Part shown: piece after piece, positions 1-55,674 of the stretch
Position numbering within the stretch: the stretch's first letter is position 1
Layout: each line of letters opens with the position of its first letter
NCBI GenBank assembly: GCA_025463925.1
Contig: JAODBK010000011.1
Coordinates: 1-55,674 of the forward strand
Length of the DNA: 55,674 nucleotides
Origin: Acidimicrobiales bacterium
GTDB lineage: Bacteria > Actinomycetota > Acidimicrobiia > Acidimicrobiales > AC-14
Direction of reading: 5' to 3'
Position numbers and translations under genes: made by a program
Notes under the pieces: model-generated
Seen by the model: the letters and a program-made list of their open reading frames with translations, nothing else
Told to the model about the DNA's origin: nothing
Database searches by the model: none

Positions 1-1323
1 GCCGCGGGCGCGGCCGTTGGCGGCCTCGGCGCCGGAGTCGCCGGCACCGACAACGGATCGGCGGCCGGCAACGCCGCCGGCGCGGCCGGGTCGGGCGGTG
101 GATCAGCGACGGGTACCGGCACCGACGCCGGCACCGCGAACGGCCCGGCGGCCGCCGAGCCGGCGGGCGGGAACGGCGGCGCGACCGATGTCGGCGTGAC
201 CGCGACCACGATCACGCTCGGCAACGTCTCGACTCTGACCGGTCCGGTGCCGGGCGTCTTCGAAGGTGCCGTGATCGGCACGCAAGCCGCGGTGGCCTAC
301 ATCAACAGCCTCGGCGGCATCTACGGTCGCCGGCTCAAGGTGGATTCCCGCGACGACCAGTTCGACACCGGACAGAACCGCGCCGTGACCCTCGACCTGC
401 TCGGGAAGGTGTTCGCCTTTGCCGGATCGTTCTCGTCGTACGACGACGCCGCCGTCAACGAGATCAAGTCGTCGGGCATCGTGGACGCCTCGGTCGCGCT
501 CACCGACGCTCGCCGGGCGATCAGCAACAACTTCTCGGTCGCGCCGGGCCACAAGGGCTGGCGGACCGGCCCGCTCAACTACTTCAAGGCCAAGTTCCCG
601 GACAGCGTGCTGAAGACCGGTGCCATCTACTACGACATCCCCTCGGCGAAGGGGTCCTACGACGGCTGGAAGGCCGCGGCCCAGTCGGTGGGCTACAAGA
701 TCATCTACGACCGCGGCGTCCAGCCGACCGAGACCGACTTCACCGCCGACGTGGTGCGCATGCGGAGCAGCGGCGTGAAGTTCGCCTACCTCACGGCGCT
801 CGACTACAAGGCGACGGCCCGGCTCGCCAAGGCGATGGCGCAGCAGAACTTCGCGGTCGACGCGTTCGTGTCCGGCGGCGTGGCCTACGACCCGAACTTC
901 ATCACCTTCGCCGGGCCGGCGGCCAACGGCGTGTACAGCGAGCAGCAGATGACGATGTACAACGGCGAGGACGCATCGATCCCCGAGGTGCAGCTGTTCA
1001 ACAAGTGGGCGCAGCAGGTGAGGCCCGGCTACAAGCCCGACCTCTTCGCGGTGTACGGCTGGGGTTCGGTGCGGCTGCTGGCCGATGCACTGAAGGCAGC
1101 CGGGCCCAAGATCACGAGAGCGAGCGTCAACGACGCCATCCGGAAACTCGGCCAATACGACGTCCACGGGCTGATCGCGCCGTCCAACCCCGGCACGAAG
1201 GCTCCGCCCACGTGCTACATCGTCGTCAAGATCGACAACGGGAAGTTCGAGCGGTTCGACTCGCCGCCGCCCGCCTTCCGCTGCGCCGACGGCGGGTACT
1301 TCAAGGTCGCCGGGACACCGTGA
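1..1323 (+). CDS. Liv-type ABC transporter substrate-binding protein (5' end missing)
   Basis: The reading frame is open from base 1, so the N-terminus and signal peptide lie outside the window. The first ~65 visible residues are a low-complexity Gly/Ala/Asn/Thr linker. The type I periplasmic-binding fold begins near ATTITLGNVSTLTG, followed by INSLGGIYGRRL, both typical of the Peripla_BP_6 (branched-chain amino acid/amide) family. The protein should bind a small ligand outside the cell and deliver it to a Liv-type permease. Its own permease is not visible; a complete Liv system lies at 33-38 kb, and its binding protein has a similar linker. The neighbouring acyl-CoA operon suggests an organic acid ligand, but that is inference. 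Confidence 0.85.
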   Translation, partial: AAGAAVGGLGAGVAGTDNGSAAGNAAGAAGSGGGSATGTGTDAGTANGPAAAEPAGGNGGATDVGVTATTITLGNVSTLTGPVPGVFEGAVIGTQAAVAYINSLGGIYGRRLKVDSRDDQFDTGQNRAVTLDLLGKVFAFAGSFSSYDDAAVNEIKSSGIVDASVALTDARRAISNNFSVAPGHKGWRTGPLNYFKAKFPDSVLKTGAIYYDIPSAKGSYDGWKAAAQSVGYKIIYDRGVQPTETDFTADVVRMRSSGVKFAYLTALDYKATARLAKAMAQQNFAVDAFVSGGVAYDPNFITFAGPAANGVYSEQQMTMYNGEDASIPEVQLFNKWAQQVRPGYKPDLFAVYGWGSVRLLADALKAAGPKITRASVNDAIRKLGQYDVHGLIAPSNPGTKAPPTCYIVVKIDNGKFERFDSPPPAFRCADGGYFKVAGTP

Positions 1324-1381
1324 CCGCGTCCGTAAAACGCCAAGATTACGATGTGATCCAGACAGCACCCAGGGGTGAGCG

Positions 1382-2677
1382 GTGGCGTGGGATTTCGAGA
1401 CCGAGCCGGAGTTCGAGGAACAGCTCGCGTGGATGCGGGCATTCGTCGACCGGGAGCTGATCCCCCTCGAGCCGCTCTTCGACGAGTTGCCGGCCGCGGA
1501 GTGGCAGGTCGTCAAGCGCCATTTGCAGGATCAGGTGAAGGCCCGTGGTCTGTGGGGCGCGTTCCTCGACCCGAAGCTCGGCGGCGACGGGCTCGGCCAA
1601 CTGCACCTGGCGCTGATGTCGGAGATCATCGGCCGCTGCATGATGTCGATGACGATCTTCGGCGTGCAGGCACCCGACAGCGGGAACATGGAGCTGCTGG
1701 CGCACGGTGCCACGGACGCCCAGAAGGAACGCTGGCTCTGGCCGAACCTTCGCGGTGACATCTCGAGCGCCTTCGCGCTGACCGAACCGTTCTTCGCGGG
1801 CGCCGACCCGACGGTCATCGGCACCACTGCGGTCCAGGACGGCGACGAGTGGGTGATCAACGGCCACAAGTGGTTCATCACCAACGCGTCGGTGGCCGAC
1901 ATCGTGCTGGTGTTCGCCGAGACCAACCCCGACGGTCGGCCGCACCGGCACGCCTCGGTGTTCGTCGTGCCCGCGGGGACGCCGGGCATGGAGATCGTGC
2001 GTGACATCGGGACGATGGCGCACCCCGATGTCGAGTACGGGCGGCCGGGGAACCACGCGGAGATCGTGTTCCGCAACTGCCGCGTGCCGGCCGACCACTT
2101 GATCGGCCAACCGGGCGAGGGCTTCACGCTCGCCCAGCAGCGACTCGGCGGCGGTCGCATCCACCACGCCATGCGATGGCTGGGCCAGGCGCAGCGATCG
2201 CTCGACATCATGTGCGAGCGAGCGGTGTCGCGGACCTCGCACGGCAAGCTGCTCGCGCAGCATCAGATGGTGCAGGACTACGTCGCGCTGTCGCACATGG
2301 AGATCCAGGCCGCCCGGCTGCTCACGTTCCAGACGGCGTGGAAGATGGACAGACACGGCGCCGCCGCGGTGCGGGCCGAGCTCGGCATGATCAAGGCGCA
2401 CGTGTCGAAGGTCGTCCTCGCGGTGCTCGACCGGACGATTCAGGTGTGCGGGGCGCTCGGCTACTCGAGCGACCTCCCGGTGGAATCGTGGTATCGCTCG
2501 ACACGGTTCGGCCCGATCGGTGACGGCCCCGACGAGCTGCACAAGTCGGTGCTGGCCCGCACGCTGATGAAGCGGTACTCGCCGGTGGAGGGATGGCCGA
2601 CCGAGCACCTGCCGAGCCGCCGTCCCGCGGCCGAGGCGAAATGGGCCGAGCTGCGCGCCCGGGCCGGGATCGCGTGA
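1382..2677 (+). CDS. acyl-CoA dehydrogenase family protein (ACAD10/11- and LvaC-like)
   Basis: A 431-residue flavin-dependent acyl-CoA dehydrogenase. It starts at GTG 1382 behind an AGGGGTGA-type ribosome site. Visible family features are the N-terminal helical domain, the central beta-domain segment ALTEPFFAGADP and INGHKWFITNAS, and the C-terminal QVCGALGYSSDLPVESWYRS followed by GPDELHKSVLAR. The reaction would be FAD-linked alpha,beta-oxidation of an acyl-CoA, or, if it acts like ACAD10/11 and LvaC, processing of a 4-phosphoacyl-CoA. The gene overlaps the next (HAD hydrolase) by 4 bp, and an ACAD10/11-type APH kinase follows. This context favours the 4-hydroxyacid role over ordinary beta-oxidation. 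The substrate is unproven. Confidence 0.9.
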   Translation: MAWDFETEPEFEEQLAWMRAFVDRELIPLEPLFDELPAAEWQVVKRHLQDQVKARGLWGAFLDPKLGGDGLGQLHLALMSEIIGRCMMSMTIFGVQAPDSGNMELLAHGATDAQKERWLWPNLRGDISSAFALTEPFFAGADPTVIGTTAVQDGDEWVINGHKWFITNASVADIVLVFAETNPDGRPHRHASVFVVPAGTPGMEIVRDIGTMAHPDVEYGRPGNHAEIVFRNCRVPADHLIGQPGEGFTLAQQRLGGGRIHHAMRWLGQAQRSLDIMCERAVSRTSHGKLLAQHQMVQDYVALSHMEIQAARLLTFQTAWKMDRHGAAAVRAELGMIKAHVSKVVLAVLDRTIQVCGALGYSSDLPVESWYRSTRFGPIGDGPDELHKSVLARTLMKRYSPVEGWPTEHLPSRRPAAEAKWAELRARAGIA

Positions 2678-3423
2678 TCGATCACGACCGTCGGGTGAGT
2701 CGGCGGGCGATCGGTGCCGTGTTCTTCGACTTCGCCGGGACGCTGTTCGACGATCGCGCCCTGCGCGGGGTCCACCTGCACCAGCTGCGGTTCGTGGCCG
2801 CCGCCGCCGGCGTGCCGGCATCCGACGACCAGCTCCGCGCCGCCTACCGCGAGGGCATGAGCGCGGCCTACCGGACGGTGGCGAGCCGGCGTTCGTACCG
2901 GCACCGCGAACTGTTCGGTGCCGCCTTCACGGCGATGGCCGACGCGCTCGGCGGCACGATCGGCGAGGCGACCGCGCAGGAGGCCGTCGATCGCCAGTAC
3001 CGGGCGACGATCGACGCGGCCGTGCTCCGACCGGACTGCCTCAGCACGGTCGAGGCGTTGCGCGCCGCCTCGATCCACGTGCAGATCGTGTCGAACATCG
3101 ACGACGAGCAGCTCGACCCGATGCTCGACCGCCTCGGCTTGCGCAAGGTGATCGACGCCGCCACCAGCTCCCAGGAAGCCGGGTCCTGCAAACCCGACCC
3201 CGCGATCTACTGGATGGCGTTGGCGAAGGCCGGCATCGAGCCGTCGCAGGGCCTGTTCGTCGGCGACAGCGTGCGCCACGACGTCGAAGGCCCGGCGTCG
3301 ATCGGCATGCCCACCGCGTGGCTCGCACCCGCGGGGGCCGACCCGGGGGACGGGCACCCAGGTGTCGTGATCCACGCCCTCGGCGACGTGCTCGACATCG
3401 TCGGCGTGGGAGTTCGCCGATGA
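2674..3423 (+). CDS. HAD-superfamily hydrolase with a phosphonatase-like DxAGT motif
   Basis: A 249-residue HAD-fold hydrolase. GTG 2674 overlaps the preceding stop by 4 bp and gives a compact N-terminus ahead of motif I. Motif I reads FFDFAGTLFD: the nucleophile Asp is present but Asp+2 is Ala, as in phosphonoacetaldehyde hydrolase rather than the usual DxDxT. Motif II Ser is in QIVSNIDDEQ, motif III Lys in GSCKPDP, and motif IV acid residues in LFVGDSVRHDVEG. A helical cap lies between motifs I and II. Its place between an ACAD and an APH kinase mirrors the three domains of ACAD10. It may dephosphorylate a CoA ester or carry out repair. The missing general acid leaves catalysis uncertain. 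Confidence 0.85.
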   Translation: MIDHDRRVSRRAIGAVFFDFAGTLFDDRALRGVHLHQLRFVAAAAGVPASDDQLRAAYREGMSAAYRTVASRRSYRHRELFGAAFTAMADALGGTIGEATAQEAVDRQYRATIDAAVLRPDCLSTVEALRAASIHVQIVSNIDDEQLDPMLDRLGLRKVIDAATSSQEAGSCKPDPAIYWMALAKAGIEPSQGLFVGDSVRHDVEGPASIGMPTAWLAPAGADPGDGHPGVVIHALGDVLDIVGVGVRR

Positions 3424-4439
3424 CGACCGCGCCCTTGCAGCAATTCCTCGACGGCGCGCTCGGCGACCGCGTGCCGATCACCGTGACGCCCATGACCGGC
3501 GGCGGCTCCTGCGAGGTGTTCGCCGTCGGGCGCGGTCCATCTCGATGGGTGCTGCGGCGGGCGCCTCGCCACGCCAGCTCGTCGACCGCCCATGACGTGC
3601 TGCGCGAGTTCCGCATCCTCGACGCGATCAAGGACGAGCCGGTCTCGATCGCCCGGCCCGTCGTCTCCTGCGACGACGCAGAGGTGTTCGGCGCGCCCTT
3701 CTACGTGATGGATCGCATCGACGGCCGCCCCATCCTTCAGGGCGTGCCCGACGGGTGGGCGGCGGCCCCGGAGACGCACGGCCGGGCACTCGAGGAGCTC
3801 GTCGACGCGCTGGTCGCGATCCACGCCGTCGACTGGCGAAGGTGCGGGCTGGGCGACATGGCTCCCGCCGCCGACTACCTGTCGCGCCAGCTCGCCCGGT
3901 GGGTCAGCCAACTCGACTCGTACGGCGGGCGCGACCTGCCCGCCGCCCGGCGGATCGCCGGCTGGCTCGACGCTCACCGTCCCGCGGACCAGCAGCACGC
4001 GCTGTGCCATGGCGACTACAAGCTCGACAACGTGCTGTTCGCCCCCGACGCGCCACCGCGCCTGCTCGCGGTCGTCGACTGGGAGATGGCGTCGATCGGC
4101 GACCCGCTGGTCGATCTGGCGTGGGCCCTCATCTTCCACCCCGGGCCCGAGGGCACCATGCGCCTGGGCATGGCCAAGGCCCCGACGTTCGACACCGCGC
4201 ATCTCCCCGACCGGGCGCAACTCGTCGATCGCTACGCGACCCGGTCGGGCCGCGACGTCTCGCCGATCGGTTGGTACGACGTGTTCGCCCGCTGGAAGCT
4301 CGCCATCGTCCTCGAAGGCAGTTACGCGAAGTTCCTCCGCGGCCTCTCCGACAAGCCGATCCACGAGCACTTCGGATCCCAGGTGGACCTGCTGCTCGGG
4401 AGCGCGACGACCCTCATCGATGGAGGAGAACCGACATGA
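3420..4439 (+). CDS. APH-fold phosphotransferase, ACAD10/11 N-terminal / LvaA type
   Basis: A 339-residue aminoglycoside-phosphotransferase-fold kinase. ATG 3420 overlaps the HAD stop by 4 bp. The N-lobe has the glycine-rich loop TGGGSCEVF and the ATP Lys/Arg region WVLRRAP. The segment GAPFYVMDRIDGRP is typical of the ACAD10/11-N-like subgroup. The catalytic loop is HGDYKLDNVLF and the metal-binding motif VVDWEMASIGDP, so the kinase machinery is intact. In the Pseudomonas lva pathway and in ACAD10/11 this kinase phosphorylates the 4-hydroxyl of 4-hydroxyacyl-CoA. That is the most likely reaction here, and antibiotic resistance is unlikely given the operon. Confidence 0.88.
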   Translation: MTTAPLQQFLDGALGDRVPITVTPMTGGGSCEVFAVGRGPSRWVLRRAPRHASSSTAHDVLREFRILDAIKDEPVSIARPVVSCDDAEVFGAPFYVMDRIDGRPILQGVPDGWAAAPETHGRALEELVDALVAIHAVDWRRCGLGDMAPAADYLSRQLARWVSQLDSYGGRDLPAARRIAGWLDAHRPADQQHALCHGDYKLDNVLFAPDAPPRLLAVVDWEMASIGDPLVDLAWALIFHPGPEGTMRLGMAKAPTFDTAHLPDRAQLVDRYATRSGRDVSPIGWYDVFARWKLAIVLEGSYAKFLRGLSDKPIHEHFGSQVDLLLGSATTLIDGGEPT

Positions 4440-5416
4440 TGCGTGCCTGGCAGGTGCAGCGCGCCGGCGAGCCGGCGGACGTCCTGCACATGGTCGAGGT
4501 CGACCCGCCCGAACCGGGACCCGGACAGGTCCGCATCCGCGTCGCGGCCGCGGGGATCGGCTTGCCGGACGTGTTCATGTGCCGGGGCACGTATCCGCTG
4601 ACGCCGCCTCTGCCCTTCACGTCGGGCCAGGAGGCCACCGGCACCGTGACCGCGGTCGGCGAAGGCGTCGACATCGCGGTCGGCACCCGCATCATGTGCG
4701 TGACCGCCTTCTGGCAGGGGCACGGGTCCTTCGCCGAGGAGTGCCTGGTTGCCGCGGACTCCGCCTTCGCGGTGCCCGACGGTCTCACCGACGCCGAGGC
4801 GGCCGGCTTCTGGATCCCGCATCTCACGGCGTGGATCGGCCTCGTCGACCGCGGCCGCATTGCGAACGGCGAGTGGCTGGTCGTGCTCGGCGCGTCCGGC
4901 GGGAGCGGGATCGCCGCGGTGCAACTCGGGCGCGCCCTCGGCGCGCGGGTGATCGCGGTGGTCAGCAACGACGAGCGGGCGTCGTTCTGCCTCGGGCTGG
5001 GGGCTGACGCGACGGTCAACCACCGCGACGGGCCTTTGGCGCCGGCCTTGCGCGACGCCACCGGCGGGCACGGTGTCGACGTCATCTACGACCCGGTCGG
5101 TGGCGCGCCGGCCGAGGACGCGGCCGGCGCGATGGCACGGTACGGCCGTCTGCTGGCGGTGGGGTTCGCCAGCGGTGCGTGGCCGACGTTGGCGACCCAC
5201 GACCTCGTCGTCACGAACACCTCGCTGATCGGTGTGTTCGCCGGCGGGTACTCGCGCGACGAGCTCGACGCGATCCACGCCAACCTGGCGGCCCTGGTCG
5301 ATGACGGTCGGCTGCGCAACGCGGTGACGGCGGAGGTCCCGTTCGACGAGCTGCCCGGCGCGCTCCAACGCATGGCGGAGCGGGGCATCGTCGGCAAGCA
5401 GGTGCTCGTGTCATGA
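4436..5416 (+). CDS. MDR-family NADPH:quinone oxidoreductase-like enzyme
   Basis: A 326-residue zinc-independent medium-chain dehydrogenase/reductase. ATG 4436 (or 4439) follows GGAGGAG and overlaps the kinase stop. The N-terminal GroES-like domain contains GQEATGTVTAVGEGV, and the Rossmann domain has LGASGGSGIAAVQLG followed by VSNDER, which would contact the NADPH phosphate. The zinc-binding cysteines of alcohol dehydrogenases are absent. Family members reduce quinones or the enoyl/enone double bond of acyl thioesters. In this operon it probably reduces an unsaturated or keto acyl-CoA. It overlaps the TetR gene by 4 bp. Confidence 0.87.
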   Translation: MMRAWQVQRAGEPADVLHMVEVDPPEPGPGQVRIRVAAAGIGLPDVFMCRGTYPLTPPLPFTSGQEATGTVTAVGEGVDIAVGTRIMCVTAFWQGHGSFAEECLVAADSAFAVPDGLTDAEAAGFWIPHLTAWIGLVDRGRIANGEWLVVLGASGGSGIAAVQLGRALGARVIAVVSNDERASFCLGLGADATVNHRDGPLAPALRDATGGHGVDVIYDPVGGAPAEDAAGAMARYGRLLAVGFASGAWPTLATHDLVVTNTSLIGVFAGGYSRDELDAIHANLAALVDDGRLRNAVTAEVPFDELPGALQRMAERGIVGKQVLVS

Positions 5417-6036
5417 CCAAGCCCTCGGCCCTCGACCTGGACGTCGACGAGATCGTCACCGCCGCGGTCGAGATCTTCCAGGAGTCCGGACTCGACGCGG
5501 TGAGCATGCGGAGCGTGTCGTCGAGACTTGGCGTGTCGCCCGTCCCGCTCTACAGCAGGGTCGGCAACAAGGACGCCCTGCTCGACGCCATCGCCGACCG
5601 CCTCCTCGTCGACCTCGCCCCGGCGAGCAAGAAGGGCGAAGCCTGGAGCGAGTACGGGATGCGGTGGGCTCGGGAGCTGCGCGTCCGGTTGCGCCGGGCC
5701 CGCGACAGCCGGCTCATCGTCTGGCCGGGACGCGGCGCGTACGTGGAGGCGACACGACCGCTCGTCGAGACAATGCGTCGCGACGGGTTCGCCACGGATG
5801 CCGCGGTGCAGGCCTGCCGGCTCCTCACGTGGGCGACCGTGGGGTTCGCGGCCGTCGAGAGCGGCGTGGAGCCGCCGGGCCGGCGCCGGCGGCGGGCGCG
5901 ACCGGGCGGCGATCCCGGAGGTGCGGACGCGGGCGAGGTCGACGCCCTCTTCGACCTCCACATCCGCTACGTGATCGAAGGCATCACGCGTGACCTCGCA
6001 TCGGAAGGCGCCACCCGTCGGCGGACCCGTCGATGA
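5413..6036 (+). CDS. TetR-family transcriptional regulator
   Basis: A 207-residue TetR-type repressor. The N-terminal helix-turn-helix is typical: VTAAVEIFQESGLDAVSMRS, then SRLGVSPVPLYSRVGNKDALLDA. The rest should be the ligand-binding and dimer domain. It is encoded inside the operon, sharing 4 bp with both neighbours, so it is probably an autoregulator that responds to a pathway acyl-CoA. No clear palindrome was seen upstream of 1382, so the operator is unknown. Residues ~155-172 are an Arg/Gly-rich low-complexity insert. Confidence 0.88.
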   Translation: MTKPSALDLDVDEIVTAAVEIFQESGLDAVSMRSVSSRLGVSPVPLYSRVGNKDALLDAIADRLLVDLAPASKKGEAWSEYGMRWARELRVRLRRARDSRLIVWPGRGAYVEATRPLVETMRRDGFATDAAVQACRLLTWATVGFAAVESGVEPPGRRRRRARPGGDPGGADAGEVDALFDLHIRYVIEGITRDLASEGATRRRTRR

Positions 6037-6782
6037 CGATCCCGAGCTTGCGGGCCGACGGCAAGGTCGTGATCGTCACCGGCGGAAGCAAGGGCCTGGG
6101 TCGCGCGATGGCGCTGGGCTTCGCCGAGGCCGGCGCCGACGTCGTCGTCGCCAGCCGCAAGCTCGAGCCGTGCGAGGCGGTTGCCGACGAGGTGCGGGCA
6201 ATGGGCCGGCGGGCGTTGGCCGTGCGCGTCCACGTCGGTGACTGGGACCAGTGCGCGGCGTTGATCGACGCGACCGTCGCCGAATTCGGGCGCGTCGACG
6301 TGCTGGTCAACAACGCGGGCATCGCCCCGGTCCCGCCGTCGCTGATCGACGTCACGTCCGACTTGTTCGACAAGACGATCGCCGTCAACCTCAAGGGCCC
6401 GTTGCGACTGACCGCGCTCGCGGCCGAGCACATGCCGACCGGCGGGTCAGTCATCAACGTCAGCTCGAAGGCGTCGCTGTACCCGACCGCGTTCACCGTC
6501 GTCTACGCCGCCGCGAAAGCCGGGCTGAACGCGCTCACCAAGGCGGCCGCCGATGAGCTCGGGCCGCGAGGCATCCGGGTGAACGCCATCGTCTGCGGCA
6601 CGTTCCACACCGACAGCCTGCATGCGTCGCTGCCGTCCGAGGAGCTGCAGTCGCAGATGGCGTCGAACGTCAGCCTCGGTCGGATCGCTTCCGCGGGCGA
6701 GATCGTCGGAACGGCGCTCTACCTCGCGAGCGACGCCTCCTCGTACCTGACCGGATCGCTGATCCTCCTCGACGGCGGCTGA
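6033..6782 (+). CDS. SDR-family oxidoreductase (classical)
   Basis: A 249-residue short-chain dehydrogenase/reductase. It has the coenzyme motif VTGGSKGLGRAMALG, then NNAGIAP, the catalytic Ser in INVSSKAS, YAAAKAG with the Tyr and Lys, and the C-terminal YLTGSLILLDGG common to FabG-like enzymes. ATG 6033 overlaps the TetR stop by 4 bp. It would interconvert a hydroxyl and a keto group with NAD(P)H, plausibly on the same acyl-CoA series as the ACAD and kinase (compare LvaD, which reduces levulinyl-CoA). The coenzyme choice is uncertain: Ser and Arg in VASRK after beta-2 favour NADPH. Confidence 0.88.
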   Translation: MTIPSLRADGKVVIVTGGSKGLGRAMALGFAEAGADVVVASRKLEPCEAVADEVRAMGRRALAVRVHVGDWDQCAALIDATVAEFGRVDVLVNNAGIAPVPPSLIDVTSDLFDKTIAVNLKGPLRLTALAAEHMPTGGSVINVSSKASLYPTAFTVVYAAAKAGLNALTKAAADELGPRGIRVNAIVCGTFHTDSLHASLPSEELQSQMASNVSLGRIASAGEIVGTALYLASDASSYLTGSLILLDGG

Positions 6783-6823
6783 CCCGCCCGACCGCGCGAG
6801 AACCCATTGATCGGAGAACAGAC

Positions 6824-7693
6824 ATGACAGACGCATCGCACGACGTGATCGGTGCCGGGCGGGTGGCGGTGGTCACCGGCGCGGCGAGCGGCATCGGGCG
6901 CGCCCTCGCAGAGGCGTTCGCGGACGCCGGGTCGGCGGTCGTCGTCGCCGACCTCGACGGCGCCGAGGCGGAGGCCGTCGCGGCCGGCATCCGAGCGTCG
7001 GGCGGCGAGGCCGAGGCGATGGCGGTGAACGTGGCCGACGCCGCCGCAGTCGACCGGCTCGCCGCGAGCACACTGGAGCGATTCGGCCGCGTCGACGTGT
7101 TGTGCAACAACGCCGGGGTCTCCACGTTCAACCTGCTCCGGGATCAGACGCTCGACGACTGGCGTTGGGTGTTCGACGTCAATCTCTGGGGCGTGGTCCA
7201 CGGCTTGCAGAGCTTCGTCCCGATCATGCGGAGTCAAGGGACTCCCGGCCACATCGTCAACACCGCGTCGATCGCCGGGCTCTTGAGCGGCGTGGCGTTC
7301 ATCGGGCCGTACAGCGCCACCAAGGTGGCCGTGGTGTCGATCTCCGAGACGCTGTCCCAGGAGCTGGCGATCGACCAGACGCCGATCGGTGTGAGCGTGC
7401 TCTGCCCGAGCTCGGTCGACACGCGCGTGATGGAGTCCGAACGCGGGCGGCCCGCCGAGCTCGGCACCGAGCAGCGCACCGAGATGGCCGAGTCCGTGCG
7501 GCTCGCCATCCGGGAGTCGTTCACCGGACCGACCGGTCTGACGCCGGCCGCGGTCGCGGCCCGCACGCTCGACGCCATTCGCACCGGTCGCTTCTGGATC
7601 ATCACCCACGCCGGCGAGCGGCCCGCGGTGGAGACCCGATTCGCCGGCATACTCGCCGACTTCCCCGCCGGCGCCGAGGCCACTCCCGCGTAG
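6824..7693 (+). CDS. SDR-family oxidoreductase (classical, extended C-terminus)
   Basis: A 289-residue short-chain dehydrogenase. The motif VTGAASGIGRALAEAF and the Asp in VVVADLDG suggest NAD(H). NNAGVST, Ser in IVNTASIAG and YSATKVAV complete the active site. Its ~40-residue C-terminal extension is longer than in FabG-like enzymes. A 41-bp gap from the previous gene contains a CGGAGAA ribosome site, so it is probably the last gene of the same operon. The substrate is not evident; paired SDRs in such operons often take different oxidation steps. Confidence 0.87.
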   Translation: MTDASHDVIGAGRVAVVTGAASGIGRALAEAFADAGSAVVVADLDGAEAEAVAAGIRASGGEAEAMAVNVADAAAVDRLAASTLERFGRVDVLCNNAGVSTFNLLRDQTLDDWRWVFDVNLWGVVHGLQSFVPIMRSQGTPGHIVNTASIAGLLSGVAFIGPYSATKVAVVSISETLSQELAIDQTPIGVSVLCPSSVDTRVMESERGRPAELGTEQRTEMAESVRLAIRESFTGPTGLTPAAVAARTLDAIRTGRFWIITHAGERPAVETRFAGILADFPAGAEATPA

Positions 7694-7819
7694 TCGCGGC
7701 CCGCACGGCTTGCTCGCTCTGGTCGCATCGAGGGGACACCGAGCGGCGTGCGAGCCGGAAGAACTCTCTCCTCGTCGTTGATGGGCCATCATGGGGGTTC
7801 CTCCTGCTGAGAGGAAGCC

Positions 7820-8495
7820 ATGAAGCGAGTCATCGTTCTTGCCGCGGTGGTCCTGGTCGTCGGCGCCGTGCTCGTTGGTGGTCCATACGTCGTCGTCGAC
7901 CGCGGTGCGAACCACGAAGGCACATGCGACCGCGTCGGCAACCGTCACGCAAGATCCCTGCGCCGCGCCGGCTGACACGGACGGGGTCGACCGTTCGGTG
8001 CGAGACGAGTCGGCCGACTACGACCTCGGTGGTGGCTACAACGCTGACTACGTCGCGCCGACCGGACCCGACACGATGGCCGGATTCACTGCCATCGCGC
8101 TCGTCCACGTCGTCGGCCGAGACTTCCCGCACGAGCGTCCACAGGGCACGGTGATTGCCGACTTCGATGCGACCGGGCCCGAGCCGGCGCAAGCCAGCGA
8201 TTCCACTCGGAGCGTGTCGCGGGTAGTCCGCATGAGTGTTGATCGCCAGATCAAGGGCGATGCCGGGCCGTGCCTCACCCTCGACATCCTTGGTGGGACG
8301 GCCAACCGCTTCCACACGGACGGACATCTGGGCGTCATTCACGTCGGTGATCGCCTGGCCGTGTTCCTCGACGTCGATCGGCGTCCCGAGTTCATCCTCC
8401 CGGTCGTCAACGGTCCCATCGGGATTCCCTTCGGCGGAAATCGGTCGGTCGACGTGAACACGTGGACGGGCTCCAGCGCGTCGTCGCAGGGCTGA
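7820..8495 (+). pseudogene. frameshifted exported protein
   Basis: ATG 7820 follows a strong GAGGAAG site and encodes a typical export signal or membrane anchor (MKRVIVLAAVVLVVGAVLVG), but this frame stops at 7974. The long downstream frame, ending at TGA 8495, has a believable mature sequence starting around SATVTQDPCAAP with no signal of its own. A single frame change between about 7880 and 7930 would join the two into one ~220-residue secreted protein. The body is beta-rich, with a segment GDRLAVFLDVDRRP, and I do not recognise its family. It may be a true pseudogene or a sequencing/assembly indel. Confidence 0.55.
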
Positions 8496-8557
8496 CGCCC
8501 CGGGAAAGCGCCGTTGGGCAAGTGTTGGCCGTCGGTTGCGGGCACCGAGTGATCGAA

Positions 8558-9175
8558 ATGATCCAATATGACTTGATGCTGACGGAAGGCATGTCGACCG
8601 CCGAGTACGACCGCCTCACCGCGGCGCAGGTCCTCGGCCTGATCGACCAACTGTCTCGCCGGGAACTTGCTGCGTTGGCCGGTCACGAGCGGGCGACCAA
8701 GGCACGGGTGACCGTGCTGAGGCGGCTGGATCGCCTGACGGCGGAGCCGGACACCGGCCCCGAGCCGTCAGTCGAGCCGGTCATCGGTCGCGACGCCGAT
8801 CCTTCGGGAACCTGTCTCCTCTGCGAGCGCGCGATCGCCTCGTTCTCCGGGTTCGCAGGTCACCTCAGCAAACACCACGGCCTCGCACCTGATCCCGGCT
8901 TCGAGTCGTCGCTCCCGTCGATGCTGTTCTCGCTGAACACGGATGCTTCCCCACGGTCGCAAGCGGCGACGCTGTCGTCAGTGGAGAAGGACACGGTCGT
9001 GGATCTGACCTTCGAACCGCAGGAGACGGTCCGCGGCCCTTCGGAGGACTCCTCCTACGACTTCGTTGCCACCGACATGGGTCAGCTCGTTTCCACCTCG
9101 ACCCCGCCGGCGCGACGTTCGGGCCTCTTGAGAGTCGGTCGTCGGGCTCGGCGCCTCCGGCAGGAGCTGACCTGA
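8558..9175 (+). CDS. C2H2 zinc-finger protein with an N-terminal short helical domain
   Basis: About 205 residues from ATG 8558; GTG 8462 is an alternative that would overlap the upstream gene. Residues ~10-60 form a helical unit beginning YDRLTAAQVLGLIDQLS, closely similar to the C-terminus of the protein at 38503. A classical finger follows: CLLC, twelve residues, then HLSKHH (C-x2-C-x12-H-x3-H). The C-terminal third is acidic then basic and looks disordered. Zinc binding is expected. DNA, RNA or protein binding cannot be told apart. No function is known to me. Confidence 0.65.
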   Translation: MIQYDLMLTEGMSTAEYDRLTAAQVLGLIDQLSRRELAALAGHERATKARVTVLRRLDRLTAEPDTGPEPSVEPVIGRDADPSGTCLLCERAIASFSGFAGHLSKHHGLAPDPGFESSLPSMLFSLNTDASPRSQAATLSSVEKDTVVDLTFEPQETVRGPSEDSSYDFVATDMGQLVSTSTPPARRSGLLRVGRRARRLRQELT

Positions 9176-9245
9176 CCTGACCCCGGGGCGGGCAGAACGG
9201 GGCTCGAACCCAGCTTCGCCCAACCCAGCGTCGTACCGTGACCAT

Positions 9246-10118
9246 GTGCGCCAATCGGCCCTGAACTTCTATCGGGCTCCGGGTGCAATGACCGCGCTCC
9301 CCGACCATCCCGCGCTCGTCGATCGGCCGTCGGACCCCGGTGATCTGCGTCGCGTCGTGCAGGGCCTGATGCTTCACCGCGACCTGGCGCCGGCCTATGG
9401 CGTGGTCGGCGATGCCATACGCATCAATGAACAGCATCTGCGGTCGACCGCCGAGGTGTTGAACCGAGCATTCGAGATCTCCGCGGCGCCGATCGCCGTG
9501 ACGCGCCAGCCGGTCGATCGGGTGCTCTGCATCTGCCGACACTTCGCACTCGTGCACACCGCGCTGCTGCGCGCCGCGGGCGTGCCGGCGCGGGTCCGAT
9601 GCGGGTTCAGCAACTACTTCGACCCGCCGAAGTGGTTCGACCACTGGATCATCGAGCGGTGGAACGGGCAGCGGTGGATCCGCGACGATCCTCAGATCGA
9701 CGACCTGCAGCGCAAGACTTTCCAACTCGACTTCGATCCCTACGACCAACCGCCCGGAAAGTTCCTCGCTGGTGGTGAGGCGTGGATCGCGGCACGCGCG
9801 GGAGAAGTTGACCCCGACTTGTTCGGGATCTTCGACATGTGGGGACTCGCCTTCATCGCCGGCAACGTCATCGCTGACTTCGCGTGCCTCAACAAGGTCG
9901 AGCTGCTGCCCTGGGATGCGTGGGGCATGAAGTCCGACCCGCACGATCCGGTGACCGGTGAGGCGGCGGCGGTCGTCGACGAGGTGGCCAAGCTCGCCAC
10001 CAGCGACGACTTCGAGGCGATCCGCGGCCGGTACCTGACGGACGAACGCCTTCGGGTCCCGCCCGACATCGGGAGCTTCATCAACGGCGAAAGGGTCGGC
10101 GTTCACCTCGCCCTGTAG
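9246..10118 (+). CDS. transglutaminase-like domain protein
   Basis: A 290-residue protein with a transglutaminase/protease-like core: Cys in CICRHFALVHTALLRAAGVP, His in WFDHWIIERWNGQRW and an acid residue in IRDDPQ. The RAAGVPARVRCGF segment is typical of the bacterial family. There is no signal peptide, so it is likely cytoplasmic. GTG 9246 is used; the ATG two bases earlier is out of frame and stops at once. Homologs act as cysteine peptidases or amidases. The target is unknown, and the genes around it give no strong clue. Confidence 0.82.
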   Translation: MRQSALNFYRAPGAMTALPDHPALVDRPSDPGDLRRVVQGLMLHRDLAPAYGVVGDAIRINEQHLRSTAEVLNRAFEISAAPIAVTRQPVDRVLCICRHFALVHTALLRAAGVPARVRCGFSNYFDPPKWFDHWIIERWNGQRWIRDDPQIDDLQRKTFQLDFDPYDQPPGKFLAGGEAWIAARAGEVDPDLFGIFDMWGLAFIAGNVIADFACLNKVELLPWDAWGMKSDPHDPVTGEAAAVVDEVAKLATSDDFEAIRGRYLTDERLRVPPDIGSFINGERVGVHLAL

Positions 10119-10173
10119 TCGCCATGCCGAGACTTCGGCGCGTCGTGCCGCCCTGTCCGACGAACTGCGATAC

Positions 10174-10195
10174 CTCTCGACGAACCCGACGAGAG
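10174..10195. terminator. possible weak hairpin between convergent genes
   Basis: CTCTCG and CGAGAG are separated by 10 bases in the gap between the transglutaminase-like gene and the convergent permease gene. The stem is only 6 bp and there is no T-run, so this is weak evidence. Confidence 0.2.
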
Positions 10196-10208
10196 CCGCT
10201 GAACGCGA

Positions 10209-11135
10209 TCAGCCGCCGAAGATCGCGGGAAGGATCGTGCCCTTCCCGAGAAGGAACAGCATCCCGATGGCGAAGCTGAACGATGCGGTCACGATCGAGA
10301 CCGCGGCGTAGACCCGGAAGTTCCGAGAAGCCCCGAGAAATCCGCACGTCGACGCCAGCGCAACGAGCGTGTTCGACGTCAGCAGGCCGATCAGGAAGCA
10401 GCACAACAGCGCCACGCCCGCTGCCTGACCACCAGCACCGGCCGCGGCAAGAAAGATGAGTACTTGGGTCGGCGTCTCGGCGCCGACGCCGTGGATCATC
10501 CCGACGAGGAACGCCGTTGCTCGGCCGTAGTTCATGAAGGGATCGTCCGGCGTGACGCCGACGTGACGGTGCCGGTGCCGGTGAGCGCCACGGACGAGCG
10601 CATGGCCAGCCAGTGGTTCGCTCCCCATCATCGCCGCCGCCATCTCGGCCGCCCCGACATGGGACTCGCTGGACGGATGCTCGTGGTCGTGCTCGATCAC
10701 GACGACGCCGGTCGAGGGCCGGTTCCTCACCCAGCGGGCACCGCGGCGCACACCGGCGAAGATCAGCATCCAACGGCTCCGCATCCGGAAGTCGCGCCCC
10801 TGGCGCACCATCGCCACGAAGACGTAGACACCGAGGAGCACCAACGTGACGCCCACGACGCGCTCCATCACGCCGTCGACTCCCGACGGCAGCCGCTCGG
10901 CGAGCACGATCGCCGCGAACCCGAGGCCGAAGACGACGGCTGCGTGCCCCAACGCGTACAAGGTCGCGAAGAGCATCGAACGACGCTTGGTGTCCTGCGA
11001 ACTCGTGATGTCGGCGATGGCCGCGATGTGATCCCAGTCGATGCCGTGTCGGAACCCGAATCCGAATGTCGTCGCGACGAGTCCCAGTCGGAGACCCTCC
11101 GAGCCGGCGGCGACCACCGCTTCGCCGAGTGCCAT
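10209..11135 (-). CDS. NiCoT-type nickel/cobalt permease
   Basis: About 308 residues from ATG 11135, which has an AGGTGAG site; an in-frame upstream start at 11201 would overlap the candidate operator and is less likely. The first helix holds the NiCoT signature RHGIDWDHIAAIAD (H-x4-DH). There are about eight hydrophobic segments, a cytoplasmic His-rich loop (HDHEH and HRHRHRH), and a second family signature around FLVGMIHGVGAETPTQ. It should import Ni2+ and/or Co2+ across the inner membrane. It diverges from a Fur-family gene, which suggests metal-dependent repression. A LarA-like protein at 53 kb is a possible nickel consumer. Confidence 0.88.
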   Translation of the reverse strand: MALGEAVVAAGSEGLRLGLVATTFGFGFRHGIDWDHIAAIADITSSQDTKRRSMLFATLYALGHAAVVFGLGFAAIVLAERLPSGVDGVMERVVGVTLVLLGVYVFVAMVRQGRDFRMRSRWMLIFAGVRRGARWVRNRPSTGVVVIEHDHEHPSSESHVGAAEMAAAMMGSEPLAGHALVRGAHRHRHRHVGVTPDDPFMNYGRATAFLVGMIHGVGAETPTQVLIFLAAAGAGGQAAGVALLCCFLIGLLTSNTLVALASTCGFLGASRNFRVYAAVSIVTASFSFAIGMLFLLGKGTILPAIFGG

Positions 11136-11184
11136 CAGCGCTGGCTCACCTGTGCTCCGGAGCAGCCCATGACGGGGGACACTA

Positions 11185-11201
11185 ATGCGTCCAGCATGCA
11201 A
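11185..11201. promoter_or_regulatory. candidate Nur box (nickel operator)
   Basis: TGC at 11186-11188 and GCA at 11198-11200 are separated by exactly 9 bases and flanked by A on each side. This matches the spacing of the actinobacterial Nur box (tTGCaa-N5-ttGCAa). It lies between the divergent permease and Fur-family genes. Inner bases match only partly. A second perfect palindrome, CTACCGGTAG, is at 11214-11223 near the regulator start. Confidence 0.45.
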
Positions 11202-11232
11202 GTGGGCCGGGCCCTACCGGTAGCATCAAGCG

Positions 11233-11697
11233 GTGGCAGACGAGGTCGAGGCCGTCATTGCCCGGTTGCGAGCCCAGGGCCGACGCATCACGGCAGCGCG
11301 TCGCGCGGTCATCACTCAGCTGGTCGAACACGACGGCCACATGGCGGCGGGCGAGTTGGCCGATCGCGTCCGGGAGGCCCTCCCGGATGTCCACGAGAGC
11401 ACCGTCTATCGAGCCCTCGAGGACCTCACCCGACTCGGCATCGTCGTCCACAGCCACTTGGCGCACGGGCCGGCGATGTACCACCTCGCGACCGAACGGC
11501 ACGCGCACTTGGTCTGCGACGAGTGCGGCGCCTCGATCGAAGTCCCGGCGACGGTGACCGCGGCGTTTGCTCGGGCCCTCCGGAAGAGATTCGACTTCGA
11601 GGCAGACCTCGTTCACTTCGCGCTCAGCGGGCGATGCAGTGCTTGTCGCCAAACGCCACCCGGCGTGGCCTCTCGGATCCGGCGCGGGAGACGCTGA
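11233..11697 (+). CDS. Fur-family metalloregulator, probably Nur-like
   Basis: A 154-residue Fur-family repressor. The winged helix spans VIARLRAQGRRITAARRAVI to HESTVYRALEDLTRLGIV. Metal ligands are visible in HSHLAHG and ERHAHLVCDECG, with a second CSAC pair forming the structural Cys4 zinc site. It starts at GTG 11233, seven bases after a TAGCAT -10-like element, so the transcript may be almost leaderless. Divergence from a nickel permease and the Nur-type operator suggest a nickel-responsive role; Zur or Fur is possible. The last ~14 residues after CSAC come from a 48-bp sequence repeated at the xis-int junction (29209), so the natural C-terminus may have been replaced. Confidence 0.87.
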   Translation: MADEVEAVIARLRAQGRRITAARRAVITQLVEHDGHMAAGELADRVREALPDVHESTVYRALEDLTRLGIVVHSHLAHGPAMYHLATERHAHLVCDECGASIEVPATVTAAFARALRKRFDFEADLVHFALSGRCSACRQTPPGVASRIRRGRR

Positions 11698-11701
11698 CGA
11701 T
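11654..11701. repeat. 48-bp repeat, copy 1 (3' end of the Fur-family gene)
   Basis: This segment matches 29209-29256 at 47 of 48 positions (G at 11682, A at 29237) in the same orientation. Weaker similarity extends ~13 bases upstream, where both copies have GCTTGTC. It encodes PGVASRIRRGRR in both places and includes the stop codon of each reading frame. Confidence 0.9.
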
Positions 11702-11777
11702 ACCTGCTGCACAGGTCGCCACTTCGCGGTTTTCGGGCGTACCCTTTCAGGCAAGTCGATCTGCTGGGGGTCAGGCC

Positions 11778-11903
11778 ATGGGTGTCGTCTTCGGCCTCGT
11801 CGAGCTGTTCAAGGAGGTACGCGAGCGCCAGGCTCGGCGGAGGGCGCTCAAGGCATCCCAAGCCGCCTGCGACCTCGGCGCCAAGCCCGGCTCGGTCGGT
11901 TAA
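11778..11903 (+). CDS. small hypothetical protein (41 aa)
   Basis: ATG 11778 opens a 41-residue frame, GVVFGLVELFKEVRERQARR and so on, with a hydrophobic N-terminal helix and a basic segment. The context CTGGGGGTCAGGCC could supply a ribosome site. It lies between the regulator and a membrane protein. No family is recognised, and it may be a chance frame. Confidence 0.35.
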   Translation: MGVVFGLVELFKEVRERQARRRALKASQAACDLGAKPGSVG

Positions 11904-11912
11904 CTGCCGACG

Positions 11913-12194
11913 ATGCCGCTCGGGATCGCCATCTTCGTGACAGCGCTCGTCGTGTCCTCCGCGGTCAGGCTCCTCGCCTACCCGATCGCCCGGAACAACC
12001 CGCGTCGGAGGGCGCAGGTCGAGCGCTACGCGCCGTGGACGATCCTGCCGATCGCGTTCCTCTACCTCCTCGCCGTGGCGTGGCCGCTGGCGGTGGCGCT
12101 CGTGGTCGCCGCACCGCTGGTTCTCGCGTTCCTTCGATGGCAGCGCATCCAGCTCCCGTTTGGAACTCCGGAGCCACGCAGGTCCCGCCGCTAG
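11913..12194 (+). CDS. small membrane protein
   Basis: A 93-residue frame with two or three hydrophobic segments (IAIFVTALVVSSAVRLLAYP; TILPIAFLYLLAVAWPLAVA) and an Arg-rich tail. It sits 9 bp after the preceding small frame, perhaps co-transcribed. No family is recognised; hydrophobicity and the lack of a competing frame are the main support. Confidence 0.5.
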   Translation: MPLGIAIFVTALVVSSAVRLLAYPIARNNPRRRAQVERYAPWTILPIAFLYLLAVAWPLAVALVVAAPLVLAFLRWQRIQLPFGTPEPRRSRR

Positions 12195-12283
12195 CGCCAA
12201 CCGCGACGTGACGCCGCGATTGCGCGAACGCCATGCGGCGTTCGGGGGATGCCAGTCGGTACCGCCGACGGCCGGCCGGGCGG

Positions 12284-12931
12284 TCAAAGACGCCGGGCGC
12301 GCAGGACGACGTCGGCGATGTGCGGGGCGCCGGGCGGTGGGTCGATGCGCGGCGTGACCACGCGCAGCTCGACCGTGAAGTCGTCGCCGAGCAGCCCGCC
12401 GAGGTCGTCGGCACCGACGTAGTCCGCTGGGTCGACGCCCCGCGATTTCATGTGGTCGCGGTGCTCGTCGTCGAGGTCGTGGTAGACGGCGAACAGCAAC
12501 CCGCCTGGGCGCACCGTGTCGAGCAACCTCCGCACGGCGGCCTCGCCGGCGGCCTTGGGCAGCGCCGGGTACTGCATCGACACGAGGTCGAACGAGCGGG
12601 GCGGGAACGGCGTGTGGAGCGCGTCCCCACAGACCCAGTCGACCGAGGCGCCGGCCAGCTGGGCACCCTCCCGTGCCCGGCTCACGGCGACATCGGAGAT
12701 GTCGATGGCGACGACCGTCCAGCCGCGCCGAGCGAGCCAGATCGCGTCCGCGCCTTCGCCACAACCGACGTCGAGCGCGCGGCCCTGGCTGAGGCCGGCG
12801 GCCTCGGCGACGAGCCGACCGTTTGGCCGCCCGCTCCACATCGTGCCGTCGCGCTCGCGGTACCTCGCGTCCCACTCGGCGGCCTGTGCCGTCGCGCCGG
12901 ATGGCTGCTCGCCGCGTTCGTGCTCGTGCAT
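12284..12931 (-). CDS. class I SAM-dependent methyltransferase
   Basis: A 215-residue methyltransferase of the UbiE/Methyltransf_25 kind. SAM-binding motif I is ALDVGCGEGADAIWLA, the acidic motif is VVAIDISDVAVSRA, and motif post-II/III is around GDALHTPFPPRSFDLVSMQY. N-terminal AAEWDARYRERDGTMWSGRP is typical of the thiopurine/tellurite-like methyltransferase group. The methyl acceptor is unknown. It has no tight operon partner. Confidence 0.85.
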   Translation of the reverse strand: MHEHERGEQPSGATAQAAEWDARYRERDGTMWSGRPNGRLVAEAAGLSQGRALDVGCGEGADAIWLARRGWTVVAIDISDVAVSRAREGAQLAGASVDWVCGDALHTPFPPRSFDLVSMQYPALPKAAGEAAVRRLLDTVRPGGLLFAVYHDLDDEHRDHMKSRGVDPADYVGADDLGGLLGDDFTVELRVVTPRIDPPPGAPHIADVVLRARRL

Positions 12932-13018
12932 CTCCGCACTATGGCGCGCGGTGGACCACCGATGTCCCGAGGTGGGTCCTGGTCGTCTTTTGCGCGCGCC
13001 GCACCTTCCGCGTCGTCG

Positions 13019-13609
13019 CTAGCCGGTGGGAGCTCGATTGCCGACCATCGCGGTCCATCGAGGGGCGAACCGGCCGGTTCGCTGCACGTAGGTCGTGAAC
13101 GACTGCCCGTGCACGCGCCGTAGATAAGGCTCCTCGACGAGCCGTACTTGGAGTTCGATGCCGACGACGAACGCGGCAACCGCTATCGCGGCGATCCAGG
13201 AACCCGACGCGAGCGCCGTACCGGCGAGGCAAAGCGTCATGCCCGCAAAGATCGGGTTGCGCACCGTCGCGAAGAGACCGTGCGTGACGAGTTCCGTGCG
13301 CTCGTTCGTGTCGACCCCGACTCGCCACGAGTCGCCCATCGCCGCCTGTGCGCGCACGACAAGCACCAGGCCGGCCGCGAACACAGCCACGCCGACGGCG
13401 ACGAGCGCCGGCGCAGCGGTCGAAGCCGCTCGGGTGACGACACCGAAGAGGGCCAGGCCGTGAGCCGTGATCATGAGCGCCGCAGCAACCTTGCCAGTGC
13501 GGGTGGTCGAGGCGAGACGCGAGCCAGAGGCGCCGGTCCTCCGACGGTGCCGGAAGCTGCGCCATACCAGTGCGACGAGGCCATAGATCGCCATGAGGGC
13601 AACACCCAT
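13019..13609 (-). CDS. isoprenylcysteine carboxylmethyltransferase / PEMT-like membrane methyltransferase
   Basis: A 196-residue membrane protein with about four helices. The C-terminal signature reads ELVTHGLFATVRNPIFAGM, then EEPYLRRVHG and TGRFAPRW. These are the hallmarks of the ICMT/NnrU/PEMT-like family, whose C-terminal half binds SAM. ATG 13609 lies directly next to a 22-bp inverted repeat, so transcription is probably leaderless or nearly so, and repressed by a DtxR-like factor. The substrate is unknown in bacteria; lipids or small thiols are options. Confidence 0.8.
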   Translation of the reverse strand: MGVALMAIYGLVALVWRSFRHRRRTGASGSRLASTTRTGKVAAALMITAHGLALFGVVTRAASTAAPALVAVGVAVFAAGLVLVVRAQAAMGDSWRVGVDTNERTELVTHGLFATVRNPIFAGMTLCLAGTALASGSWIAAIAVAAFVVGIELQVRLVEEPYLRRVHGQSFTTYVQRTGRFAPRWTAMVGNRAPTG

Positions 13610-13610
13610 G

Positions 13611-13632
13611 CGTGTTAGGTAACCCTAACACG
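13611..13632. promoter_or_regulatory. inverted repeat resembling a DtxR/IdeR-type operator
   Basis: CGTGTTAGG and CCTAACACG form perfect 9-bp arms around a TAAC spacer. The core TTAGG...CCTAA resembles actinobacterial iron/manganese operator half-sites. On the minus strand a TTGACA -35 (13640-13645) precedes it, and the dyad covers the -10 region and abuts the ATG of the membrane methyltransferase gene. Confidence 0.6.
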
Positions 13633-13729
13633 ATCGGATTGTCAACCGGAGCCAACGGGAGCGTTGCCTTCCCAGATGCACGCCCCTGCTCGAGCAGGGT
13701 ACGGAGACACGCCCGCCCCAGACCGCCGG

Positions 13730-14617
13730 CTACGTCGACGTTCGCGGCCGTACTCCGAGCGCGGCGAGCTTGTGCCACGACCGCTCGACGATCCGGGGAT
13801 ACGTGTGCAGGTAGTACGGCAATGCGGCGCATGCTTGGTTGATGCCGGCGCCGCGACTCCGAGCGAGTGTGGCGTCATCGACATTGAGCGCGTCGATGAA
13901 CACGCGCCGGGAGTCGTCGGTGAACAGCGGCGACCACACAACCTGCACGTCGACGGCGGGATCGCCAGCGCACGCCGAACCCCAATCGACGATGCCGCAC
14001 AACCGGCCGTCCCGCACCAGACAGTTCCCCTCCAAGTCCGCTTGTACCCACACTGGAGCACCGACGTGGGGTTCGGCCGCCAATGCTTCTTCCCAGACAT
14101 CGACGGCTGCTGCGGCATCAATCAGGTCGCTGGCCCTGTCGATCGCCCAGCGAGTCGCGTCGTCATAGTCGGCCAGTGGGCGGGCCCGATTGGTGGCCGA
14201 TGGGGCGCCTGCCGGCGGCACGCCTTGGAGCATCCGGACAACCTTGGCGAGAGCAGACGCGAAGGCGACGGGATCGTCGATCCGGTCGAGCGCCGCGCCG
14301 TCACCTGGTATCCAACGGTGCACGGCCCAGCGGTACGGGTAGCCGTGACCGGGCTCGCCAACGGCGACCGGCTCGGGTATCGCTACCGGAAGGTGCGGAG
14401 CCAGGAGGGGCAACCACTTGGCTTCGTGCTCCGCCTGTCCCGCCGCCCAATGAATGCGAGGCAGACGAATGACGAGGTCCGCGCCGACGCGCCAGATGGC
14501 GTTATCGGTCCCCCACGGCTCGACGACTGCGAGCGGCAACTCGCTGAGATCGGGCATCTGAGACGTGAGCAGACGGTGGACGAGCGCCTCGTCCACCTCA
14601 ACCTCGTCGTCGTGCAT
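13730..14617 (-). CDS. APH-fold phosphotransferase with altered catalytic loop
   Basis: About 295 residues from the internal Met at 14617 (MHDDEVEVDEALVHRLL), the usual start for this family; the upstream Met at 14629 is possible. N-lobe features are GTDNAIWRVG and LVIRLPR, and the metal-binding motif IVDWGSACAGDPAVD is intact. The catalytic loop usually reads HGDLHPGN, but here is VWVQADLEGNCLV: the catalytic Asp and Asn remain and His-Gly is replaced by Gln-Ala. Related genes are annotated as aminoglycoside phosphotransferases, but most are of unknown substrate. Resistance should not be assumed. Confidence 0.8.
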   Translation of the reverse strand: MHDDEVEVDEALVHRLLTSQMPDLSELPLAVVEPWGTDNAIWRVGADLVIRLPRIHWAAGQAEHEAKWLPLLAPHLPVAIPEPVAVGEPGHGYPYRWAVHRWIPGDGAALDRIDDPVAFASALAKVVRMLQGVPPAGAPSATNRARPLADYDDATRWAIDRASDLIDAAAAVDVWEEALAAEPHVGAPVWVQADLEGNCLVRDGRLCGIVDWGSACAGDPAVDVQVVWSPLFTDDSRRVFIDALNVDDATLARSRGAGINQACAALPYYLHTYPRIVERSWHKLAALGVRPRTST

Positions 14618-14750
14618 ACGAACCGCCACGACATCAGTCTCTCGACGCTGCGACCGTCCGACGAACGGATTACGACCAAAGCATTTGGAGGAACGAGCGA
14701 ACGCCCGCCCCGGGACGTTGGGTCAGTGGCACGCGACTCGTTGCCCCAGT

Positions 14751-14862
14751 GAATCCATCGCTGCTCACGGAGCGAATCTTGTGCTCGCGAACGAGCACAA
14801 GGAGTTCCCCGGTCGACATACCAAGTGACGAGCAGCCCTCGGTCGCGCGGAGAGGATCAGCG
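14751..14862 (-). pseudogene. decayed copy of the helix-turn-helix gene at 15868
   Basis: Translated on the minus strand from 14862, this stretch gives ADPLRATEGCSSLGMSTGEL, then LLVLVREHKIRSV. This matches the intact 55-residue protein encoded at 15868-16035 (ADPLRASEAARRLGMPTRDL, LLVLIREHKIRYV). It has no Met start, and the C-terminal half has diverged. It is read as a gene remnant lying just outside the left end of the island. Confidence 0.6.
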
Positions 14863-15039
14863 TGCGTCGTCCGGCCTTGCGAGCGCTTCTACCTCCAATG
14901 GAGCGCGGAATCCGCGCTCGTAGGGAAAGAGAAGTAGACCGACCGGGACGTTCAATAGCTGCAGGGCCGTCAGCCCGGAGAACGCAGTGGGCGCAACAAC
15001 ACACAATACGAACCGGGCCACCATCGCCGGCCTGGTCAT
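14857..15039 (-). CDS. small hypothetical membrane protein (60 aa)
   Basis: From ATG 15039 this encodes a short protein with one or two hydrophobic segments (MVARFVLCVVAPTAFSGLTA; LQLLNVPVGLLLFPYERG). It sits between hicB and the decayed helix-turn-helix remnant and reads in the same direction. No family is recognised. It may itself be a remnant. Confidence 0.4.
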   Translation of the reverse strand: MTRPAMVARFVLCVVAPTAFSGLTALQLLNVPVGLLLFPYERGFRAPLEVEALARPDDAR

Positions 15040-15059
15040 CGGGCTCGGCTCGCGCTGAA

Positions 15060-15269
15060 TCAGGCTCGAACTGCGCGAGGCGAGGGCTCGGGGACAGGAC
15101 GCCCATTCTTCTGCGCCGCCTCTAGCCACGCCTCGGTGGCGAGCTCGACCTGGGCAACAGCTTCGTGAGGCGTCGGTCCATGCGCCGTGCAGAACGGCAG
15201 ATCGGGAACGTCGGCGATCCAGGTTTGGTCCTCGTCGCTCCAGAACACCTCGATCGGGTATCCGGTCAT
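15060..15269 (-). CDS. hicB: HicB-family antitoxin
   Basis: A 69-residue HicB-type antitoxin: IEVFWSDEDQTWIADVPDLP is the typical beta-strand start of the partial RNase-H fold, followed by GPTPHEAVAQVELATEAWLE. It would bind and block the HicA toxin and probably represses the operon. It overlaps hicA by 4 bp (15266-15269). The short C-terminus lacks an added DNA-binding domain. Confidence 0.85.
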   Translation of the reverse strand: MTGYPIEVFWSDEDQTWIADVPDLPFCTAHGPTPHEAVAQVELATEAWLEAAQKNGRPVPEPSPRAVRA

Positions 15270-15523
15270 CCCTCGTCCTCCACTTGCAAATCGTAGCGAC
15301 GTGCGAGTGTCACGATCTGCCGGACCTGGTATCGCTTCGCCTGGCCCTTCTCTTCTTGCAGGTTCACGAGCTCTGTGACTCCGACTCGAGCGAACACCCG
15401 GTGACTTCCCCGACCTCCCACCTCCTGAAAGCCAAGCGCCAGCACCAGATTGACGAGATCGGTGAAGTCGACGTTGGCCAGGTCACCGCGGAGTATGCGT
15501 TCAAGAAGCCTTGCCGGCCGCAT
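15266..15523 (-). CDS. hicA: HicA-family toxin (mRNA interferase)
   Basis: An 85-residue HicA-type protein with a double-stranded-RNA-binding fold. The segment LVLALGFQEVGGRGSHRVFA holds the catalytic GSH histidine, and GQAKRYQVRQIVTL is the usual C-terminal part. It cleaves mRNA when not bound by HicB. The N-terminal ~20 residues before DFTDLVNLV are longer than in minimal HicA. The pair sits about 110 bp outside the island's left attachment site. Confidence 0.85.
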   Translation of the reverse strand: MRPARLLERILRGDLANVDFTDLVNLVLALGFQEVGGRGSHRVFARVGVTELVNLQEEKGQAKRYQVRQIVTLARRYDLQVEDEG

Positions 15524-15633
15524 AGATCGAGGGTAACGACTCGGTGTGACATCGCCGATCTTGGGCTAACAGCTGTGGCGCTGGTTCGCGCCCTGTCAGG
15601 TTTCCCGCCGCTTCACCGCAGGTCAACGACTCC

Positions 15634-15676
15634 GTGGGCGTAACTGGACTCGAACCAGTGACCTCCGCCGTGTGAA
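15634..15676. repeat. left attachment site (43-bp copy of the tRNA-Val 3' half)
   Basis: A perfect 43-bp match to 30453-30495, in the same orientation. It covers the tRNA-Val sequence from the anticodon loop to just past the 3' end. The rest of the tRNA is absent here. This is the expected far-end att site left when an element integrates into the 3' end of a tRNA gene. Confidence 0.92.
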
Positions 15677-15867
15677 CTCGAAAGAGGACCTTCCCGACGA
15701 CCCTGCTCCGAGCACGTAAGTGCTGGTCACGCGGTGTTTCGCGCCAACCGCGAGAGACCTCTACTGACCGCCATTTTCAAGGGTTCCGCGCGGTGCCCGC
15801 GGGGTGGAACACCCTACAGACCGCGCTGCATGAACCAACTGGCGACGCTGAGCGAGTCAGCGGATGC
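15677..15867. other. intergenic stretch at the left end of the island
   Basis: No convincing gene. It holds a short dyad, AGCAC-GTAA-GTGCT, near 15714-15727. Together with 15524-15676 it forms a ~340-bp gene-free zone that contains the left attachment site. Confidence 0.4.
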
Positions 15868-16035
15868 CTACGACGCTTTCGCTCGATACTCCTCGAGAGC
15901 ATCAACCGGGATGTGGGCGATGCCGTCGACCATTACGTACCGGATCTTGTGCTCTCGGATGAGCACGAGGAGGTCTCGGGTGGGCATGCCGAGCCGGCGG
16001 GCAGCCTCGGAAGCACGAAGAGGATCAGCGGCCAT
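15868..16035 (-). CDS. small excisionase-like helix-turn-helix protein
   Basis: A 55-residue protein from ATG 16035 (an in-frame Met at 16065 would overlap the upstream gene more). The whole protein is one winged/HTH_17-like unit: LRASEAARRLGMPTRDLLVL, then REHKIRYVMVDGIAHIPVDA and EEYRAKA. Such proteins act as recombination directionality factors or small DNA-binding regulators. It overlaps the upstream 67-residue gene by 11 bp, implying co-translation. A decayed paralogue lies at 14751-14862. Confidence 0.7.
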   Translation of the reverse strand: MAADPLRASEAARRLGMPTRDLLVLIREHKIRYVMVDGIAHIPVDALEEYRAKAS

Positions 16036-16228
16036 CGGTTCCTCCGGAAGGATCGTCAAACCCAAGTCTACGGCTGAGCAGCCGGATCTCGGTCTCCACT
16101 GTTACGACGGCCGCCAGGTGGCCGCTGTCGATGAGGGCGTCTCTGGCATCCTCCAATGCGGCAAACAGGGTCAGAGCCTCCTCAAGGGTGTAGCTGACCG
16201 CGTCCGGCGGTTCATCGTCGCCCGGCAT
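16025..16228 (-). CDS. small hypothetical protein paired with the HTH gene
   Basis: A 67-residue, mostly helical acidic protein (SYTLEEALTLFAALEDARDA ... IRLLSRRLGFDDP). Its end overlaps the start of the helix-turn-helix gene, so the two probably form one transcription unit. No family is recognised. A toxin-antitoxin-like pair is conceivable but unsupported. Confidence 0.55.
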   Translation of the reverse strand: MPGDDEPPDAVSYTLEEALTLFAALEDARDALIDSGHLAAVVTVETEIRLLSRRLGFDDPSGGTDGR

Positions 16229-16303
16229 CGACGGAGTCTTGCAGGCGCCCGCTCGCGAGCTTGTGGTTGCAAGCTCCTCCGGCCGATCGCGTGCGCACTA
16301 CTT

Positions 16304-16316
16304 CGGCACCTATCGG
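16304..16316. repeat. junction motif copy A (CGGCACCTATCGG)
   Basis: One of a set of related motifs at gene junctions in the island. The TAG stop of the minus-strand gene at 16310 lies inside it. It continues outward as CGCACTACTT, also found near 20750 and 27860 in the opposite orientation. Confidence 0.6.
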
Positions 16317-16630
16317 TCGGTCGATGGCACGGGGTCGTCACGGGACCTTTGACGAGTTACGGCGAGGCACAAAACGAGACCGAGCGCGTACACGGCAACC
16401 CCGATCGGGACGTAGCGGTTGGGGCCGCGGCTGACGGCGACGAGAGAAGGCCAACTGCATACCGTCACGAGCCAGACTGTGCCGACGTAGACCCGCTCAC
16501 TGCGGCGACTAGCAGCGCGGCGTTGCGATCGCTTCACTGTCAGCCAGAGGAGTGGCAAGACGGCAATCGTGGCCGCGGCTGCGTAGAAGAGGCCGAAGAC
16601 AACCCAAAGGCCGATCCAGCCCGGCACCAA
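16310..16630 (-). CDS. small membrane protein (3 TM)
   Basis: A 106-residue protein with three predicted helices (WIGLWVVFGLFYAAAATIAV; VYVGTVWLVTVCSWPSLVAV; YVPIGVAVYALGLVLCLAV) and basic loops. GTG 16630 is the start. Its stop codon lies inside junction motif A. No family is recognised. Confidence 0.6.
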   Translation of the reverse strand: MVPGWIGLWVVFGLFYAAAATIAVLPLLWLTVKRSQRRAASRRSERVYVGTVWLVTVCSWPSLVAVSRGPNRYVPIGVAVYALGLVLCLAVTRQRSRDDPVPSTDR

Positions 16631-16668
16631 TCAAAGGGTATCGAAGGGACGCGCCAACTCTCCTGGAT

Positions 16669-16683
16669 CGGCACCTATGCGCT
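16669..16683. repeat. junction motif copy B (CGGCACCTATGCGCT)
   Basis: Lies 2 bp beyond the stop of the gene at 16686-17012. With its flank CCTGGA it is nearly identical to copy C at 17396-17410. Confidence 0.6.
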
Positions 16684-16685
16684 CT

Positions 16686-17012
16686 TCACCACTCGACCAC
16701 TGTGTGACCCGCGGCGTCACGGACTTCTCTGATCGTGCCGTAGGCGAATACGACTGCCTTCCCGTCGCGAAGTAGCTCAACCCCCCGGCCTTTTGTGGGT
16801 CCGACGACTCCAGGTCGCTCGATGGGCCACTGGATCATGGCCCCCTTCCCGACGACGAGCACCAAGTACTCGTTGCGGTGAGCCTCGAAGAAGGCTCGCT
16901 TCTCCGCACTGTCGGCGCTGGAGAGCCTCAGCCCGTAGCGCAGGTAGACGATGAGGCCCGCCAGCAGGACTACCAGCACGGCAACAACGGCGGCGGTTCT
17001 CACGTCCGTCAT
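16686..17012 (-). CDS. single-pass membrane protein, hypothetical
   Basis: 108 residues from ATG 17012. An N-terminal helix (TAAVVAVLVVLLAGLIVYLR) anchors a ~75-residue soluble beta-rich domain (EYLVLVVGKGAMIQWPIERP; GKAVVFAYGTIREVRDAAGH). No family is recognised. The start was chosen because the upstream extension to 17204 is Arg-rich shadow sequence and overlaps the next gene. Confidence 0.6.
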   Translation of the reverse strand: MTDVRTAAVVAVLVVLLAGLIVYLRYGLRLSSADSAEKRAFFEAHRNEYLVLVVGKGAMIQWPIERPGVVGPTKGRGVELLRDGKAVVFAYGTIREVRDAAGHTVVEW

Positions 17013-17044
17013 CTTGCATGGTGCGCGTGCCCGGCGAGCGGTAG

Positions 17045-17052
17045 CGGCACTT
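17045..17052. repeat. partial junction motif (CGGCACTT)
   Basis: Located in the gap between the genes at 16686-17012 and 17072-17368. It keeps CGGCACTT and the nearby CCAGG flank seen with copies B and C, but lacks TAT. Confidence 0.35.
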
Positions 17053-17071
17053 CCAGGTCGGGTGGTTTGCG

Positions 17072-17368
17072 TCACCTTCGGTGCTTGCGGACCGTGATGA
17101 CGCCCCGCCCGACGAGGCCGAGAACGCCAACCCCGACGAACACACCACCCGCGATGCTGCTGTAGGCCCCGATCGCGATTCCGAGCGTGAGGAGGGCGTA
17201 ACACGCGGCCCCGACTGCAAGGTGGACCCGCCGCTCATCGTTCGCGAGCCAAGCCTTTCGTGCCAAGACGACGAGGACCACGGGGATCGGCGCAAGCGCC
17301 GCAGCGATGACAAGGCCCACCCATCGGTGCTCGGTCGCGAGCGGCACCGGGACAGATTGCACCATCAC
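17072..17368 (-). CDS. small membrane protein (2-3 TM)
   Basis: A 98-residue protein with helices WVGLVIAAALAPIPVVLVVL, HLAVGAACYALLTLGIAIGA and AGGVFVGVGVLGLVGRGVIT and a basic C-terminus. ATG 17368 or 17365 is the start. It is part of the minus-strand run of small genes, and no family is recognised. Confidence 0.6.
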   Translation of the reverse strand: MMVQSVPVPLATEHRWVGLVIAAALAPIPVVLVVLARKAWLANDERRVHLAVGAACYALLTLGIAIGAYSSIAGGVFVGVGVLGLVGRGVITVRKHRR

Positions 17369-17395
17369 TCACTCTGGACGGAGGGCGACCTGGAG

Positions 17396-17410
17396 CGGCA
17401 CCTATGCGCT
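17396..17410. repeat. junction motif copy C (CGGCACCTATGCGCT)
   Basis: Contains the TAG stop of the DUF6228 gene at 17402-17404. Identical to copy B over 15 bases. Confidence 0.6.
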
Positions 17411-17830
17411 TGTCGGGAGTGCCAGGAACTCGGTGACCTCTTCGGCCAATCGCCGCAGTTCTTCGCCCGCTTCAACGGCGATTTCCACGGTCGCCTGCCA
17501 GGCATCCGGCTTCCAACTGTGACGGAGGGTTGCCCGGAGAGCGACATGCCCGAGAGGATCGTGACGGGCCTCAAGAGTTAGGTCGTGCTCGATGGCCTCC
17601 CAAGTCCGCACGCCTTCCCAACCGCGCCAGTCAGCAGCAAGCGACCACACGAAGGCGGCAAGGCCCTGCGAGCCTTCGACAGAGCGCACAAATGACGACG
17701 CCTCTAGCCCGGGGCCGTGAACCTCCGTCACAAAGTCAACGAAGTCGTAGCCGTCGCGGAACGGATCGCTGGCGTCACGGAGGAGCACCCAACGCTCAGC
17801 CTCGCGACGGCCGATTCGGACTTGCGCCAT
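17402..17830 (-). CDS. DUF6228-like protein
   Basis: 142 residues from ATG 17830. The core, FVWSLAADWRGWEGVRTWEA, with HDPLGHVALRATLRHSW and EIAVEAGEELRRLAEEVTEF, matches my recollection of the DUF6228 family, small proteins often found beside polymorphic-toxin immunity genes in actinobacteria. The biochemical role is unknown. There is no signal peptide. Its stop lies inside junction motif C. Confidence 0.7.
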   Translation of the reverse strand: MAQVRIGRREAERWVLLRDASDPFRDGYDFVDFVTEVHGPGLEASSFVRSVEGSQGLAAFVWSLAADWRGWEGVRTWEAIEHDLTLEARHDPLGHVALRATLRHSWKPDAWQATVEIAVEAGEELRRLAEEVTEFLALPTSA

Positions 17831-17897
17831 CTTTGAATGATGCCGCGCTTTGCCGCGAGCCAACCGCACGGTATTGCCGGACCTGGGTAGCGCATCG

Positions 17898-17910
17898 CGG
17901 CACTTATCGG
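17898..17910. repeat. junction motif copy D (CGGCACTTATCGG)
   Basis: Located between the permease gene (ends 17990) and the DUF6228 gene start. The preceding GCGCATCG is shared with the copy near 20742. Confidence 0.55.
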
Positions 17911-17989
17911 ATGCCCAGCCCGGCACGAGTCCAGTGAGCTCGCAACGCAGATGACCCGAAGCGCGCCGCCCCAGATGAAGAGTGGGGAA

Positions 17990-20542
17990 TCATCCCGCTC
18001 GCAGAACTTGGGCGGCAGGAGTGCGGGCTGCGCTGCGACGCGGGAGCGTCGCGACGAGATTCGCGAGCACGACCGCGCCGACCGCGACGAGGATCACCGA
18101 CATCACCGGGACGGTCGGTTGGGGCACGGCATTGATGTTGCGGGCGAACAGAGTCCAGAGTTGGCGGCCAAGGGCGATGCCGAGTGGGACTCCGACCACG
18201 ACCCCGATGACCGCCGCGATCGATGCCTGCCAGGCCACGGCGGCCGCGAGCTGTCGCTTCGTGAATCCGAGCGTCTTCAACAGCGCGAGGTCGTGTCGTC
18301 GTCGCCGCACCGACGCCGCGAGGGTGAGGCCGAGCGCGAGGGTCGCGCCGGCGGCGAGTCCGGACGCCAACAGGGCCGGCGTACTGCCCGCCGACCGGTA
18401 GTTGACGATCTCGGCCGGATGCTGGACACCCAGCAGTTGAACCGTGTCGCCTACCCCGGCGGGGTCGGCTGCGAAAGCCTTGGTGCCGGCATCGGCGATC
18501 CGTTGCATATCGGCCAGGCCCGTGGCGGCGCTCACGCCCTTGCGCAGGCGCACGAAGACGAGACCGGGGCCGTTGAAAATGGTGTCGGGGTTGGTGATGG
18601 CCTGCAGAAAAGCAGCCGGCACTATGGCGGTGGACAGCAGCGCTCCGACGCCCATCGACGTGTGGTCGGCAAGTGTGGCGGAGGTGGCGACCGCCGGCAT
18701 GGTGGCGGTGCCGACGATCACCAGGCGCATCGGTGGGATGTTGAGCGGGGCTTGGTTCGGTCTCCCGTAGCCCACCAGAACGGTGTCGCCGATGTGCTTG
18801 TGCAACTGGGCCAACGTGGCTGCACCCAGAACGATCTGGTCTCTGTCGTCTACGGCGTGTCCTGCGAGAAGAGGCGGAGTCAGCGCGGCGTGTGTGTCAC
18901 CGAGCAGGGCCGGAACGTTCAGGCCGTCGATCTGCACATTGAGATTGTGGACGCCCGCCCAAGCCGCGACGTTCGGGTCGTGATCGAGGAGGGCCGTCGC
19001 CTGAGGGGGGACGGCGGTGATGGAATTGAGGGCGTAGCTCCAGTTCCACCCGTAGAGCGCCGGATGCGACACGAGGGTGCGCAGGCCGCTGCCGAATGTC
19101 AGGGTCGCCACCACCATCACCACTGCCAGGGCGGTGCCCACCAATGCCGAGCGCACCGGCACCGCGGTGCGGCCCCGTCCCGGCTCGAGCGCGAAGCGCG
19201 CGCCGACGACGGCGGGCGCTGGCAGCCCCGACGAGGTGGCCATGCGCACGATGCGCGAACGGCGGGCCGCGATGGCGCGCGACCTGCGTGCGACGCGGTG
19301 GGGCGCGCCGAGGGAGGCCAGTAGGCCGGCGATGGCTCCGAGGCCGCCGATCAATACCGCCAGCCCGACACCGAGGACGGCCCAGTCAAAGGCGATGCCC
19401 CGCGACGGATAGACGGGGCGCACGGGGCCCAGCGGCGCCAAAGGCGAGAGCGCGACGGCTATTGCTCCTGCCAAGAGCGTCCCGAGGACAACCGCGCCGA
19501 GAATGCCGATCAGGCCGTCGCTGATGGTCGCGGCGAGGCCGGCGCCGAGGGCACGCAGCACTTGCAGGTCTTCATCTCCCGACCGCAGTTGGCGGGAGAT
19601 GGCCTGGATGGCAATGAGGACGGTGGCGAGAGCGGCGATCGCTCCGAACACACCGATCGCGATCGTTTCGGGTTTCACGGCCCGCTCCACCTTCGCCTCG
19701 CCGAGCGACGTGACGCGGAAGAAGGAGGCACTGCCCGGCGGAAGTAAGGCGACGATCGCCTGCTCCACCGCGGCCACGTCCCGGCTGCCGTGCACGAGCT
19801 GAAGGCCGTACCAGGTGCCCTGAGTGCCCGTCGCGTCGAGCAACGAGCGGGTCAGTGACGGGGTGAACAAGACGTTGGTCGGGAGACGATCGGTCTCGTC
19901 GGCGGCCACCTCGTTGTTGAACACGACGAGGCCCACGAGCTTCATGTCGACGCGGCGCTCCGGCGGGACCTTTGCCGTGCCGAAACCCGGCAGGTTTGCC
20001 TGCGCAGGCTCGTAGAACCCCATCGGGACGACCTGACCGATACGCAGCCCGAGGAGGCGAGCCCCCACCGCAGTCGTGACGAACTCGTCGGCGCGATCGG
20101 GGCTGGCCATGCGGCCCGCGACGGCCGTGGTCCGGTCCTCGTTGAAGTAGAGGCCATCGACGCTGCCGGCCAAATTCAGTTGGGCGACGGCGGCGAAGTT
20201 GGGCGTCCCGTCCGGCTCGAGTGGGGCGGCGAAGACCCCGACCCAGCTCTCGACCCGTTTCACCTGGGCGAGCCGAGCGATCTCGTTCGTCACCTTTGGG
20301 GAGTAGCTATTGGCGGCTGAGTCGGCACTGATGCCGTACGTCGAGAGGGTCAGGTCGGTGGGGTCCGTGCTGGCCAGGAATCTCGGGTAAGCCGACTGCG
20401 TGCGCCGACCCGCGGCGATCGAGCCCATGGCGATCCCACCGACCAACCCGATGAGGAGCACGATCGCCAGGTAGCCGCCCCATCGGCGACCGAAGGTGGC
20501 CCGAAACCGGTACCCGACCACGCGATGCACCAGCCGGTTCAC
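17990..20542 (-). CDS. FtsX-family ABC permease (MacB/LolE-like), without its ATPase
   Basis: An 850-residue membrane protein. An N-terminal helix (YLAIVLLIGLVGGIAMGSIA) precedes a large extracytoplasmic domain. Then come three helices beginning at GVFGAIAALATVLIAIQAIS, a second half with helix SALVGTALAVVMVVATLTFG and another external domain, and a C-terminal FtsX block (LALLKTLGFTKRQLAAAVAW, then VIGVVVGVPLGIALGRQLW). This is the doubled-FtsX layout of actinobacterial lipoprotein/peptide exporters. These normally work with a MacB-type ATPase, but none lies on either side, so it may borrow one encoded elsewhere or be inactive. Confidence 0.85.
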   Translation of the reverse strand: MNRLVHRVVGYRFRATFGRRWGGYLAIVLLIGLVGGIAMGSIAAGRRTQSAYPRFLASTDPTDLTLSTYGISADSAANSYSPKVTNEIARLAQVKRVESWVGVFAAPLEPDGTPNFAAVAQLNLAGSVDGLYFNEDRTTAVAGRMASPDRADEFVTTAVGARLLGLRIGQVVPMGFYEPAQANLPGFGTAKVPPERRVDMKLVGLVVFNNEVAADETDRLPTNVLFTPSLTRSLLDATGTQGTWYGLQLVHGSRDVAAVEQAIVALLPPGSASFFRVTSLGEAKVERAVKPETIAIGVFGAIAALATVLIAIQAISRQLRSGDEDLQVLRALGAGLAATISDGLIGILGAVVLGTLLAGAIAVALSPLAPLGPVRPVYPSRGIAFDWAVLGVGLAVLIGGLGAIAGLLASLGAPHRVARRSRAIAARRSRIVRMATSSGLPAPAVVGARFALEPGRGRTAVPVRSALVGTALAVVMVVATLTFGSGLRTLVSHPALYGWNWSYALNSITAVPPQATALLDHDPNVAAWAGVHNLNVQIDGLNVPALLGDTHAALTPPLLAGHAVDDRDQIVLGAATLAQLHKHIGDTVLVGYGRPNQAPLNIPPMRLVIVGTATMPAVATSATLADHTSMGVGALLSTAIVPAAFLQAITNPDTIFNGPGLVFVRLRKGVSAATGLADMQRIADAGTKAFAADPAGVGDTVQLLGVQHPAEIVNYRSAGSTPALLASGLAAGATLALGLTLAASVRRRRHDLALLKTLGFTKRQLAAAVAWQASIAAVIGVVVGVPLGIALGRQLWTLFARNINAVPQPTVPVMSVILVAVGAVVLANLVATLPRRSAARTPAAQVLRAG

Positions 20543-20664
20543 CGTCGCGTACGACGCAGGTTCACAGCACCATCGTCCTCCGAGGGAGCGCGGTTGCGCC
20601 CGGTCCTCTCCCAGTGTGAACCGACCCTTAGTCGCCGGCCAAGGTGGTCAGCCGGTGCGGAGCC

Positions 20665-20682
20665 GTCGTGTTAACACCACGT
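20665..20682. promoter_or_regulatory. near-perfect 18-bp palindrome upstream of the permease
   Basis: The perfect palindrome GTGTTAACAC (20668-20677) is extended by CGT/ACG arms, with one mismatched pair. It lies about 125 bp upstream of the permease start, and a GCAGC/GCTGC hairpin follows near 20688-20706. It looks like a repressor operator; the factor is unknown. Confidence 0.4.
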
Positions 20683-20741
20683 CGGGCGCAGCTAACTTTC
20701 GGCTGCACCATCCGGCGGTGCCGGACATCGGTGGCGCATCG

Positions 20742-20756
20742 CGGCACAAGTAGTGC
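20742..20756. repeat. junction motif copy E (CGGCACAAGTAGTGC)
   Basis: Begins CGGCAC like the other copies and is preceded by GCGCATCG, as in copy D. Its AAGTAGTGC part matches, in the opposite orientation, the CGCACTACTT flank of copy A. It is 2 bp from the tautomerase-like stop. Confidence 0.45.
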
Positions 20757-20758
20757 GG

Positions 20759-21148
20759 TCAGATGTCGACCTTGAACCCCACGTCGACTTCGCTGGCTGG
20801 CACGCCGCCGTCGACTCCCCAGTTCTCCATTGGCACCTCTTCCAGCACGATCACAACATCGTCCGGCGGGACGCCGAGAGACTGAAGTCCATGCACGATC
20901 GCCTGATACAAGCGCCGCTTGGTCTCGATCGTCCGACCCGCGAACATCGTCACGGTCACGATCGTGTATCGATCGGACACCTTGGACGGAAGGACCACGT
21001 CGGCAGCATCTCGTGTGACAGCAATGACCGTGGGGTCGCCCGGCGGCACCTTCAGTGCGCCAACAAGCGCGTCGGCGACACCTTCGATGAGCAGCCGTCG
21101 ATCGTTCTTCGTTATCGCCCAGAAAAGCTCGATGCGTGCGATCGCCAT
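20759..21148 (-). CDS. tautomerase-superfamily protein lacking Pro1
   Basis: 129 residues from ATG 21148. The beta-alpha-beta repeats RRLLIEGVADALVGALKVPP and KRRLYQAIVHGLQSLGVPPD, with the ending EVPMENWGVDGGVPASEVDV, are typical of tautomerase-like (4-oxalocrotonate tautomerase fold) proteins. The catalytic N-terminal Pro expected straight after Met is absent: the protein starts Met-Ala-Ile-Ala-Arg. Either another residue acts or the enzyme has a non-tautomerase role. It lies between two junction motifs. Confidence 0.75.
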   Translation of the reverse strand: MAIARIELFWAITKNDRRLLIEGVADALVGALKVPPGDPTVIAVTRDAADVVLPSKVSDRYTIVTVTMFAGRTIETKRRLYQAIVHGLQSLGVPPDDVVIVLEEVPMENWGVDGGVPASEVDVGFKVDI

Positions 21149-21192
21149 GAGCGCACCGTATCCACGACGGCCCGGAGCACCCCACGAAATAA

Positions 21193-21205
21193 CGGCACCT
21201 ATCGG
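21193..21205. repeat. junction motif copy F (CGGCACCTATCGG)
   Basis: Identical to copy A over 13 bases and continued by TCGG. Located between the beta-propeller gene and the tautomerase-like gene. Confidence 0.6.
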
Positions 21206-21245
21206 TCGGGTGCGGAATACGGTTGATCGACACACCACCCGACCG

Positions 21246-24158
21246 TCAGGTGAGCGTCAGCGTCCACGCCCCGCGGCCATGTGTGGCGGCGACCAGTTGG
21301 TCGCCGTAGAGCGTCAGGCCGTAGACCGCAACCGCCGGCAGGCCGGAACCGAGCGCCGACCAGCTGTTCCCGCCGGTCGCCGGCGCGGTCAGGACGCCGA
21401 AGTCGGTCGCGGCGTAAAGCACCCGTCGGGCGTCGTCGTACACCAGGCCGGTGACCGGCATGTCGCCGATTCCGCCCGCCGCCGAGGGGTCCCCGGACAG
21501 GTCGGTCGCGGCGGCCGCGCCACCGCTCGGGTCGAACCGCAGGTCGTAGACGTGCCCACCGGCGAAGTATGCCGAGTAGCCCGAGAACGACACGAAAGCG
21601 TGCATCGGGTCGGCCGGGTCGACGGCGATGCCGCTGATGAACCGCTCCGGGGTGAGGTGCGTCTTCCCGCCATCGGACGTGTCGATGCGGGTGAACGTCA
21701 CGTCCTTCGCGGCGGCCCGGGCGTTGGTGCTGACGAACAGCCGCGCGCCGCGGGTGGCCACCCACATCACGTCGGGGTTGCTCGGCGCGACGGCGATCGC
21801 GGCGATGTAGAAGCCGGACCGGTCGCCGAACGACGGGCTGGTCAGGTCCGCGCCGATCGACTGGAAGTCGCCACAGACGACGGTCGGGTCGAAGCGCGCG
21901 GGATCGGTCTCGCTGCAATGCGAGTCGAGCCACGCGGGGTCGCCGCCATCGTCGGTCGTGCGCCAGACGTGCTGGAGACCCGTATAGACGGTGCCCGGGA
22001 TGCTGGGCGCCGCGATCAGCGGCACGTAGAACGACGTCCGCTCGCCGCTGGAGTCCTGCGGCTGGGAGATGTAGTTCCAGTGGTCCGGGTCAAGGCCGGC
22101 GCCATACTGCGCCGTGGCCGGCGCGGAGTTCACGTCCGCGAACGAGTCGTAGTAGGTGTGGAAGTGCACGCCGGAGTTGCCGCTGTCGGTGGCCGACTGT
22201 CCGCCGTCGCCGCCGACGGTCTCGTAACCGGTGTCGCTGCCGCCGAACGCCCACGTGCCGTTGTCCTGCGTGCCGCCGAGATAGTGACGGATACCGCCGT
22301 CGACGTACGACGACACGCTCTGGAACTGAAGCGTCTGTAGGCCCTGGTTGAGCGGCCGGACCGCCGTAGGGACGGCCTTTAGCCACCGCAGGCAGTCTTG
22401 GAGGTCGTAGCCGTTCAGATGGCGAGCGGCGCAGGTGCCGGAGGCGTCGACACTGGCCGCGCCGTCGACCCGGATCACTCCGCCGTCGCTCGCCTCGAAG
22501 AACTGATCCTGCTGGCCAGGGACGAACGCGAGCGCGTGCTGGTCCGGGTGCATCCCGACGCCGTTCGTGCCGACGGTCATGTCGGTGAACGACACTCCGG
22601 CGGTGACCGACCGCAGCACCGCGCGACCGTTCGACCGCGGCGGGACGGTGCCGAAGATCTCGTCGTAGTTCATCGACCCGCCGATGTAGACGGTGTCGGG
22701 GTGGCCCGGCGGCGTGACCACGAACATGTCATAGCCGCACTGCGCCTCGCAGAAGTTGTACGAGTCGAAGCCGGGCTGGCCGTTGCCGGGGTTGGACAGG
22801 TTGGTCCAGCCGCCGTTGCCGTTGGAGTCGCTGAGCTTGCTCGCCGCGACGTCGGCGTTGTCGGTACGCCACAGCCACGACAGGAACTTCTCGTCGTTCT
22901 CGTCACCGGCGTAGATGCGGGTCTTGCCGTTCTTGACGGTCAACGCGAACTCGGTGCGGTCGCCGAACAAGTCCTTCGGGTGCGCGGTCGCGAACACCCG
23001 CTTGAACGCCGACGTGCCGTCGAGCCGCGACGAGCTGCGCCAGATGCCGTAGCCGTACAGCGCGACGTACACGGTGTTCTCGTCGCGCGGGTCGAGTTGC
23101 ACGTTGTTGACGCCACCCTGGAAGTAGTCCTGTCCGGTCGAGGGCGGCACCGTGTTGCCGGGCAGCGAGAAGATCTTCGTGAACGTCGTCGTGCCCGGAG
23201 CGAGTCGGAACAGGCCGAGCGGGGCCGCGTCCGGCGGCGTGCGACGGCCGCTGTAGACGGCCGAGACGCCGTGCCGGGCGACGTCGGTGCCCATGTAGAC
23301 GGTGCCGTTCGAGGACACGGTGAGGCCGCCGATGCCGCGGCTGAGCGCGGCGACGTCGCTGTTCGCGACCAGCGACCAGTGCGCGCCGCCGTCCGCGGTG
23401 CGGTAGAGACCGACGCCGGCCTCCGAGTCGCCGCCGCCGTTCTGCTCGCCGGTGCCGACGTAGAGGGTGTGCCGCGGTACGTCGTAGAACAGTGATCCGA
23501 TCGAGCCGGACGGGATCCCGGCCGAGACGAACGACCACGTCGGCGAGTTGGACAGGCCGTTGTCGGTGCGCCAGACGCCGCCGCCGGCGGTGCCGAGGTA
23601 GACCGTGCACGCGGACGCGTTACATCCGGGTACGACGGCGAGCGCGGTCGCGCGACCGGAGTTGGTGCTCGGCGTTCCGGTGTAGGTGACGAGGCCGGGG
23701 ACGTCGTTCGTCAAGGGCCCGAGCGGCGACCACGTACCGCCGGTCGCGGTGAACGTCGAGTTGCTCGTCGCGTTGCTGGTCGATGTGGTCGGCGTCGAGC
23801 CGTCGGTCCGGGAGTTGCGGGCGAGCTTGTCGAACGCCCGCCGGGCGCCGCGGGCCTGCGCGTCGGAGATGGTCGTGCGGGGAAACGCTCGGTCGGCGTA
23901 GTCCTGTTGCGCCGGGCCGTATGCCTGCTCCTTGTCTGGCTCGAGGGCGTCCTTGAGCATCGCCAGTGGAAGGTGCCGGTGGACCAACGCCGCCTCGGGC
24001 TGCTCAAGGGCAAACTGCGCGAGGGTCTCCCCCGACAGTTGCGGCGCAGGTACGGCCGCCGGGGTCGTCACGACGCCGCCGCCGGCCTGCCCAAACACGG
24101 CGACGACCGCGAGCCCGCCCGTAGTGGCGAGCATCCGCCGACGCGATCCAACACGCAT
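21246..24158 (-). CDS. large secreted BNR/VPS10-like beta-propeller protein
   Basis: A 970-residue protein from ATG 24158, behind a GAGGGGG site. A basic start and hydrophobic stretch (MLATTGGLAVVAVFGQAGGG) act as a Sec or Tat-like signal. After a Ser/Thr-rich linker there are many sialidase/sortilin-type repeats with the pattern VYLGTAGGGVWRTDNG, LYVGTGEQNGGG, YRTADGGAHWSLV, VYIGGSMNYDE, LRSVTAGVSFTDM, MWVATRGARLFVS and LYAATDFGVLTAPATGGNSW. Two multi-blade propellers are likely. Such proteins bind or cleave glycans (GH74-like) or act as surface adhesins. The catalytic residues cannot be assigned by eye. Confidence 0.82.
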   Translation of the reverse strand: MRVGSRRRMLATTGGLAVVAVFGQAGGGVVTTPAAVPAPQLSGETLAQFALEQPEAALVHRHLPLAMLKDALEPDKEQAYGPAQQDYADRAFPRTTISDAQARGARRAFDKLARNSRTDGSTPTTSTSNATSNSTFTATGGTWSPLGPLTNDVPGLVTYTGTPSTNSGRATALAVVPGCNASACTVYLGTAGGGVWRTDNGLSNSPTWSFVSAGIPSGSIGSLFYDVPRHTLYVGTGEQNGGGDSEAGVGLYRTADGGAHWSLVANSDVAALSRGIGGLTVSSNGTVYMGTDVARHGVSAVYSGRRTPPDAAPLGLFRLAPGTTTFTKIFSLPGNTVPPSTGQDYFQGGVNNVQLDPRDENTVYVALYGYGIWRSSSRLDGTSAFKRVFATAHPKDLFGDRTEFALTVKNGKTRIYAGDENDEKFLSWLWRTDNADVAASKLSDSNGNGGWTNLSNPGNGQPGFDSYNFCEAQCGYDMFVVTPPGHPDTVYIGGSMNYDEIFGTVPPRSNGRAVLRSVTAGVSFTDMTVGTNGVGMHPDQHALAFVPGQQDQFFEASDGGVIRVDGAASVDASGTCAARHLNGYDLQDCLRWLKAVPTAVRPLNQGLQTLQFQSVSSYVDGGIRHYLGGTQDNGTWAFGGSDTGYETVGGDGGQSATDSGNSGVHFHTYYDSFADVNSAPATAQYGAGLDPDHWNYISQPQDSSGERTSFYVPLIAAPSIPGTVYTGLQHVWRTTDDGGDPAWLDSHCSETDPARFDPTVVCGDFQSIGADLTSPSFGDRSGFYIAAIAVAPSNPDVMWVATRGARLFVSTNARAAAKDVTFTRIDTSDGGKTHLTPERFISGIAVDPADPMHAFVSFSGYSAYFAGGHVYDLRFDPSGGAAAATDLSGDPSAAGGIGDMPVTGLVYDDARRVLYAATDFGVLTAPATGGNSWSALGSGLPAVAVYGLTLYGDQLVAATHGRGAWTLTLT

Positions 24159-24632
24159 AGCTAGCCAACCCCCTCAAAAACCGCGACCGCCACGGCAAGC
24201 TTCGAAAATCGACGCTCCGTCTTCATTGGCTGCCCTCCGTGTCAGAGCCTGTGCCGGGCGCGGTTGGGCGTCAATCAAATGAGCATCAACTTCATCTGCT
24301 TCGTCTTGGCCGCGATTGGTGCGAATGGCTGCAAGAGATCAGGTTTGCCGCGTTGATGGACTCGCTCGCCAGCGGTGCCGGTTGGTCATCGGGGCTCGGA
24401 CTTGTTGCGCTGCGGGGTCAACGTCGAACCATCCGAGAATGCCGGCACCGGGGCGGTTATCACCAGCCTGAAACTCGCGCTGATGAACCGGTCACCAGCC
24501 CCAAGTTCGCCAGTCTTCAGCGCTGGGCTGCCTCGGCCAGATGCGGCCCGAATTGCCTGAAGACCAGACACCTCCCGGATGGCGCGGCGCTTCTAGTTCG
24601 AGCCCTCACTCCCCGCCAATCCCGGTCACTAA
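24159..24632. other. 474-bp gap with no convincing gene
   Basis: Short open frames on both strands lack family features. The stretch contains an inverted-repeat copy (24441-24468) matching 26610-26637. It may be promoter or leader DNA for the beta-propeller gene plus remnant sequence. Confidence 0.4.
24441..24468 (-). repeat. 28-bp inverted repeat, left copy
   Basis: The reverse complement matches 26610-26637 at 26 of 28 positions. The two copies face each other across the cell-wall-binding-repeat gene. Confidence 0.75.
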
Positions 24633-26174
24633 TTACGTACGAGTCCAGGTCCCGCAGTTGTCCGAGATGAACCCGGCGTCGCTCGCTCCGATGGCCACGA
24701 CCGGATGCGTCGTCCCGATGTCGTTGGTGATGATGTCATCGAGCTCGCCCGAGAATCCCGACAGCCGCGCCCAGTAGCAATCGCCGCCACCTGGGGACGT
24801 CCAGGTTCCTGGTCCAATGTCAGTATTGACGATCCACGTGCCACTTCCAAACGGCGCAGTCAAAGAGGACGTGATTGCGGACAGGTCATTTGTCCATGTG
24901 GCACACGAAGAGGACTTGAAGCCAGCATCGGTCGGAGCGATCGTCACGACGTCGTGGAAGTTCGTGAAGTTGTTGGTGATGATGTCGTCGAGCGTCCCCG
25001 AGAAACCGCTCTGGCGCTCCCAGTAGCAGCCGGACGCATCGGAGCGCGTGCGGTACGTCCCCGACGGTATGTCGCCGCCAACGACGAACTCTCCGTTGCC
25101 GAACGTCTTGCGTGGCGGCGGAGGCGGCGGAGGCGGCGGAGGCGGCGGAGGCTTCGGACATGGTGTCAAGCTCTCAACGGCAGGTGACACTGCGCCCGGC
25201 CCACCGAGGATGACGAGCGTGGACGGTGCCAGCCGATTGATCTCGGCATTGACCGCATCCGGCACGCACGTGCCTGGAACGAGCAGCACTGGGCCCGGGA
25301 CCCTCGCGGCAGCCGGCGCGCCGGCCAAGCCGTCCGGGAAGTCGAGACCCGTCGCAATGAAGACCTTCGATACCGGTGGCGCCTTGAACGCTGCGCTCGA
25401 GAGATTGACGGCCGTGTCATACCGAGTGTTGCCACCGATTCGGTTGACGCCGCCTGAGGTGAAGTTGTGCAGCTGTTGCTCGACTGACTGGGACACCGCG
25501 CCAAAGCCGCCGAGGATGTTGATTGCCCCAGGGTGGAGGCGCTGCAGTTCCGTTGCCACCTCGCTCGGGATGGCGTTCGCCGTGACGAGCAGAATCGGTC
25601 CGCCGTCTCGGCCCGCCACTGCTCCGCCAGCCAGGGCGTCCGCGAAGGCGTCGCCGGTTGCCACATACGCGACTCCGATACCGGGCGCGAACGTCGCCGC
25701 AGACACCGCCGCCGACGTCGCGTAGCGCGTGAACCCATAAATGCGCTGCACGCCGCCGGTCGTATATGAGCCGAGCTGCGACACAACGGCGTCGGAAACC
25801 GCGGTTGGACCGCCGAGTACGACGATACGGCCGGGGGTGAGCCGGTGAAGCTCAGCATCCGTAGCGGACGGAATGGCGTTCACTTGTACGAGCAGGATCG
25901 GTCCGGCTGACTTGGCGGCCGCCGGTCCGCCTGCGAGTGCGTCGGCGAAGGCGTCGCCTGTTGCTACGTATGCCACCGGAACGTTGGGTGAAAAGGTCGC
26001 TTGCGATATCGCGGCCGCCGTTCCGTACCGGTTGGTGCCCTGAAGTCGTTGCACAGTCGGCGCAGCCGACGCGGGCCCAGCTCCGGGCAAAGACAGCCCG
26101 AAGATGAGCGTCGCTGCCGCTACAGCGGTTCGGCGTCGGGTTCGCGCGCTGGCGCTTGGCATTGCGTGGCTCAT
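24633..26174 (-). CDS. secreted CWB2 cell-wall-binding protein with two C-terminal CYW repeats
   Basis: 513 residues from ATG 26174, behind GGTGGAGG. A signal peptide (AVAAATLIFGLSLPGAGPAS) is followed by three cell-wall-binding 2 repeats with hallmark segments NRYGTAAAISQATF, VAYVATGDAFADALAGG, GPILLV and IVVLGGPTAVS. A run of 13 Pro then leads to two tandem ~70-residue domains containing DIPSGTYRT / DIGPGTWTS, GCYWERQSGFSG / DCYWARLSGFSG, DDIITN and SCATWT / NCGTWT. The CWB2 part should anchor the protein to the envelope and the C-terminal pair is displayed. The paired Cys residues suggest disulfides. The proline tract is coded by a 9-bp tandem repeat (25114-25152). Confidence 0.88.
   Translation of the reverse strand: MSHAMPSASARTRRRTAVAAATLIFGLSLPGAGPASAAPTVQRLQGTNRYGTAAAISQATFSPNVPVAYVATGDAFADALAGGPAAAKSAGPILLVQVNAIPSATDAELHRLTPGRIVVLGGPTAVSDAVVSQLGSYTTGGVQRIYGFTRYATSAAVSAATFAPGIGVAYVATGDAFADALAGGAVAGRDGGPILLVTANAIPSEVATELQRLHPGAINILGGFGAVSQSVEQQLHNFTSGGVNRIGGNTRYDTAVNLSSAAFKAPPVSKVFIATGLDFPDGLAGAPAAARVPGPVLLVPGTCVPDAVNAEINRLAPSTLVILGGPGAVSPAVESLTPCPKPPPPPPPPPPPPPRKTFGNGEFVVGGDIPSGTYRTRSDASGCYWERQSGFSGTLDDIITNNFTNFHDVVTIAPTDAGFKSSSCATWTNDLSAITSSLTAPFGSGTWIVNTDIGPGTWTSPGGGDCYWARLSGFSGELDDIITNDIGTTHPVVAIGASDAGFISDNCGTWTRT
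25114..25152. repeat. 9-bp tandem repeat coding the polyproline linker
   Basis: Four copies of GGCGGCGGA plus GGC on the plus strand. Each unit adds three Pro codons on the minus strand, so unit gain or loss would change linker length in frame. Confidence 0.85.
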
Positions 26175-26273
26175 CGTCCGCCTCCACCGTTCAGCGATAG
26201 GAACATCGTTGTCCGAAAGGAGCGAAAGCACCAGGGCGGGAGCCGTATTGAATCAGTGCCCATAGGCGTCTAG

Positions 26274-26528
26274 TCCGCTGGACACGCGCGCTTCGTGCTC
26301 AACGGACTGCCGTATGACCACAAAGATTGCACCGACCCACCGGACGCCCTCACCCTTCCGACCGGTGTCCACAAGGGAGACAGTTGGCAGTTCAACGAGA
26401 CCTGCACCGATCGGCTCAACGGCACCTCGACCTCCACGGAACGGATGATCGATAACGGCCGGGAGCGAGTCATGGTCGGGACACAGCTCGTGTGGACGGT
26501 CCACACACCCATACTCGGCTCCGGGTGA
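26274..26528 (+). pseudogene. fragment of a possible secreted beta-rich protein
   Basis: The frame opens after TAG 26271-26273 and reads GLPYDHKDCTDPPDALTLPT, then HKGDSWQFNETCTDRLNGTS, RVMVGTQLVWTVHT, and stops at 26528. The composition resembles the middle of a lipoprotein-like beta domain, but there is no signal, plausible start or C-terminal half. I read it as a gene fragment, with low confidence. Confidence 0.35.
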
Positions 26529-26609
26529 TGTCGAGGATGTCTGGCCGCCACAACCTCGGCCGGCACGCCAGCTACATCGTCACGGCCTTCGTCGCCGGAG
26601 CCGCCTGGC

Positions 26610-26637
26610 GCTGGTGATAACCGCCCCAGTCCCGGCA
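26610..26637 (+). repeat. 28-bp inverted repeat, right copy
   Basis: Partner of 24441-24468 in inverted orientation (26 of 28 matches). Its last bases run straight into junction motif G. Confidence 0.75.
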
Positions 26638-26646
26638 CTATGCGCT
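26633..26646. repeat. junction motif copy G (CGGCACTATGCGCT)
   Basis: Differs from copies B and C by one missing C. Located ahead of the membrane protein gene at 26689. Confidence 0.55.
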
Positions 26647-26688
26647 ACCGAGCGCTGTCGGCGCGGGCCGGGTAATGCTCTGACGGAG

Positions 26689-27210
26689 ATGTTCGGACGC
26701 AGGTACCAGCGCAAGCTCGCTGAAGGCAAAGTGCCACCGAGCCGCGGTCAAAGGAACGCTGCCCTCGGAGCGTTTGGCTTCATCGCCATGGGGGCAGTGC
26801 TCATTGCATCGGGCCGGGTCGTGGGTTTCGTGACCGGTGCAGTAAGCGTCGTCTTCGGCTCAGTCGGCCTCTTGCAAACGTGGAAAGTCACCAGGCATCG
26901 GCGCATCCTTCCGCCCGCGATACAGAAGGCGGTTGGTGCAATGCCCCAATTTCGGCCTGGACAACACCGGATCACCGTCGTTCTCCGGGACGGCAGCGTC
27001 CATCGCAACGTCTACGTCGCCTATGGCCTGTATGTCACCGGGGTCGGCTGGTCGCCGATCGTACGATTTCGCACCGACGACATAACGGCCGTGCTGGCTC
27101 AGCAGTGGCGAGGCGTAACGCCGACCGGGAGGTGCCGCACCCGATCGGGTCAACGCGATGGTCACACTCCGGCGGAGCGAGCGAATCGCTGGTGCAAGCC
27201 GCGGTCTTGA
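26689..27210 (+). CDS. two-TM hypothetical protein
   Basis: 173 residues from ATG 26689. A basic N-terminus (FGRRYQRKLAEGKVPPSRGQ), two adjacent helices (ALGAFGFIAMGAVLIASGR; VVGFVTGAVSVVFGSVGLL) and a soluble C-terminal domain with RITVVLRDGSVHRNVYVAYG. An Arg-rich tail after ~position 145 may be read-through into non-coding sequence. No family is recognised. The upstream extension to 26614 crosses a repeat and is unlikely. Confidence 0.5.
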   Translation: MFGRRYQRKLAEGKVPPSRGQRNAALGAFGFIAMGAVLIASGRVVGFVTGAVSVVFGSVGLLQTWKVTRHRRILPPAIQKAVGAMPQFRPGQHRITVVLRDGSVHRNVYVAYGLYVTGVGWSPIVRFRTDDITAVLAQQWRGVTPTGRCRTRSGQRDGHTPAERANRWCKPRS

Positions 27211-27267
27211 CGAAAAGGTGGCTCCTCTTGTCGGAGACGCAACGCGATGCCGGCTGGCAAGGGCGGC

Positions 27268-27624
27268 TCATGCCTCGTCGACGCCGCCGAGACCTGAGTC
27301 GCGCGGAAACGCGACGCCGCCCTCGTGCCAGCGCCGCAACGACTCGAACGGGTAGATGCCCGTCGAATGGCCGTCGTTCCATTCGATGTGCAGACCCCAC
27401 GCGCCATGGAAGTTCGCGTCGTCGATGCGAAGTGGCGTGGGGCTCCCAGGCCGCGGCCACACTGGCTCGCGCTGATCGCGCAGGCCACGGCACGTGGCAC
27501 AAGGGCACATCCGGCGAAGGGTCACAAGGTCGAACGACGCGACGTAGCCGTCGAGAAATGCGATCGTGACACCCTCGTCGCGGACGACGTCGGTCGTCTC
27601 GGGCTCGTAACGCTCATCCACCAC
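27268..27624 (-). CDS. DUF971-domain protein
   Basis: 118 residues from GTG 27624. The domain (gamma-butyrobetaine hydroxylase N-terminal-like, DUF971) is recognised by GVTIAFLDGYVASFDLVTLR, RRMCPCATCRGLRD with its zinc-type Cys pattern, and WGLHIEWNDGHSTGIYPFES. Stand-alone members are linked to iron-sulfur cluster carriers, but the role is not settled. It lies convergent to the upstream plus-strand membrane protein gene. Confidence 0.85.
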   Translation of the reverse strand: MVDERYEPETTDVVRDEGVTIAFLDGYVASFDLVTLRRMCPCATCRGLRDQREPVWPRPGSPTPLRIDDANFHGAWGLHIEWNDGHSTGIYPFESLRRWHEGGVAFPRDSGLGGVDEA

Positions 27625-27998
27625 CGCCAGTCTGCTCGCACGATGCGAGGTGACGGGTAACTCGCCTGCACTCAGCGAGCTGAGCGTGATGATCCGTCCC
27701 GCAGTCCAGAGCGGTGGCGGCGTCTCGTCTTGATCGGAGCCGACGTCGACACAGGTGTCAGCGCGTGCCCGAAAGGTCGCGGTCGTCGTTTTGCGTCACG
27801 CAATCACCAAGGTCGACCTTCACTGAGATGGCGCGTAAACCGCCCGTAAGGTGCCGAAGTAGTGCGCTCCGTCCGGGCTTCCCGATCGGTTGCATTGATC
27901 AGCACGACAAGCAGGCATCGCCGAGCGCCACTACTGCCCGCGTTGTCGCAGTCATCATGACGCCTGGCCAGCTGAGCGAGCCGCTCTAGCCTGGCCGG
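27625..27998. other. 374-bp gap with a junction-motif relative
   Basis: No convincing gene. On the minus strand, CGGCACCTTACGG (about 27844-27856) and the adjoining CGCACTACTT resemble copy A (16287-16316). The rest is unremarkable. Confidence 0.4.
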
Positions 27999-28349
27999 AT
28001 GCCTTCTCGGCCGGGCGTCCCCGACACCGCGCTCGCTGCGGTGCGCCGCTATTGCGAGAACAAGATCCCCGCTCAGCACCGTGACCAGATGCGCGTCGAG
28101 TGCGATGTGCGCGGGAAGAGCATCACCATCTTCGAGTGCCGACCGCCCTGGCAGCCCGATCTCGGACCCGATTGGACGCGCCAACCCGTCGCCCAGCTGC
28201 GCTATGAGCCGGCCGACCACCTCTGGCGGCTCTACTGCGCGGACCGCAACAGCCGCTGGCATTGCTACGACATGGTCGAGCCCACCCCACGGCTCGACGA
28301 GCTCCTCGCCGAGATCGACGAAGACCCCACCGGCATCTTCTGGGGCTAA
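27999..28349 (+). CDS. DUF3024-domain protein
   Basis: A 116-residue protein, ATG 27999. The pattern VRRYCENKIPAQHRDQMRVE, ECRPPWQPDLGPDWTRQPVA, QLRYEPADHLWRLYCADRNS and ELLAEIDEDPTGIFWG matches the DUF3024 family, small cytoplasmic proteins of unknown function that are common in actinobacterial accessory DNA. The length is full for the family. Confidence 0.85.
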   Translation: MPSRPGVPDTALAAVRRYCENKIPAQHRDQMRVECDVRGKSITIFECRPPWQPDLGPDWTRQPVAQLRYEPADHLWRLYCADRNSRWHCYDMVEPTPRLDELLAEIDEDPTGIFWG

Positions 28350-28922
28350 CCCCGCCTGCCAAACCACGCCCGACATCACTCCTCCAGTGCGACATCAGGC
28401 GTCATCGCCAGGACCATGCTGCGTGGCACAGCACGCCAATTGCGCGCCGCCCCAGAGTCGCAACGCCCACCCTCGCGAGACGGGTAGCGGGACGGCGCCG
28501 GTCGAGGTCAGCGATACCGTGCCGGCGGCAGCGACGCCCTTGTCGCGGCACCGTGCCCCTCGAAGTCAGTTGTTGAGAACCCATCAGGGACCAACCTGGT
28601 CGCCACTGAGCCAAGCGCCCCCTCACGGGCTCGAGGAACATCACGAATGTGATCGCAGTCCCGGTGAGCGCCGCTGAAGACCACCTCAGAGTCATCTGCA
28701 CGGTCGACGCGACATGCTCGTCTCGCGCCTGCACGACCTTCGCGGATTCGCCGCCCTCCCGCGCCTCGCGTCACCGATCTGTCAGTCCCTCAATCGCCAC
28801 CCGCGTCGACGACGCAGCACCATCTCTCAGACGCACACAGACTTGCCGTTATCGCAAAAGCGATAACGGCGCTGAGGCTCGGGTGTCGCGCATCGAGCCC
28901 GCCGACCGTACGTGGATGGGTT
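28350..28922. other. 573-bp gap upstream of xis-int
   Basis: Open frames here lack family character. The main structure is the 26-bp hairpin at 28845-28870 and the presumed promoter of the xis-int unit. Confidence 0.4.
28845..28870. promoter_or_regulatory. perfect 11-bp hairpin/dyad before xis-int
   Basis: GCCGTTATCGC and GCGATAACGGC surround an AAAA loop. It ends ~52 bp before the xis start. With no T-run it fits an operator or an Xis/Int arm site better than a terminator. Confidence 0.6.
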
Positions 28923-29252
28923 ATGGGAGAACTCGCAACGGCCGACGCAGGGGACGCCAGCTCGCACCGACGGGCCCCGCTCCCCCATCTGCTCGACATC
29001 GACGGGGTGGCCGAGCACTTGGGAGTCACCGTCCGCCATGTCCGCCGTCTCGTGTACGAGCGGCGGATCCCCTTCATCAAGTGGGGCCACCTGCTCCGGT
29101 TCGATCCCGACGAGCTGGCGGCCTGGCTGGACAGCATGCGCCAGAGCCCGTCCGCTGACCGCTCCTTGTCCACCCACCGCGGCATCGGCGATGCTTGTCA
29201 CCACACATCGCCACCCGGCGTGGCCTCTCGGATCCGACGCGGGAGACGCTGA
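28923..29252 (+). CDS. excisionase-like helix-turn-helix protein (Xis)
   Basis: A 109-residue protein with an HTH_17/excisionase domain at residues ~22-70: LLDIDGVAEHLGVTVRHVRR, LVYERRIPFIKWGHLLRFDP and DELAAWLDSMR. It probably bends att-site DNA and sets the direction of recombination. It sits 2 bp before the integrase start. The last ~15 residues (PGVASRIRRGRR) come from the 48-bp repeat shared with the Fur-family gene. Confidence 0.82.
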   Translation: MGELATADAGDASSHRRAPLPHLLDIDGVAEHLGVTVRHVRRLVYERRIPFIKWGHLLRFDPDELAAWLDSMRQSPSADRSLSTHRGIGDACHHTSPPGVASRIRRGRR

Positions 29253-29256
29253 CGAT
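29209..29256. repeat. 48-bp repeat, copy 2 (xis-int junction)
   Basis: 47 of 48 identical to 11654-11701. Here it covers the 3' end of xis, its stop codon, the GGGAG ribosome site and the first bases of the integrase start. Confidence 0.9.
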
Positions 29257-30508
29257 GGGCCACGTACGCAGAACGAACAACGGGCGGTACGAGGCTCGCT
29301 ACCGCGGCCCCGATGGCCGCGAGCGGTCCAAGTGGTTCGCGACCCGCCGGGACGCGACGCTGTTCCTCGGGCAGGTTGGGTTGGACATCCACCACGGCGA
29401 CTGGTGCGACCCCGAAGGCGCACGCCTGCGGCTCGGCGACTGGGCCGAGACGTGGCTGGCCACGCTCGTCGGCCTCCGCCCGTCGAGCCTCGCCAGGGTC
29501 CGGACGACGCTCCGCAACCAGGTGCTCCCGGCGTTCGGCGACGCGCCGCTGGGTCGGGTCAGTCAGTTCGAGGTGCGCCGTTGGGTCGCTCAGCTCGTGG
29601 CTGACGGCCTCGCGCCGGCGACCGTGCACAAGAGCTACCAGACGCTGTCGCAAATGATGGCGGCCGCGGTCGACGCCGGACTGATCCCCGCTTCCGCATG
29701 CCACAACGTCCGACTGCCGCGCATCGAACGCGAAGAGATGCGCTTCCTCACCCCCGACGAGATCGTGACCCTCGCCGCGTCCATCGCGCCCCGCTACCGC
29801 GCCCTTGTCCTGTTCGATGCCCATTGCGGTCTGCGCCTCGGCGAGCTCGCCGGCCTTCGCCGCAGCCGGCTCGACCTGACCGCGCACCAGGTCCGCGTGG
29901 CCGAAGTCGTCGTCGAGGTAGAGGGCAAGCTGTTCACCGGTCCACCGAAGACGAGAGCGGGCCGGCGAACCGTGCCGATCCCCCGCTTCGTCGCGTTGGC
30001 GATGCGCCAACACCTCGAGCAGTACTGCGACCGCGACCCGGACGCGATCGTCTTCGGCGGAGCGGACGGGGGCGCGCTCCGCGCCAACGCGTGGCGACGA
30101 CGACACTGGCTGCCCGCTATCCGCACAGCCGGCGTCGCGCCCCTGCGGCCGCATGACCTTCGCCACACCGCGGTGTCGCTGTGGATCGCAGCGGGCGCAA
30201 GCCCGAAGCAGATCGCGCTGTGGGCCGGCCACACGTCGGTGTCGGTCGTGCTCGATCGCTACGGCCATCTCTTCCCCGGTCACGAGAAGGCCGTACTCGA
30301 CAGGCTCGATGAGATCGGCAACACGCCGCCCGTGACCGCCACGACCCCGCGGGCCCCGCGAGAGACCGAAGAATCCGCGGGGTTGCCGCGGGGTGAGCTG
30401 ATCGAGCTCCGTCCTTCGAAGCGGCCGCGACGCTCTGACCAGGAAGAACGCAGTGGGCGTAACTGGACTCGAACCAGTGACCTCCGCCGTGTGAAGGCGG
30501 CGCTCTAA
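29255..30508 (+). CDS. int: tyrosine site-specific integrase
   Basis: 417 residues from ATG 29255, behind GGGAGACGCTGACG. An N-terminal AP2-like arm-binding part (NNGRYEARYRGPDGRERSKW) and a SAM-like core-binding domain precede the catalytic domain: Arg in HCGLRLGELAGLRR, HDLRHTAVSLWIAAG, LWAGHTSVSVVLDRYGHLFP with the GH pair and nucleophile Tyr. It should recombine the island's attP with the 3' end of tRNA-Val. The last ~18 residues are translated from the antisense of the attachment site and tRNA, so integration defines its C-terminus. Confidence 0.92.
   Translation: MGHVRRTNNGRYEARYRGPDGRERSKWFATRRDATLFLGQVGLDIHHGDWCDPEGARLRLGDWAETWLATLVGLRPSSLARVRTTLRNQVLPAFGDAPLGRVSQFEVRRWVAQLVADGLAPATVHKSYQTLSQMMAAAVDAGLIPASACHNVRLPRIEREEMRFLTPDEIVTLAASIAPRYRALVLFDAHCGLRLGELAGLRRSRLDLTAHQVRVAEVVVEVEGKLFTGPPKTRAGRRTVPIPRFVALAMRQHLEQYCDRDPDAIVFGGADGGALRANAWRRRHWLPAIRTAGVAPLRPHDLRHTAVSLWIAAGASPKQIALWAGHTSVSVVLDRYGHLFPGHEKAVLDRLDEIGNTPPVTATTPRAPRETEESAGLPRGELIELRPSKRPRRSDQEERSGRNWTRTSDLRRVKAAL
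30453..30495. repeat. right attachment site (43 bp, within tRNA-Val)
   Basis: Perfect direct repeat of 15634-15676. It covers the anticodon-loop-to-3'-end half of the intact tRNA gene and overlaps the integrase 3' end. Confidence 0.92.
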
Positions 30509-30527
30509 CCAACTGAGCCATACGCCC
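30454..30527 (-). tRNA. tRNA-Val (anticodon CAC)
   Basis: The minus strand folds as a 7-bp acceptor stem (GGGCGTA/TACGCCC), a D-arm (GCTC/GAGC), an anticodon stem CCGCC/GGCGG with loop TTCACAC (anticodon CAC, reading GUG), and a T-arm ACTGG-TTCGAGT-CCAGT. The discriminator base is A and CCA is not encoded. It is the insertion target of the island. Confidence 0.95.
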
Positions 30528-30593
30528 GAAGGGGACGTCAGCGTAGCGCCGATGTCCGGCCGGACCGGTGGAGTCCGCCGAACGGGCAGACAC

Positions 30594-30923
30594 CTACGCG
30601 TGCACTGCGAGCCAGTTGGTGCCGGGCGACGTCTTCAGCAGCCGGTGCGGAACATCCTTCGGGAGGAGCACCCACTCGCCGGCGAGCACGTCGACCGGCT
30701 CGCCGCCCACCTCGAGCGCGGCGCGGCCGGCGAGCACGACGACCCATTCGTCGTGGTCCTGCAGATAGTCGACGGGTGACTCGAGCTCGCCGCTCAGGAT
30801 CTGCTCGACCCGGACGCGGACACCATCGGCCCCGAACCTGGCCAGCTCCTCGACCCGCTCACCCAGCACCGGCGCGACCCGGGCCTCCAGCAGCCGGCCG
30901 CGGACGACGCCGGCGCCGCTCAC
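30594..30923 (-). CDS. cupin-domain protein
   Basis: A 109-residue single cupin: HDEWVVVLAGRAALEVGGEP and LAGEWVLLPKDVPHRLLKTS provide the two conserved beta motifs and the metal-binding His/Glu set. GTG 30923 overlaps the stop of the acetoacetate-decarboxylase-like gene (30920-30923), so the two are co-transcribed. It may be a small metal-dependent enzyme or binding protein; the substrate is unknown. Confidence 0.82.
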   Translation of the reverse strand: MSGAGVVRGRLLEARVAPVLGERVEELARFGADGVRVRVEQILSGELESPVDYLQDHDEWVVVLAGRAALEVGGEPVDVLAGEWVLLPKDVPHRLLKTSPGTNWLAVHA

Positions 30924-31591
30924 GCGGCGGGCGCGGCCGGGCTCGACATCGCCGGCTCGGGCGCCCGCAACGGCGCCAGCAGCGTCGACATCAGCCCGGA
31001 CGGCAGGCGGGCCGGCGAGACGACGAACTTCATCCCGTGCACGACGACGCCGCGGTGGCGGCCGGCCAGCCCGGCGAGCGGATCGTCGACGACGGTCTCG
31101 ATGGTGACCCGCCCGAAGCGGGCCCGGCCCGAGAGGCGGGCCGGGATGACGACGGGGCCGTCGGCGCGCCGCTGGAGATTGCGCAGCGGGACGAACGCCG
31201 GCACCGGCGGTCCGGTCGGGACGCCCACGATCGTGATACCCCGCTCGAACCAGTCCATGCGGCGGGTGTCACCGTCGGCCGACCAGCGCAGCGTGGCCAA
31301 TTCCTTCGGGAAGCCCCAGTTCAGCCGACCACCGACGCGCGCGTCGGTGGAGGAGACCGCCATCGTGGTGAGGCACCAACCGGGTCGAGCGCCGAGGCGG
31401 GCCGGCACGCCGAACGCCATCTCGAAGTACGACCCGACCGGTGAGTCGGCGTACGCGGCCGCGACGACCAGGCATGGCCCCGGCATCCGCGACACGCCTT
31501 CGGGCAACGCCGGCCGGGCCCCCCGGAACCGCGCCAGGCCGGCCACGCACTCGCCGGTGAGCGTCCAGGGCGCGTGCGGGACCGACGTCAC
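30920..31591 (-). CDS. acetoacetate decarboxylase-like protein
   Basis: 223 residues from GTG 31591; the longer frame to 31681 would run into the next gene. Segments SPVGSYFEMAFGVPARLGAR, VGGRLNWGFPKELATLRWSA and PVPAFVPLRNLQRR resemble the ADC superfamily (lipocalin-like barrel). The Lys in FPKE may be the Schiff-base Lys. Many family members are not decarboxylases but handle other carbonyl compounds. It is the first gene of a two-gene unit with the cupin. Confidence 0.72.
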   Translation of the reverse strand: MTSVPHAPWTLTGECVAGLARFRGARPALPEGVSRMPGPCLVVAAAYADSPVGSYFEMAFGVPARLGARPGWCLTTMAVSSTDARVGGRLNWGFPKELATLRWSADGDTRRMDWFERGITIVGVPTGPPVPAFVPLRNLQRRADGPVVIPARLSGRARFGRVTIETVVDDPLAGLAGRHRGVVVHGMKFVVSPARLPSGLMSTLLAPLRAPEPAMSSPAAPAA

Positions 31592-31628
31592 GCCCGTCAA
31601 CGTACCCGGGCCGCGGTCCGCGGGACCG

Positions 31629-33191
31629 CTACAAGCCCGGGAGTCGCAACGACGTGCCGCGGGCCAGCGACCCGACCACACCGATGAGCAACCACACGCC
31701 GAGAGCGAGGCTGCCGGCGGCGCCCGCGGCCAAACCGGCGACGCTGGCTAAGTTGGGCTTCACCAGCCGGGTGACCGAGCCCCGGCCGCGGCGTCCGACC
31801 GACGACCCGGCCCCGCCCGGCATCGAAGGCGCCCCGGCGGCCGTCATCGAATCGCTCGAAGGGGACCCGACCCCGCCCGCGCCGGTGCCGGCCCCGCCGG
31901 CCGACCCCACCGTCGCCGTCCCGGCATCGACCGCGCCTGCGACGGTCGACGTCAGGTCACCGGCAACGGCGGTGAACGCGTTGACCGACTCGACCGCGGT
32001 GATGTGGCCGAACGAGAGCTCCTCGCGATTGCCGAGCGCAGGAATGCAGCCCGGCACACCGGTCGACGGCGGGATCGGCGCGCACACCGGAGCCAGCGGC
32101 TCGGTACGGAGATCGGTGAGTTTGATCATCGGACCGGCGCAACCGGCGGAGTGCTTGCCCGACTCGTCGGTGCTGTTGGGACCGAGCGTCGGCGCGTCGA
32201 TCTCCACCTTGATGCTGGTCGCCTTCTGCACCGCGTCGAGCAGCGGCTGCAGTTGCTTGGCCGGCAGCTCGTTGCCGCTCATGCTCACCGGTTGCCCGGC
32301 GACCGTGAGGCCGTTGAGGGTGCAGCTGCTGCTCAGCGTCTTGGCCGCCCCGCCGACGCCGGCGAGGATCTCGGCCGTCGACCGCACCGCTTGGATGCGC
32401 ACCTGCCCGCCGAGGATCGCGATGTCGTGCACCTCCGAGTATCCGGTGGCGTGGAGCAATCCGCCGGCCGCCGGCTTCACGTCGGTGAACGACTCGCTGC
32501 CGCCGACGCTGAGCGCGCCGGGGATGTCGAATCCGGCGGCACGCGAGAACCCGCTGGCCCGCACCTCGGCGCCGGCGGTCTCGGCCCACGCGGTCATCGG
32601 GACGTTGTCGCCACCCGCCTGACAGATCTGTTGCAACTGGCCGGCAGTCGGTGGTGAGCCAGGGCCGTCCTTGTTGACGACGCACTTGTAGACGCGCTCC
32701 TGCGACGGTCCGCTCGGCGGCGGCGGGAACAATGCTTCGGCGTACGCCGGGAAGCCCTTCGCCTCGTGCAAGCCGGTGTTGACGCCGCTGCCGTCCCCCG
32801 AGAGCACGCACGGCGCGTTCGGTTGCGGCGTGCACGACGGGGGCGCCCAGATCACCGCGGCCGCGATGGTGCCGGGGTTCACGTTGGCGCCGCGCGCCGT
32901 CATGTCGTACGCGATCGACCCCTCGCCGTAGTCGTCGCGGTTCACCAACGAGTACGAGTACGCGGCACCGGGATCGACGAACAGCGACAACGCACCGTTC
33001 CCTATCGTCACCGACTGCGTCTCGACCGCGGCGTGCATCGACTTCGGCAGCGTGGCCAGGTCGACCGGCCCGGCGGTGGCGCCCGCCGGCGGGGCGACCG
33101 ACGTGGCGACCGTCCCGATGGTGACGGTCGCGAGCAGTGCGCCCGCCCCGGCGAGGGCGGCCAGCCGACGGCGATGACCTCTCGATCCCAT
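31629..33191 (-). CDS. large exported protein with C-terminal membrane anchor
   Basis: About 520 residues from ATG 33191, with GGGGGA upstream. A signal peptide (LAALAGAGALLATVTIGTVA) is followed by a long extracellular part with several Cys pairs (PPSCTPQPNAPC; VCAPIPPSTGVPGC), then a Gly/Ser/Ala-rich stalk near 430-470 and one terminal helix (LAAGAAGSLALGVWLLIGVV) with a short Arg-containing tail. This suits a surface protein tethered to the membrane. No family is recognised. It diverges from the Liv operon and shares its promoter region. Confidence 0.75.
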   Translation of the reverse strand: MGSRGHRRRLAALAGAGALLATVTIGTVATSVAPPAGATAGPVDLATLPKSMHAAVETQSVTIGNGALSLFVDPGAAYSYSLVNRDDYGEGSIAYDMTARGANVNPGTIAAAVIWAPPSCTPQPNAPCVLSGDGSGVNTGLHEAKGFPAYAEALFPPPPSGPSQERVYKCVVNKDGPGSPPTAGQLQQICQAGGDNVPMTAWAETAGAEVRASGFSRAAGFDIPGALSVGGSESFTDVKPAAGGLLHATGYSEVHDIAILGGQVRIQAVRSTAEILAGVGGAAKTLSSSCTLNGLTVAGQPVSMSGNELPAKQLQPLLDAVQKATSIKVEIDAPTLGPNSTDESGKHSAGCAGPMIKLTDLRTEPLAPVCAPIPPSTGVPGCIPALGNREELSFGHITAVESVNAFTAVAGDLTSTVAGAVDAGTATVGSAGGAGTGAGGVGSPSSDSMTAAGAPSMPGGAGSSVGRRGRGSVTRLVKPNLASVAGLAAGAAGSLALGVWLLIGVVGSLARGTSLRLPGL

Positions 33192-33259
33192 GCGCAATCC
33201 CCCGGAAGGCGCTCGTGGGTGTCCTCGGTCACAGCAGTTCGCCGGAAAACCCTCGCAAA

Positions 33260-33278
33260 CCTGCCCGAAACGGGCAGG
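33260..33278. promoter_or_regulatory. 8-bp perfect hairpin over the Liv leader
   Basis: CCTGCCCG-AAA-CGGGCAGG ends 14 bp before the permease ATG at 33293. The right arm contains the only GGCAGGA ribosome-site-like sequence, so folding could hide it; as DNA it could instead be an operator. Confidence 0.55.
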
Positions 33279-33292
33279 AATCCTCGTTTTCT

Positions 33293-35485
33293 ATGACGAA
33301 GGTCACACACGTCCGGCAGCCGACCCGGGGGGGCCGCCGTTTGTTCTGGACCAATGTCGTCGTGTCGGGCCTCGCCGCAGGGGCGATCTACGCGCTCTAC
33401 GGCTTGGGCATCACGCTCATCTACAAGTCGACGCGCGTCCCGAACTTCGCCCACGGCGCCATCGGCGCGGTGGGCGCCTACGTCTTCTACAAGTCGTGGG
33501 ACGTGGCCCGGCCGAAGCTCCACGTCGCGGCGCTGCACTTCCAGCTGCCGTTCACCCACCTGTCGTGGAACCCGCGCCTGCCGGCGCTGCCGCTCGTCGG
33601 CGCGCTGCTGCTCGCGCTGGTCGTCACCGCCCTCCTCGGCGTGCTCGTCGACCGCCTCTTCATGCGCCACCTGGTCGGCGCGCCGACCATCAGCCTGATC
33701 GTCGCGACGGCCGGCCTGCTGATCCTGATCACCGACCTCAGCATCGACATCTTCAACGAGTTCGAGGAGACCGTCCCCACGGTCGTCCCGCAGGGATTCC
33801 ACAACGCCGGCGGCATCCGCTTCACCAACGACGACGTCGTGATCGCGCTGGTTGCGATCGGGATCGCGATCGCGGCGACGTTGTTCTTCCGCTACACCAA
33901 CCTCGGCATCGCGATCCGCGCCACCGCCGACTCACGCGAGACGTCGCGGCTCCTCGGCATCAACGCCGGGGCAGTGTCGAGCTTCGCGTGGGCGGTGGGC
34001 TCGATGATGTCCGGCGTCGCCGGCATCCTCATCGTCTCCCGGCTGTCCGGGCAGCTCTCGTTCATCACGTTGCTGGCGTTGATCCTCCCGGGCTTCACGG
34101 CGTCGATGTTCGGCGGCTTCACCAGCCTCATCGGCACCTTCCTGGGCGGGCTCGCACTCGGCGTCGTCCAGAACCTCTTCACGAGCTACCACTGGCCGCG
34201 CGGCACGCTCTCGGATCTCTTCAGCGCGGCCGGCGCGCCGACGTTCGTCGCCTTCCTCGTCGTCATCGTCGTCTTGATGACGAGGCCGAAGTTCATCTTC
34301 AAGGGCGTGCGGGTCGACGAGGACTCCGGCGTCGGGATCGGGCGGACGACGACCGGGCTGCAGCTCGAGGACCGGGCCCGCCGGTCCCTGGATCGGCAGG
34401 GCGCGCTGCACCTCATGCTGGCCGACTGGACGGTGGGCCGCTGGATCCTCGCGGCCTTCGCCCTCGCGGCGTTGATGGCCGTGCCGGTGTACGCGGTCCC
34501 CTACTGGTCGGGAGTGCTCGGCGACGCCGTCTTCTTCGCGCTGATCGCGCTGTCGCTGGTGGTGCTGATCGGGTGGACCGGCCAGATCAACCTGGCGCCG
34601 TTGGCGTTCGCGGGCGTCGGCGCGTGGACCGCAACCGTTCTCTCCGGCACCGCGCACTGGCCGTTCGCGGTCGTCATCCCGCTCACCGGGCTGGTGGCCA
34701 TCCCGATCGCGGTCGTCGTCGGCATCCCGGCGCTGCGGCTGCGGGGGTTCTTCCTCGCGCTGGCGACCATGGCGTTCGCGTTCGCGGCGGAACAGTGGCT
34801 CTTCACCCAGTCGTGGCTCGCCAGCCGGAACAAGGTCGACCCGATGGTGCCCAACCATGGAGACCTGTCGCAGCCCGCGTACCTCATGGGCCTCGTCGTC
34901 GCCGGCTGCGTCTTCGTCGGTGTGCGCAACCTCAGCCGCACGCGCGTGTCGCGCGCGTTCCGCGCCATCCGCGACTCCGAGAACACCGCGATCGCGATGG
35001 GGATCAACCCCATGCGCTACAAGCTGCTCGCGTTCGCGCTGTCGGGCGGCATCGCCGGCCTGGCCGGTGGTTGCGCGGCGTATCTGCACACGACGGTGGT
35101 CGCCGGGAACTTCACGTTCATCGGCTCGCTCAACTTCCTGGTGCTCATCGTGATCGCCGGGCTCGGCTTCATCGCCGGTGGCGTGATCACCGCTCTCGTC
35201 GGATGGATCATCCCGGCGCTGCTGCTCGGCCACGCCGCCGGCGTCAACAACGGGCCGTACATCCTCGTGGCCTTCCTCGCCATCCGCACCGTCATCGACT
35301 ACCCGAACGGGCTCGCCGGCTTCTGGACGCGCCTCCTCCGGCCGTTCGACGCGGGTGAGCGGGTCGCGTGGGCGTCGGCCGGGGACGAGGGGGCACCCGC
35401 GCCGGCGGCCGCGGTGGCGGAGGCCGAGGCCGACGAGCGCGACTTCGAGGCCGCGGTGCAGTCGCTGGAGAGCGCGCATGCCTGA
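33293..35485 (+). CDS. fused LivH-LivM branched-chain-type ABC permease
   Basis: 730 residues from ATG 33293. The first half is LivH-like (SGLAAGAIYALYGLGITLIY; ATADSRETSRLLGINAGAVS, the EAA-type loop; GGFTSLIGTFLGGLALGVVQ). The second, from about residue 360, is LivM-like (GQINLAPLAFAGVGAWTATV; RAIRDSENTAIAMGINPMRY). A ~60-residue cytoplasmic linker joins the halves, and the C-terminus is an acidic Ala/Glu tail. Two permeases are normally separate genes, and the fusion fixes their 1:1 ratio. It begins the transporter operon and overlaps livG by 8 bp. Confidence 0.93.
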   Translation: MTKVTHVRQPTRGGRRLFWTNVVVSGLAAGAIYALYGLGITLIYKSTRVPNFAHGAIGAVGAYVFYKSWDVARPKLHVAALHFQLPFTHLSWNPRLPALPLVGALLLALVVTALLGVLVDRLFMRHLVGAPTISLIVATAGLLILITDLSIDIFNEFEETVPTVVPQGFHNAGGIRFTNDDVVIALVAIGIAIAATLFFRYTNLGIAIRATADSRETSRLLGINAGAVSSFAWAVGSMMSGVAGILIVSRLSGQLSFITLLALILPGFTASMFGGFTSLIGTFLGGLALGVVQNLFTSYHWPRGTLSDLFSAAGAPTFVAFLVVIVVLMTRPKFIFKGVRVDEDSGVGIGRTTTGLQLEDRARRSLDRQGALHLMLADWTVGRWILAAFALAALMAVPVYAVPYWSGVLGDAVFFALIALSLVVLIGWTGQINLAPLAFAGVGAWTATVLSGTAHWPFAVVIPLTGLVAIPIAVVVGIPALRLRGFFLALATMAFAFAAEQWLFTQSWLASRNKVDPMVPNHGDLSQPAYLMGLVVAGCVFVGVRNLSRTRVSRAFRAIRDSENTAIAMGINPMRYKLLAFALSGGIAGLAGGCAAYLHTTVVAGNFTFIGSLNFLVLIVIAGLGFIAGGVITALVGWIIPALLLGHAAGVNNGPYILVAFLAIRTVIDYPNGLAGFWTRLLRPFDAGERVAWASAGDEGAPAPAAAVAEAEADERDFEAAVQSLESAHA

Positions 35486-36284
35486 GGGCGCGTACTTCGC
35501 GATCACGGGCGTGTCGCTGCGGTTCGGCGGGCTGCAGGTGCTCGACGACGTCGCCTTCTCGGTCGAGCGGGGCGAGATCGTGGGGCTGATCGGGCCCAAC
35601 GGCGCCGGCAAGACCACGTTGTTCGACGTCGTCTCCGGGTTCCACAAGCCCCGCCAGGGACGGATCCTCCTGGAGGGCGTCGACCTCGTCGACGAGCCGG
35701 CGTACCGGCGGGCGTGGCTCGGGCTGGGCCGCACCTTCCAGACGGCGCGCCTCTTCCCGAACGAGACGGTGGTCGACATCGTGAAGACGGCCTGCCACCG
35801 GCGCATGGCGGGAGGCGCCGTCCGCGGTTTGCTGGCTGGTCTGCTCGGGACCGCCGGGTCGGTCAAAGCGGAACGCGAGGTCACCGAGCGGGCCGAGACC
35901 CTCGTCGAGCGACTCGGTCTGGCCGACTACGCCAACAAGGTCGCGTCCGAGCTGTCCTACGGCACGCTGCGCCTCACCGAGCTGGCGACGATCCTCGCCA
36001 TGGAGCCGGAGCTCGTGCTGCTCGACGAGCCGAGCTCGGGCATCGCGCAGCGCGAGACCGAGGCCCTCGGGCCGCTGCTGCTCGAGCTGCGCCGCGACCT
36101 CGGGGCCACGTTCCTGCTGATCGAGCACGACATGCCGTTGATCATGGGCATCTCCGACCGCATCGTCGCCCTGGCCGCCGGTCAGGTCCTCGCCGAAGGC
36201 AGCCCGGCTGAGATCCAGGCCAACGACGACGTCGTCGAGGCGTACCTCGGCGGCGCGTTCACTCTCGAGGAAGTGGTCGCGTGA
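35478..36284 (+). CDS. LivG-type ABC ATPase
   Basis: A 268-residue ATP-binding subunit: Walker A GPNGAGKTT, Q-loop GRTFQTARLF, a signature region reading ELSYGTLRLTELATILA (a departure from LSGGQ also seen in related actinobacterial Liv ATPases), Walker B LVLLDEPSSG and H-loop LIEHDM. It powers the fused permease together with the LivF-type partner. ATG 35478 lies inside the end of the permease gene. Confidence 0.93.
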   Translation: MPEGAYFAITGVSLRFGGLQVLDDVAFSVERGEIVGLIGPNGAGKTTLFDVVSGFHKPRQGRILLEGVDLVDEPAYRRAWLGLGRTFQTARLFPNETVVDIVKTACHRRMAGGAVRGLLAGLLGTAGSVKAEREVTERAETLVERLGLADYANKVASELSYGTLRLTELATILAMEPELVLLDEPSSGIAQRETEALGPLLLELRRDLGATFLLIEHDMPLIMGISDRIVALAAGQVLAEGSPAEIQANDDVVEAYLGGAFTLEEVVA

Positions 36285-37024
36285 CTGACGCGCTGCTCGA
36301 CATCCGCGGGCTGCGGGCGAGCTACGGCGCGGTCGAGGTGCTCCGTGGTGTCGACTTCGTCGTCAACCGCGGCGAGATCGTCGCGCTGCTCGGCACCAAT
36401 GGCGCCGGCAAGTCCACCATCCTGCGCAGCATCTCGGGGCTGCTCACGCCCGACGCCGGCCAGATCCTGTTCGAGGGCAATGACGTCGCCGGCGCCGCGA
36501 CCGAGGCGACCGTCCGCCTCGGGATCACCCAGGTACCGGGCGGGCGGGGACTGCTGCCGAACCTCAGCGTCGAGGAGAACCTCCGCATGGGCGCCTACCC
36601 GATCCGCCGCGACAAGCCGGCGGTGAAGGCCGGCTTCGAGCGCGTCTACGCCACGTTCCCGCGACTCGCAGAACGGCGGAAGCAGCTCGCCGGTCTGATG
36701 TCCGGCGGCGAGGCACAGATGGTCGCGATCGGGCGGGCGCTGATGCTCCAGCCGAAGCTCATGATGATCGACGAGCTGTCGCTCGGGCTGGCCCCGCTGA
36801 TCGTGCAACAGCTCGTGCAGGTCGTGCGCGACATCAACGCGTCCGGCGTCTCGATGATCCTCGTCGAGCAGTCGGCCAACCTTGCCCTCTCGGTCACCGA
36901 CCACGCCTATTTCATCGAGAAGGGCGTCATCCGATTCGACGGCTCGTCCGGCGAGTTGCTCCGGCGGGACGACCTGCTGCGTTCGGTCTTCCTGGCGGCC
37001 AGCGCGAAAGAAGGTGCGGCATGA
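36281..37024 (+). CDS. LivF-type ABC ATPase
   Basis: A 247-residue second ATPase: Walker A GTNGAGKST, signature MSGGEAQMVAIGRALM, Walker B LMMIDELSLGLAP, and switch region LVEQSANLALSVTDHAYFIE, where Gln takes the H-loop neighbour position as in LivF. GTG 36281 overlaps the livG stop by 4 bp. It forms the ATPase heterodimer with LivG. Confidence 0.93.
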   Translation: MTDALLDIRGLRASYGAVEVLRGVDFVVNRGEIVALLGTNGAGKSTILRSISGLLTPDAGQILFEGNDVAGAATEATVRLGITQVPGGRGLLPNLSVEENLRMGAYPIRRDKPAVKAGFERVYATFPRLAERRKQLAGLMSGGEAQMVAIGRALMLQPKLMMIDELSLGLAPLIVQQLVQVVRDINASGVSMILVEQSANLALSVTDHAYFIEKGVIRFDGSSGELLRRDDLLRSVFLAASAKEGAA

Positions 37025-38484
37025 GTGTGCTCCGCAAGGTGATGGCGTTGAGTTGTGCCGTCATGATGGTCACCGCGCTGTCGGCGATCGCGGTGGTGAA
37101 GGCCGACCACAAGAATGCCAAGGTCGTCGCCAACGGCAGCGGGAACGGGAGTGACGGCCTCGTGGCCGGCGACAGCGCGACCGCCGCGAACGGCGCGACC
37201 GCCGGTGCCAACGTCGGCGCGGCGGGCGTGACATCGGGCGGCGGGTCGACGGGCAGCGGCACCGCGACGGGCGGGCCAGCGGCGTCTTCGGGCGCGGCGG
37301 CATCGAGCGGTGCCGCCGGCCCGTCGTCCGGCACGAGTTGTGCCGACTACAACCCGGGCATCGGTGTCTTCTGCGACCACTACCTGGTCGGCGGCACCAC
37401 GGTGCTGTCGGGCCCGCTCGCGGTGTACGGCGCCCAGGGCCTGAAGGGCGGCCAGGCGTGGATCACGTACTACAACACCCAGATCGCGCCGAAGGAGCAC
37501 CTCCGCCAGGCCAAGCTCGTCTGGTACGACGACAACCTCGACCCCCAGAAGACGCTCTCGTACGTCCAGCGCCTGCACGACGTCGACAAGGTCCTCTACA
37601 TCGGCGGCGTCACCTCGCCCGAGGCCATCGCCGCGTACCTCCAGCAGACCAAGTTCCCGATGATCGGTGACATCGGCCTGTCACCGAAGTCCTGGACGAA
37701 CCGCTACATCTTCCCGACGACACCGAGCGATGCCGTCCGCGACACCATCCGGATCAAGGAGGCGAAGGCCCGCTTCAACATCGGAACCTTCGCCGTGATC
37801 CAGGACGTGCTGCCGTCGGTGGACACCGGTCCCCTCAAGAAGGCGTGGGCCGACGCCGCGAGCAACAACGGCGTGAAGGAAGCCGACTACAACGAGATCG
37901 CGTCGACCGCGAGCGACTGTTCGGGACAGTTCAGCCATGCCATCGCGACGAGGCCGGAGTACCTCGTCCTCCCGACCGCGTCCGCGGTGATGCTCGCGTG
38001 CCTGCGCGAAGCGCGGAAGTTCTCGGTGCAGCCCGGTGGTTCGAACTCGAAGTGGCTGAAGGGTTGGAGCGGTGGATCCAATCTCCAGGTCGAAGTCGAC
38101 AACTGCAAGCCGTTGTGCGAGGGCATGTACTCGATCGGAACGGTCTTCAACGATCCGCGCACCGCGACGTCGCCGCAGATGCAGACGTTCCGTCAGAACA
38201 TGGCGAAGTACGCGCCCGACGTCGACATCACGAGCTTCATCACGATCAACTACTACCACTCGGGTTGGATCTTCTACAACCTCACCAAGAGCGCCGGAAT
38301 CCAGAACAATCTGACGCGCGAGAACCTCGTGAACGCGGCCGAGCACTTCGGCCCGTTCGACACCGGCTTCGGCAACGTCGTGCAGTGGACCACGAAGGTC
38401 CCGCGCGAGCCGTGGACGTGTGGCTACCCGGTCGTCGTCAAAGGCGATCACTGGGTGTTCGACAGTCAGAAGTTCTGCTTCTAG
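37021..38484 (+). CDS. Liv-type substrate-binding protein with long Gly/Ala/Ser linker
   Basis: 487 residues; ATG 37021 overlaps livF by 4 bp. A short export signal or anchor (VMALSCAVMMVTALSAIAVV) has no clear lipobox. An ~80-residue low-complexity Gly/Ala/Ser/Asn linker precedes the Peripla_BP_6-like fold (DHYLVGGTTVLSGPLAVYGA; DNLDPQKTLSYVQRL; YIFPTTPSDAVRD). Several Cys (SCADYNPGIGVFC; DNCKPLC; WTCG; KFCF) may form disulfides. It binds the ligand for this Liv system. The linker suggests tethering at a distance through the cell wall. Ligand unknown. Confidence 0.9.
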   Translation: MSVLRKVMALSCAVMMVTALSAIAVVKADHKNAKVVANGSGNGSDGLVAGDSATAANGATAGANVGAAGVTSGGGSTGSGTATGGPAASSGAAASSGAAGPSSGTSCADYNPGIGVFCDHYLVGGTTVLSGPLAVYGAQGLKGGQAWITYYNTQIAPKEHLRQAKLVWYDDNLDPQKTLSYVQRLHDVDKVLYIGGVTSPEAIAAYLQQTKFPMIGDIGLSPKSWTNRYIFPTTPSDAVRDTIRIKEAKARFNIGTFAVIQDVLPSVDTGPLKKAWADAASNNGVKEADYNEIASTASDCSGQFSHAIATRPEYLVLPTASAVMLACLREARKFSVQPGGSNSKWLKGWSGGSNLQVEVDNCKPLCEGMYSIGTVFNDPRTATSPQMQTFRQNMAKYAPDVDITSFITINYYHSGWIFYNLTKSAGIQNNLTRENLVNAAEHFGPFDTGFGNVVQWTTKVPREPWTCGYPVVVKGDHWVFDSQKFCF

Positions 38485-38502
38485 CCCGGAAGGATCGTTG
38501 CC

Positions 38503-39069
38503 ATGATCTTCGGCAGTCTCGGCCTCCTCGTGATCGGCGCCGGTCTCCTCGTCGCCGGCATCACCAAGGGCAGCACCGGCTACCTCGCCTTGTCGTTCGC
38601 GGCCAGCGTGGTGGGCGGGCTGTTGCTGCTGCTCGCGTACGCGTCGGCGCGCGGCGTCACCGGCATGGGCGCCCTGGCCCGCGGCCGGCCCGTCGACGGT
38701 CTGGGCGTGGCGCCGGGCGGACAGCCGATGGTGATGTACGTCCCCGTCGCGCCCGAGGTCCTCGAGCAGCTCACGTCACCACTGACCGCCAACGCCGGGG
38801 GCGGCGACGCCGATCAGCGCGCCGGCAACGGCCACACCGGCCACACCGGGCCCAGCGGGCACACCGGGCCCAGCGAGGGCGCGGCCACCGTCGGGGTGGC
38901 GGTCGAGTCGGCGCCGGTCGTCGGCTACGACGCCATGACGGCCGAGCAGGTGATCAAGCTGGTCGCGTCCGGCGCGTTGACCGAGGCGCAGCTCGAAGCG
39001 GTCCGCGCCTACGAGGCGGCCCACGACGCCCGGAAGACCGTCCTCGACCGTTTGGCGAAGATGGTCTGA
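38503..39069 (+). CDS. two-TM protein with conserved C-terminal helical domain
   Basis: 188 residues; ATG 38503 behind GGAAGGA. Two helices (SLGLLVIGAGLLVAGI; LSFAASVVGGLLLLLAYA) are followed by a flexible segment with HTGHTGPSGHTGPS tandem repeats. The C-terminal ~45 residues begin YDAMTAEQVIKLVASGAL and end KTVLDRLAKM, the same unit as in the zinc-finger protein at 8558. It lies 18 bp after the binding-protein gene, so it is probably part of the Liv operon and may tune or localise it. Function unknown. Confidence 0.75.
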   Translation: MIFGSLGLLVIGAGLLVAGITKGSTGYLALSFAASVVGGLLLLLAYASARGVTGMGALARGRPVDGLGVAPGGQPMVMYVPVAPEVLEQLTSPLTANAGGGDADQRAGNGHTGHTGPSGHTGPSEGAATVGVAVESAPVVGYDAMTAEQVIKLVASGALTEAQLEAVRAYEAAHDARKTVLDRLAKMV

Positions 39070-39111
39070 TCGCGGTCACCGGCGCTCCGCCGGGTGTGAT
39101 TGCATCGTCGG

Positions 39112-40131
39112 GTGCGCATCGCGCTGATCGCCCCGCCGTGGACCCCGGTGCCGCCCGAGCTGTACGGCGGCATCGAGCTGGTCGTCGACCGGCTGGCGCG
39201 CGGCTTCGATGCCGCCGGCCACGACGTCGTTCTGTTCACGACCGGCGACTCGACCTGCCCGGTCGAGCGGCGGTTCCTGCTGCCCGAGGCCGAGGGCAAC
39301 CGGATCGGCGCCAACGTGCCCGAGCTGCGCCACGTCATGGCGGCCTACGACGACGATCTCGTGCGCGCCGCCGACATCGTCCACGACCACACCGTGTTCG
39401 GGCCGGTCTACGGCCAGCAGTTCGACGACGTGCGACTGGTCACCACCATCCACGGGCCGTTCGTCGAGGAGCTGGTCGACATCTACGGTCGGATCGCGAA
39501 GCGGGTGCCGGTCATCGCGGTGTCCCACGCGCAGCGGAAACCGGCGCCGCAGGTGCCGATCGCGCGGGTGATCCACCACGGCGTCGACGTCAACGAGTTC
39601 CCCGTCGGCACCGGAAGCGGCGGCTACGCGCTGTTCCTCGGTCGGATGGCGGCGGACAAGGGCGCCCACACCGCGATCACGGTGGCACGGAAGGCGCACG
39701 TGCCGCTGCTGCTGGCCGGCAAGATGCGCGAGCCGGCCGAGTTCGAGTACTTCGAGACGCAGGTCGAGCCACTGCTCGGCGACGACGCCCGCTACCTCGG
39801 CGAGGTCCCGCACGACCACAAGGTGCAGCTCCTGGCCGATGCCAGGGCAGTGCTCTTCCCGATCCGCTGGAACGAGCCGTTCGGGCTCGTGATGATCGAG
39901 GCGCTGGCCTGCGGCACGCCGGTGCTGGCCTTCCCGGAGGGCGCAGCGCCCGAGGTGATCGAGGACGGCCGGACCGGCTTCCTCTGCCACGACGAGGCGG
40001 CGATGGCCGAGGCGTTGGGGCGGATCGACACCATCGACCGGAAGGCGTGCCGCGCCGCGGTCGAGGGCTACTTCTCGACCGAGCGCATGGTCCGCGAGCA
40101 CCTCGACTTGTTCGAGTCCCTCGTTCGCTGA
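39112..40131 (+). CDS. GT4-family glycosyltransferase
   Basis: 339 residues from GTG 39112. GT-B fold: IALIAPPWTPVPPELYGGIE at the N-terminus, HDHTVFGPVYG, ALFLGRMAADKGAHTAITVA at the second domain start, and the GT4 donor-site EX7E region RWNEPFGLVMIEALACGTPV, followed by GRTGFL. It transfers a sugar from a nucleotide donor to a lipid, glycan or small-molecule acceptor in the cytoplasm. The acceptor is unknown; the next gene lies 12 bp on. Confidence 0.88.
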   Translation: MRIALIAPPWTPVPPELYGGIELVVDRLARGFDAAGHDVVLFTTGDSTCPVERRFLLPEAEGNRIGANVPELRHVMAAYDDDLVRAADIVHDHTVFGPVYGQQFDDVRLVTTIHGPFVEELVDIYGRIAKRVPVIAVSHAQRKPAPQVPIARVIHHGVDVNEFPVGTGSGGYALFLGRMAADKGAHTAITVARKAHVPLLLAGKMREPAEFEYFETQVEPLLGDDARYLGEVPHDHKVQLLADARAVLFPIRWNEPFGLVMIEALACGTPVLAFPEGAAPEVIEDGRTGFLCHDEAAMAEALGRIDTIDRKACRAAVEGYFSTERMVREHLDLFESLVR

Positions 40132-40143
40132 TAGCTCGGCGCC

Positions 40144-40926
40144 GTGATCACCGGCGCGCAACTGGACCACGTCGCCATCGCGGTCGAGCAATGGGCCGAC
40201 GCGTGGCCCCGCTTCGTCACCGAGCTCGGCGGGCGCTGGATGCAGGGCGGCCGGGGCCCCGGCTTCGCGCCATCCCAGTACGAGTACGCCAACGGCATGC
40301 GCGTCGAGCTGCTCGAGCCGAACGACATCCACGTCGACGACTTCCTCCGACGGTTCATCGACCGCAACGGCGTCGGGCCGCACCACCTGACGTTCAAGGT
40401 GCCCGATCTGCGAGCCGCGCTGGCCGACGTCGAAGCCGCCGGCTACCGGCCCGTCGGCGTGAACTTCTCCGATCCGGAGTGGTTCGAGGCGTTCATCCAT
40501 CCAAAGGACGGACCCGGCGTCGTCGTCCAGCTCGCCCAGGCCTCGACCGACTGGGTGAGCCGCCCGCCGCGCACCTTCCCGGAGGCCAACGCCGCGGCGG
40601 CGAGCCTCGCCCACGTCGCCCACGCGGTCGCCGCGCTCGCCGACGGACGCCGCCTGTTCGTCGACGTCCTCGGCGGCGACGAGATCGCTCGCGGCGAGGA
40701 CGAGGACGGGCGCTGGGTCGAGCTCGGCTGGAAGGGGCCGGGCCGGCTCCGGCTGCTCGAACCGGCATCCCCCGCCAGCCCGGTCGATGACTGGCTGGCC
40801 GGCCGGCCTGGCCGGGTCCACCACCTCGCGTTCACCGCGCCCGCCGTCGTCGAGCCCCGCGAGCTGCCGCCCGACGCCGCCACCGGCACCCGCATCCGGC
40901 TTCTCCCTCCCCGCGAGCGCGAATAG
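40144..40926 (+). CDS. VOC-superfamily (glyoxalase/dioxygenase-like) protein
   Basis: 260 residues from GTG 40144, containing two vicinal-oxygen-chelate modules: LDHVAIAVEQWADAWPRFVT, GPHHLTFKVPDLRAALADVE and FIHPKDGPGVVVQLAQ supply the metal-type His/His/Gln set of the first. The second (LAHVAHAVAAL; GRVHHLAFTA) has a His but a weaker end. Related proteins include methylmalonyl-CoA epimerase and extradiol dioxygenases. The exact reaction cannot be assigned. Its stop codon sits in the loop of a strong hairpin. Confidence 0.75.
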   Translation: MITGAQLDHVAIAVEQWADAWPRFVTELGGRWMQGGRGPGFAPSQYEYANGMRVELLEPNDIHVDDFLRRFIDRNGVGPHHLTFKVPDLRAALADVEAAGYRPVGVNFSDPEWFEAFIHPKDGPGVVVQLAQASTDWVSRPPRTFPEANAAAASLAHVAHAVAALADGRRLFVDVLGGDEIARGEDEDGRWVELGWKGPGRLRLLEPASPASPVDDWLAGRPGRVHHLAFTAPAVVEPRELPPDAATGTRIRLLPPRERE

Positions 40927-40942
40927 CGCGCTCGCGGGGAGG
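40906..40942. terminator. 16-bp perfect hairpin between convergent genes
   Basis: CCTCCCCGCGAGCGCG and its exact complement surround the loop AATAG. The VOC-gene stop TAG is in the loop, and the convergent MscS gene ends 16 bp beyond. It has no T-run on the plus strand, but the stem is very stable and serves both directions. Confidence 0.8.
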
Positions 40943-40957
40943 CAAAACCCGGGGTCA

Positions 40958-41839
40958 CTAGGGCACGACGAGCTGCTCGGGCACGTGGGTGTGGCCGTCG
41001 CGGCGGAGGCGGTCGGCGGCGCGGGCCCGGATGGCGCGTTCGACGGCCACGCGCCGGTCGGGTCGCACGCGGGCTGCGATGCGGATGGTGAGCGAGTCCG
41101 GGCCGACGGCGTCGACGCCGAGCACCGCCGGCGGTTCGACCAGCCCGTCGGCCACGGTGGCGTCGCCGGCCAGCGCGGCCAGCTCGTCGGAGATCGCCGC
41201 GACGGCCGCGGCCACGTCGGTGGAGAGGCCGACGACGACATCCACGACGGCGCGCGACCACTCCTTGGTCGTGTTGCCGACCTTCTTGATCTCGCCGTTG
41301 GGCACGTACCAGACGGTGCCGTCGAACGAACGGACGCTGGTGATGCGCAGGTTGACCTCCTCGACGGTGCCCGTGGTGTCGCCGAGGTTGACGATGTCGC
41401 CGACGCCGTACTGGTCCTCGACGAGGATGAAGAACCCCGACAGGAAATCCTTGACAAGGCTCTGCGCGCCGAAACCGAGGGCCACGCCGATGATGCTCGC
41501 CCCGGCGATGAACGGTCCGAGGTTGAAGCCGAGCTCCTGGATGACGAGCAGCGTCGACATCGTCCACACGACGACGCGGACGAGGCTGGCCAGAACGCCG
41601 GCCAACGTGGCCGCGCGCAACTCGGCACGCGCGCCGGTGCGCAACGGCGCGCGATTGACGAGCCCGGTGATCGATCGCCGGACGACGCGGGCCGCGACCC
41701 GCGTCAAGACGAGCGAAATCAGCAGGATGAGGGCGATCTTCAACACGTGGCCGAACAGGAAGTCGGCGGTGTTGATGGTGAAGTCGCTGGCGCCCAGCTT
41801 CTTCAGCAGTTGGGCCAGATAGCTGTCGGATGCGAGCAT
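40958..41839 (-). CDS. MscS-family mechanosensitive ion channel
   Basis: A 293-residue small-conductance channel: N-terminal helices (VLKIALILLISLVLTRVAAR; LASLVRVVVWTMSTLLVIQE), the pore helix FIAGASIIGVALGFGAQSLV, then KDFLSGFFILVEDQYGVGDI and the beta domain VEEVNLRITSVRSFDGTVWY with PNGEI. It opens under membrane tension to release solutes on osmotic downshock. It is a typical minimal three-helix member. Confidence 0.92.
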   Translation of the reverse strand: MLASDSYLAQLLKKLGASDFTINTADFLFGHVLKIALILLISLVLTRVAARVVRRSITGLVNRAPLRTGARAELRAATLAGVLASLVRVVVWTMSTLLVIQELGFNLGPFIAGASIIGVALGFGAQSLVKDFLSGFFILVEDQYGVGDIVNLGDTTGTVEEVNLRITSVRSFDGTVWYVPNGEIKKVGNTTKEWSRAVVDVVVGLSTDVAAAVAAISDELAALAGDATVADGLVEPPAVLGVDAVGPDSLTIRIAARVRPDRRVAVERAIRARAADRLRRDGHTHVPEQLVVP

Positions 41840-41849
41840 CCGCCCAGCT

Positions 41850-42272
41850 TTACCCAGGCGGCGCGCGGTAGTGGGCGCTCAGGTCGCCGAGCAGGTCGGC
41901 ATGGAAGGCCCGCTCCGTGAGGTGCCACCCCGACTCGTCTCTGGCGAACCGGTCGTGGTAGCGGCCGGCGAGGATCGGGCGGTTGCGTTGGAGGACGACG
42001 AAATACGACCGCGCCGACGCGCGCGACCGGTCGCCGGCGATGTCGATCATGAGATTGGCGATGACATGGCGCGTGCCCGGCGTGCCGTCGGCGCCGAGCA
42101 GGACGCCGTCGTACTGGCGCCGGGCGTGCGCCGATCCGTGCCCGGTGACGCGCCCACCGGCCACCCAGTCGGCGCGGGCGAACAACTCGGCGACGCCGTC
42201 GAGATCGCCGGCGTCGAGCCGCTCGGCGTACCCGTGGACGATCGCGGTGATCGCGGCCCGGTCGTCGGTCAC
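41850..42272 (-). CDS. SnoaL-like (NTF2-fold) protein
   Basis: 140 residues from GTG 42272, overlapping the XRE regulator stop by 4 bp. The segment AAITAIVHGYAERLDAGDLD, GVAELFARADW, RHVIANLMIDIAGDRSRASA and RSYFVVLQ with ILAGRYHDRFARDESGWHL is characteristic of SnoaL_4-type proteins. They act as isomerases, hydratases or ring-dioxygenase small-subunit-like proteins. The substrate is unknown. It is the last gene of the phasin-XRE unit. Confidence 0.82.
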   Translation of the reverse strand: MTDDRAAITAIVHGYAERLDAGDLDGVAELFARADWVAGGRVTGHGSAHARRQYDGVLLGADGTPGTRHVIANLMIDIAGDRSRASARSYFVVLQRNRPILAGRYHDRFARDESGWHLTERAFHADLLGDLSAHYRAPPG

Positions 42273-42622
42273 TTGCCGGCGATGTAGCTGCGGTAGACCG
42301 CGAGCAACGCGTCCTTCTGCCCGGCGTCGAGCAACGGGTCGGCGCCGATCGCGGCTTCCGTCGTCGACGTGCCCTGGACCTTCTTCGACGACGCCAGGCC
42401 GGCCTGCGCCAGCAGGGTCTCGGCCGACAGGTTGAGCGCTCGCGCGATGGCGTTCAACACCCGCACCGACGGCTCGTGCAGGCCGCGCTCGATCTGACTG
42501 AGATACGGGTTGGAGACGTTCGTCTTCTCGGCCAGATCGCGCAACGACAGTTGCGCGAGCTTGCGCTGGTTGCGAATGAACGCGCCGAGCGACTGGACCT
42601 GCTCGTCCCAATCGGCCGCCAT
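42269..42622 (-). CDS. XRE-family transcriptional regulator
   Basis: 117 residues from ATG 42622. A helix-turn-helix of the Cro/CI type covers residues ~10-70: FIRNQRKLAQLSLRDLAEKT, NVSNPYLSQIERGLHEPSVR and VLNAIARALNLS. The C-terminus ends with a short helical segment (LLDAGQKDALLAVYRSYI). A similar regulator is found beside hbhA in mycobacteria, and here it follows a phasin-like gene, so it probably controls that gene. Confidence 0.88.
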   Translation of the reverse strand: MAADWDEQVQSLGAFIRNQRKLAQLSLRDLAEKTNVSNPYLSQIERGLHEPSVRVLNAIARALNLSAETLLAQAGLASSKKVQGTSTTEAAIGADPLLDAGQKDALLAVYRSYIAGK

Positions 42623-42674
42623 GGCCGAGACGGTCGCGGGCAGGCCCAGCCGCTCCGGCGGGCGCTTCGGCGTC

Positions 42675-42983
42675 CTAGACGTCGACAGGCTCGGCCTCAA
42701 CAGGATCGGCGTCGACAGGACCGTCGGCGGGCTGGAACATGGCGCCGACGGTGTCGAGGATCGACGTGACGAACTCGCGCTGGCGGTCGAGCACCTTGGC
42801 CGCGAAGTCGATGGCCTGGTCGACGGTCTCGCTCGCCTTGGGGAGCTGGTCGGCGAACGGGATCTCTGGCAGGTGGCCTTCCACTGAGGCGGTCCAATCG
42901 CGCACCGCAGTGAGGACCTTGTCCTGCGCCGACTTCAACGTCTCGAACAGCTGCTCTTGGTTGGGGATGAGGGGGGTGTCCAT
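42675..42983 (-). CDS. phasin/HbhA-like coiled-coil protein
   Basis: 102 residues from ATG 42983. It is almost entirely amphipathic helix (QEQLFETLKSAQDKVLTAVR; DWTASVEGHLPEIPFADQLP; SETVDQAIDFAAKVLDRQRE), ending in an acidic Pro/Val tail. The pattern suits phasins that coat lipid or polyester granules, or an HbhA-type surface protein. Being next to the WS/DGAT region favours a neutral-lipid droplet role. It has a strong promoter. Confidence 0.7.
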   Translation of the reverse strand: MDTPLIPNQEQLFETLKSAQDKVLTAVRDWTASVEGHLPEIPFADQLPKASETVDQAIDFAAKVLDRQREFVTSILDTVGAMFQPADGPVDADPVEAEPVDV

Positions 42984-42989
42984 CCGCTC

Positions 42990-43018
42990 ACCATAGTTAG
43001 CATCGCTTGGTATGTCAA
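42990..43018 (-). promoter_or_regulatory. sigma-70-like promoter for the phasin-XRE-SnoaL unit
   Basis: On the minus strand: TTGACA at 43018-43013, 17-bp spacer, TATGGT at 42995-42990, about 7 bp before the ATG at 42983, so the transcript is probably leaderless or very short-led. Confidence 0.7.
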
Positions 43019-43051
43019 GCAACGCGAACCCGCAGACGGTAGGCTGCCGCG

Positions 43052-44032
43052 GTGCGGATCGGACTGGTGCTCGGCGCCGGAGGCGTGGTCGGCCACGCCG
43101 TGCACGCCGGGGTCTTGGCGGCGCTCGACGACATGACGGGGTGGGACCCCCGGCACGCAGAGGTGATCGTCGGGACCTCGGCCGGCGCCGGCGTCGCGGC
43201 CCTCTTGCGGGCCGGATTCTCGCCCGGCGATCTGCTGGCTCGGGCGACTGACCAACCGATGTCGCGATCCGGCGCGCGCCTGCTCGCCAAGGCCGAGGAC
43301 GGCGCTCCGCCACCGCCGCTGCCGCCGCGACCGCGACCGGCCGACCTCCTCGGGCGCATGGCCGAGCCGTCGCTGCTCGTGCGGTCCGCGCTGCGGCCAT
43401 TCCGCGTCCGACCCGGCGCGCTGGCGGCCGCCGCGCTCCCGCGCGGCACGGTGCCGCCCGAGCTCGTCGCCGGGCCGTACCGGCGACTCCTCCCTGGCGG
43501 CTGGCCCGACCAGACGACGTGGCTCTGCGCGGTGCGGCTCGACACCGGGCGGCGCGTGGTCTTCGGCCGCGAGGACGGGCCGCCGGGGTCGGTGGCCGAT
43601 GCCGTCGCGGCGTCGTGCGCGATTCCCGGATACTTCGCGCCGGTCGAGATCGACGGTGTGCGCTACGTCGACGGTGGCGTGCACTCGCCGACGAACGCCG
43701 ACCTCGTGGCCCGCCTCGGGCTCGACCTGGTGATCGTGTCGTCGTCGATGTCCGCCGCCGGCCGGTGGCGTCGCGCGGTGCCCGTGATGGAAGCGCCGGT
43801 GCGAGCGGCCGCGTCGTGGTACCTCGGGCGCGAGGTCGCCGCCATCCGCCGACACGGCACGCCGGTGCTGGTGTTCCAGCCCAGCCCCGGTGACCTCGCC
43901 GACATCGCCGGCAACGCCATGGACCCGGCTCGCCGGCCCGGTGCGGCCCGTCAGGCCGGTGACCTGGCGCGCCGGCGGCTCGGGCACGCCGACGCAACGG
44001 CGCTGGTGGCGTTGCTCCGGCGCGCGGCTTAG
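43052..44032 (+). CDS. patatin-like phospholipase
   Basis: 326 residues from GTG 43052. Oxyanion motif GLVLGAGGVVG, nucleophile elbow IVGTSAGAGV (GxSxG), and catalytic Asp in YVDGGVHSPTNADL complete the Ser-Asp dyad. It is a cytoplasmic or membrane-associated acyl hydrolase acting on phospholipids or neutral lipids. Its stop overlaps the stop of the convergent WS/DGAT gene, and a link to neutral-lipid turnover is likely. Confidence 0.9.
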   Translation: MRIGLVLGAGGVVGHAVHAGVLAALDDMTGWDPRHAEVIVGTSAGAGVAALLRAGFSPGDLLARATDQPMSRSGARLLAKAEDGAPPPPLPPRPRPADLLGRMAEPSLLVRSALRPFRVRPGALAAAALPRGTVPPELVAGPYRRLLPGGWPDQTTWLCAVRLDTGRRVVFGREDGPPGSVADAVAASCAIPGYFAPVEIDGVRYVDGGVHSPTNADLVARLGLDLVIVSSSMSAAGRWRRAVPVMEAPVRAAASWYLGREVAAIRRHGTPVLVFQPSPGDLADIAGNAMDPARRPGAARQAGDLARRRLGHADATALVALLRRAA

Positions 44033-45435
44033 CCGACCGGATGTGGCGCCGCGACCGCGGCCGCCTTGCACAGCTCGATGACGCCTTCTTCGATGCCGTT
44101 GGCCAACACGTGGAGGTCGGGCACGGTCTCCCAGTCGCCGGTGATGCCGAAGTTGAGCTGGCCGCAGTAGCTGAAGATCGCGATGCCGATGCGAACGCTG
44201 CCCATGATCGGCACGAAGGGATACGCCTCGAGCATGCGGCGACCGACGGCATAGAGCGGGAACTGCGGGCCGGGAACGTTGGTGGTCACGGTGTTGATGT
44301 TGCGCTGGTTGACCCGGCTCATCAGCCGGCCGCCGAGCGCGAGGAGCATCGGCGGGGCGAAGCCGCTCAGCGACGTCAGCACCTCGCCGGCGACGGCCTG
44401 TTGCGACTCCTTCAGACCGTCCATCTGCGCCCGGATCGACGCCAACCGCTCGGCGGCGTCGTCGATGCCGACCGGGAGGTCGGCGAACATCGCCGACACG
44501 CGATTGTTGTACGTGCCGCGCTCACCCTGGCTGCGTACCGACACCGGCACCATCGTTCGCACGGTGCGGCCCAGCACGATCTCGCCGCGTGACAGGAGAA
44601 GGTCGCGGAAGCCGCGGGTGATCGCGGCCAGCACGACGTCGTTGACGGTGCCGCCGAGACCGGCGCGCACCGCCTTCACGTCGGCGAGGGTGGCCCGGGC
44701 CCAGTCCCACCGACGGTGCGGGCCGATCGGGCCGTTGAGCGCTTCGCCCGATGTCGACGCTCGCACCACGCCGGCGGCCGACCCGAACCCGCGCACCAAC
44801 GTGCGCAACGTGCCGACGAGCTCGCGCGGGCGGCGCGCCGCGGCGCGGAGGGCGCGGATCTGCTCGTAGGGCCGCACGACGAGATCGGTGAGCGCGTCGG
44901 CGACCAGTCGCACGTCCGACGGCGCATCGCCGGCCTCCCACGAGTCGTTCACCGACCGCCGCTCCGGTTCGGGCTCGGTGTCGAGCACGACCGCGAGCAG
45001 GTCGGTGCCGGCGATCCCGTCGACCATCGCGTGGTGGGTCTTCGACGCGAGGGCGAAGTGGCCGTCCTCCAGGCCCTCGATCATCCACACCTCCCACAGC
45101 GGCTTCGACCGGTCGAGCTGCTGCGACATCACCCGGCCGACGAGGTTCCGGAGTTGGTCGGCCGCGCCGGGTGCCGGGAGCGCGGTGTGGCGGACGTGGT
45201 ACTCGATGTTGAAGTGCGGGTCGTCGACCCACACCGGGCGGCCGACGTTGAGGGGCACGAACTTCACCTTCTGGCGGTAACGCGGCACCAGCGGCAGCTT
45301 TCCGGCGATCATGTCGACCAGCTCGCGGTACGCCGGTGCCGGCCCCTCGAACACCGCCACCGACGCGATGTGCATGTGGCTGTTGTCGTCCTCGATGTGC
45401 AGGAACGAGGCGTCAAGCGGGCTCATGCGGTCCAT
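44029..45435 (-). CDS. wax ester synthase / diacylglycerol acyltransferase (WS/DGAT)
   Basis: 468 residues; the start MDRMSPLDASFLHIED is the usual family N-terminus. The active site is KTHHAMVDGIAG (HHxxxDG). Other family segments are PLWEVWMIEG, the C-terminal domain NVPGPQFPLYAVGRRM and LNFGITGDWETVPDL. It esterifies acyl-CoA with fatty alcohols or diacylglycerol to make wax esters or triacylglycerol at the membrane. An acyl-CoA reductase-like gene at 49.9 kb could supply alcohols. Confidence 0.94.
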   Translation of the reverse strand: MDRMSPLDASFLHIEDDNSHMHIASVAVFEGPAPAYRELVDMIAGKLPLVPRYRQKVKFVPLNVGRPVWVDDPHFNIEYHVRHTALPAPGAADQLRNLVGRVMSQQLDRSKPLWEVWMIEGLEDGHFALASKTHHAMVDGIAGTDLLAVVLDTEPEPERRSVNDSWEAGDAPSDVRLVADALTDLVVRPYEQIRALRAAARRPRELVGTLRTLVRGFGSAAGVVRASTSGEALNGPIGPHRRWDWARATLADVKAVRAGLGGTVNDVVLAAITRGFRDLLLSRGEIVLGRTVRTMVPVSVRSQGERGTYNNRVSAMFADLPVGIDDAAERLASIRAQMDGLKESQQAVAGEVLTSLSGFAPPMLLALGGRLMSRVNQRNINTVTTNVPGPQFPLYAVGRRMLEAYPFVPIMGSVRIGIAIFSYCGQLNFGITGDWETVPDLHVLANGIEEGVIELCKAAAVAAPHPVG

Positions 45436-45491
45436 CGCGCTCCCCTTTTTCGGCTCGGACGGACCCTAGCCGTGGCACTACCTTCGAGCAC

Positions 45492-47096
45492 GTGCCCGAA
45501 CGACGGCGTTCCTGGTGGGGGTGGGGATGGGCCGACGAGGCGCTCACCGGGGACTCGGCGGCCAAGTTGGCGACGGCGGTCGCCGCCGCGCTCGGCGCCG
45601 AGGTCGAGCCCCGCCCGGCACCCGACCTGGGCGACCTCGACCTCGCGCCACCGCGCCTCACGCCGCCCGCCGGCCTCGCCGACATCTGCTCGAGCGACGT
45701 CTACGACCGCTCCGGCCACACCTACGGCAAGTCGTTCCGCGACGTGGTGCGCGGGTTCCACGCCGACCTCCCCCACCCGCCCGACCTCGTCGCATTTCCC
45801 CGCGACGAAGCCGACGTCGTCGATCTCCTCCAGTGGTGCACCGACACCAATGCCGCGGTGGTCCCGTACGGCGGCGGGTCGTCGGTCGTCGGCGGCGTGG
45901 ACGGCGGCGGCGACTGGGCCACCGACTTCGACGGTGTGGTGAGCGTCGACCTCACCCGCCTCGACCGAGTGCTCGACATCGACCGGGCATCGCGCGCGGC
46001 GCGCATCCAGGCCGGCGCGCTCGGGCCCGTCCTCGAGGAGCAGCTGCGGCCGCACGACCTCACGCTGCGGCACTACCCGCAGTCGTTTCAATTCTCGACG
46101 CTCGGCGGATGGCTGGCGACGCGCTCCGGCGGCCACTACGCGACCAACTGGACGCACATCGACGACTTCGTCGAGTCGATGCGGGTCGTGACGCCGTCCG
46201 GCATCAGCGAGTCGCGACGGCTGCCGGGGTCGGGCGCCGGCCCGTCGCCGGACCGCATGTTCCTCGGGTCCGAGGGCACGCTCGGGATCATCACGGAAGC
46301 GTGGATGCGGCTGCAGGACCGGCCGACGTTCCGGGCGTCGGCCGCGGTGCGATTCTCGTCGCTCGCCGCCGGTGTGGCCGCGGCCCGTGCGGTCGCGCAG
46401 GCCGGCCTGTTCCCGACGAACTGCCGGCTGCTCGACGCCGGTGAGGCACGGGCGTCGGCCGGCGTCGACGACGGGTCGGCGGTGCTCGTGCTCGGGTTCG
46501 AGTCGGCCGACCATCCGCTCGACGCGTGGATCGGACGCGCCGTCGAGTGCTGCGCCGACCACGGCGGTGAGACGCCGGAGGGCATCAAGGTCTCTGCCAA
46601 ACCCGACGAGCAACGCGAGGGGACCGCCGACGCGTGGCGGTCGGCGTTCCTCCGGGCGCCGTACGGCCGCGATGCCATGGTCGCACTCGGCTGCGTGGCC
46701 GAGACCTTCGAGACCGCGGTGACATGGAGCGGCTTCGACGCGTTGCACCAGGGTGTCACCGGGGCGGTCGAGCGGGCATTGAAGGAGGTGTGCGGAGGGG
46801 GCCGGATCACCTGCCGCTTCACCCACGTCCATCCCGATGGTCCGGCGCCCTACTTCACCGTCCTGGCGCCGAGCCGCCACGGGAGCCAGCTCGCGCAGTG
46901 GGCCGAGGTGAAGACCGCGGCGGCCGACGCCATCCTCGCCAACGGCGGGACGATCACCCATCACCACGCCGTCGGCCGCGATCACCGGCCGTGGTACGAC
47001 CGGCAGCGGCCGGTCCCGTTCGCATTGGCGCTGTCGGCGGCCAAGCACGCGCTCGATCCGGCCGGCATGCTCAACCCCGGCGTGCTGATCGGATGA
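45492..47096 (+). CDS. FAD-linked oxidase, alkyl-dihydroxyacetonephosphate synthase-like
   Basis: 534 residues from GTG 45492. The FAD PP-loop is AAVVPYGGGSSVVGG. Further family motifs are YPQSFQFSTLGGWLATRSGG, SEGTLGIITEAWMRL, FTHVHPDGPAPYFTVLAP and TITHHHAVGRDHRPWY. The three consecutive His match the HHH active-site motif of alkyl-DHAP synthase (AGPS), which exchanges the acyl group of acyl-DHAP for a fatty alcohol to form the ether bond. Many actinobacterial homologs carry this name without proof; a generic FAD oxidase is the alternative. The surrounding lipid genes support the AGPS reading. Confidence 0.82.
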   Translation: MPERRRSWWGWGWADEALTGDSAAKLATAVAAALGAEVEPRPAPDLGDLDLAPPRLTPPAGLADICSSDVYDRSGHTYGKSFRDVVRGFHADLPHPPDLVAFPRDEADVVDLLQWCTDTNAAVVPYGGGSSVVGGVDGGGDWATDFDGVVSVDLTRLDRVLDIDRASRAARIQAGALGPVLEEQLRPHDLTLRHYPQSFQFSTLGGWLATRSGGHYATNWTHIDDFVESMRVVTPSGISESRRLPGSGAGPSPDRMFLGSEGTLGIITEAWMRLQDRPTFRASAAVRFSSLAAGVAAARAVAQAGLFPTNCRLLDAGEARASAGVDDGSAVLVLGFESADHPLDAWIGRAVECCADHGGETPEGIKVSAKPDEQREGTADAWRSAFLRAPYGRDAMVALGCVAETFETAVTWSGFDALHQGVTGAVERALKEVCGGGRITCRFTHVHPDGPAPYFTVLAPSRHGSQLAQWAEVKTAAADAILANGGTITHHHAVGRDHRPWYDRQRPVPFALALSAAKHALDPAGMLNPGVLIG

Positions 47097-47112
47097 ACCC
47101 CAAGGAAATGAC

Positions 47113-48402
47113 ATGGTCAGCGAACTGACTCGCGAGTCATCGCCGGAGGACGCGACCGACGCGCTCGTCGACGGCGACCGTGCGTGGGCACCGGGCACCG
47201 CGATGGCGGCGCTGGCCAACCGCGACTTCCGCATCGTCTGGGGCGGCACGTTCGCGTCCAACATCGGCACGTGGATGCAGAACGTGCTCCTCGGTGCGTA
47301 CGGCTACGAGCTCACCCACTCGGCGACGTTCGTCGGCGTGCTCTTCTTCGCGCAGCTCGGACCGTTGCTGGTGCTGTCCACCGTCGGGGGTGTGCTGGCC
47401 GATGCGCTGGACCGCCGCAAACTGCTGATCTTCGGCCAGGTCGCGCAGCTCGTCTTCTCGTTGGTGCTGGCAGCGCTGGTGGTTCCGAAGCACCCGTCCC
47501 ACGCCGGCATCGTGCTGTGCGTCCTCGCCATCGGCATCTTCAACGCGCTGAGCGCGCCGGCATTGTCGGCGATCCTCCCGACCCTGGTGCCGCGGCCCGA
47601 TCTGCCGGGCGCGGTCTCCCTCCAATCGGTGCAGATGAACCTGTCACGCGTCATCGGGCCGGCGATCGGCGCCGCGATCTACGCGCGTACCGGCGCAGCC
47701 ACCGTGTTCGTCATCAACGCCGCGACGTACTTCTTCGCGGTCGCCGGGCTGATGCTCGCGCGGTACGACCGGCGCCCGGCCAACGGCGGGATCGAGGAGC
47801 GCGGGCTGGCCCGCTTGCTCTCCGGCTTCCGCCTGGCGTGGGCCGACCCGCTCGTCCGGCGGGTCCTCACGATCATGTTCACCTTCTCGTTCTTCTCGCT
47901 GACCTTCGTCGGCTTGATGCCCGCGCTGGCCGCCAAGAACCTGCACATCCGCCCGAAGAGCGAGGCCTACGGACTGCTGTACGCCGGCTTCGGAATGGGC
48001 GCGGCCATCGGCGCCATCTGCGTCGGCACCGTGCTGGCCCGTCGCTCGAAGGCCCGCATCGCGCGCGTCGCGCTGGTCGCCTTCGCGGCGCTGCTCGCGG
48101 CGTTCGGATCCGTGCACACCAAGGCGGCGGCGTACCCGCTCGCGGTCGTGCTGGGCTTCGCGTACTTCTCGGCGATCACCTCGATGTCGACGGTGTTGCA
48201 GGAGCACCTCACCGACAACGTCCGCGGCCGGATCATGGCCATCTGGATGATGGCGTTCGGCGGCACCGTGCCGCTCGGGGTCCTCGCCGGCGGGGTCGTC
48301 GCCAACCACTCGTCGATCACCCTCGTCATGCTCATCGGCGCCGGGTGGGCCCTGGCCCTCAGCTGGTACGCCGATCTCGACGCCGTCAGCCGACCCGGCT
48401 GA
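47113..48402 (+). CDS. MFS transporter (EntS/MFS_3-type)
   Basis: A 429-residue 12-TM permease. NRDFRIVWGGTFASNIGTWM and QNVLLGAYGYELTHSATFVG start the family fold. Between TM2 and TM3, LADALDRRKLLIFGQ corresponds to the conserved GxxxDRxGRR-type loop, and PALSAILPTLVPRPDLPGAV is typical of this exporter group. It starts at ATG 47113 behind CAAGGAA, 16 bp after the AGPS-like gene, so the two are probably co-transcribed. It likely exports a small hydrophobic compound or siderophore-like molecule; the substrate is unknown. Confidence 0.88.
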   Translation: MVSELTRESSPEDATDALVDGDRAWAPGTAMAALANRDFRIVWGGTFASNIGTWMQNVLLGAYGYELTHSATFVGVLFFAQLGPLLVLSTVGGVLADALDRRKLLIFGQVAQLVFSLVLAALVVPKHPSHAGIVLCVLAIGIFNALSAPALSAILPTLVPRPDLPGAVSLQSVQMNLSRVIGPAIGAAIYARTGAATVFVINAATYFFAVAGLMLARYDRRPANGGIEERGLARLLSGFRLAWADPLVRRVLTIMFTFSFFSLTFVGLMPALAAKNLHIRPKSEAYGLLYAGFGMGAAIGAICVGTVLARRSKARIARVALVAFAALLAAFGSVHTKAAAYPLAVVLGFAYFSAITSMSTVLQEHLTDNVRGRIMAIWMMAFGGTVPLGVLAGGVVANHSSITLVMLIGAGWALALSWYADLDAVSRPG

Positions 48403-48423
48403 CCGCGCCGCCGGCGCGACGAG

Positions 48424-49815
48424 TCAATTGCGCGCGCATGACGCGCCGATGGCGCGGTCGTCCTCGCTCCAGCCGGGCGCGGCCCCCTCTGGCCAGAAGT
48501 CACCGGTGTAGCGGTCCTGCACGTACGCGACGGGCGGCTCCTCACCCGACGCGATCGCCGCCACCGCGGCCACGAGCGCGTCGACGTCGGCGTCGCTCGT
48601 GGCGATGCCGCAGCTGGCCCGCACCGCACCGGGGATCGCGCTGCGGTCGCCGCGGAGGACGCCGTCGCGGTAGGCGTGGACCTCGGACTCGGTGAGGCCG
48701 AGGAGCCGGATCAGGTACGGATGGGCGCAGAAGCAGCCGTGGCGGACGCCGATGGCGTGCTCGGCCGAGAGGCGGGCGGCGACGAGGGCGTGGTGCACGC
48801 CGGTGACGACGAAGGCCGCGACCGCGAGCGTCTCGTGGCCCGAGCCGGAGCCCTGGGTGGCCGGGCCCGGCCCGAGGACCCGCACACCGTCGATCGCGGC
48901 CAGCCCCTCGCGCAGCCGGATGGCCAGCGCCGCCTCGTGCTCGGCGATCGCCGACCATCCCACGTCGCCGAGGGCGTCGATGGCGGCGTGCATGGCGACG
49001 GCGCCGACGACGTTGGGCGACCCGGCTTCCTCGCGCTCGGGAGGATCGGTCCAGATCACCTCGTCGAGGTCGACGAGGTCGACGGCGCCGCCGCCGGCGA
49101 GGAACGGGTCGCCCTCCGAGAACGTCGAGCGGGGCCCGATGGGCGCGCCGCTGCCGTACGGCGCGTACATCTTGTGGCCGCTCCACGCGAGGTAGTCGGC
49201 CCGGGAGGGCAGCGGCCGGTGCGGTGCGAGCTGGGCGGCGTCGACCAGCACCGGGACCCCGCGGTCATGAGCGGCGTCGATGATCTCGTCGATCGGCGGC
49301 AACCACCCGGTGACGTTCGACGCCCCGGTGACGGCCAGGAGGCGCGGCGACGGGCCGGCGTCGAGCGCGGCCGCGACGGCGGCGGTGTCGAACACGCCAC
49401 TGGCGTCGCACTCGACCCACCGGCGGCGCGCGACACGGGCCCATGGCAGGAGGTTGGCGTGGTGCTCGACGACCGTGGTGACGACGGTGTCGTCGGGCGA
49501 CAGGCGCAGGCGGTAGGCGAGGTGGTTGATGGCCTCGGTGGTGTTCCGGCAGAAGACCGCGATGTCGTCACCCTGCGGATCGCGGCCGGCGAAACGGAGG
49601 ACCGCGGCGCGGGCGTCCTCGTAGGCCGCGGTCGCGACTCGAGACTTGTAGCCGGCGCCGCGGTGCACGCTCGAATACCACGGAAGGAAGGTGTCGACCT
49701 TGGTCCGCACGAAGGCCGAGGCCGCGGTCGACGCCGCGGCATCGAGGTCGACATAGTCGCGATCGACGCCGTCGACGCAGGGCACGGGCTGCCCGATGCC
49801 GACCATGGGGATCAC
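48424..49815 (-). CDS. class V aminotransferase / cysteine desulfurase-like PLP enzyme
   Basis: 463 residues (Met 49815 or 49806). PLP-binding features: FCRNTTEAINHLAYRLRL, VVEHHANLLPW, LVDAAQLAPHRP with the cofactor Asp, and the Schiff-base Lys in YLAWSGHKMYAPYGSGAP. A Cys in VRHGCFCAHPYL sits where SufS/CsdA-type desulfurases carry the catalytic Cys. No suf genes are nearby, so a standalone desulfurase or an isopenicillin-N-epimerase-like role is possible. It diverges from the acyl-reductase operon over 43 bp. Confidence 0.87.
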   Translation of the reverse strand: MIPMVGIGQPVPCVDGVDRDYVDLDAAASTAASAFVRTKVDTFLPWYSSVHRGAGYKSRVATAAYEDARAAVLRFAGRDPQGDDIAVFCRNTTEAINHLAYRLRLSPDDTVVTTVVEHHANLLPWARVARRRWVECDASGVFDTAAVAAALDAGPSPRLLAVTGASNVTGWLPPIDEIIDAAHDRGVPVLVDAAQLAPHRPLPSRADYLAWSGHKMYAPYGSGAPIGPRSTFSEGDPFLAGGGAVDLVDLDEVIWTDPPEREEAGSPNVVGAVAMHAAIDALGDVGWSAIAEHEAALAIRLREGLAAIDGVRVLGPGPATQGSGSGHETLAVAAFVVTGVHHALVAARLSAEHAIGVRHGCFCAHPYLIRLLGLTESEVHAYRDGVLRGDRSAIPGAVRASCGIATSDADVDALVAAVAAIASGEEPPVAYVQDRYTGDFWPEGAAPGWSEDDRAIGASCARN

Positions 49816-49858
49816 CGCCGGGAGGCTACTGGCGGTCGCGGGATGCTAGAGAGAAGGC

Positions 49859-52171
49859 GTGATCCGAGAGGCCCTCGCCGGGAGGCGCATCGCCGTCACC
49901 GGCAGCACGGGCTTCCTGGGCACCGCAGTCGTCGAGCGCCTGTTGCGGGAGACCGACGCCGAGATCGTCCTCCTGGTCCGGCCGGGGCGGCGCGCGACCG
50001 CGGCCGACCGGGCCCGCCGCGAGATCTTCCGCAACGACTGCTTCGCGCGGCTGCGGAGTGAGGCCGACGACTTCGAGGCGCTCGTCGCGTCACGGGTGCG
50101 GGTGATCGCAGGTGACGTCGCGGTCGACGGGCTCGGGCTCGACGACGAGGGCCGCGCCCTCCTGACCGGCTGTTCCACCGTGATCCACTCGGCGGCCAGC
50201 GTCAGCTTCGACTCGCCGCTGGACGCCGCCGTCGAGGTGAACCTGCTCGGGCCGACCCGTGTCGCGCAGGCGATGGCCGACGTCGGCGCCACCGCCCATC
50301 TGGTCGCCGTCTCCACCGCGTACGTGGCCGGGTCACGGCGCGGCCGGGCGCCCGAGGCGCTGCTGCCCGACACGCCGTTCTCGACCGAGGTCGAGTGGCG
50401 GGCCGAGGTCGACGCCGCCCGGCGGGCTCGGGCCGACATCGACGCCGACAGCCGCCGGCCCGGGCGCCTGACCCGGTTCATGAAGGAGGCCCGGGCGGAG
50501 CTGGGCGCGGCCGGCACTCCCCTGCTGGCGACGCGCGCCGAACGCCGCCGCGAGCAATGGGTCGTCGACGAGATGGTCGAGCTCGGGCGGGCCCGCGCCG
50601 GTGCCCTCGGCTGGCCGGACGCGTACGCGTACACCAAGGCGCTCGGCGAGCGGGCGCTGATCGAGACGCACGGCGACGTGCCGATCACCTTCGTCCGGCC
50701 GTCCATCATCGAGTCGTCGCTGGCCGAGCCGGTGCCCGGGTGGATCCGCGGCTTCCGCATGGCTGAGCCGGTGATCATCTCCTACGCGCGCGGGCTGCTG
50801 AAAGAGTTCCCCGGCCTGCCGGAGGGCGTCGTCGATGTCATCCCCGTCGACCACGTCGTCGCCGCGATCATCGCGGTCGCGGCCGCCGGTCCCTCGCCGG
50901 ACGGCCCGTCGGTGTACCAGGTGGCGTCGGGCTCGCGGAACCCGCTGCGCTACCGGGTCCTCGTCGACCTGGTGCGCGCGTACTTCAAGGCCAACCCGCT
51001 CTACGACGCCGACGGCCAGCCGATCGTCGTGCCCCAGTGGTCGTTCCCGGGCCGTGGGAAGGTGCAAGGGCAGCTCGAGCGCACCGTGCGCGCCCTCAAG
51101 GCGGCAGAGAAGGTGATGGCGGCGCTCCCGGTTCGGGGCAAGAAGGCCGAGACGTCGAGCGGCATCGAGAGCAAGCGCGAGGATGCCGAGCGGGCGCTGA
51201 GCTATGTCCGCCTCTACGGCGCGTACAGCGAGACCGAGGCGCTGTTCGACGACACCCGGCTGCGCGCGCTGTGGGATCGGCTGCCGGCCGGCGACCAGGG
51301 GTCGTTCAACTTCGACGCGAACAGCATCGACTGGGCCCACTACGTGCACGGTGTGCACCTGCCGTCGGTCGTCCACCACGCCCGCGTCCGGACCACCGGC
51401 GGCGGCCGGTCCGGGCCCGACCGCGTCGAACGCGGCCGGCGGGCGGTGCTGTCGCCGGACCGGCATCTCGCGGTGTTCGACCTCGAGAACACGCTCATCG
51501 CCTCCAACGTCGTCGACTCGTACGCGTGGCTGGCCACCCGGCGCATGCCGGACGACGAGCGCGTCCGGTTCGTGCTCCGCACCTTGAAGGAGGCGCCGGC
51601 GTTGCTCGCGCTCGACCGGCGCGACCGCGGCGACTTCCTCCGCCACTTCTACCGCCGGTACGAGGACGCCCCGGCGGGCCGGTTGCGCAACGACGCGTGG
51701 CAACTGTTCGCCCATCTCCTCCTGACGAAGTCGTTCCCGGCCGGCGTCCGCCGCGTGCGCGAGCACCGCGCGCTCGGCCATCGCACCCTGTTGATCACCG
51801 GCGCGCTCGACTTCGTCGTCGACCCCCTGCGACCGCTGTTCGACGACGTGGTGTGCGCGTCGCTCGGTGAGCGCGACGGCCGGCTCACCGGCGAGCTGAT
51901 CGAAGGGCCGCCCACCGGCGAGGCCCGCGCCCTCGTGATGGCCGACTACGCGTCGGCCCACGGCTTGTCGCTCGAGGAGTCCGTGGCCTACGCCGACTCG
52001 GCGTCCGACCTGCCGATGCTCGAGGCAGTCGGCTTCCCCGTCGCGGTCAACCCCGAGTCGAAGTTGTCGGTGATCGCGCGAAAGCGCGGCTGGCACGTCG
52101 AGCAATGGGCCAGGGCACCTGGCGGCCCCCGACCGCTGCTGCCGATCGGGCCGCGCCTGGTGCGGGCGTGA
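49859..52171 (+). CDS. fatty acyl-CoA reductase-like / HAD-IB fusion protein
   Basis: 770 residues from GTG 49859. Residues ~1-380 are an extended SDR of the fatty-acyl-CoA-reductase (Lys2/FAR) type: VTGSTGFLGTAVVERLL, VIHSAASVSFDSPL, and YAYTKALGERALIE with Tyr and Lys. A linker follows, then from ~535 a HAD domain: LAVFDLENTLIASNVVDSYA, LITGALDFVVDPL, and YADSASDLPMLEAVGFPVAV. HAD motif I has Glu in place of the second Asp. The first half probably reduces acyl-CoA to aldehyde or alcohol with NADPH; the HAD half may act on a phosphate or acyl-phosphate. It overlaps the next gene by 4 bp. Confidence 0.85.
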   Translation: MIREALAGRRIAVTGSTGFLGTAVVERLLRETDAEIVLLVRPGRRATAADRARREIFRNDCFARLRSEADDFEALVASRVRVIAGDVAVDGLGLDDEGRALLTGCSTVIHSAASVSFDSPLDAAVEVNLLGPTRVAQAMADVGATAHLVAVSTAYVAGSRRGRAPEALLPDTPFSTEVEWRAEVDAARRARADIDADSRRPGRLTRFMKEARAELGAAGTPLLATRAERRREQWVVDEMVELGRARAGALGWPDAYAYTKALGERALIETHGDVPITFVRPSIIESSLAEPVPGWIRGFRMAEPVIISYARGLLKEFPGLPEGVVDVIPVDHVVAAIIAVAAAGPSPDGPSVYQVASGSRNPLRYRVLVDLVRAYFKANPLYDADGQPIVVPQWSFPGRGKVQGQLERTVRALKAAEKVMAALPVRGKKAETSSGIESKREDAERALSYVRLYGAYSETEALFDDTRLRALWDRLPAGDQGSFNFDANSIDWAHYVHGVHLPSVVHHARVRTTGGGRSGPDRVERGRRAVLSPDRHLAVFDLENTLIASNVVDSYAWLATRRMPDDERVRFVLRTLKEAPALLALDRRDRGDFLRHFYRRYEDAPAGRLRNDAWQLFAHLLLTKSFPAGVRRVREHRALGHRTLLITGALDFVVDPLRPLFDDVVCASLGERDGRLTGELIEGPPTGEARALVMADYASAHGLSLEESVAYADSASDLPMLEAVGFPVAVNPESKLSVIARKRGWHVEQWARAPGGPRPLLPIGPRLVRA

Positions 52172-53319
52172 AAGCGCTGGTGTTCGAGCGGTCGTTGCCG
52201 CGGTTCGCGGCGGCGCGGGTCGCCGGCTCGCTGCTCGCCGGAAGCGGCGCGCGGGTCGGGCCGCTGTCGCTGGCCGATGTCGACGAGCCGCGCGTCGACG
52301 AACCCGGCTGGGTGCGGGTGCGGCCTCGGCTCGCCGGCATCTGCGGGTCCGACCTGGCGACGATCGACGGCCGCAGCAGCCGCTACTTCGAGCCGATCGT
52401 GAGCTTCCCGTTCGTGCCGGGCCACGAGATCGTCGGTGAGTTGGACGACGGGTCGCGCGTCGTCGTCGTGCCGGTGTTGCGGTGCGCGGCCCGCGGCATC
52501 GAGCCGATGTGCGACATGTGCGCCGCCGGTCGCGTCAACCTGTGCGAGCGGGTGGCGTTCGGGCACATCGAGCCCGGCCTGCAGACCGGATTCTGCGCCG
52601 ACACCGGTGGTGGCTGGGGCATCTCGCTGATGGCTCACGAGTCGCAGCTCCGGCCGGTGCCCGACGACATGAGCGACGAGGGCGCGGTCATGGTGGAACC
52701 GGCCGCGTGCGCGGTGCACGCCGCCCGCCAGATCGGGGTCGACGACGTGGCGGTGATCGGCTCCGGCACGCTGGGACTGTTGACGATCGCCGCGGTGCGG
52801 CGCATCGCGCAGCCGCGCGGACCGCTGATCGCGACGGCCAAGCATCCCGAGCAGCGGCGGTTGGCCCGCGAGCTCGGCGCCGACGTCGTGGTCGCGCCCG
52901 ACGCACTCGAGCGGGCGGTGCGCTCCTCCACCCGCTCGCTGCAGTACGGCAGCCAGTTGAGCTGCGGCATCGGCACCGTGGTCGACTGCGTCGGCCGCGA
53001 GCAGTCGCTCGCGCAGGCGCTCCGGGTCGTGGCCCCCGGCGGCACGATCCTCCTGGTCGGCATGCCAGGCCCGGTCGCGGTCGATCTCACCGGGTTGTGG
53101 CACCGTGAAGTGGCCCTGCGGGGCTGCTACGCCTATGACGACTCCGACTTCGACGCCGCGTTCGACCTCGTCCAAGAGGCCGGGCTGGACCGGCTCGTGA
53201 CTGCCACGTACCCGATCGATCGCTACCGCGACGCCATCGACCACGCCGCCCACGCCGGCGGCCGGGGCGCGGTGAAGGTCGCGTTCGACCTCCGCTCCGA
53301 GCGCGAGCGGCGCCGCTGA
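52168..53319 (+). CDS. zinc-dependent alcohol dehydrogenase (MDR)
   Basis: 383 residues from GTG 52168, overlapping the previous stop by 4 bp. Catalytic zinc ligands: Cys in AGICGSDLATID, His-Glu in FVPGHEIVGEL and Glu in VMVEPAACAVHAAR. A structural-zinc Cys set is present as CAARGIEPMCDMCAAGRVNL with the spacing enlarged between the first two. The Rossmann motif is VIGSGTLGLLTIAAV. It should oxidise or reduce an alcohol/aldehyde pair, plausibly the long-chain aldehyde handled by the upstream reductase. Confidence 0.88.
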   Translation: MKALVFERSLPRFAAARVAGSLLAGSGARVGPLSLADVDEPRVDEPGWVRVRPRLAGICGSDLATIDGRSSRYFEPIVSFPFVPGHEIVGELDDGSRVVVVPVLRCAARGIEPMCDMCAAGRVNLCERVAFGHIEPGLQTGFCADTGGGWGISLMAHESQLRPVPDDMSDEGAVMVEPAACAVHAARQIGVDDVAVIGSGTLGLLTIAAVRRIAQPRGPLIATAKHPEQRRLARELGADVVVAPDALERAVRSSTRSLQYGSQLSCGIGTVVDCVGREQSLAQALRVVAPGGTILLVGMPGPVAVDLTGLWHREVALRGCYAYDDSDFDAAFDLVQEAGLDRLVTATYPIDRYRDAIDHAAHAGGRGAVKVAFDLRSERERRR

Positions 53320-54905
53320 TGGGAAGGCCGGGTTTCGTGCTCGAGGTCGACCGGTCGACGCCGCCGACGCTGTTCCACCACGGCGAGGGCTTCCGCCTCG
53401 AGAAGCTGCCGGTCGGCGCGCGGGTCGTGTACCCGGCCGAGCCGCTCGACGCGATCGCCGATCCGGACGAGGCGATCCGGCAGGCGTTGCACAACCCGCT
53501 CGGCGACAGCCAGCCGTTGCCGTCGCTCCTGCGCGGCGGGATGAAGCTGACGATCGCGTTCGACGACGTGTCGCTGCCCTTGCCGCCGATGAAGCGACCC
53601 GACGTCCGGCAGCGCGTCGTCGAAGCGGTGCTCGAAATGGCCGCCGGGGCCGGCGTCGACGACGTGGTGCTGATCGCGGCGCTGGCGTTGCACCGGCGCA
53701 TGACCGAATCCGAGCTGCGTCAGGCACTGGGCGACCGCGTGTACGACGCCTTCGAGCCTCACGGCATGCTCCTCCAGCACGACGCCGAGGACCCCGACGG
53801 CATGCTCCACCTCGGCGTCACCGACCAGGGCGAGGACGTCGAGATCAACAAGCGGGCGGCGACGAGCGACCTGCTGGTGTACGTCAACGTCAACCTCGTC
53901 GCCATGGACGGCGGCCACAAGAGCGTGGCCACCGGCCTGGCGTCGTACCGGTCGCTCCGTCACCACCACAACGTGCAGACCATGCAACAGAGTCGCTCGT
54001 TCATGGACCAGCACCGCTCCGAGCTGCACTCCTCGAACTGGCGCATGGGCCGGCTGATCGCGGCGTCGGGCGTGAACGTGTTCCAGATCGAGACGACGCT
54101 GAACAACAACACCTTCCCGCCGGCCTTCGACTTCCTCCAGAAGCGCGAGTGGGAGTGGTCCTTCCGCGACCGTGCCGCATTCACCGCGTCGTCGAAGGCG
54201 CTGCAGCGCACCCCGCCGCGCATCGCCCGCCAGATCTTCCAGGGGCAGCGGGCCCCCTACGGCCTCACCAGCGTGCAGGCGGGCGAGGTCGAGGCCGTCC
54301 ACGCGCAGACCACCGAGCACGTCTACGAGCAGCAGTTGGTCTCGGTCGCAGGGCAGGCCGACATCCTCACGATGGGCCTGCCGTACATCTGCCCGTACAA
54401 CGTCAACTCGATCATGAACCCGATCCTCGTGATGTGCCTCGGCCTCGGCTACTTCTTCAACCTGTACCGAGGCAAGCCGCTGGTCCGAGCGGGCGGCGTG
54501 CTGATCATGAGCCACCCGACGCCCTGGGAGTTCCACCCGGTGCATCACCCGAGCTACATCGACTTCTTCGAGCAGGTCCTGGCCGAGACCACCGATCCGG
54601 CCGAGATCGAGGCGAAGTACGAGGAGTCGTTCGCGACCGACCCGTGGTACATCCACCTCTACCGAACGACCCACGCCTACCACGGCGTCCATCCCTTCTA
54701 CATGTGGTACTGGGGCGCGCACGCGCTGCAGCATCTCGGCGGCGTCATCGTCGTCGGCGGCGACACCCGATCGGTCCGGCGGCTCGGCTTCAAGCCGGCA
54801 ACGACGCTGCGTGACGCGCTCGAGATGGCCGAGGACGTCGTCGGCCGCGATCCGTCGGTGACCCATCTCCACTCACCACCGATCCTGCTCGCCGACGTCA
54901 CGTGA
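53319..54905 (+). CDS. LarA-like (DUF2088) protein, nickel-pincer racemase family relative
   Basis: 528 residues; ATG 53319 shares its A with the upstream TGA. LarA-type landmarks: TIAFDDVSLPLPPM (DDxSxPxP), ALALHRRMTESELRQALG with the equivalent of His108, GGHKSVATGL with a Lys at the pincer-binding position, and RHHHN near the Ni-ligand His. The EPH-type catalytic His174 position appears not to be His (NLVAMDGG). About 100 residues longer than LarA. Canonical members need the nickel-pincer cofactor made by LarB, LarC and LarE, none of which is in the window. It may bind or isomerise a 2-hydroxy acid or a lipid intermediate. Confidence 0.78.
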   Translation: MGRPGFVLEVDRSTPPTLFHHGEGFRLEKLPVGARVVYPAEPLDAIADPDEAIRQALHNPLGDSQPLPSLLRGGMKLTIAFDDVSLPLPPMKRPDVRQRVVEAVLEMAAGAGVDDVVLIAALALHRRMTESELRQALGDRVYDAFEPHGMLLQHDAEDPDGMLHLGVTDQGEDVEINKRAATSDLLVYVNVNLVAMDGGHKSVATGLASYRSLRHHHNVQTMQQSRSFMDQHRSELHSSNWRMGRLIAASGVNVFQIETTLNNNTFPPAFDFLQKREWEWSFRDRAAFTASSKALQRTPPRIARQIFQGQRAPYGLTSVQAGEVEAVHAQTTEHVYEQQLVSVAGQADILTMGLPYICPYNVNSIMNPILVMCLGLGYFFNLYRGKPLVRAGGVLIMSHPTPWEFHPVHHPSYIDFFEQVLAETTDPAEIEAKYEESFATDPWYIHLYRTTHAYHGVHPFYMWYWGAHALQHLGGVIVVGGDTRSVRRLGFKPATTLRDALEMAEDVVGRDPSVTHLHSPPILLADVT

Positions 54906-55674
54906 GGCGCCTGTCGCTCCGCGCGCCGTTCCCGTTGTCCAAGCCGACGTGGCCGGGCGGCGTCGAGCGGGCGCCACTCGAGCGCAAGACCGGGATGCAC
55001 TACGACACCGACTGGGCGCGCCGCTACCCGGCACGGGTGGCGAGGGCCGCCTTGGTCGACGACGTGTTCACGCCGATCATCAAGGTGATGGCGTCGCCAC
55101 AGGTGAGCGGGCTCGACCGCCTGGCGTCGCTGCCGGACGACGAGCCGGTCATCTTCGCGGCCAACCACCACAGCCACTTCGACACGACGATCCTCCTGAC
55201 CGCGGTGCCCGAGCGCTTCCGCCACAAGCTCGTCGTCGCCGCGGCATCCGACTACTTCTTCGACAACCGCGTGAAGGGTGCCGTGTGGGCACTGGCGATC
55301 GGCGCCTTCCCGATCGAGCGCGCCAAGGTCAGCCGGAAGTCGGCCGACGACGCCGCGCAGATGCTCGACGACGGTTGGAGCCTGATCATCTTCCCGGAGG
55401 GCGGCCGCAGTCCGCACGGATGGGGTCAGCCATTCCGCGCCGGCGCGGCGTACCTCGCCATCCGGTGCGGTCGAGCGGTGGTGCCCGTCCATCTCGAGGG
55501 CACGCGGCGCGTGATGCGCAAGGGCGCGCGTCTGCCGACGCCGTCGACGGTGCACGTCACGTTCGGCCGGCCGATGCGCGCCGCCGAAGGCGAGGACCCT
55601 CGCGTGCTCGCGGTCCGCATCGAGCGCGAGGTCGCGGCGCTGGCCGACGAGCAGGCCACCGACTGGTGGCAGGC
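54902..55674 (+). CDS. PlsC-type 1-acyl-glycerol-3-phosphate acyltransferase (3' end missing)
   Basis: The frame opens at GTG 54902, overlapping the LarA-like stop by 4 bp, and runs off the window after ~257 codons. Acyltransferase blocks are clear: IFAANHHSHFDTTILL (HxxxxD), IGAFPIERAKVSRKSADDAA, FPEGGRSPHGWGQPFRAGAA (FPEG) and VVPVHLEGTRRVM. It transfers an acyl chain to the sn-2 position of a lysophosphatidate, or to its alkyl-ether analogue, at the membrane. The operon with an acyl-CoA reductase supports ether-lipid or wax precursor use. Confidence 0.88.
   Translation, partial: MRRLSLRAPFPLSKPTWPGGVERAPLERKTGMHYDTDWARRYPARVARAALVDDVFTPIIKVMASPQVSGLDRLASLPDDEPVIFAANHHSHFDTTILLTAVPERFRHKLVVAAASDYFFDNRVKGAVWALAIGAFPIERAKVSRKSADDAAQMLDDGWSLIIFPEGGRSPHGWGQPFRAGAAYLAIRCGRAVVPVHLEGTRRVMRKGARLPTPSTVHVTFGRPMRAAEGEDPRVLAVRIEREVAALADEQATDWWQ

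Follow-up and report, generated by a model that had tools for sequence, protein, structure and literature searches.

Our analysis suggests that the small, unrelated genes of an array within the 55,674-nt stretch of Acidimicrobiales DNA analysed here (the window) are shuffled as units at a short site, in the fashion of an integron, although the site is another one and searches revealed no integron integrase. The first-pass annotation had noticed a motif, CGGCAC(C/T)TAT, recurring at the gene junctions of this array. We consider it probable that a short double-stranded site for recombination lies at the junctions of cassette arrays, that the motif represents its core together with one of its arms, and that the cassettes are moved by recombination in that core.

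The site and its carrier island

Exact copies of CGGCACYTAT number five in the window, against a mean of 0.02 in 100 dinucleotide shuffles, none of which reached five; the motif is thus not equally common at random positions, an objection that the first-pass annotation had raised against itself. In the whole genome (4.08 Mb) 17 exact copies were counted, 5 of which lie at most 5 kb from the window's island. The flanks of eight further exact copies were inspected, and several of these are placed in apparent coding sequence and probably represent chance occurrences.

The motif is part of a longer site with the conserved centre GTGCCG (CGGCAC on the plus strand). Read in gene orientation, this site comprises a left arm of ~14 nt (about GACCATCCGATAG), the core GTGCCG and a right arm of 14-40 nt, of which there are several types. 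The motif or a variant is present at all nine places that had been listed; on the other hand, the motif as then defined covers only part of the site, and the list of copies was incomplete: it lacked those at 27132 (+) and 24448 (-), the latter weaker, as well as many outside this contig. The impression that the motif was seen only in the island holds for the window: with the site model, no position outside the island scores like a real site (best score 13.4; most island sites score 18-34; six scores above 13 were obtained in 1 Mb of random sequence). The genome holds five copies of the extended form CGGCACCTATCGGWYGG, two of them within the window, whereas 40 relatives have none. At least eight contigs of the genome bear sites, and on one of them, C1, there is a second array; a common direction is shared by 8 of the 10 window sites and all 9 C1 sites.

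At 19 of 32 sites an ORF ends 0-25 nt upstream of the core, compared with 32 of 455 other GTGCCG occurrences. As had been noted earlier, stop codons lie inside sites A and C, where a TAG closes the ORF 16310-16630 and the DUF6228 ORF, respectively. The site lists comprised 28 sites for the folding z, 31 for own versus cross pairing and 32 for stops, arms, dif and attC core, with one list of 33. The lists of 32 are without the weak sites at window position 24448, L040:13289, L077:9130 and L038:3497, and include two late finds, L038:2280 and L151:6093.

In the window, the array is carried as cargo by an island in tRNA-Val. The features by which tRNA genomic islands are recognised, a directly repeated tRNA 3' end and an integrase, belong to this carrier and not to the cassettes. 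An Rfam search gave the tRNA as its sole match.

Table 1. Sites of the array, carrier island and genes (window coordinates)
Feature	Position	Strand	Remark
Site A	16290..16323	-	core 16304-16309
Site B	16655..16688	-	core 16669-16674
Site D	17031..17064	-	core 17045-17050; partial copy of the first-pass annotation
Site C	17382..17415	-	core 17396-17401
Site E	17884..17917	-	core 17898-17903
Site F	20728..20761	-	core 20742-20747; left arm variant
Site G	21179..21212	-	core 21193-21198
Site J (24448)	24429..24462	-	weak; palindromic core GCCGGC; arm is inverted repeat of site H arm
Site H	26619..26652	-	core 26633-26638
Site at 27132	27118..27151	+	opposite strand; 34 bp at 85% to C14 site
Site I	27837..27870	+	core 27851-27856; right half common to C1 site L016:8271
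Genomic island	15634..30495	.	between two exact direct copies, 43 bp each (15634-15676; 30453-30495), of the tRNA-Val(CAC) 3' half
tRNA-Val (cac)	30453..30527	-	intact copy at island end
Phage-type tyrosine integrase	29195..30508	+	437 aa ORF; PF00589, E 2.9e-16
HTH_17 protein	28923..29252	+	excisionase-like, inferred from position
Small ORF, 106 aa	16310..16630	-	membrane-protein-like by eye; no Pfam match
ORF, 172 aa	16686..17204	-	start probably near 17013; no Pfam match
Small ORF, 98 aa	17072..17368	-	membrane-protein-like by eye; no Pfam match
DUF6228 protein	17402..17926	-	
FtsX/MacB-type permease, 850 aa	17990..20542	-	5 DNA-level paralogs in genome
Tautomerase	20759..21238	-	start probably near 21149
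ORF, 970 aa	21246..24158	-	no Pfam match
CWB2 cell-wall-binding protein	24633..26231	-	

Breaks in homology at the core

A 388-bp unit is common to C1 and C47 (80% identical), and the core bounds the likeness at both ends, the alignment score being 223 inside the unit and 12.5 and 12.0 in the 300 nt outside it (random-pair median 14.0). The first-pass annotation had regarded an array without gain or loss of single units as evidence against its reading; tested inside this genome only, one unit is found in two different arrays. This is the only complete shared unit, and in no near relative are units of the window's island seen to be gained or lost; both points count against the model. Two further site pairs are each alike on one side, the first only on the left, up to GTGC, and the second only on the right, from GTGCCG onward. 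Site E also shares 45 bp at 87% identity with L036:13790-13832. Recombination inside the shared core would make each junction a chimera of the ends of two cassettes. Over 32 sites, likeness of left arms and likeness of right arms are unlinked (r=0.04, p=0.28), in a test biased toward independence because site acceptance required the core and at least one good arm, while a correlation does exist between the parts of a single arm (r=0.24, p=0.005; r=0.43, 0 of 2000 permutations).

The C1 array lies within a 15.9-kb insertion, whose two flanking genes abut in 6 of 6 relatives; the ends of this insertion have no clear site, which counts against the model. In favour of the model, the 3' likeness of the C17 FtsX paralog extends to site E, reaching its left arm and core. 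Against the model, the likeness of four FtsX paralogs ends 50-63 nt before core F, and that of most paralogs ends at the stop codon and not at a site. Units do not as a rule carry inverted repeats at their two ends (p=0.03, with one pair accounting for the signal), which also counts against the model; the idea of inverted terminal repeats on every cassette was dropped.

The earlier interpretation is partly supported. Its cassette-like array is backed by the unit that the site bounds on either side in two arrays, the chimeric sites, the site-ended genes and the second array's locus being empty in relatives. The shared promoter or RNA element that had been offered as alternatives is less likely, as the sites follow stops, show no excess folding (see below) and break between-unit homology within the site. 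In the model that we favour, the double-stranded site would have a left arm of ~14 bp, a 6-bp core GTGCCG and a right arm of 14-40 bp, and a cassette would be one or two genes with the left arm at its downstream end, often directly after the stop, and the right arm at its upstream end. Cassettes would be gained, lost or moved via conservative site-specific recombination within the shared core, and arrays would sit in inserted islands, that of the window being carried by the tRNA-Val island, which encodes a phage-type integrase of its own.

Integrons and other explanations

The capture of genes as modules by bacteria has its textbook example in integrons. The array has an integron-like layout of small genes placed head-to-tail in one direction, and it resembles integron arrays and CALINs (IntI/attC), in which small unrelated genes also stand head-to-tail with a recombination site near each stop codon and the sequence common to the sites is short. 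It differs from them in that the sites break in the middle and have two arms and a fixed core, without the attC core pair, an excess fold or a detected IntI. On neither strand does any of the 32 sites contain the pair RYYYAAC ... GTTRRRY, for which the chance level is 6 of 800; this agrees with the first-pass annotation, which had not seen the classical attC core. There is no excess hairpin (mean z -0.02 in 28 sites vs 0.06 in 109 control stretches), and the left half of the site shows no pairing of its own with downstream sequence (own vs cross p=0.25, 31 sites); a folded attC-like hairpin finds no support in these two results. Eight PF00589 matches occur in the genome, and none of the seven scanned with TIGR02249 (a second C108 fragment was left out) reached the cut-off of 265, the best score, 118.6, being that of a XerC-like protein. 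An integrase gene could be missing from the assembly, as the genome is 96.67% complete, and a CALIN needs no integrase in cis. An IntI-driven integron was rejected on the core pair, the folding and the IntI score. The same three results weigh against a genuine integron or CALIN with attC sites diverged past recognition, which we regard as very improbable in spite of the shared layout of mixed small genes, each ended by a site.

Other explanations were weighed against the same data. It is unlikely that the sites are worked by the islands' phage-type integrases (that of the window and C27 L036:11759-13267), a variant of our preferred model with another enzyme and amounting to tandem accretion of small att-bounded elements. 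On two site-bearing contigs an integrase does adjoin tRNA-Val and lie near sites; however, the att repeat of the window's island is without GTGCCG, the array-bearing C1 has no PF00589 match, and over 290 aa the window and C27 enzymes share 31% identity. Another candidate is a REP- or MITE-like element, a short mobile repeat that is interspersed in the genome and inserts after stops, the adjacent genes being bystanders. It would fit short sites, many of them directly after stop codons, and a family seen, of the genomes searched, in this one alone. We consider it improbable, as between-place homology breaks inside the element rather than where the element ends, and its left and right halves are unlinked and lack an excess fold. 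Many start codons have a site upstream, and two arms would suit a dimeric regulator, but a promoter or repressor operator of a genome-specific regulon is very improbable given that position is tied to upstream stops, that the arms differ widely and that one complete unit is bounded by the site at its start and end in two contexts. A tRNA-derived repeat as the origin of the site was also considered and rejected; the site may bear a short likeness to tRNA D-arms.

The recombinase and related sequences

Returning to recombination in the core, we infer that a site-specific recombinase is the agent of cassette exchange. As to its identity, our guess at a first candidate is a Xer-type enzyme, on the grounds that a candidate dif site has a XerC arm to which the left arm appears weakly similar, and that an integron integrase was not found. 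The left arm matches that XerC arm at 5.8 of 11 positions versus 3.6 for other GTGCCG (a shuffled arm attains this in 1.25%), the right arm shows no excess likeness to the XerD arm (2.7 vs 2.6, p=0.33), and XerC-like (C89) and XerD-like (C62) proteins are encoded in the genome, as is a serine recombinase on C97.

The dif modules (pdif, XerC/XerD) of Acinetobacter plasmids, as described in PMC13141974, likewise have two arms flanking a 6-bp spacer, with units exchanged between sites. In that account, however, pdif arms are conserved, the spacer is variable and neighbouring sites alternate in direction; in the present arrays a fixed core lies between variable arms, most sites share one direction and the right arm does not appear XerD-like. 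The tandem accretion of integrative elements and CIMEs is also similar, with units stacked at core-sharing sites in tRNA-gene islands; the units here differ in being 0.3-4 kb long, mostly of one or two genes, without their own integrase and with a core absent from the tRNA repeat.

We put forward tentatively, as a possibility somewhat short of even, a gene-cassette capture system of an origin separate from that of integrons. Its sites would be short, double-stranded and two-armed around a 6-bp crossover core that is fixed, exchange would be the work of a Xer-type enzyme of the host or of another non-IntI recombinase, and the arrays would build up head-to-tail in the genomic islands of this lineage. 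If there is such a second system, with the layout of integrons but another site, cassette arrays arose more than once, and searches based on attC miss them. The core, arms and candidate enzymes are defined sufficiently for a simple reporter test.

Exact-pattern searches, by which diverged forms of the site would be missed, found the strict site pattern in none of 396 other genomes of the order, the site pattern nowhere in genome_contigs and none of three site patterns in viral_contigs. DNA of the DUF6228 cassette was not found on plasmids. In genome_contigs, 98 stretches fit a peptide pattern from the shared unit's small protein, with 0 confirmed as relatives. Five site-model matches in relatives were inspected, with the ORFs around one of them examined, and look like coding sequence or chance; among these five, the match in G003 (L085) resembles a site.

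The motif and the architecture of the site

The first-pass annotation had reported a recurring motif, CGGCAC(C/T)TAT, at nearly every gene junction of the window island, and the motif or a variant of it was indeed present at all nine places named. The window holds five exact copies of CGGCACYTAT against 0.02 expected, and the genome, an assembly of 4.08 Mb in 119 contigs at 96.67% completeness, contains 17, five of which fall in 5 kb of the window island. The extended form CGGCACCTATCGGWYGG occurs five times in the present genome and was not found (0 copies) across 40 relatives. As the genes of the window array lie on the minus strand, the motif reads ...CCGATAG-GTGCCG... in gene direction.

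Aligned copies resolve into a left arm, a core and a right arm. The core is GTGCCG in 24 of the 32 sites, GTGCCC in three, GTGCTG in two, and GTGCCA, ATGCCG and GTGCCT in one each, a tally which is not an independent count, because the core was partly used to find the sites. The left arm is mostly close to GACCATCCGATAG. Right arms are of several types (CGRTGCGCTACC, AAGTAGTGCGCACC, TACCAGGTCGGCC-like and others), and their likeness, measured from the first base past the core, extends over 22-65 nt in the best pairs.

A second array was located on contig C1 (Table), and more sites lie on C14, C17, C27, C47, C53 and C55. A sequence model built from 22 sites gave 46 matches at E<=1 in the present genome, the training sites included, versus 0-15 in each of the 40 relatives, where the matches are probably mostly background. 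The strict pattern CCATCCGN{2,4}GTGCCSCGRTGCGCT matched four times in the present genome; a search of 396 further genomes from the order gave no match, and neither did genome_contigs or viral_contigs. The literature surveyed, which included PMC13141974 and PMC9668308, yielded no title or abstract describing such sites; with subscription papers and preprints mostly uncovered, this is weak evidence of absence.

Sites of the second array and features at the borders of the window array
Feature	Location	Coordinates	Position
Sites of second array	C1, locus L016	7192, 8271, 8827, 10108, 11219, 11486, 13548	
Sites of second array	C1, locus L038	1895, 2280	
tRNA-Val(CAC) 3' half, 43-bp exact copy	window	15634-15676	array flank
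HTH_17 protein	window	28923-29252	tRNA end of island
Phage-type integrase	window	29195-30508	tRNA end of island
tRNA-Val(CAC) gene	window	30453-30527	other array flank

Gene units and proposed exchange at the core

A same-strand ORF (of at least 60 aa) stops 0-25 nt before the core at 19 of 32 sites, versus 32 of 455 other GTGCCG occurrences of the same loci (Fisher p=1e-12), an excess which arises in part because the left arm contains TAG; the ORF abuts the core at 6/32 sites and 1/455 controls. Sites mostly share a common direction (8/10 in the window, 9/9 on C1) and are spaced 267 to 4347 bp apart. The arrays carry a variety of genes: DUF6228, tautomerase, FtsX permease and CWB2 protein in the window array, and short-chain dehydrogenase, glyoxalase, phosphoribosyltransferase, methyltransferase and PMT_2 in the C1 array. 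G+C content drops from 0.705 in the flanks of the window island to 0.672 inside it, and from 0.724 in further stretches of C1 to 0.655 in the array there.

Pairwise likeness of left arms was unlinked to that of right arms (r=0.04, p=0.28; 32 sites), in a test biased toward independence, as a site needed only the core and a good arm on one side or both to be accepted. Comparisons within an arm served as positive controls: linkage was seen between the left arm's two halves (r=0.24, p=0.005) and between two parts of the right arm (r=0.43, 0/2000 permutations). Unlinked arms with linked parts are what exchange at the core predicts, and not what copying of the whole repeat would produce.

Individual units were also compared. 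A 388-bp C1 stretch (L038:1892-2279) is 80% identical to one on C47 (L039:8981-9373), with the core at both ends of the match. The alignment scored 223 inside the unit versus 12.5 and 12.0 in the flanking 300 nt, both below the median (14.0) of 300 random pairs. At the right end, the unit tails and left arms align through GTGC and diverge beyond it. Window site I (27851) and the C1 site at L016:8271 are alike rightward from GTGCCG and unlike leftward.

The window FtsX gene has five DNA-level paralogs in the present genome. The 3' likeness of the C17 paralog (L151:3336-6101) extends through site E's left arm and core, while that of the other four, and of one from another genus, ends no more than a few bases from the stop codon; on the upstream side, four paralogs lose their likeness 50-63 nt before the core of site F is reached. 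The FtsX comparisons therefore support a core boundary for just a single end of a single paralog.

The FtsX paralogs are preceded by a conserved stretch (window 20560-20692, with L150, L151 and L077), around GTGGTG.TAACACGACG...CCGGCTGACCACCTTGG, which is possibly a shared promoter or leader. The unit shared by C1 and C47 (L039:9014-9361 and its C1 counterpart) holds a likely gene running opposite to the site direction, with its stop TAG inside the right arm, so either gene orientation may be possible. Inverted repeats at both ends of each cassette were considered and rejected, being true of few cassettes (14 pairs, p=0.03). One such 28-bp repeat (93%; window 24440-24467 and 26610-26637) flanks the CWB2 unit on either side and runs across the arms of sites J and H; a comparable stretch occurs close to C1 L038:3497.

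Integron tests and candidate recombinases

The site array works like a cassette array, yet the tests of integron membership were negative. The attC core pair occurred in 0/32 sites, in agreement with the initial view that this core is not evident. No excess fold was detected (mean z -0.02 for 28 sites versus 0.06 for 109 controls), nor did the left half pair with downstream sequence beyond chance (p=0.25). None of the tyrosine recombinases scanned came near the IntI cut-off of 265; the best score, 118.6, belonged to the XerC-like protein.

The genome encodes a XerD-like protein on C62 and a XerC-like one on C89. Phage-type integrases are present on C27, C64, C90, C108 and C114 (the window contig), and C97 gave a single match to a serine recombinase. 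A tyrosine integrase match at C108:17450-17957 is split into two pieces that differ in reading frame. A dif candidate on C7 matches the dif consensus with three mismatches. Left arms agree with its XerC-side arm at 5.8/11 positions versus 3.6/11 for other GTGCCG contexts, a likeness equalled by a shuffled arm in 1.25% of trials. Right arms showed no likeness to the candidate XerD arm (2.7 versus 2.6, p=0.33) but resembled the XerC arm slightly (4.4 versus 3.8, p=0.004), and left arms slightly resembled the XerD arm (3.2 versus 2.7, p=0.007), although these p-values are too small, because the sites share descent. As a pointer to the recombinase, this sequence likeness is a lead rather than a demonstration.

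The C1 insertion and the window island

The C1 array lies within 15.9 kb between a gene whose stop ends at 63956, presumably phosphomannomutase, and a small gene starting at 79888, which we take to be UPF0434/Trm112-like, both names being readings of the sequence. In all six relative loci holding both genes (G001, G003, G004, G006, G014 and G034), they abut or overlap, with a stop-to-start gap of at most 2 nt; eight loci were fetched for this comparison, which covers the C1 array only, and the other two were judged to contain a different gene. No clear site was seen at the ends of the C1 insertion.

The window island is bordered by tRNA-Val sequences (Table), and C27 has a similar layout of tRNA-Val(GAC), integrase and sites. 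The attachment site of the island integrase differs from the cassette site, because the tRNA repeat lacks GTGCCG. In this C27 region (L036:10430-13267), the tRNA-Val(GAC), a second tRNA-Val besides that of the window, neighbours the tyrosine integrase; close to the sites there is also an ORF that looks like a transposase (HTH_38, weak rve).

Two further repeats were noted in the window: a 65-bp direct repeat (91%) joins the integrase ORF start (29192-29256) with 11640-11701, outside the island, and a 97-bp repeat (76%) has one copy outside (14767-14862) and one inside (15935-16030). The stretch 15868-16193 has homologs at 75-78% in G005 and G046.
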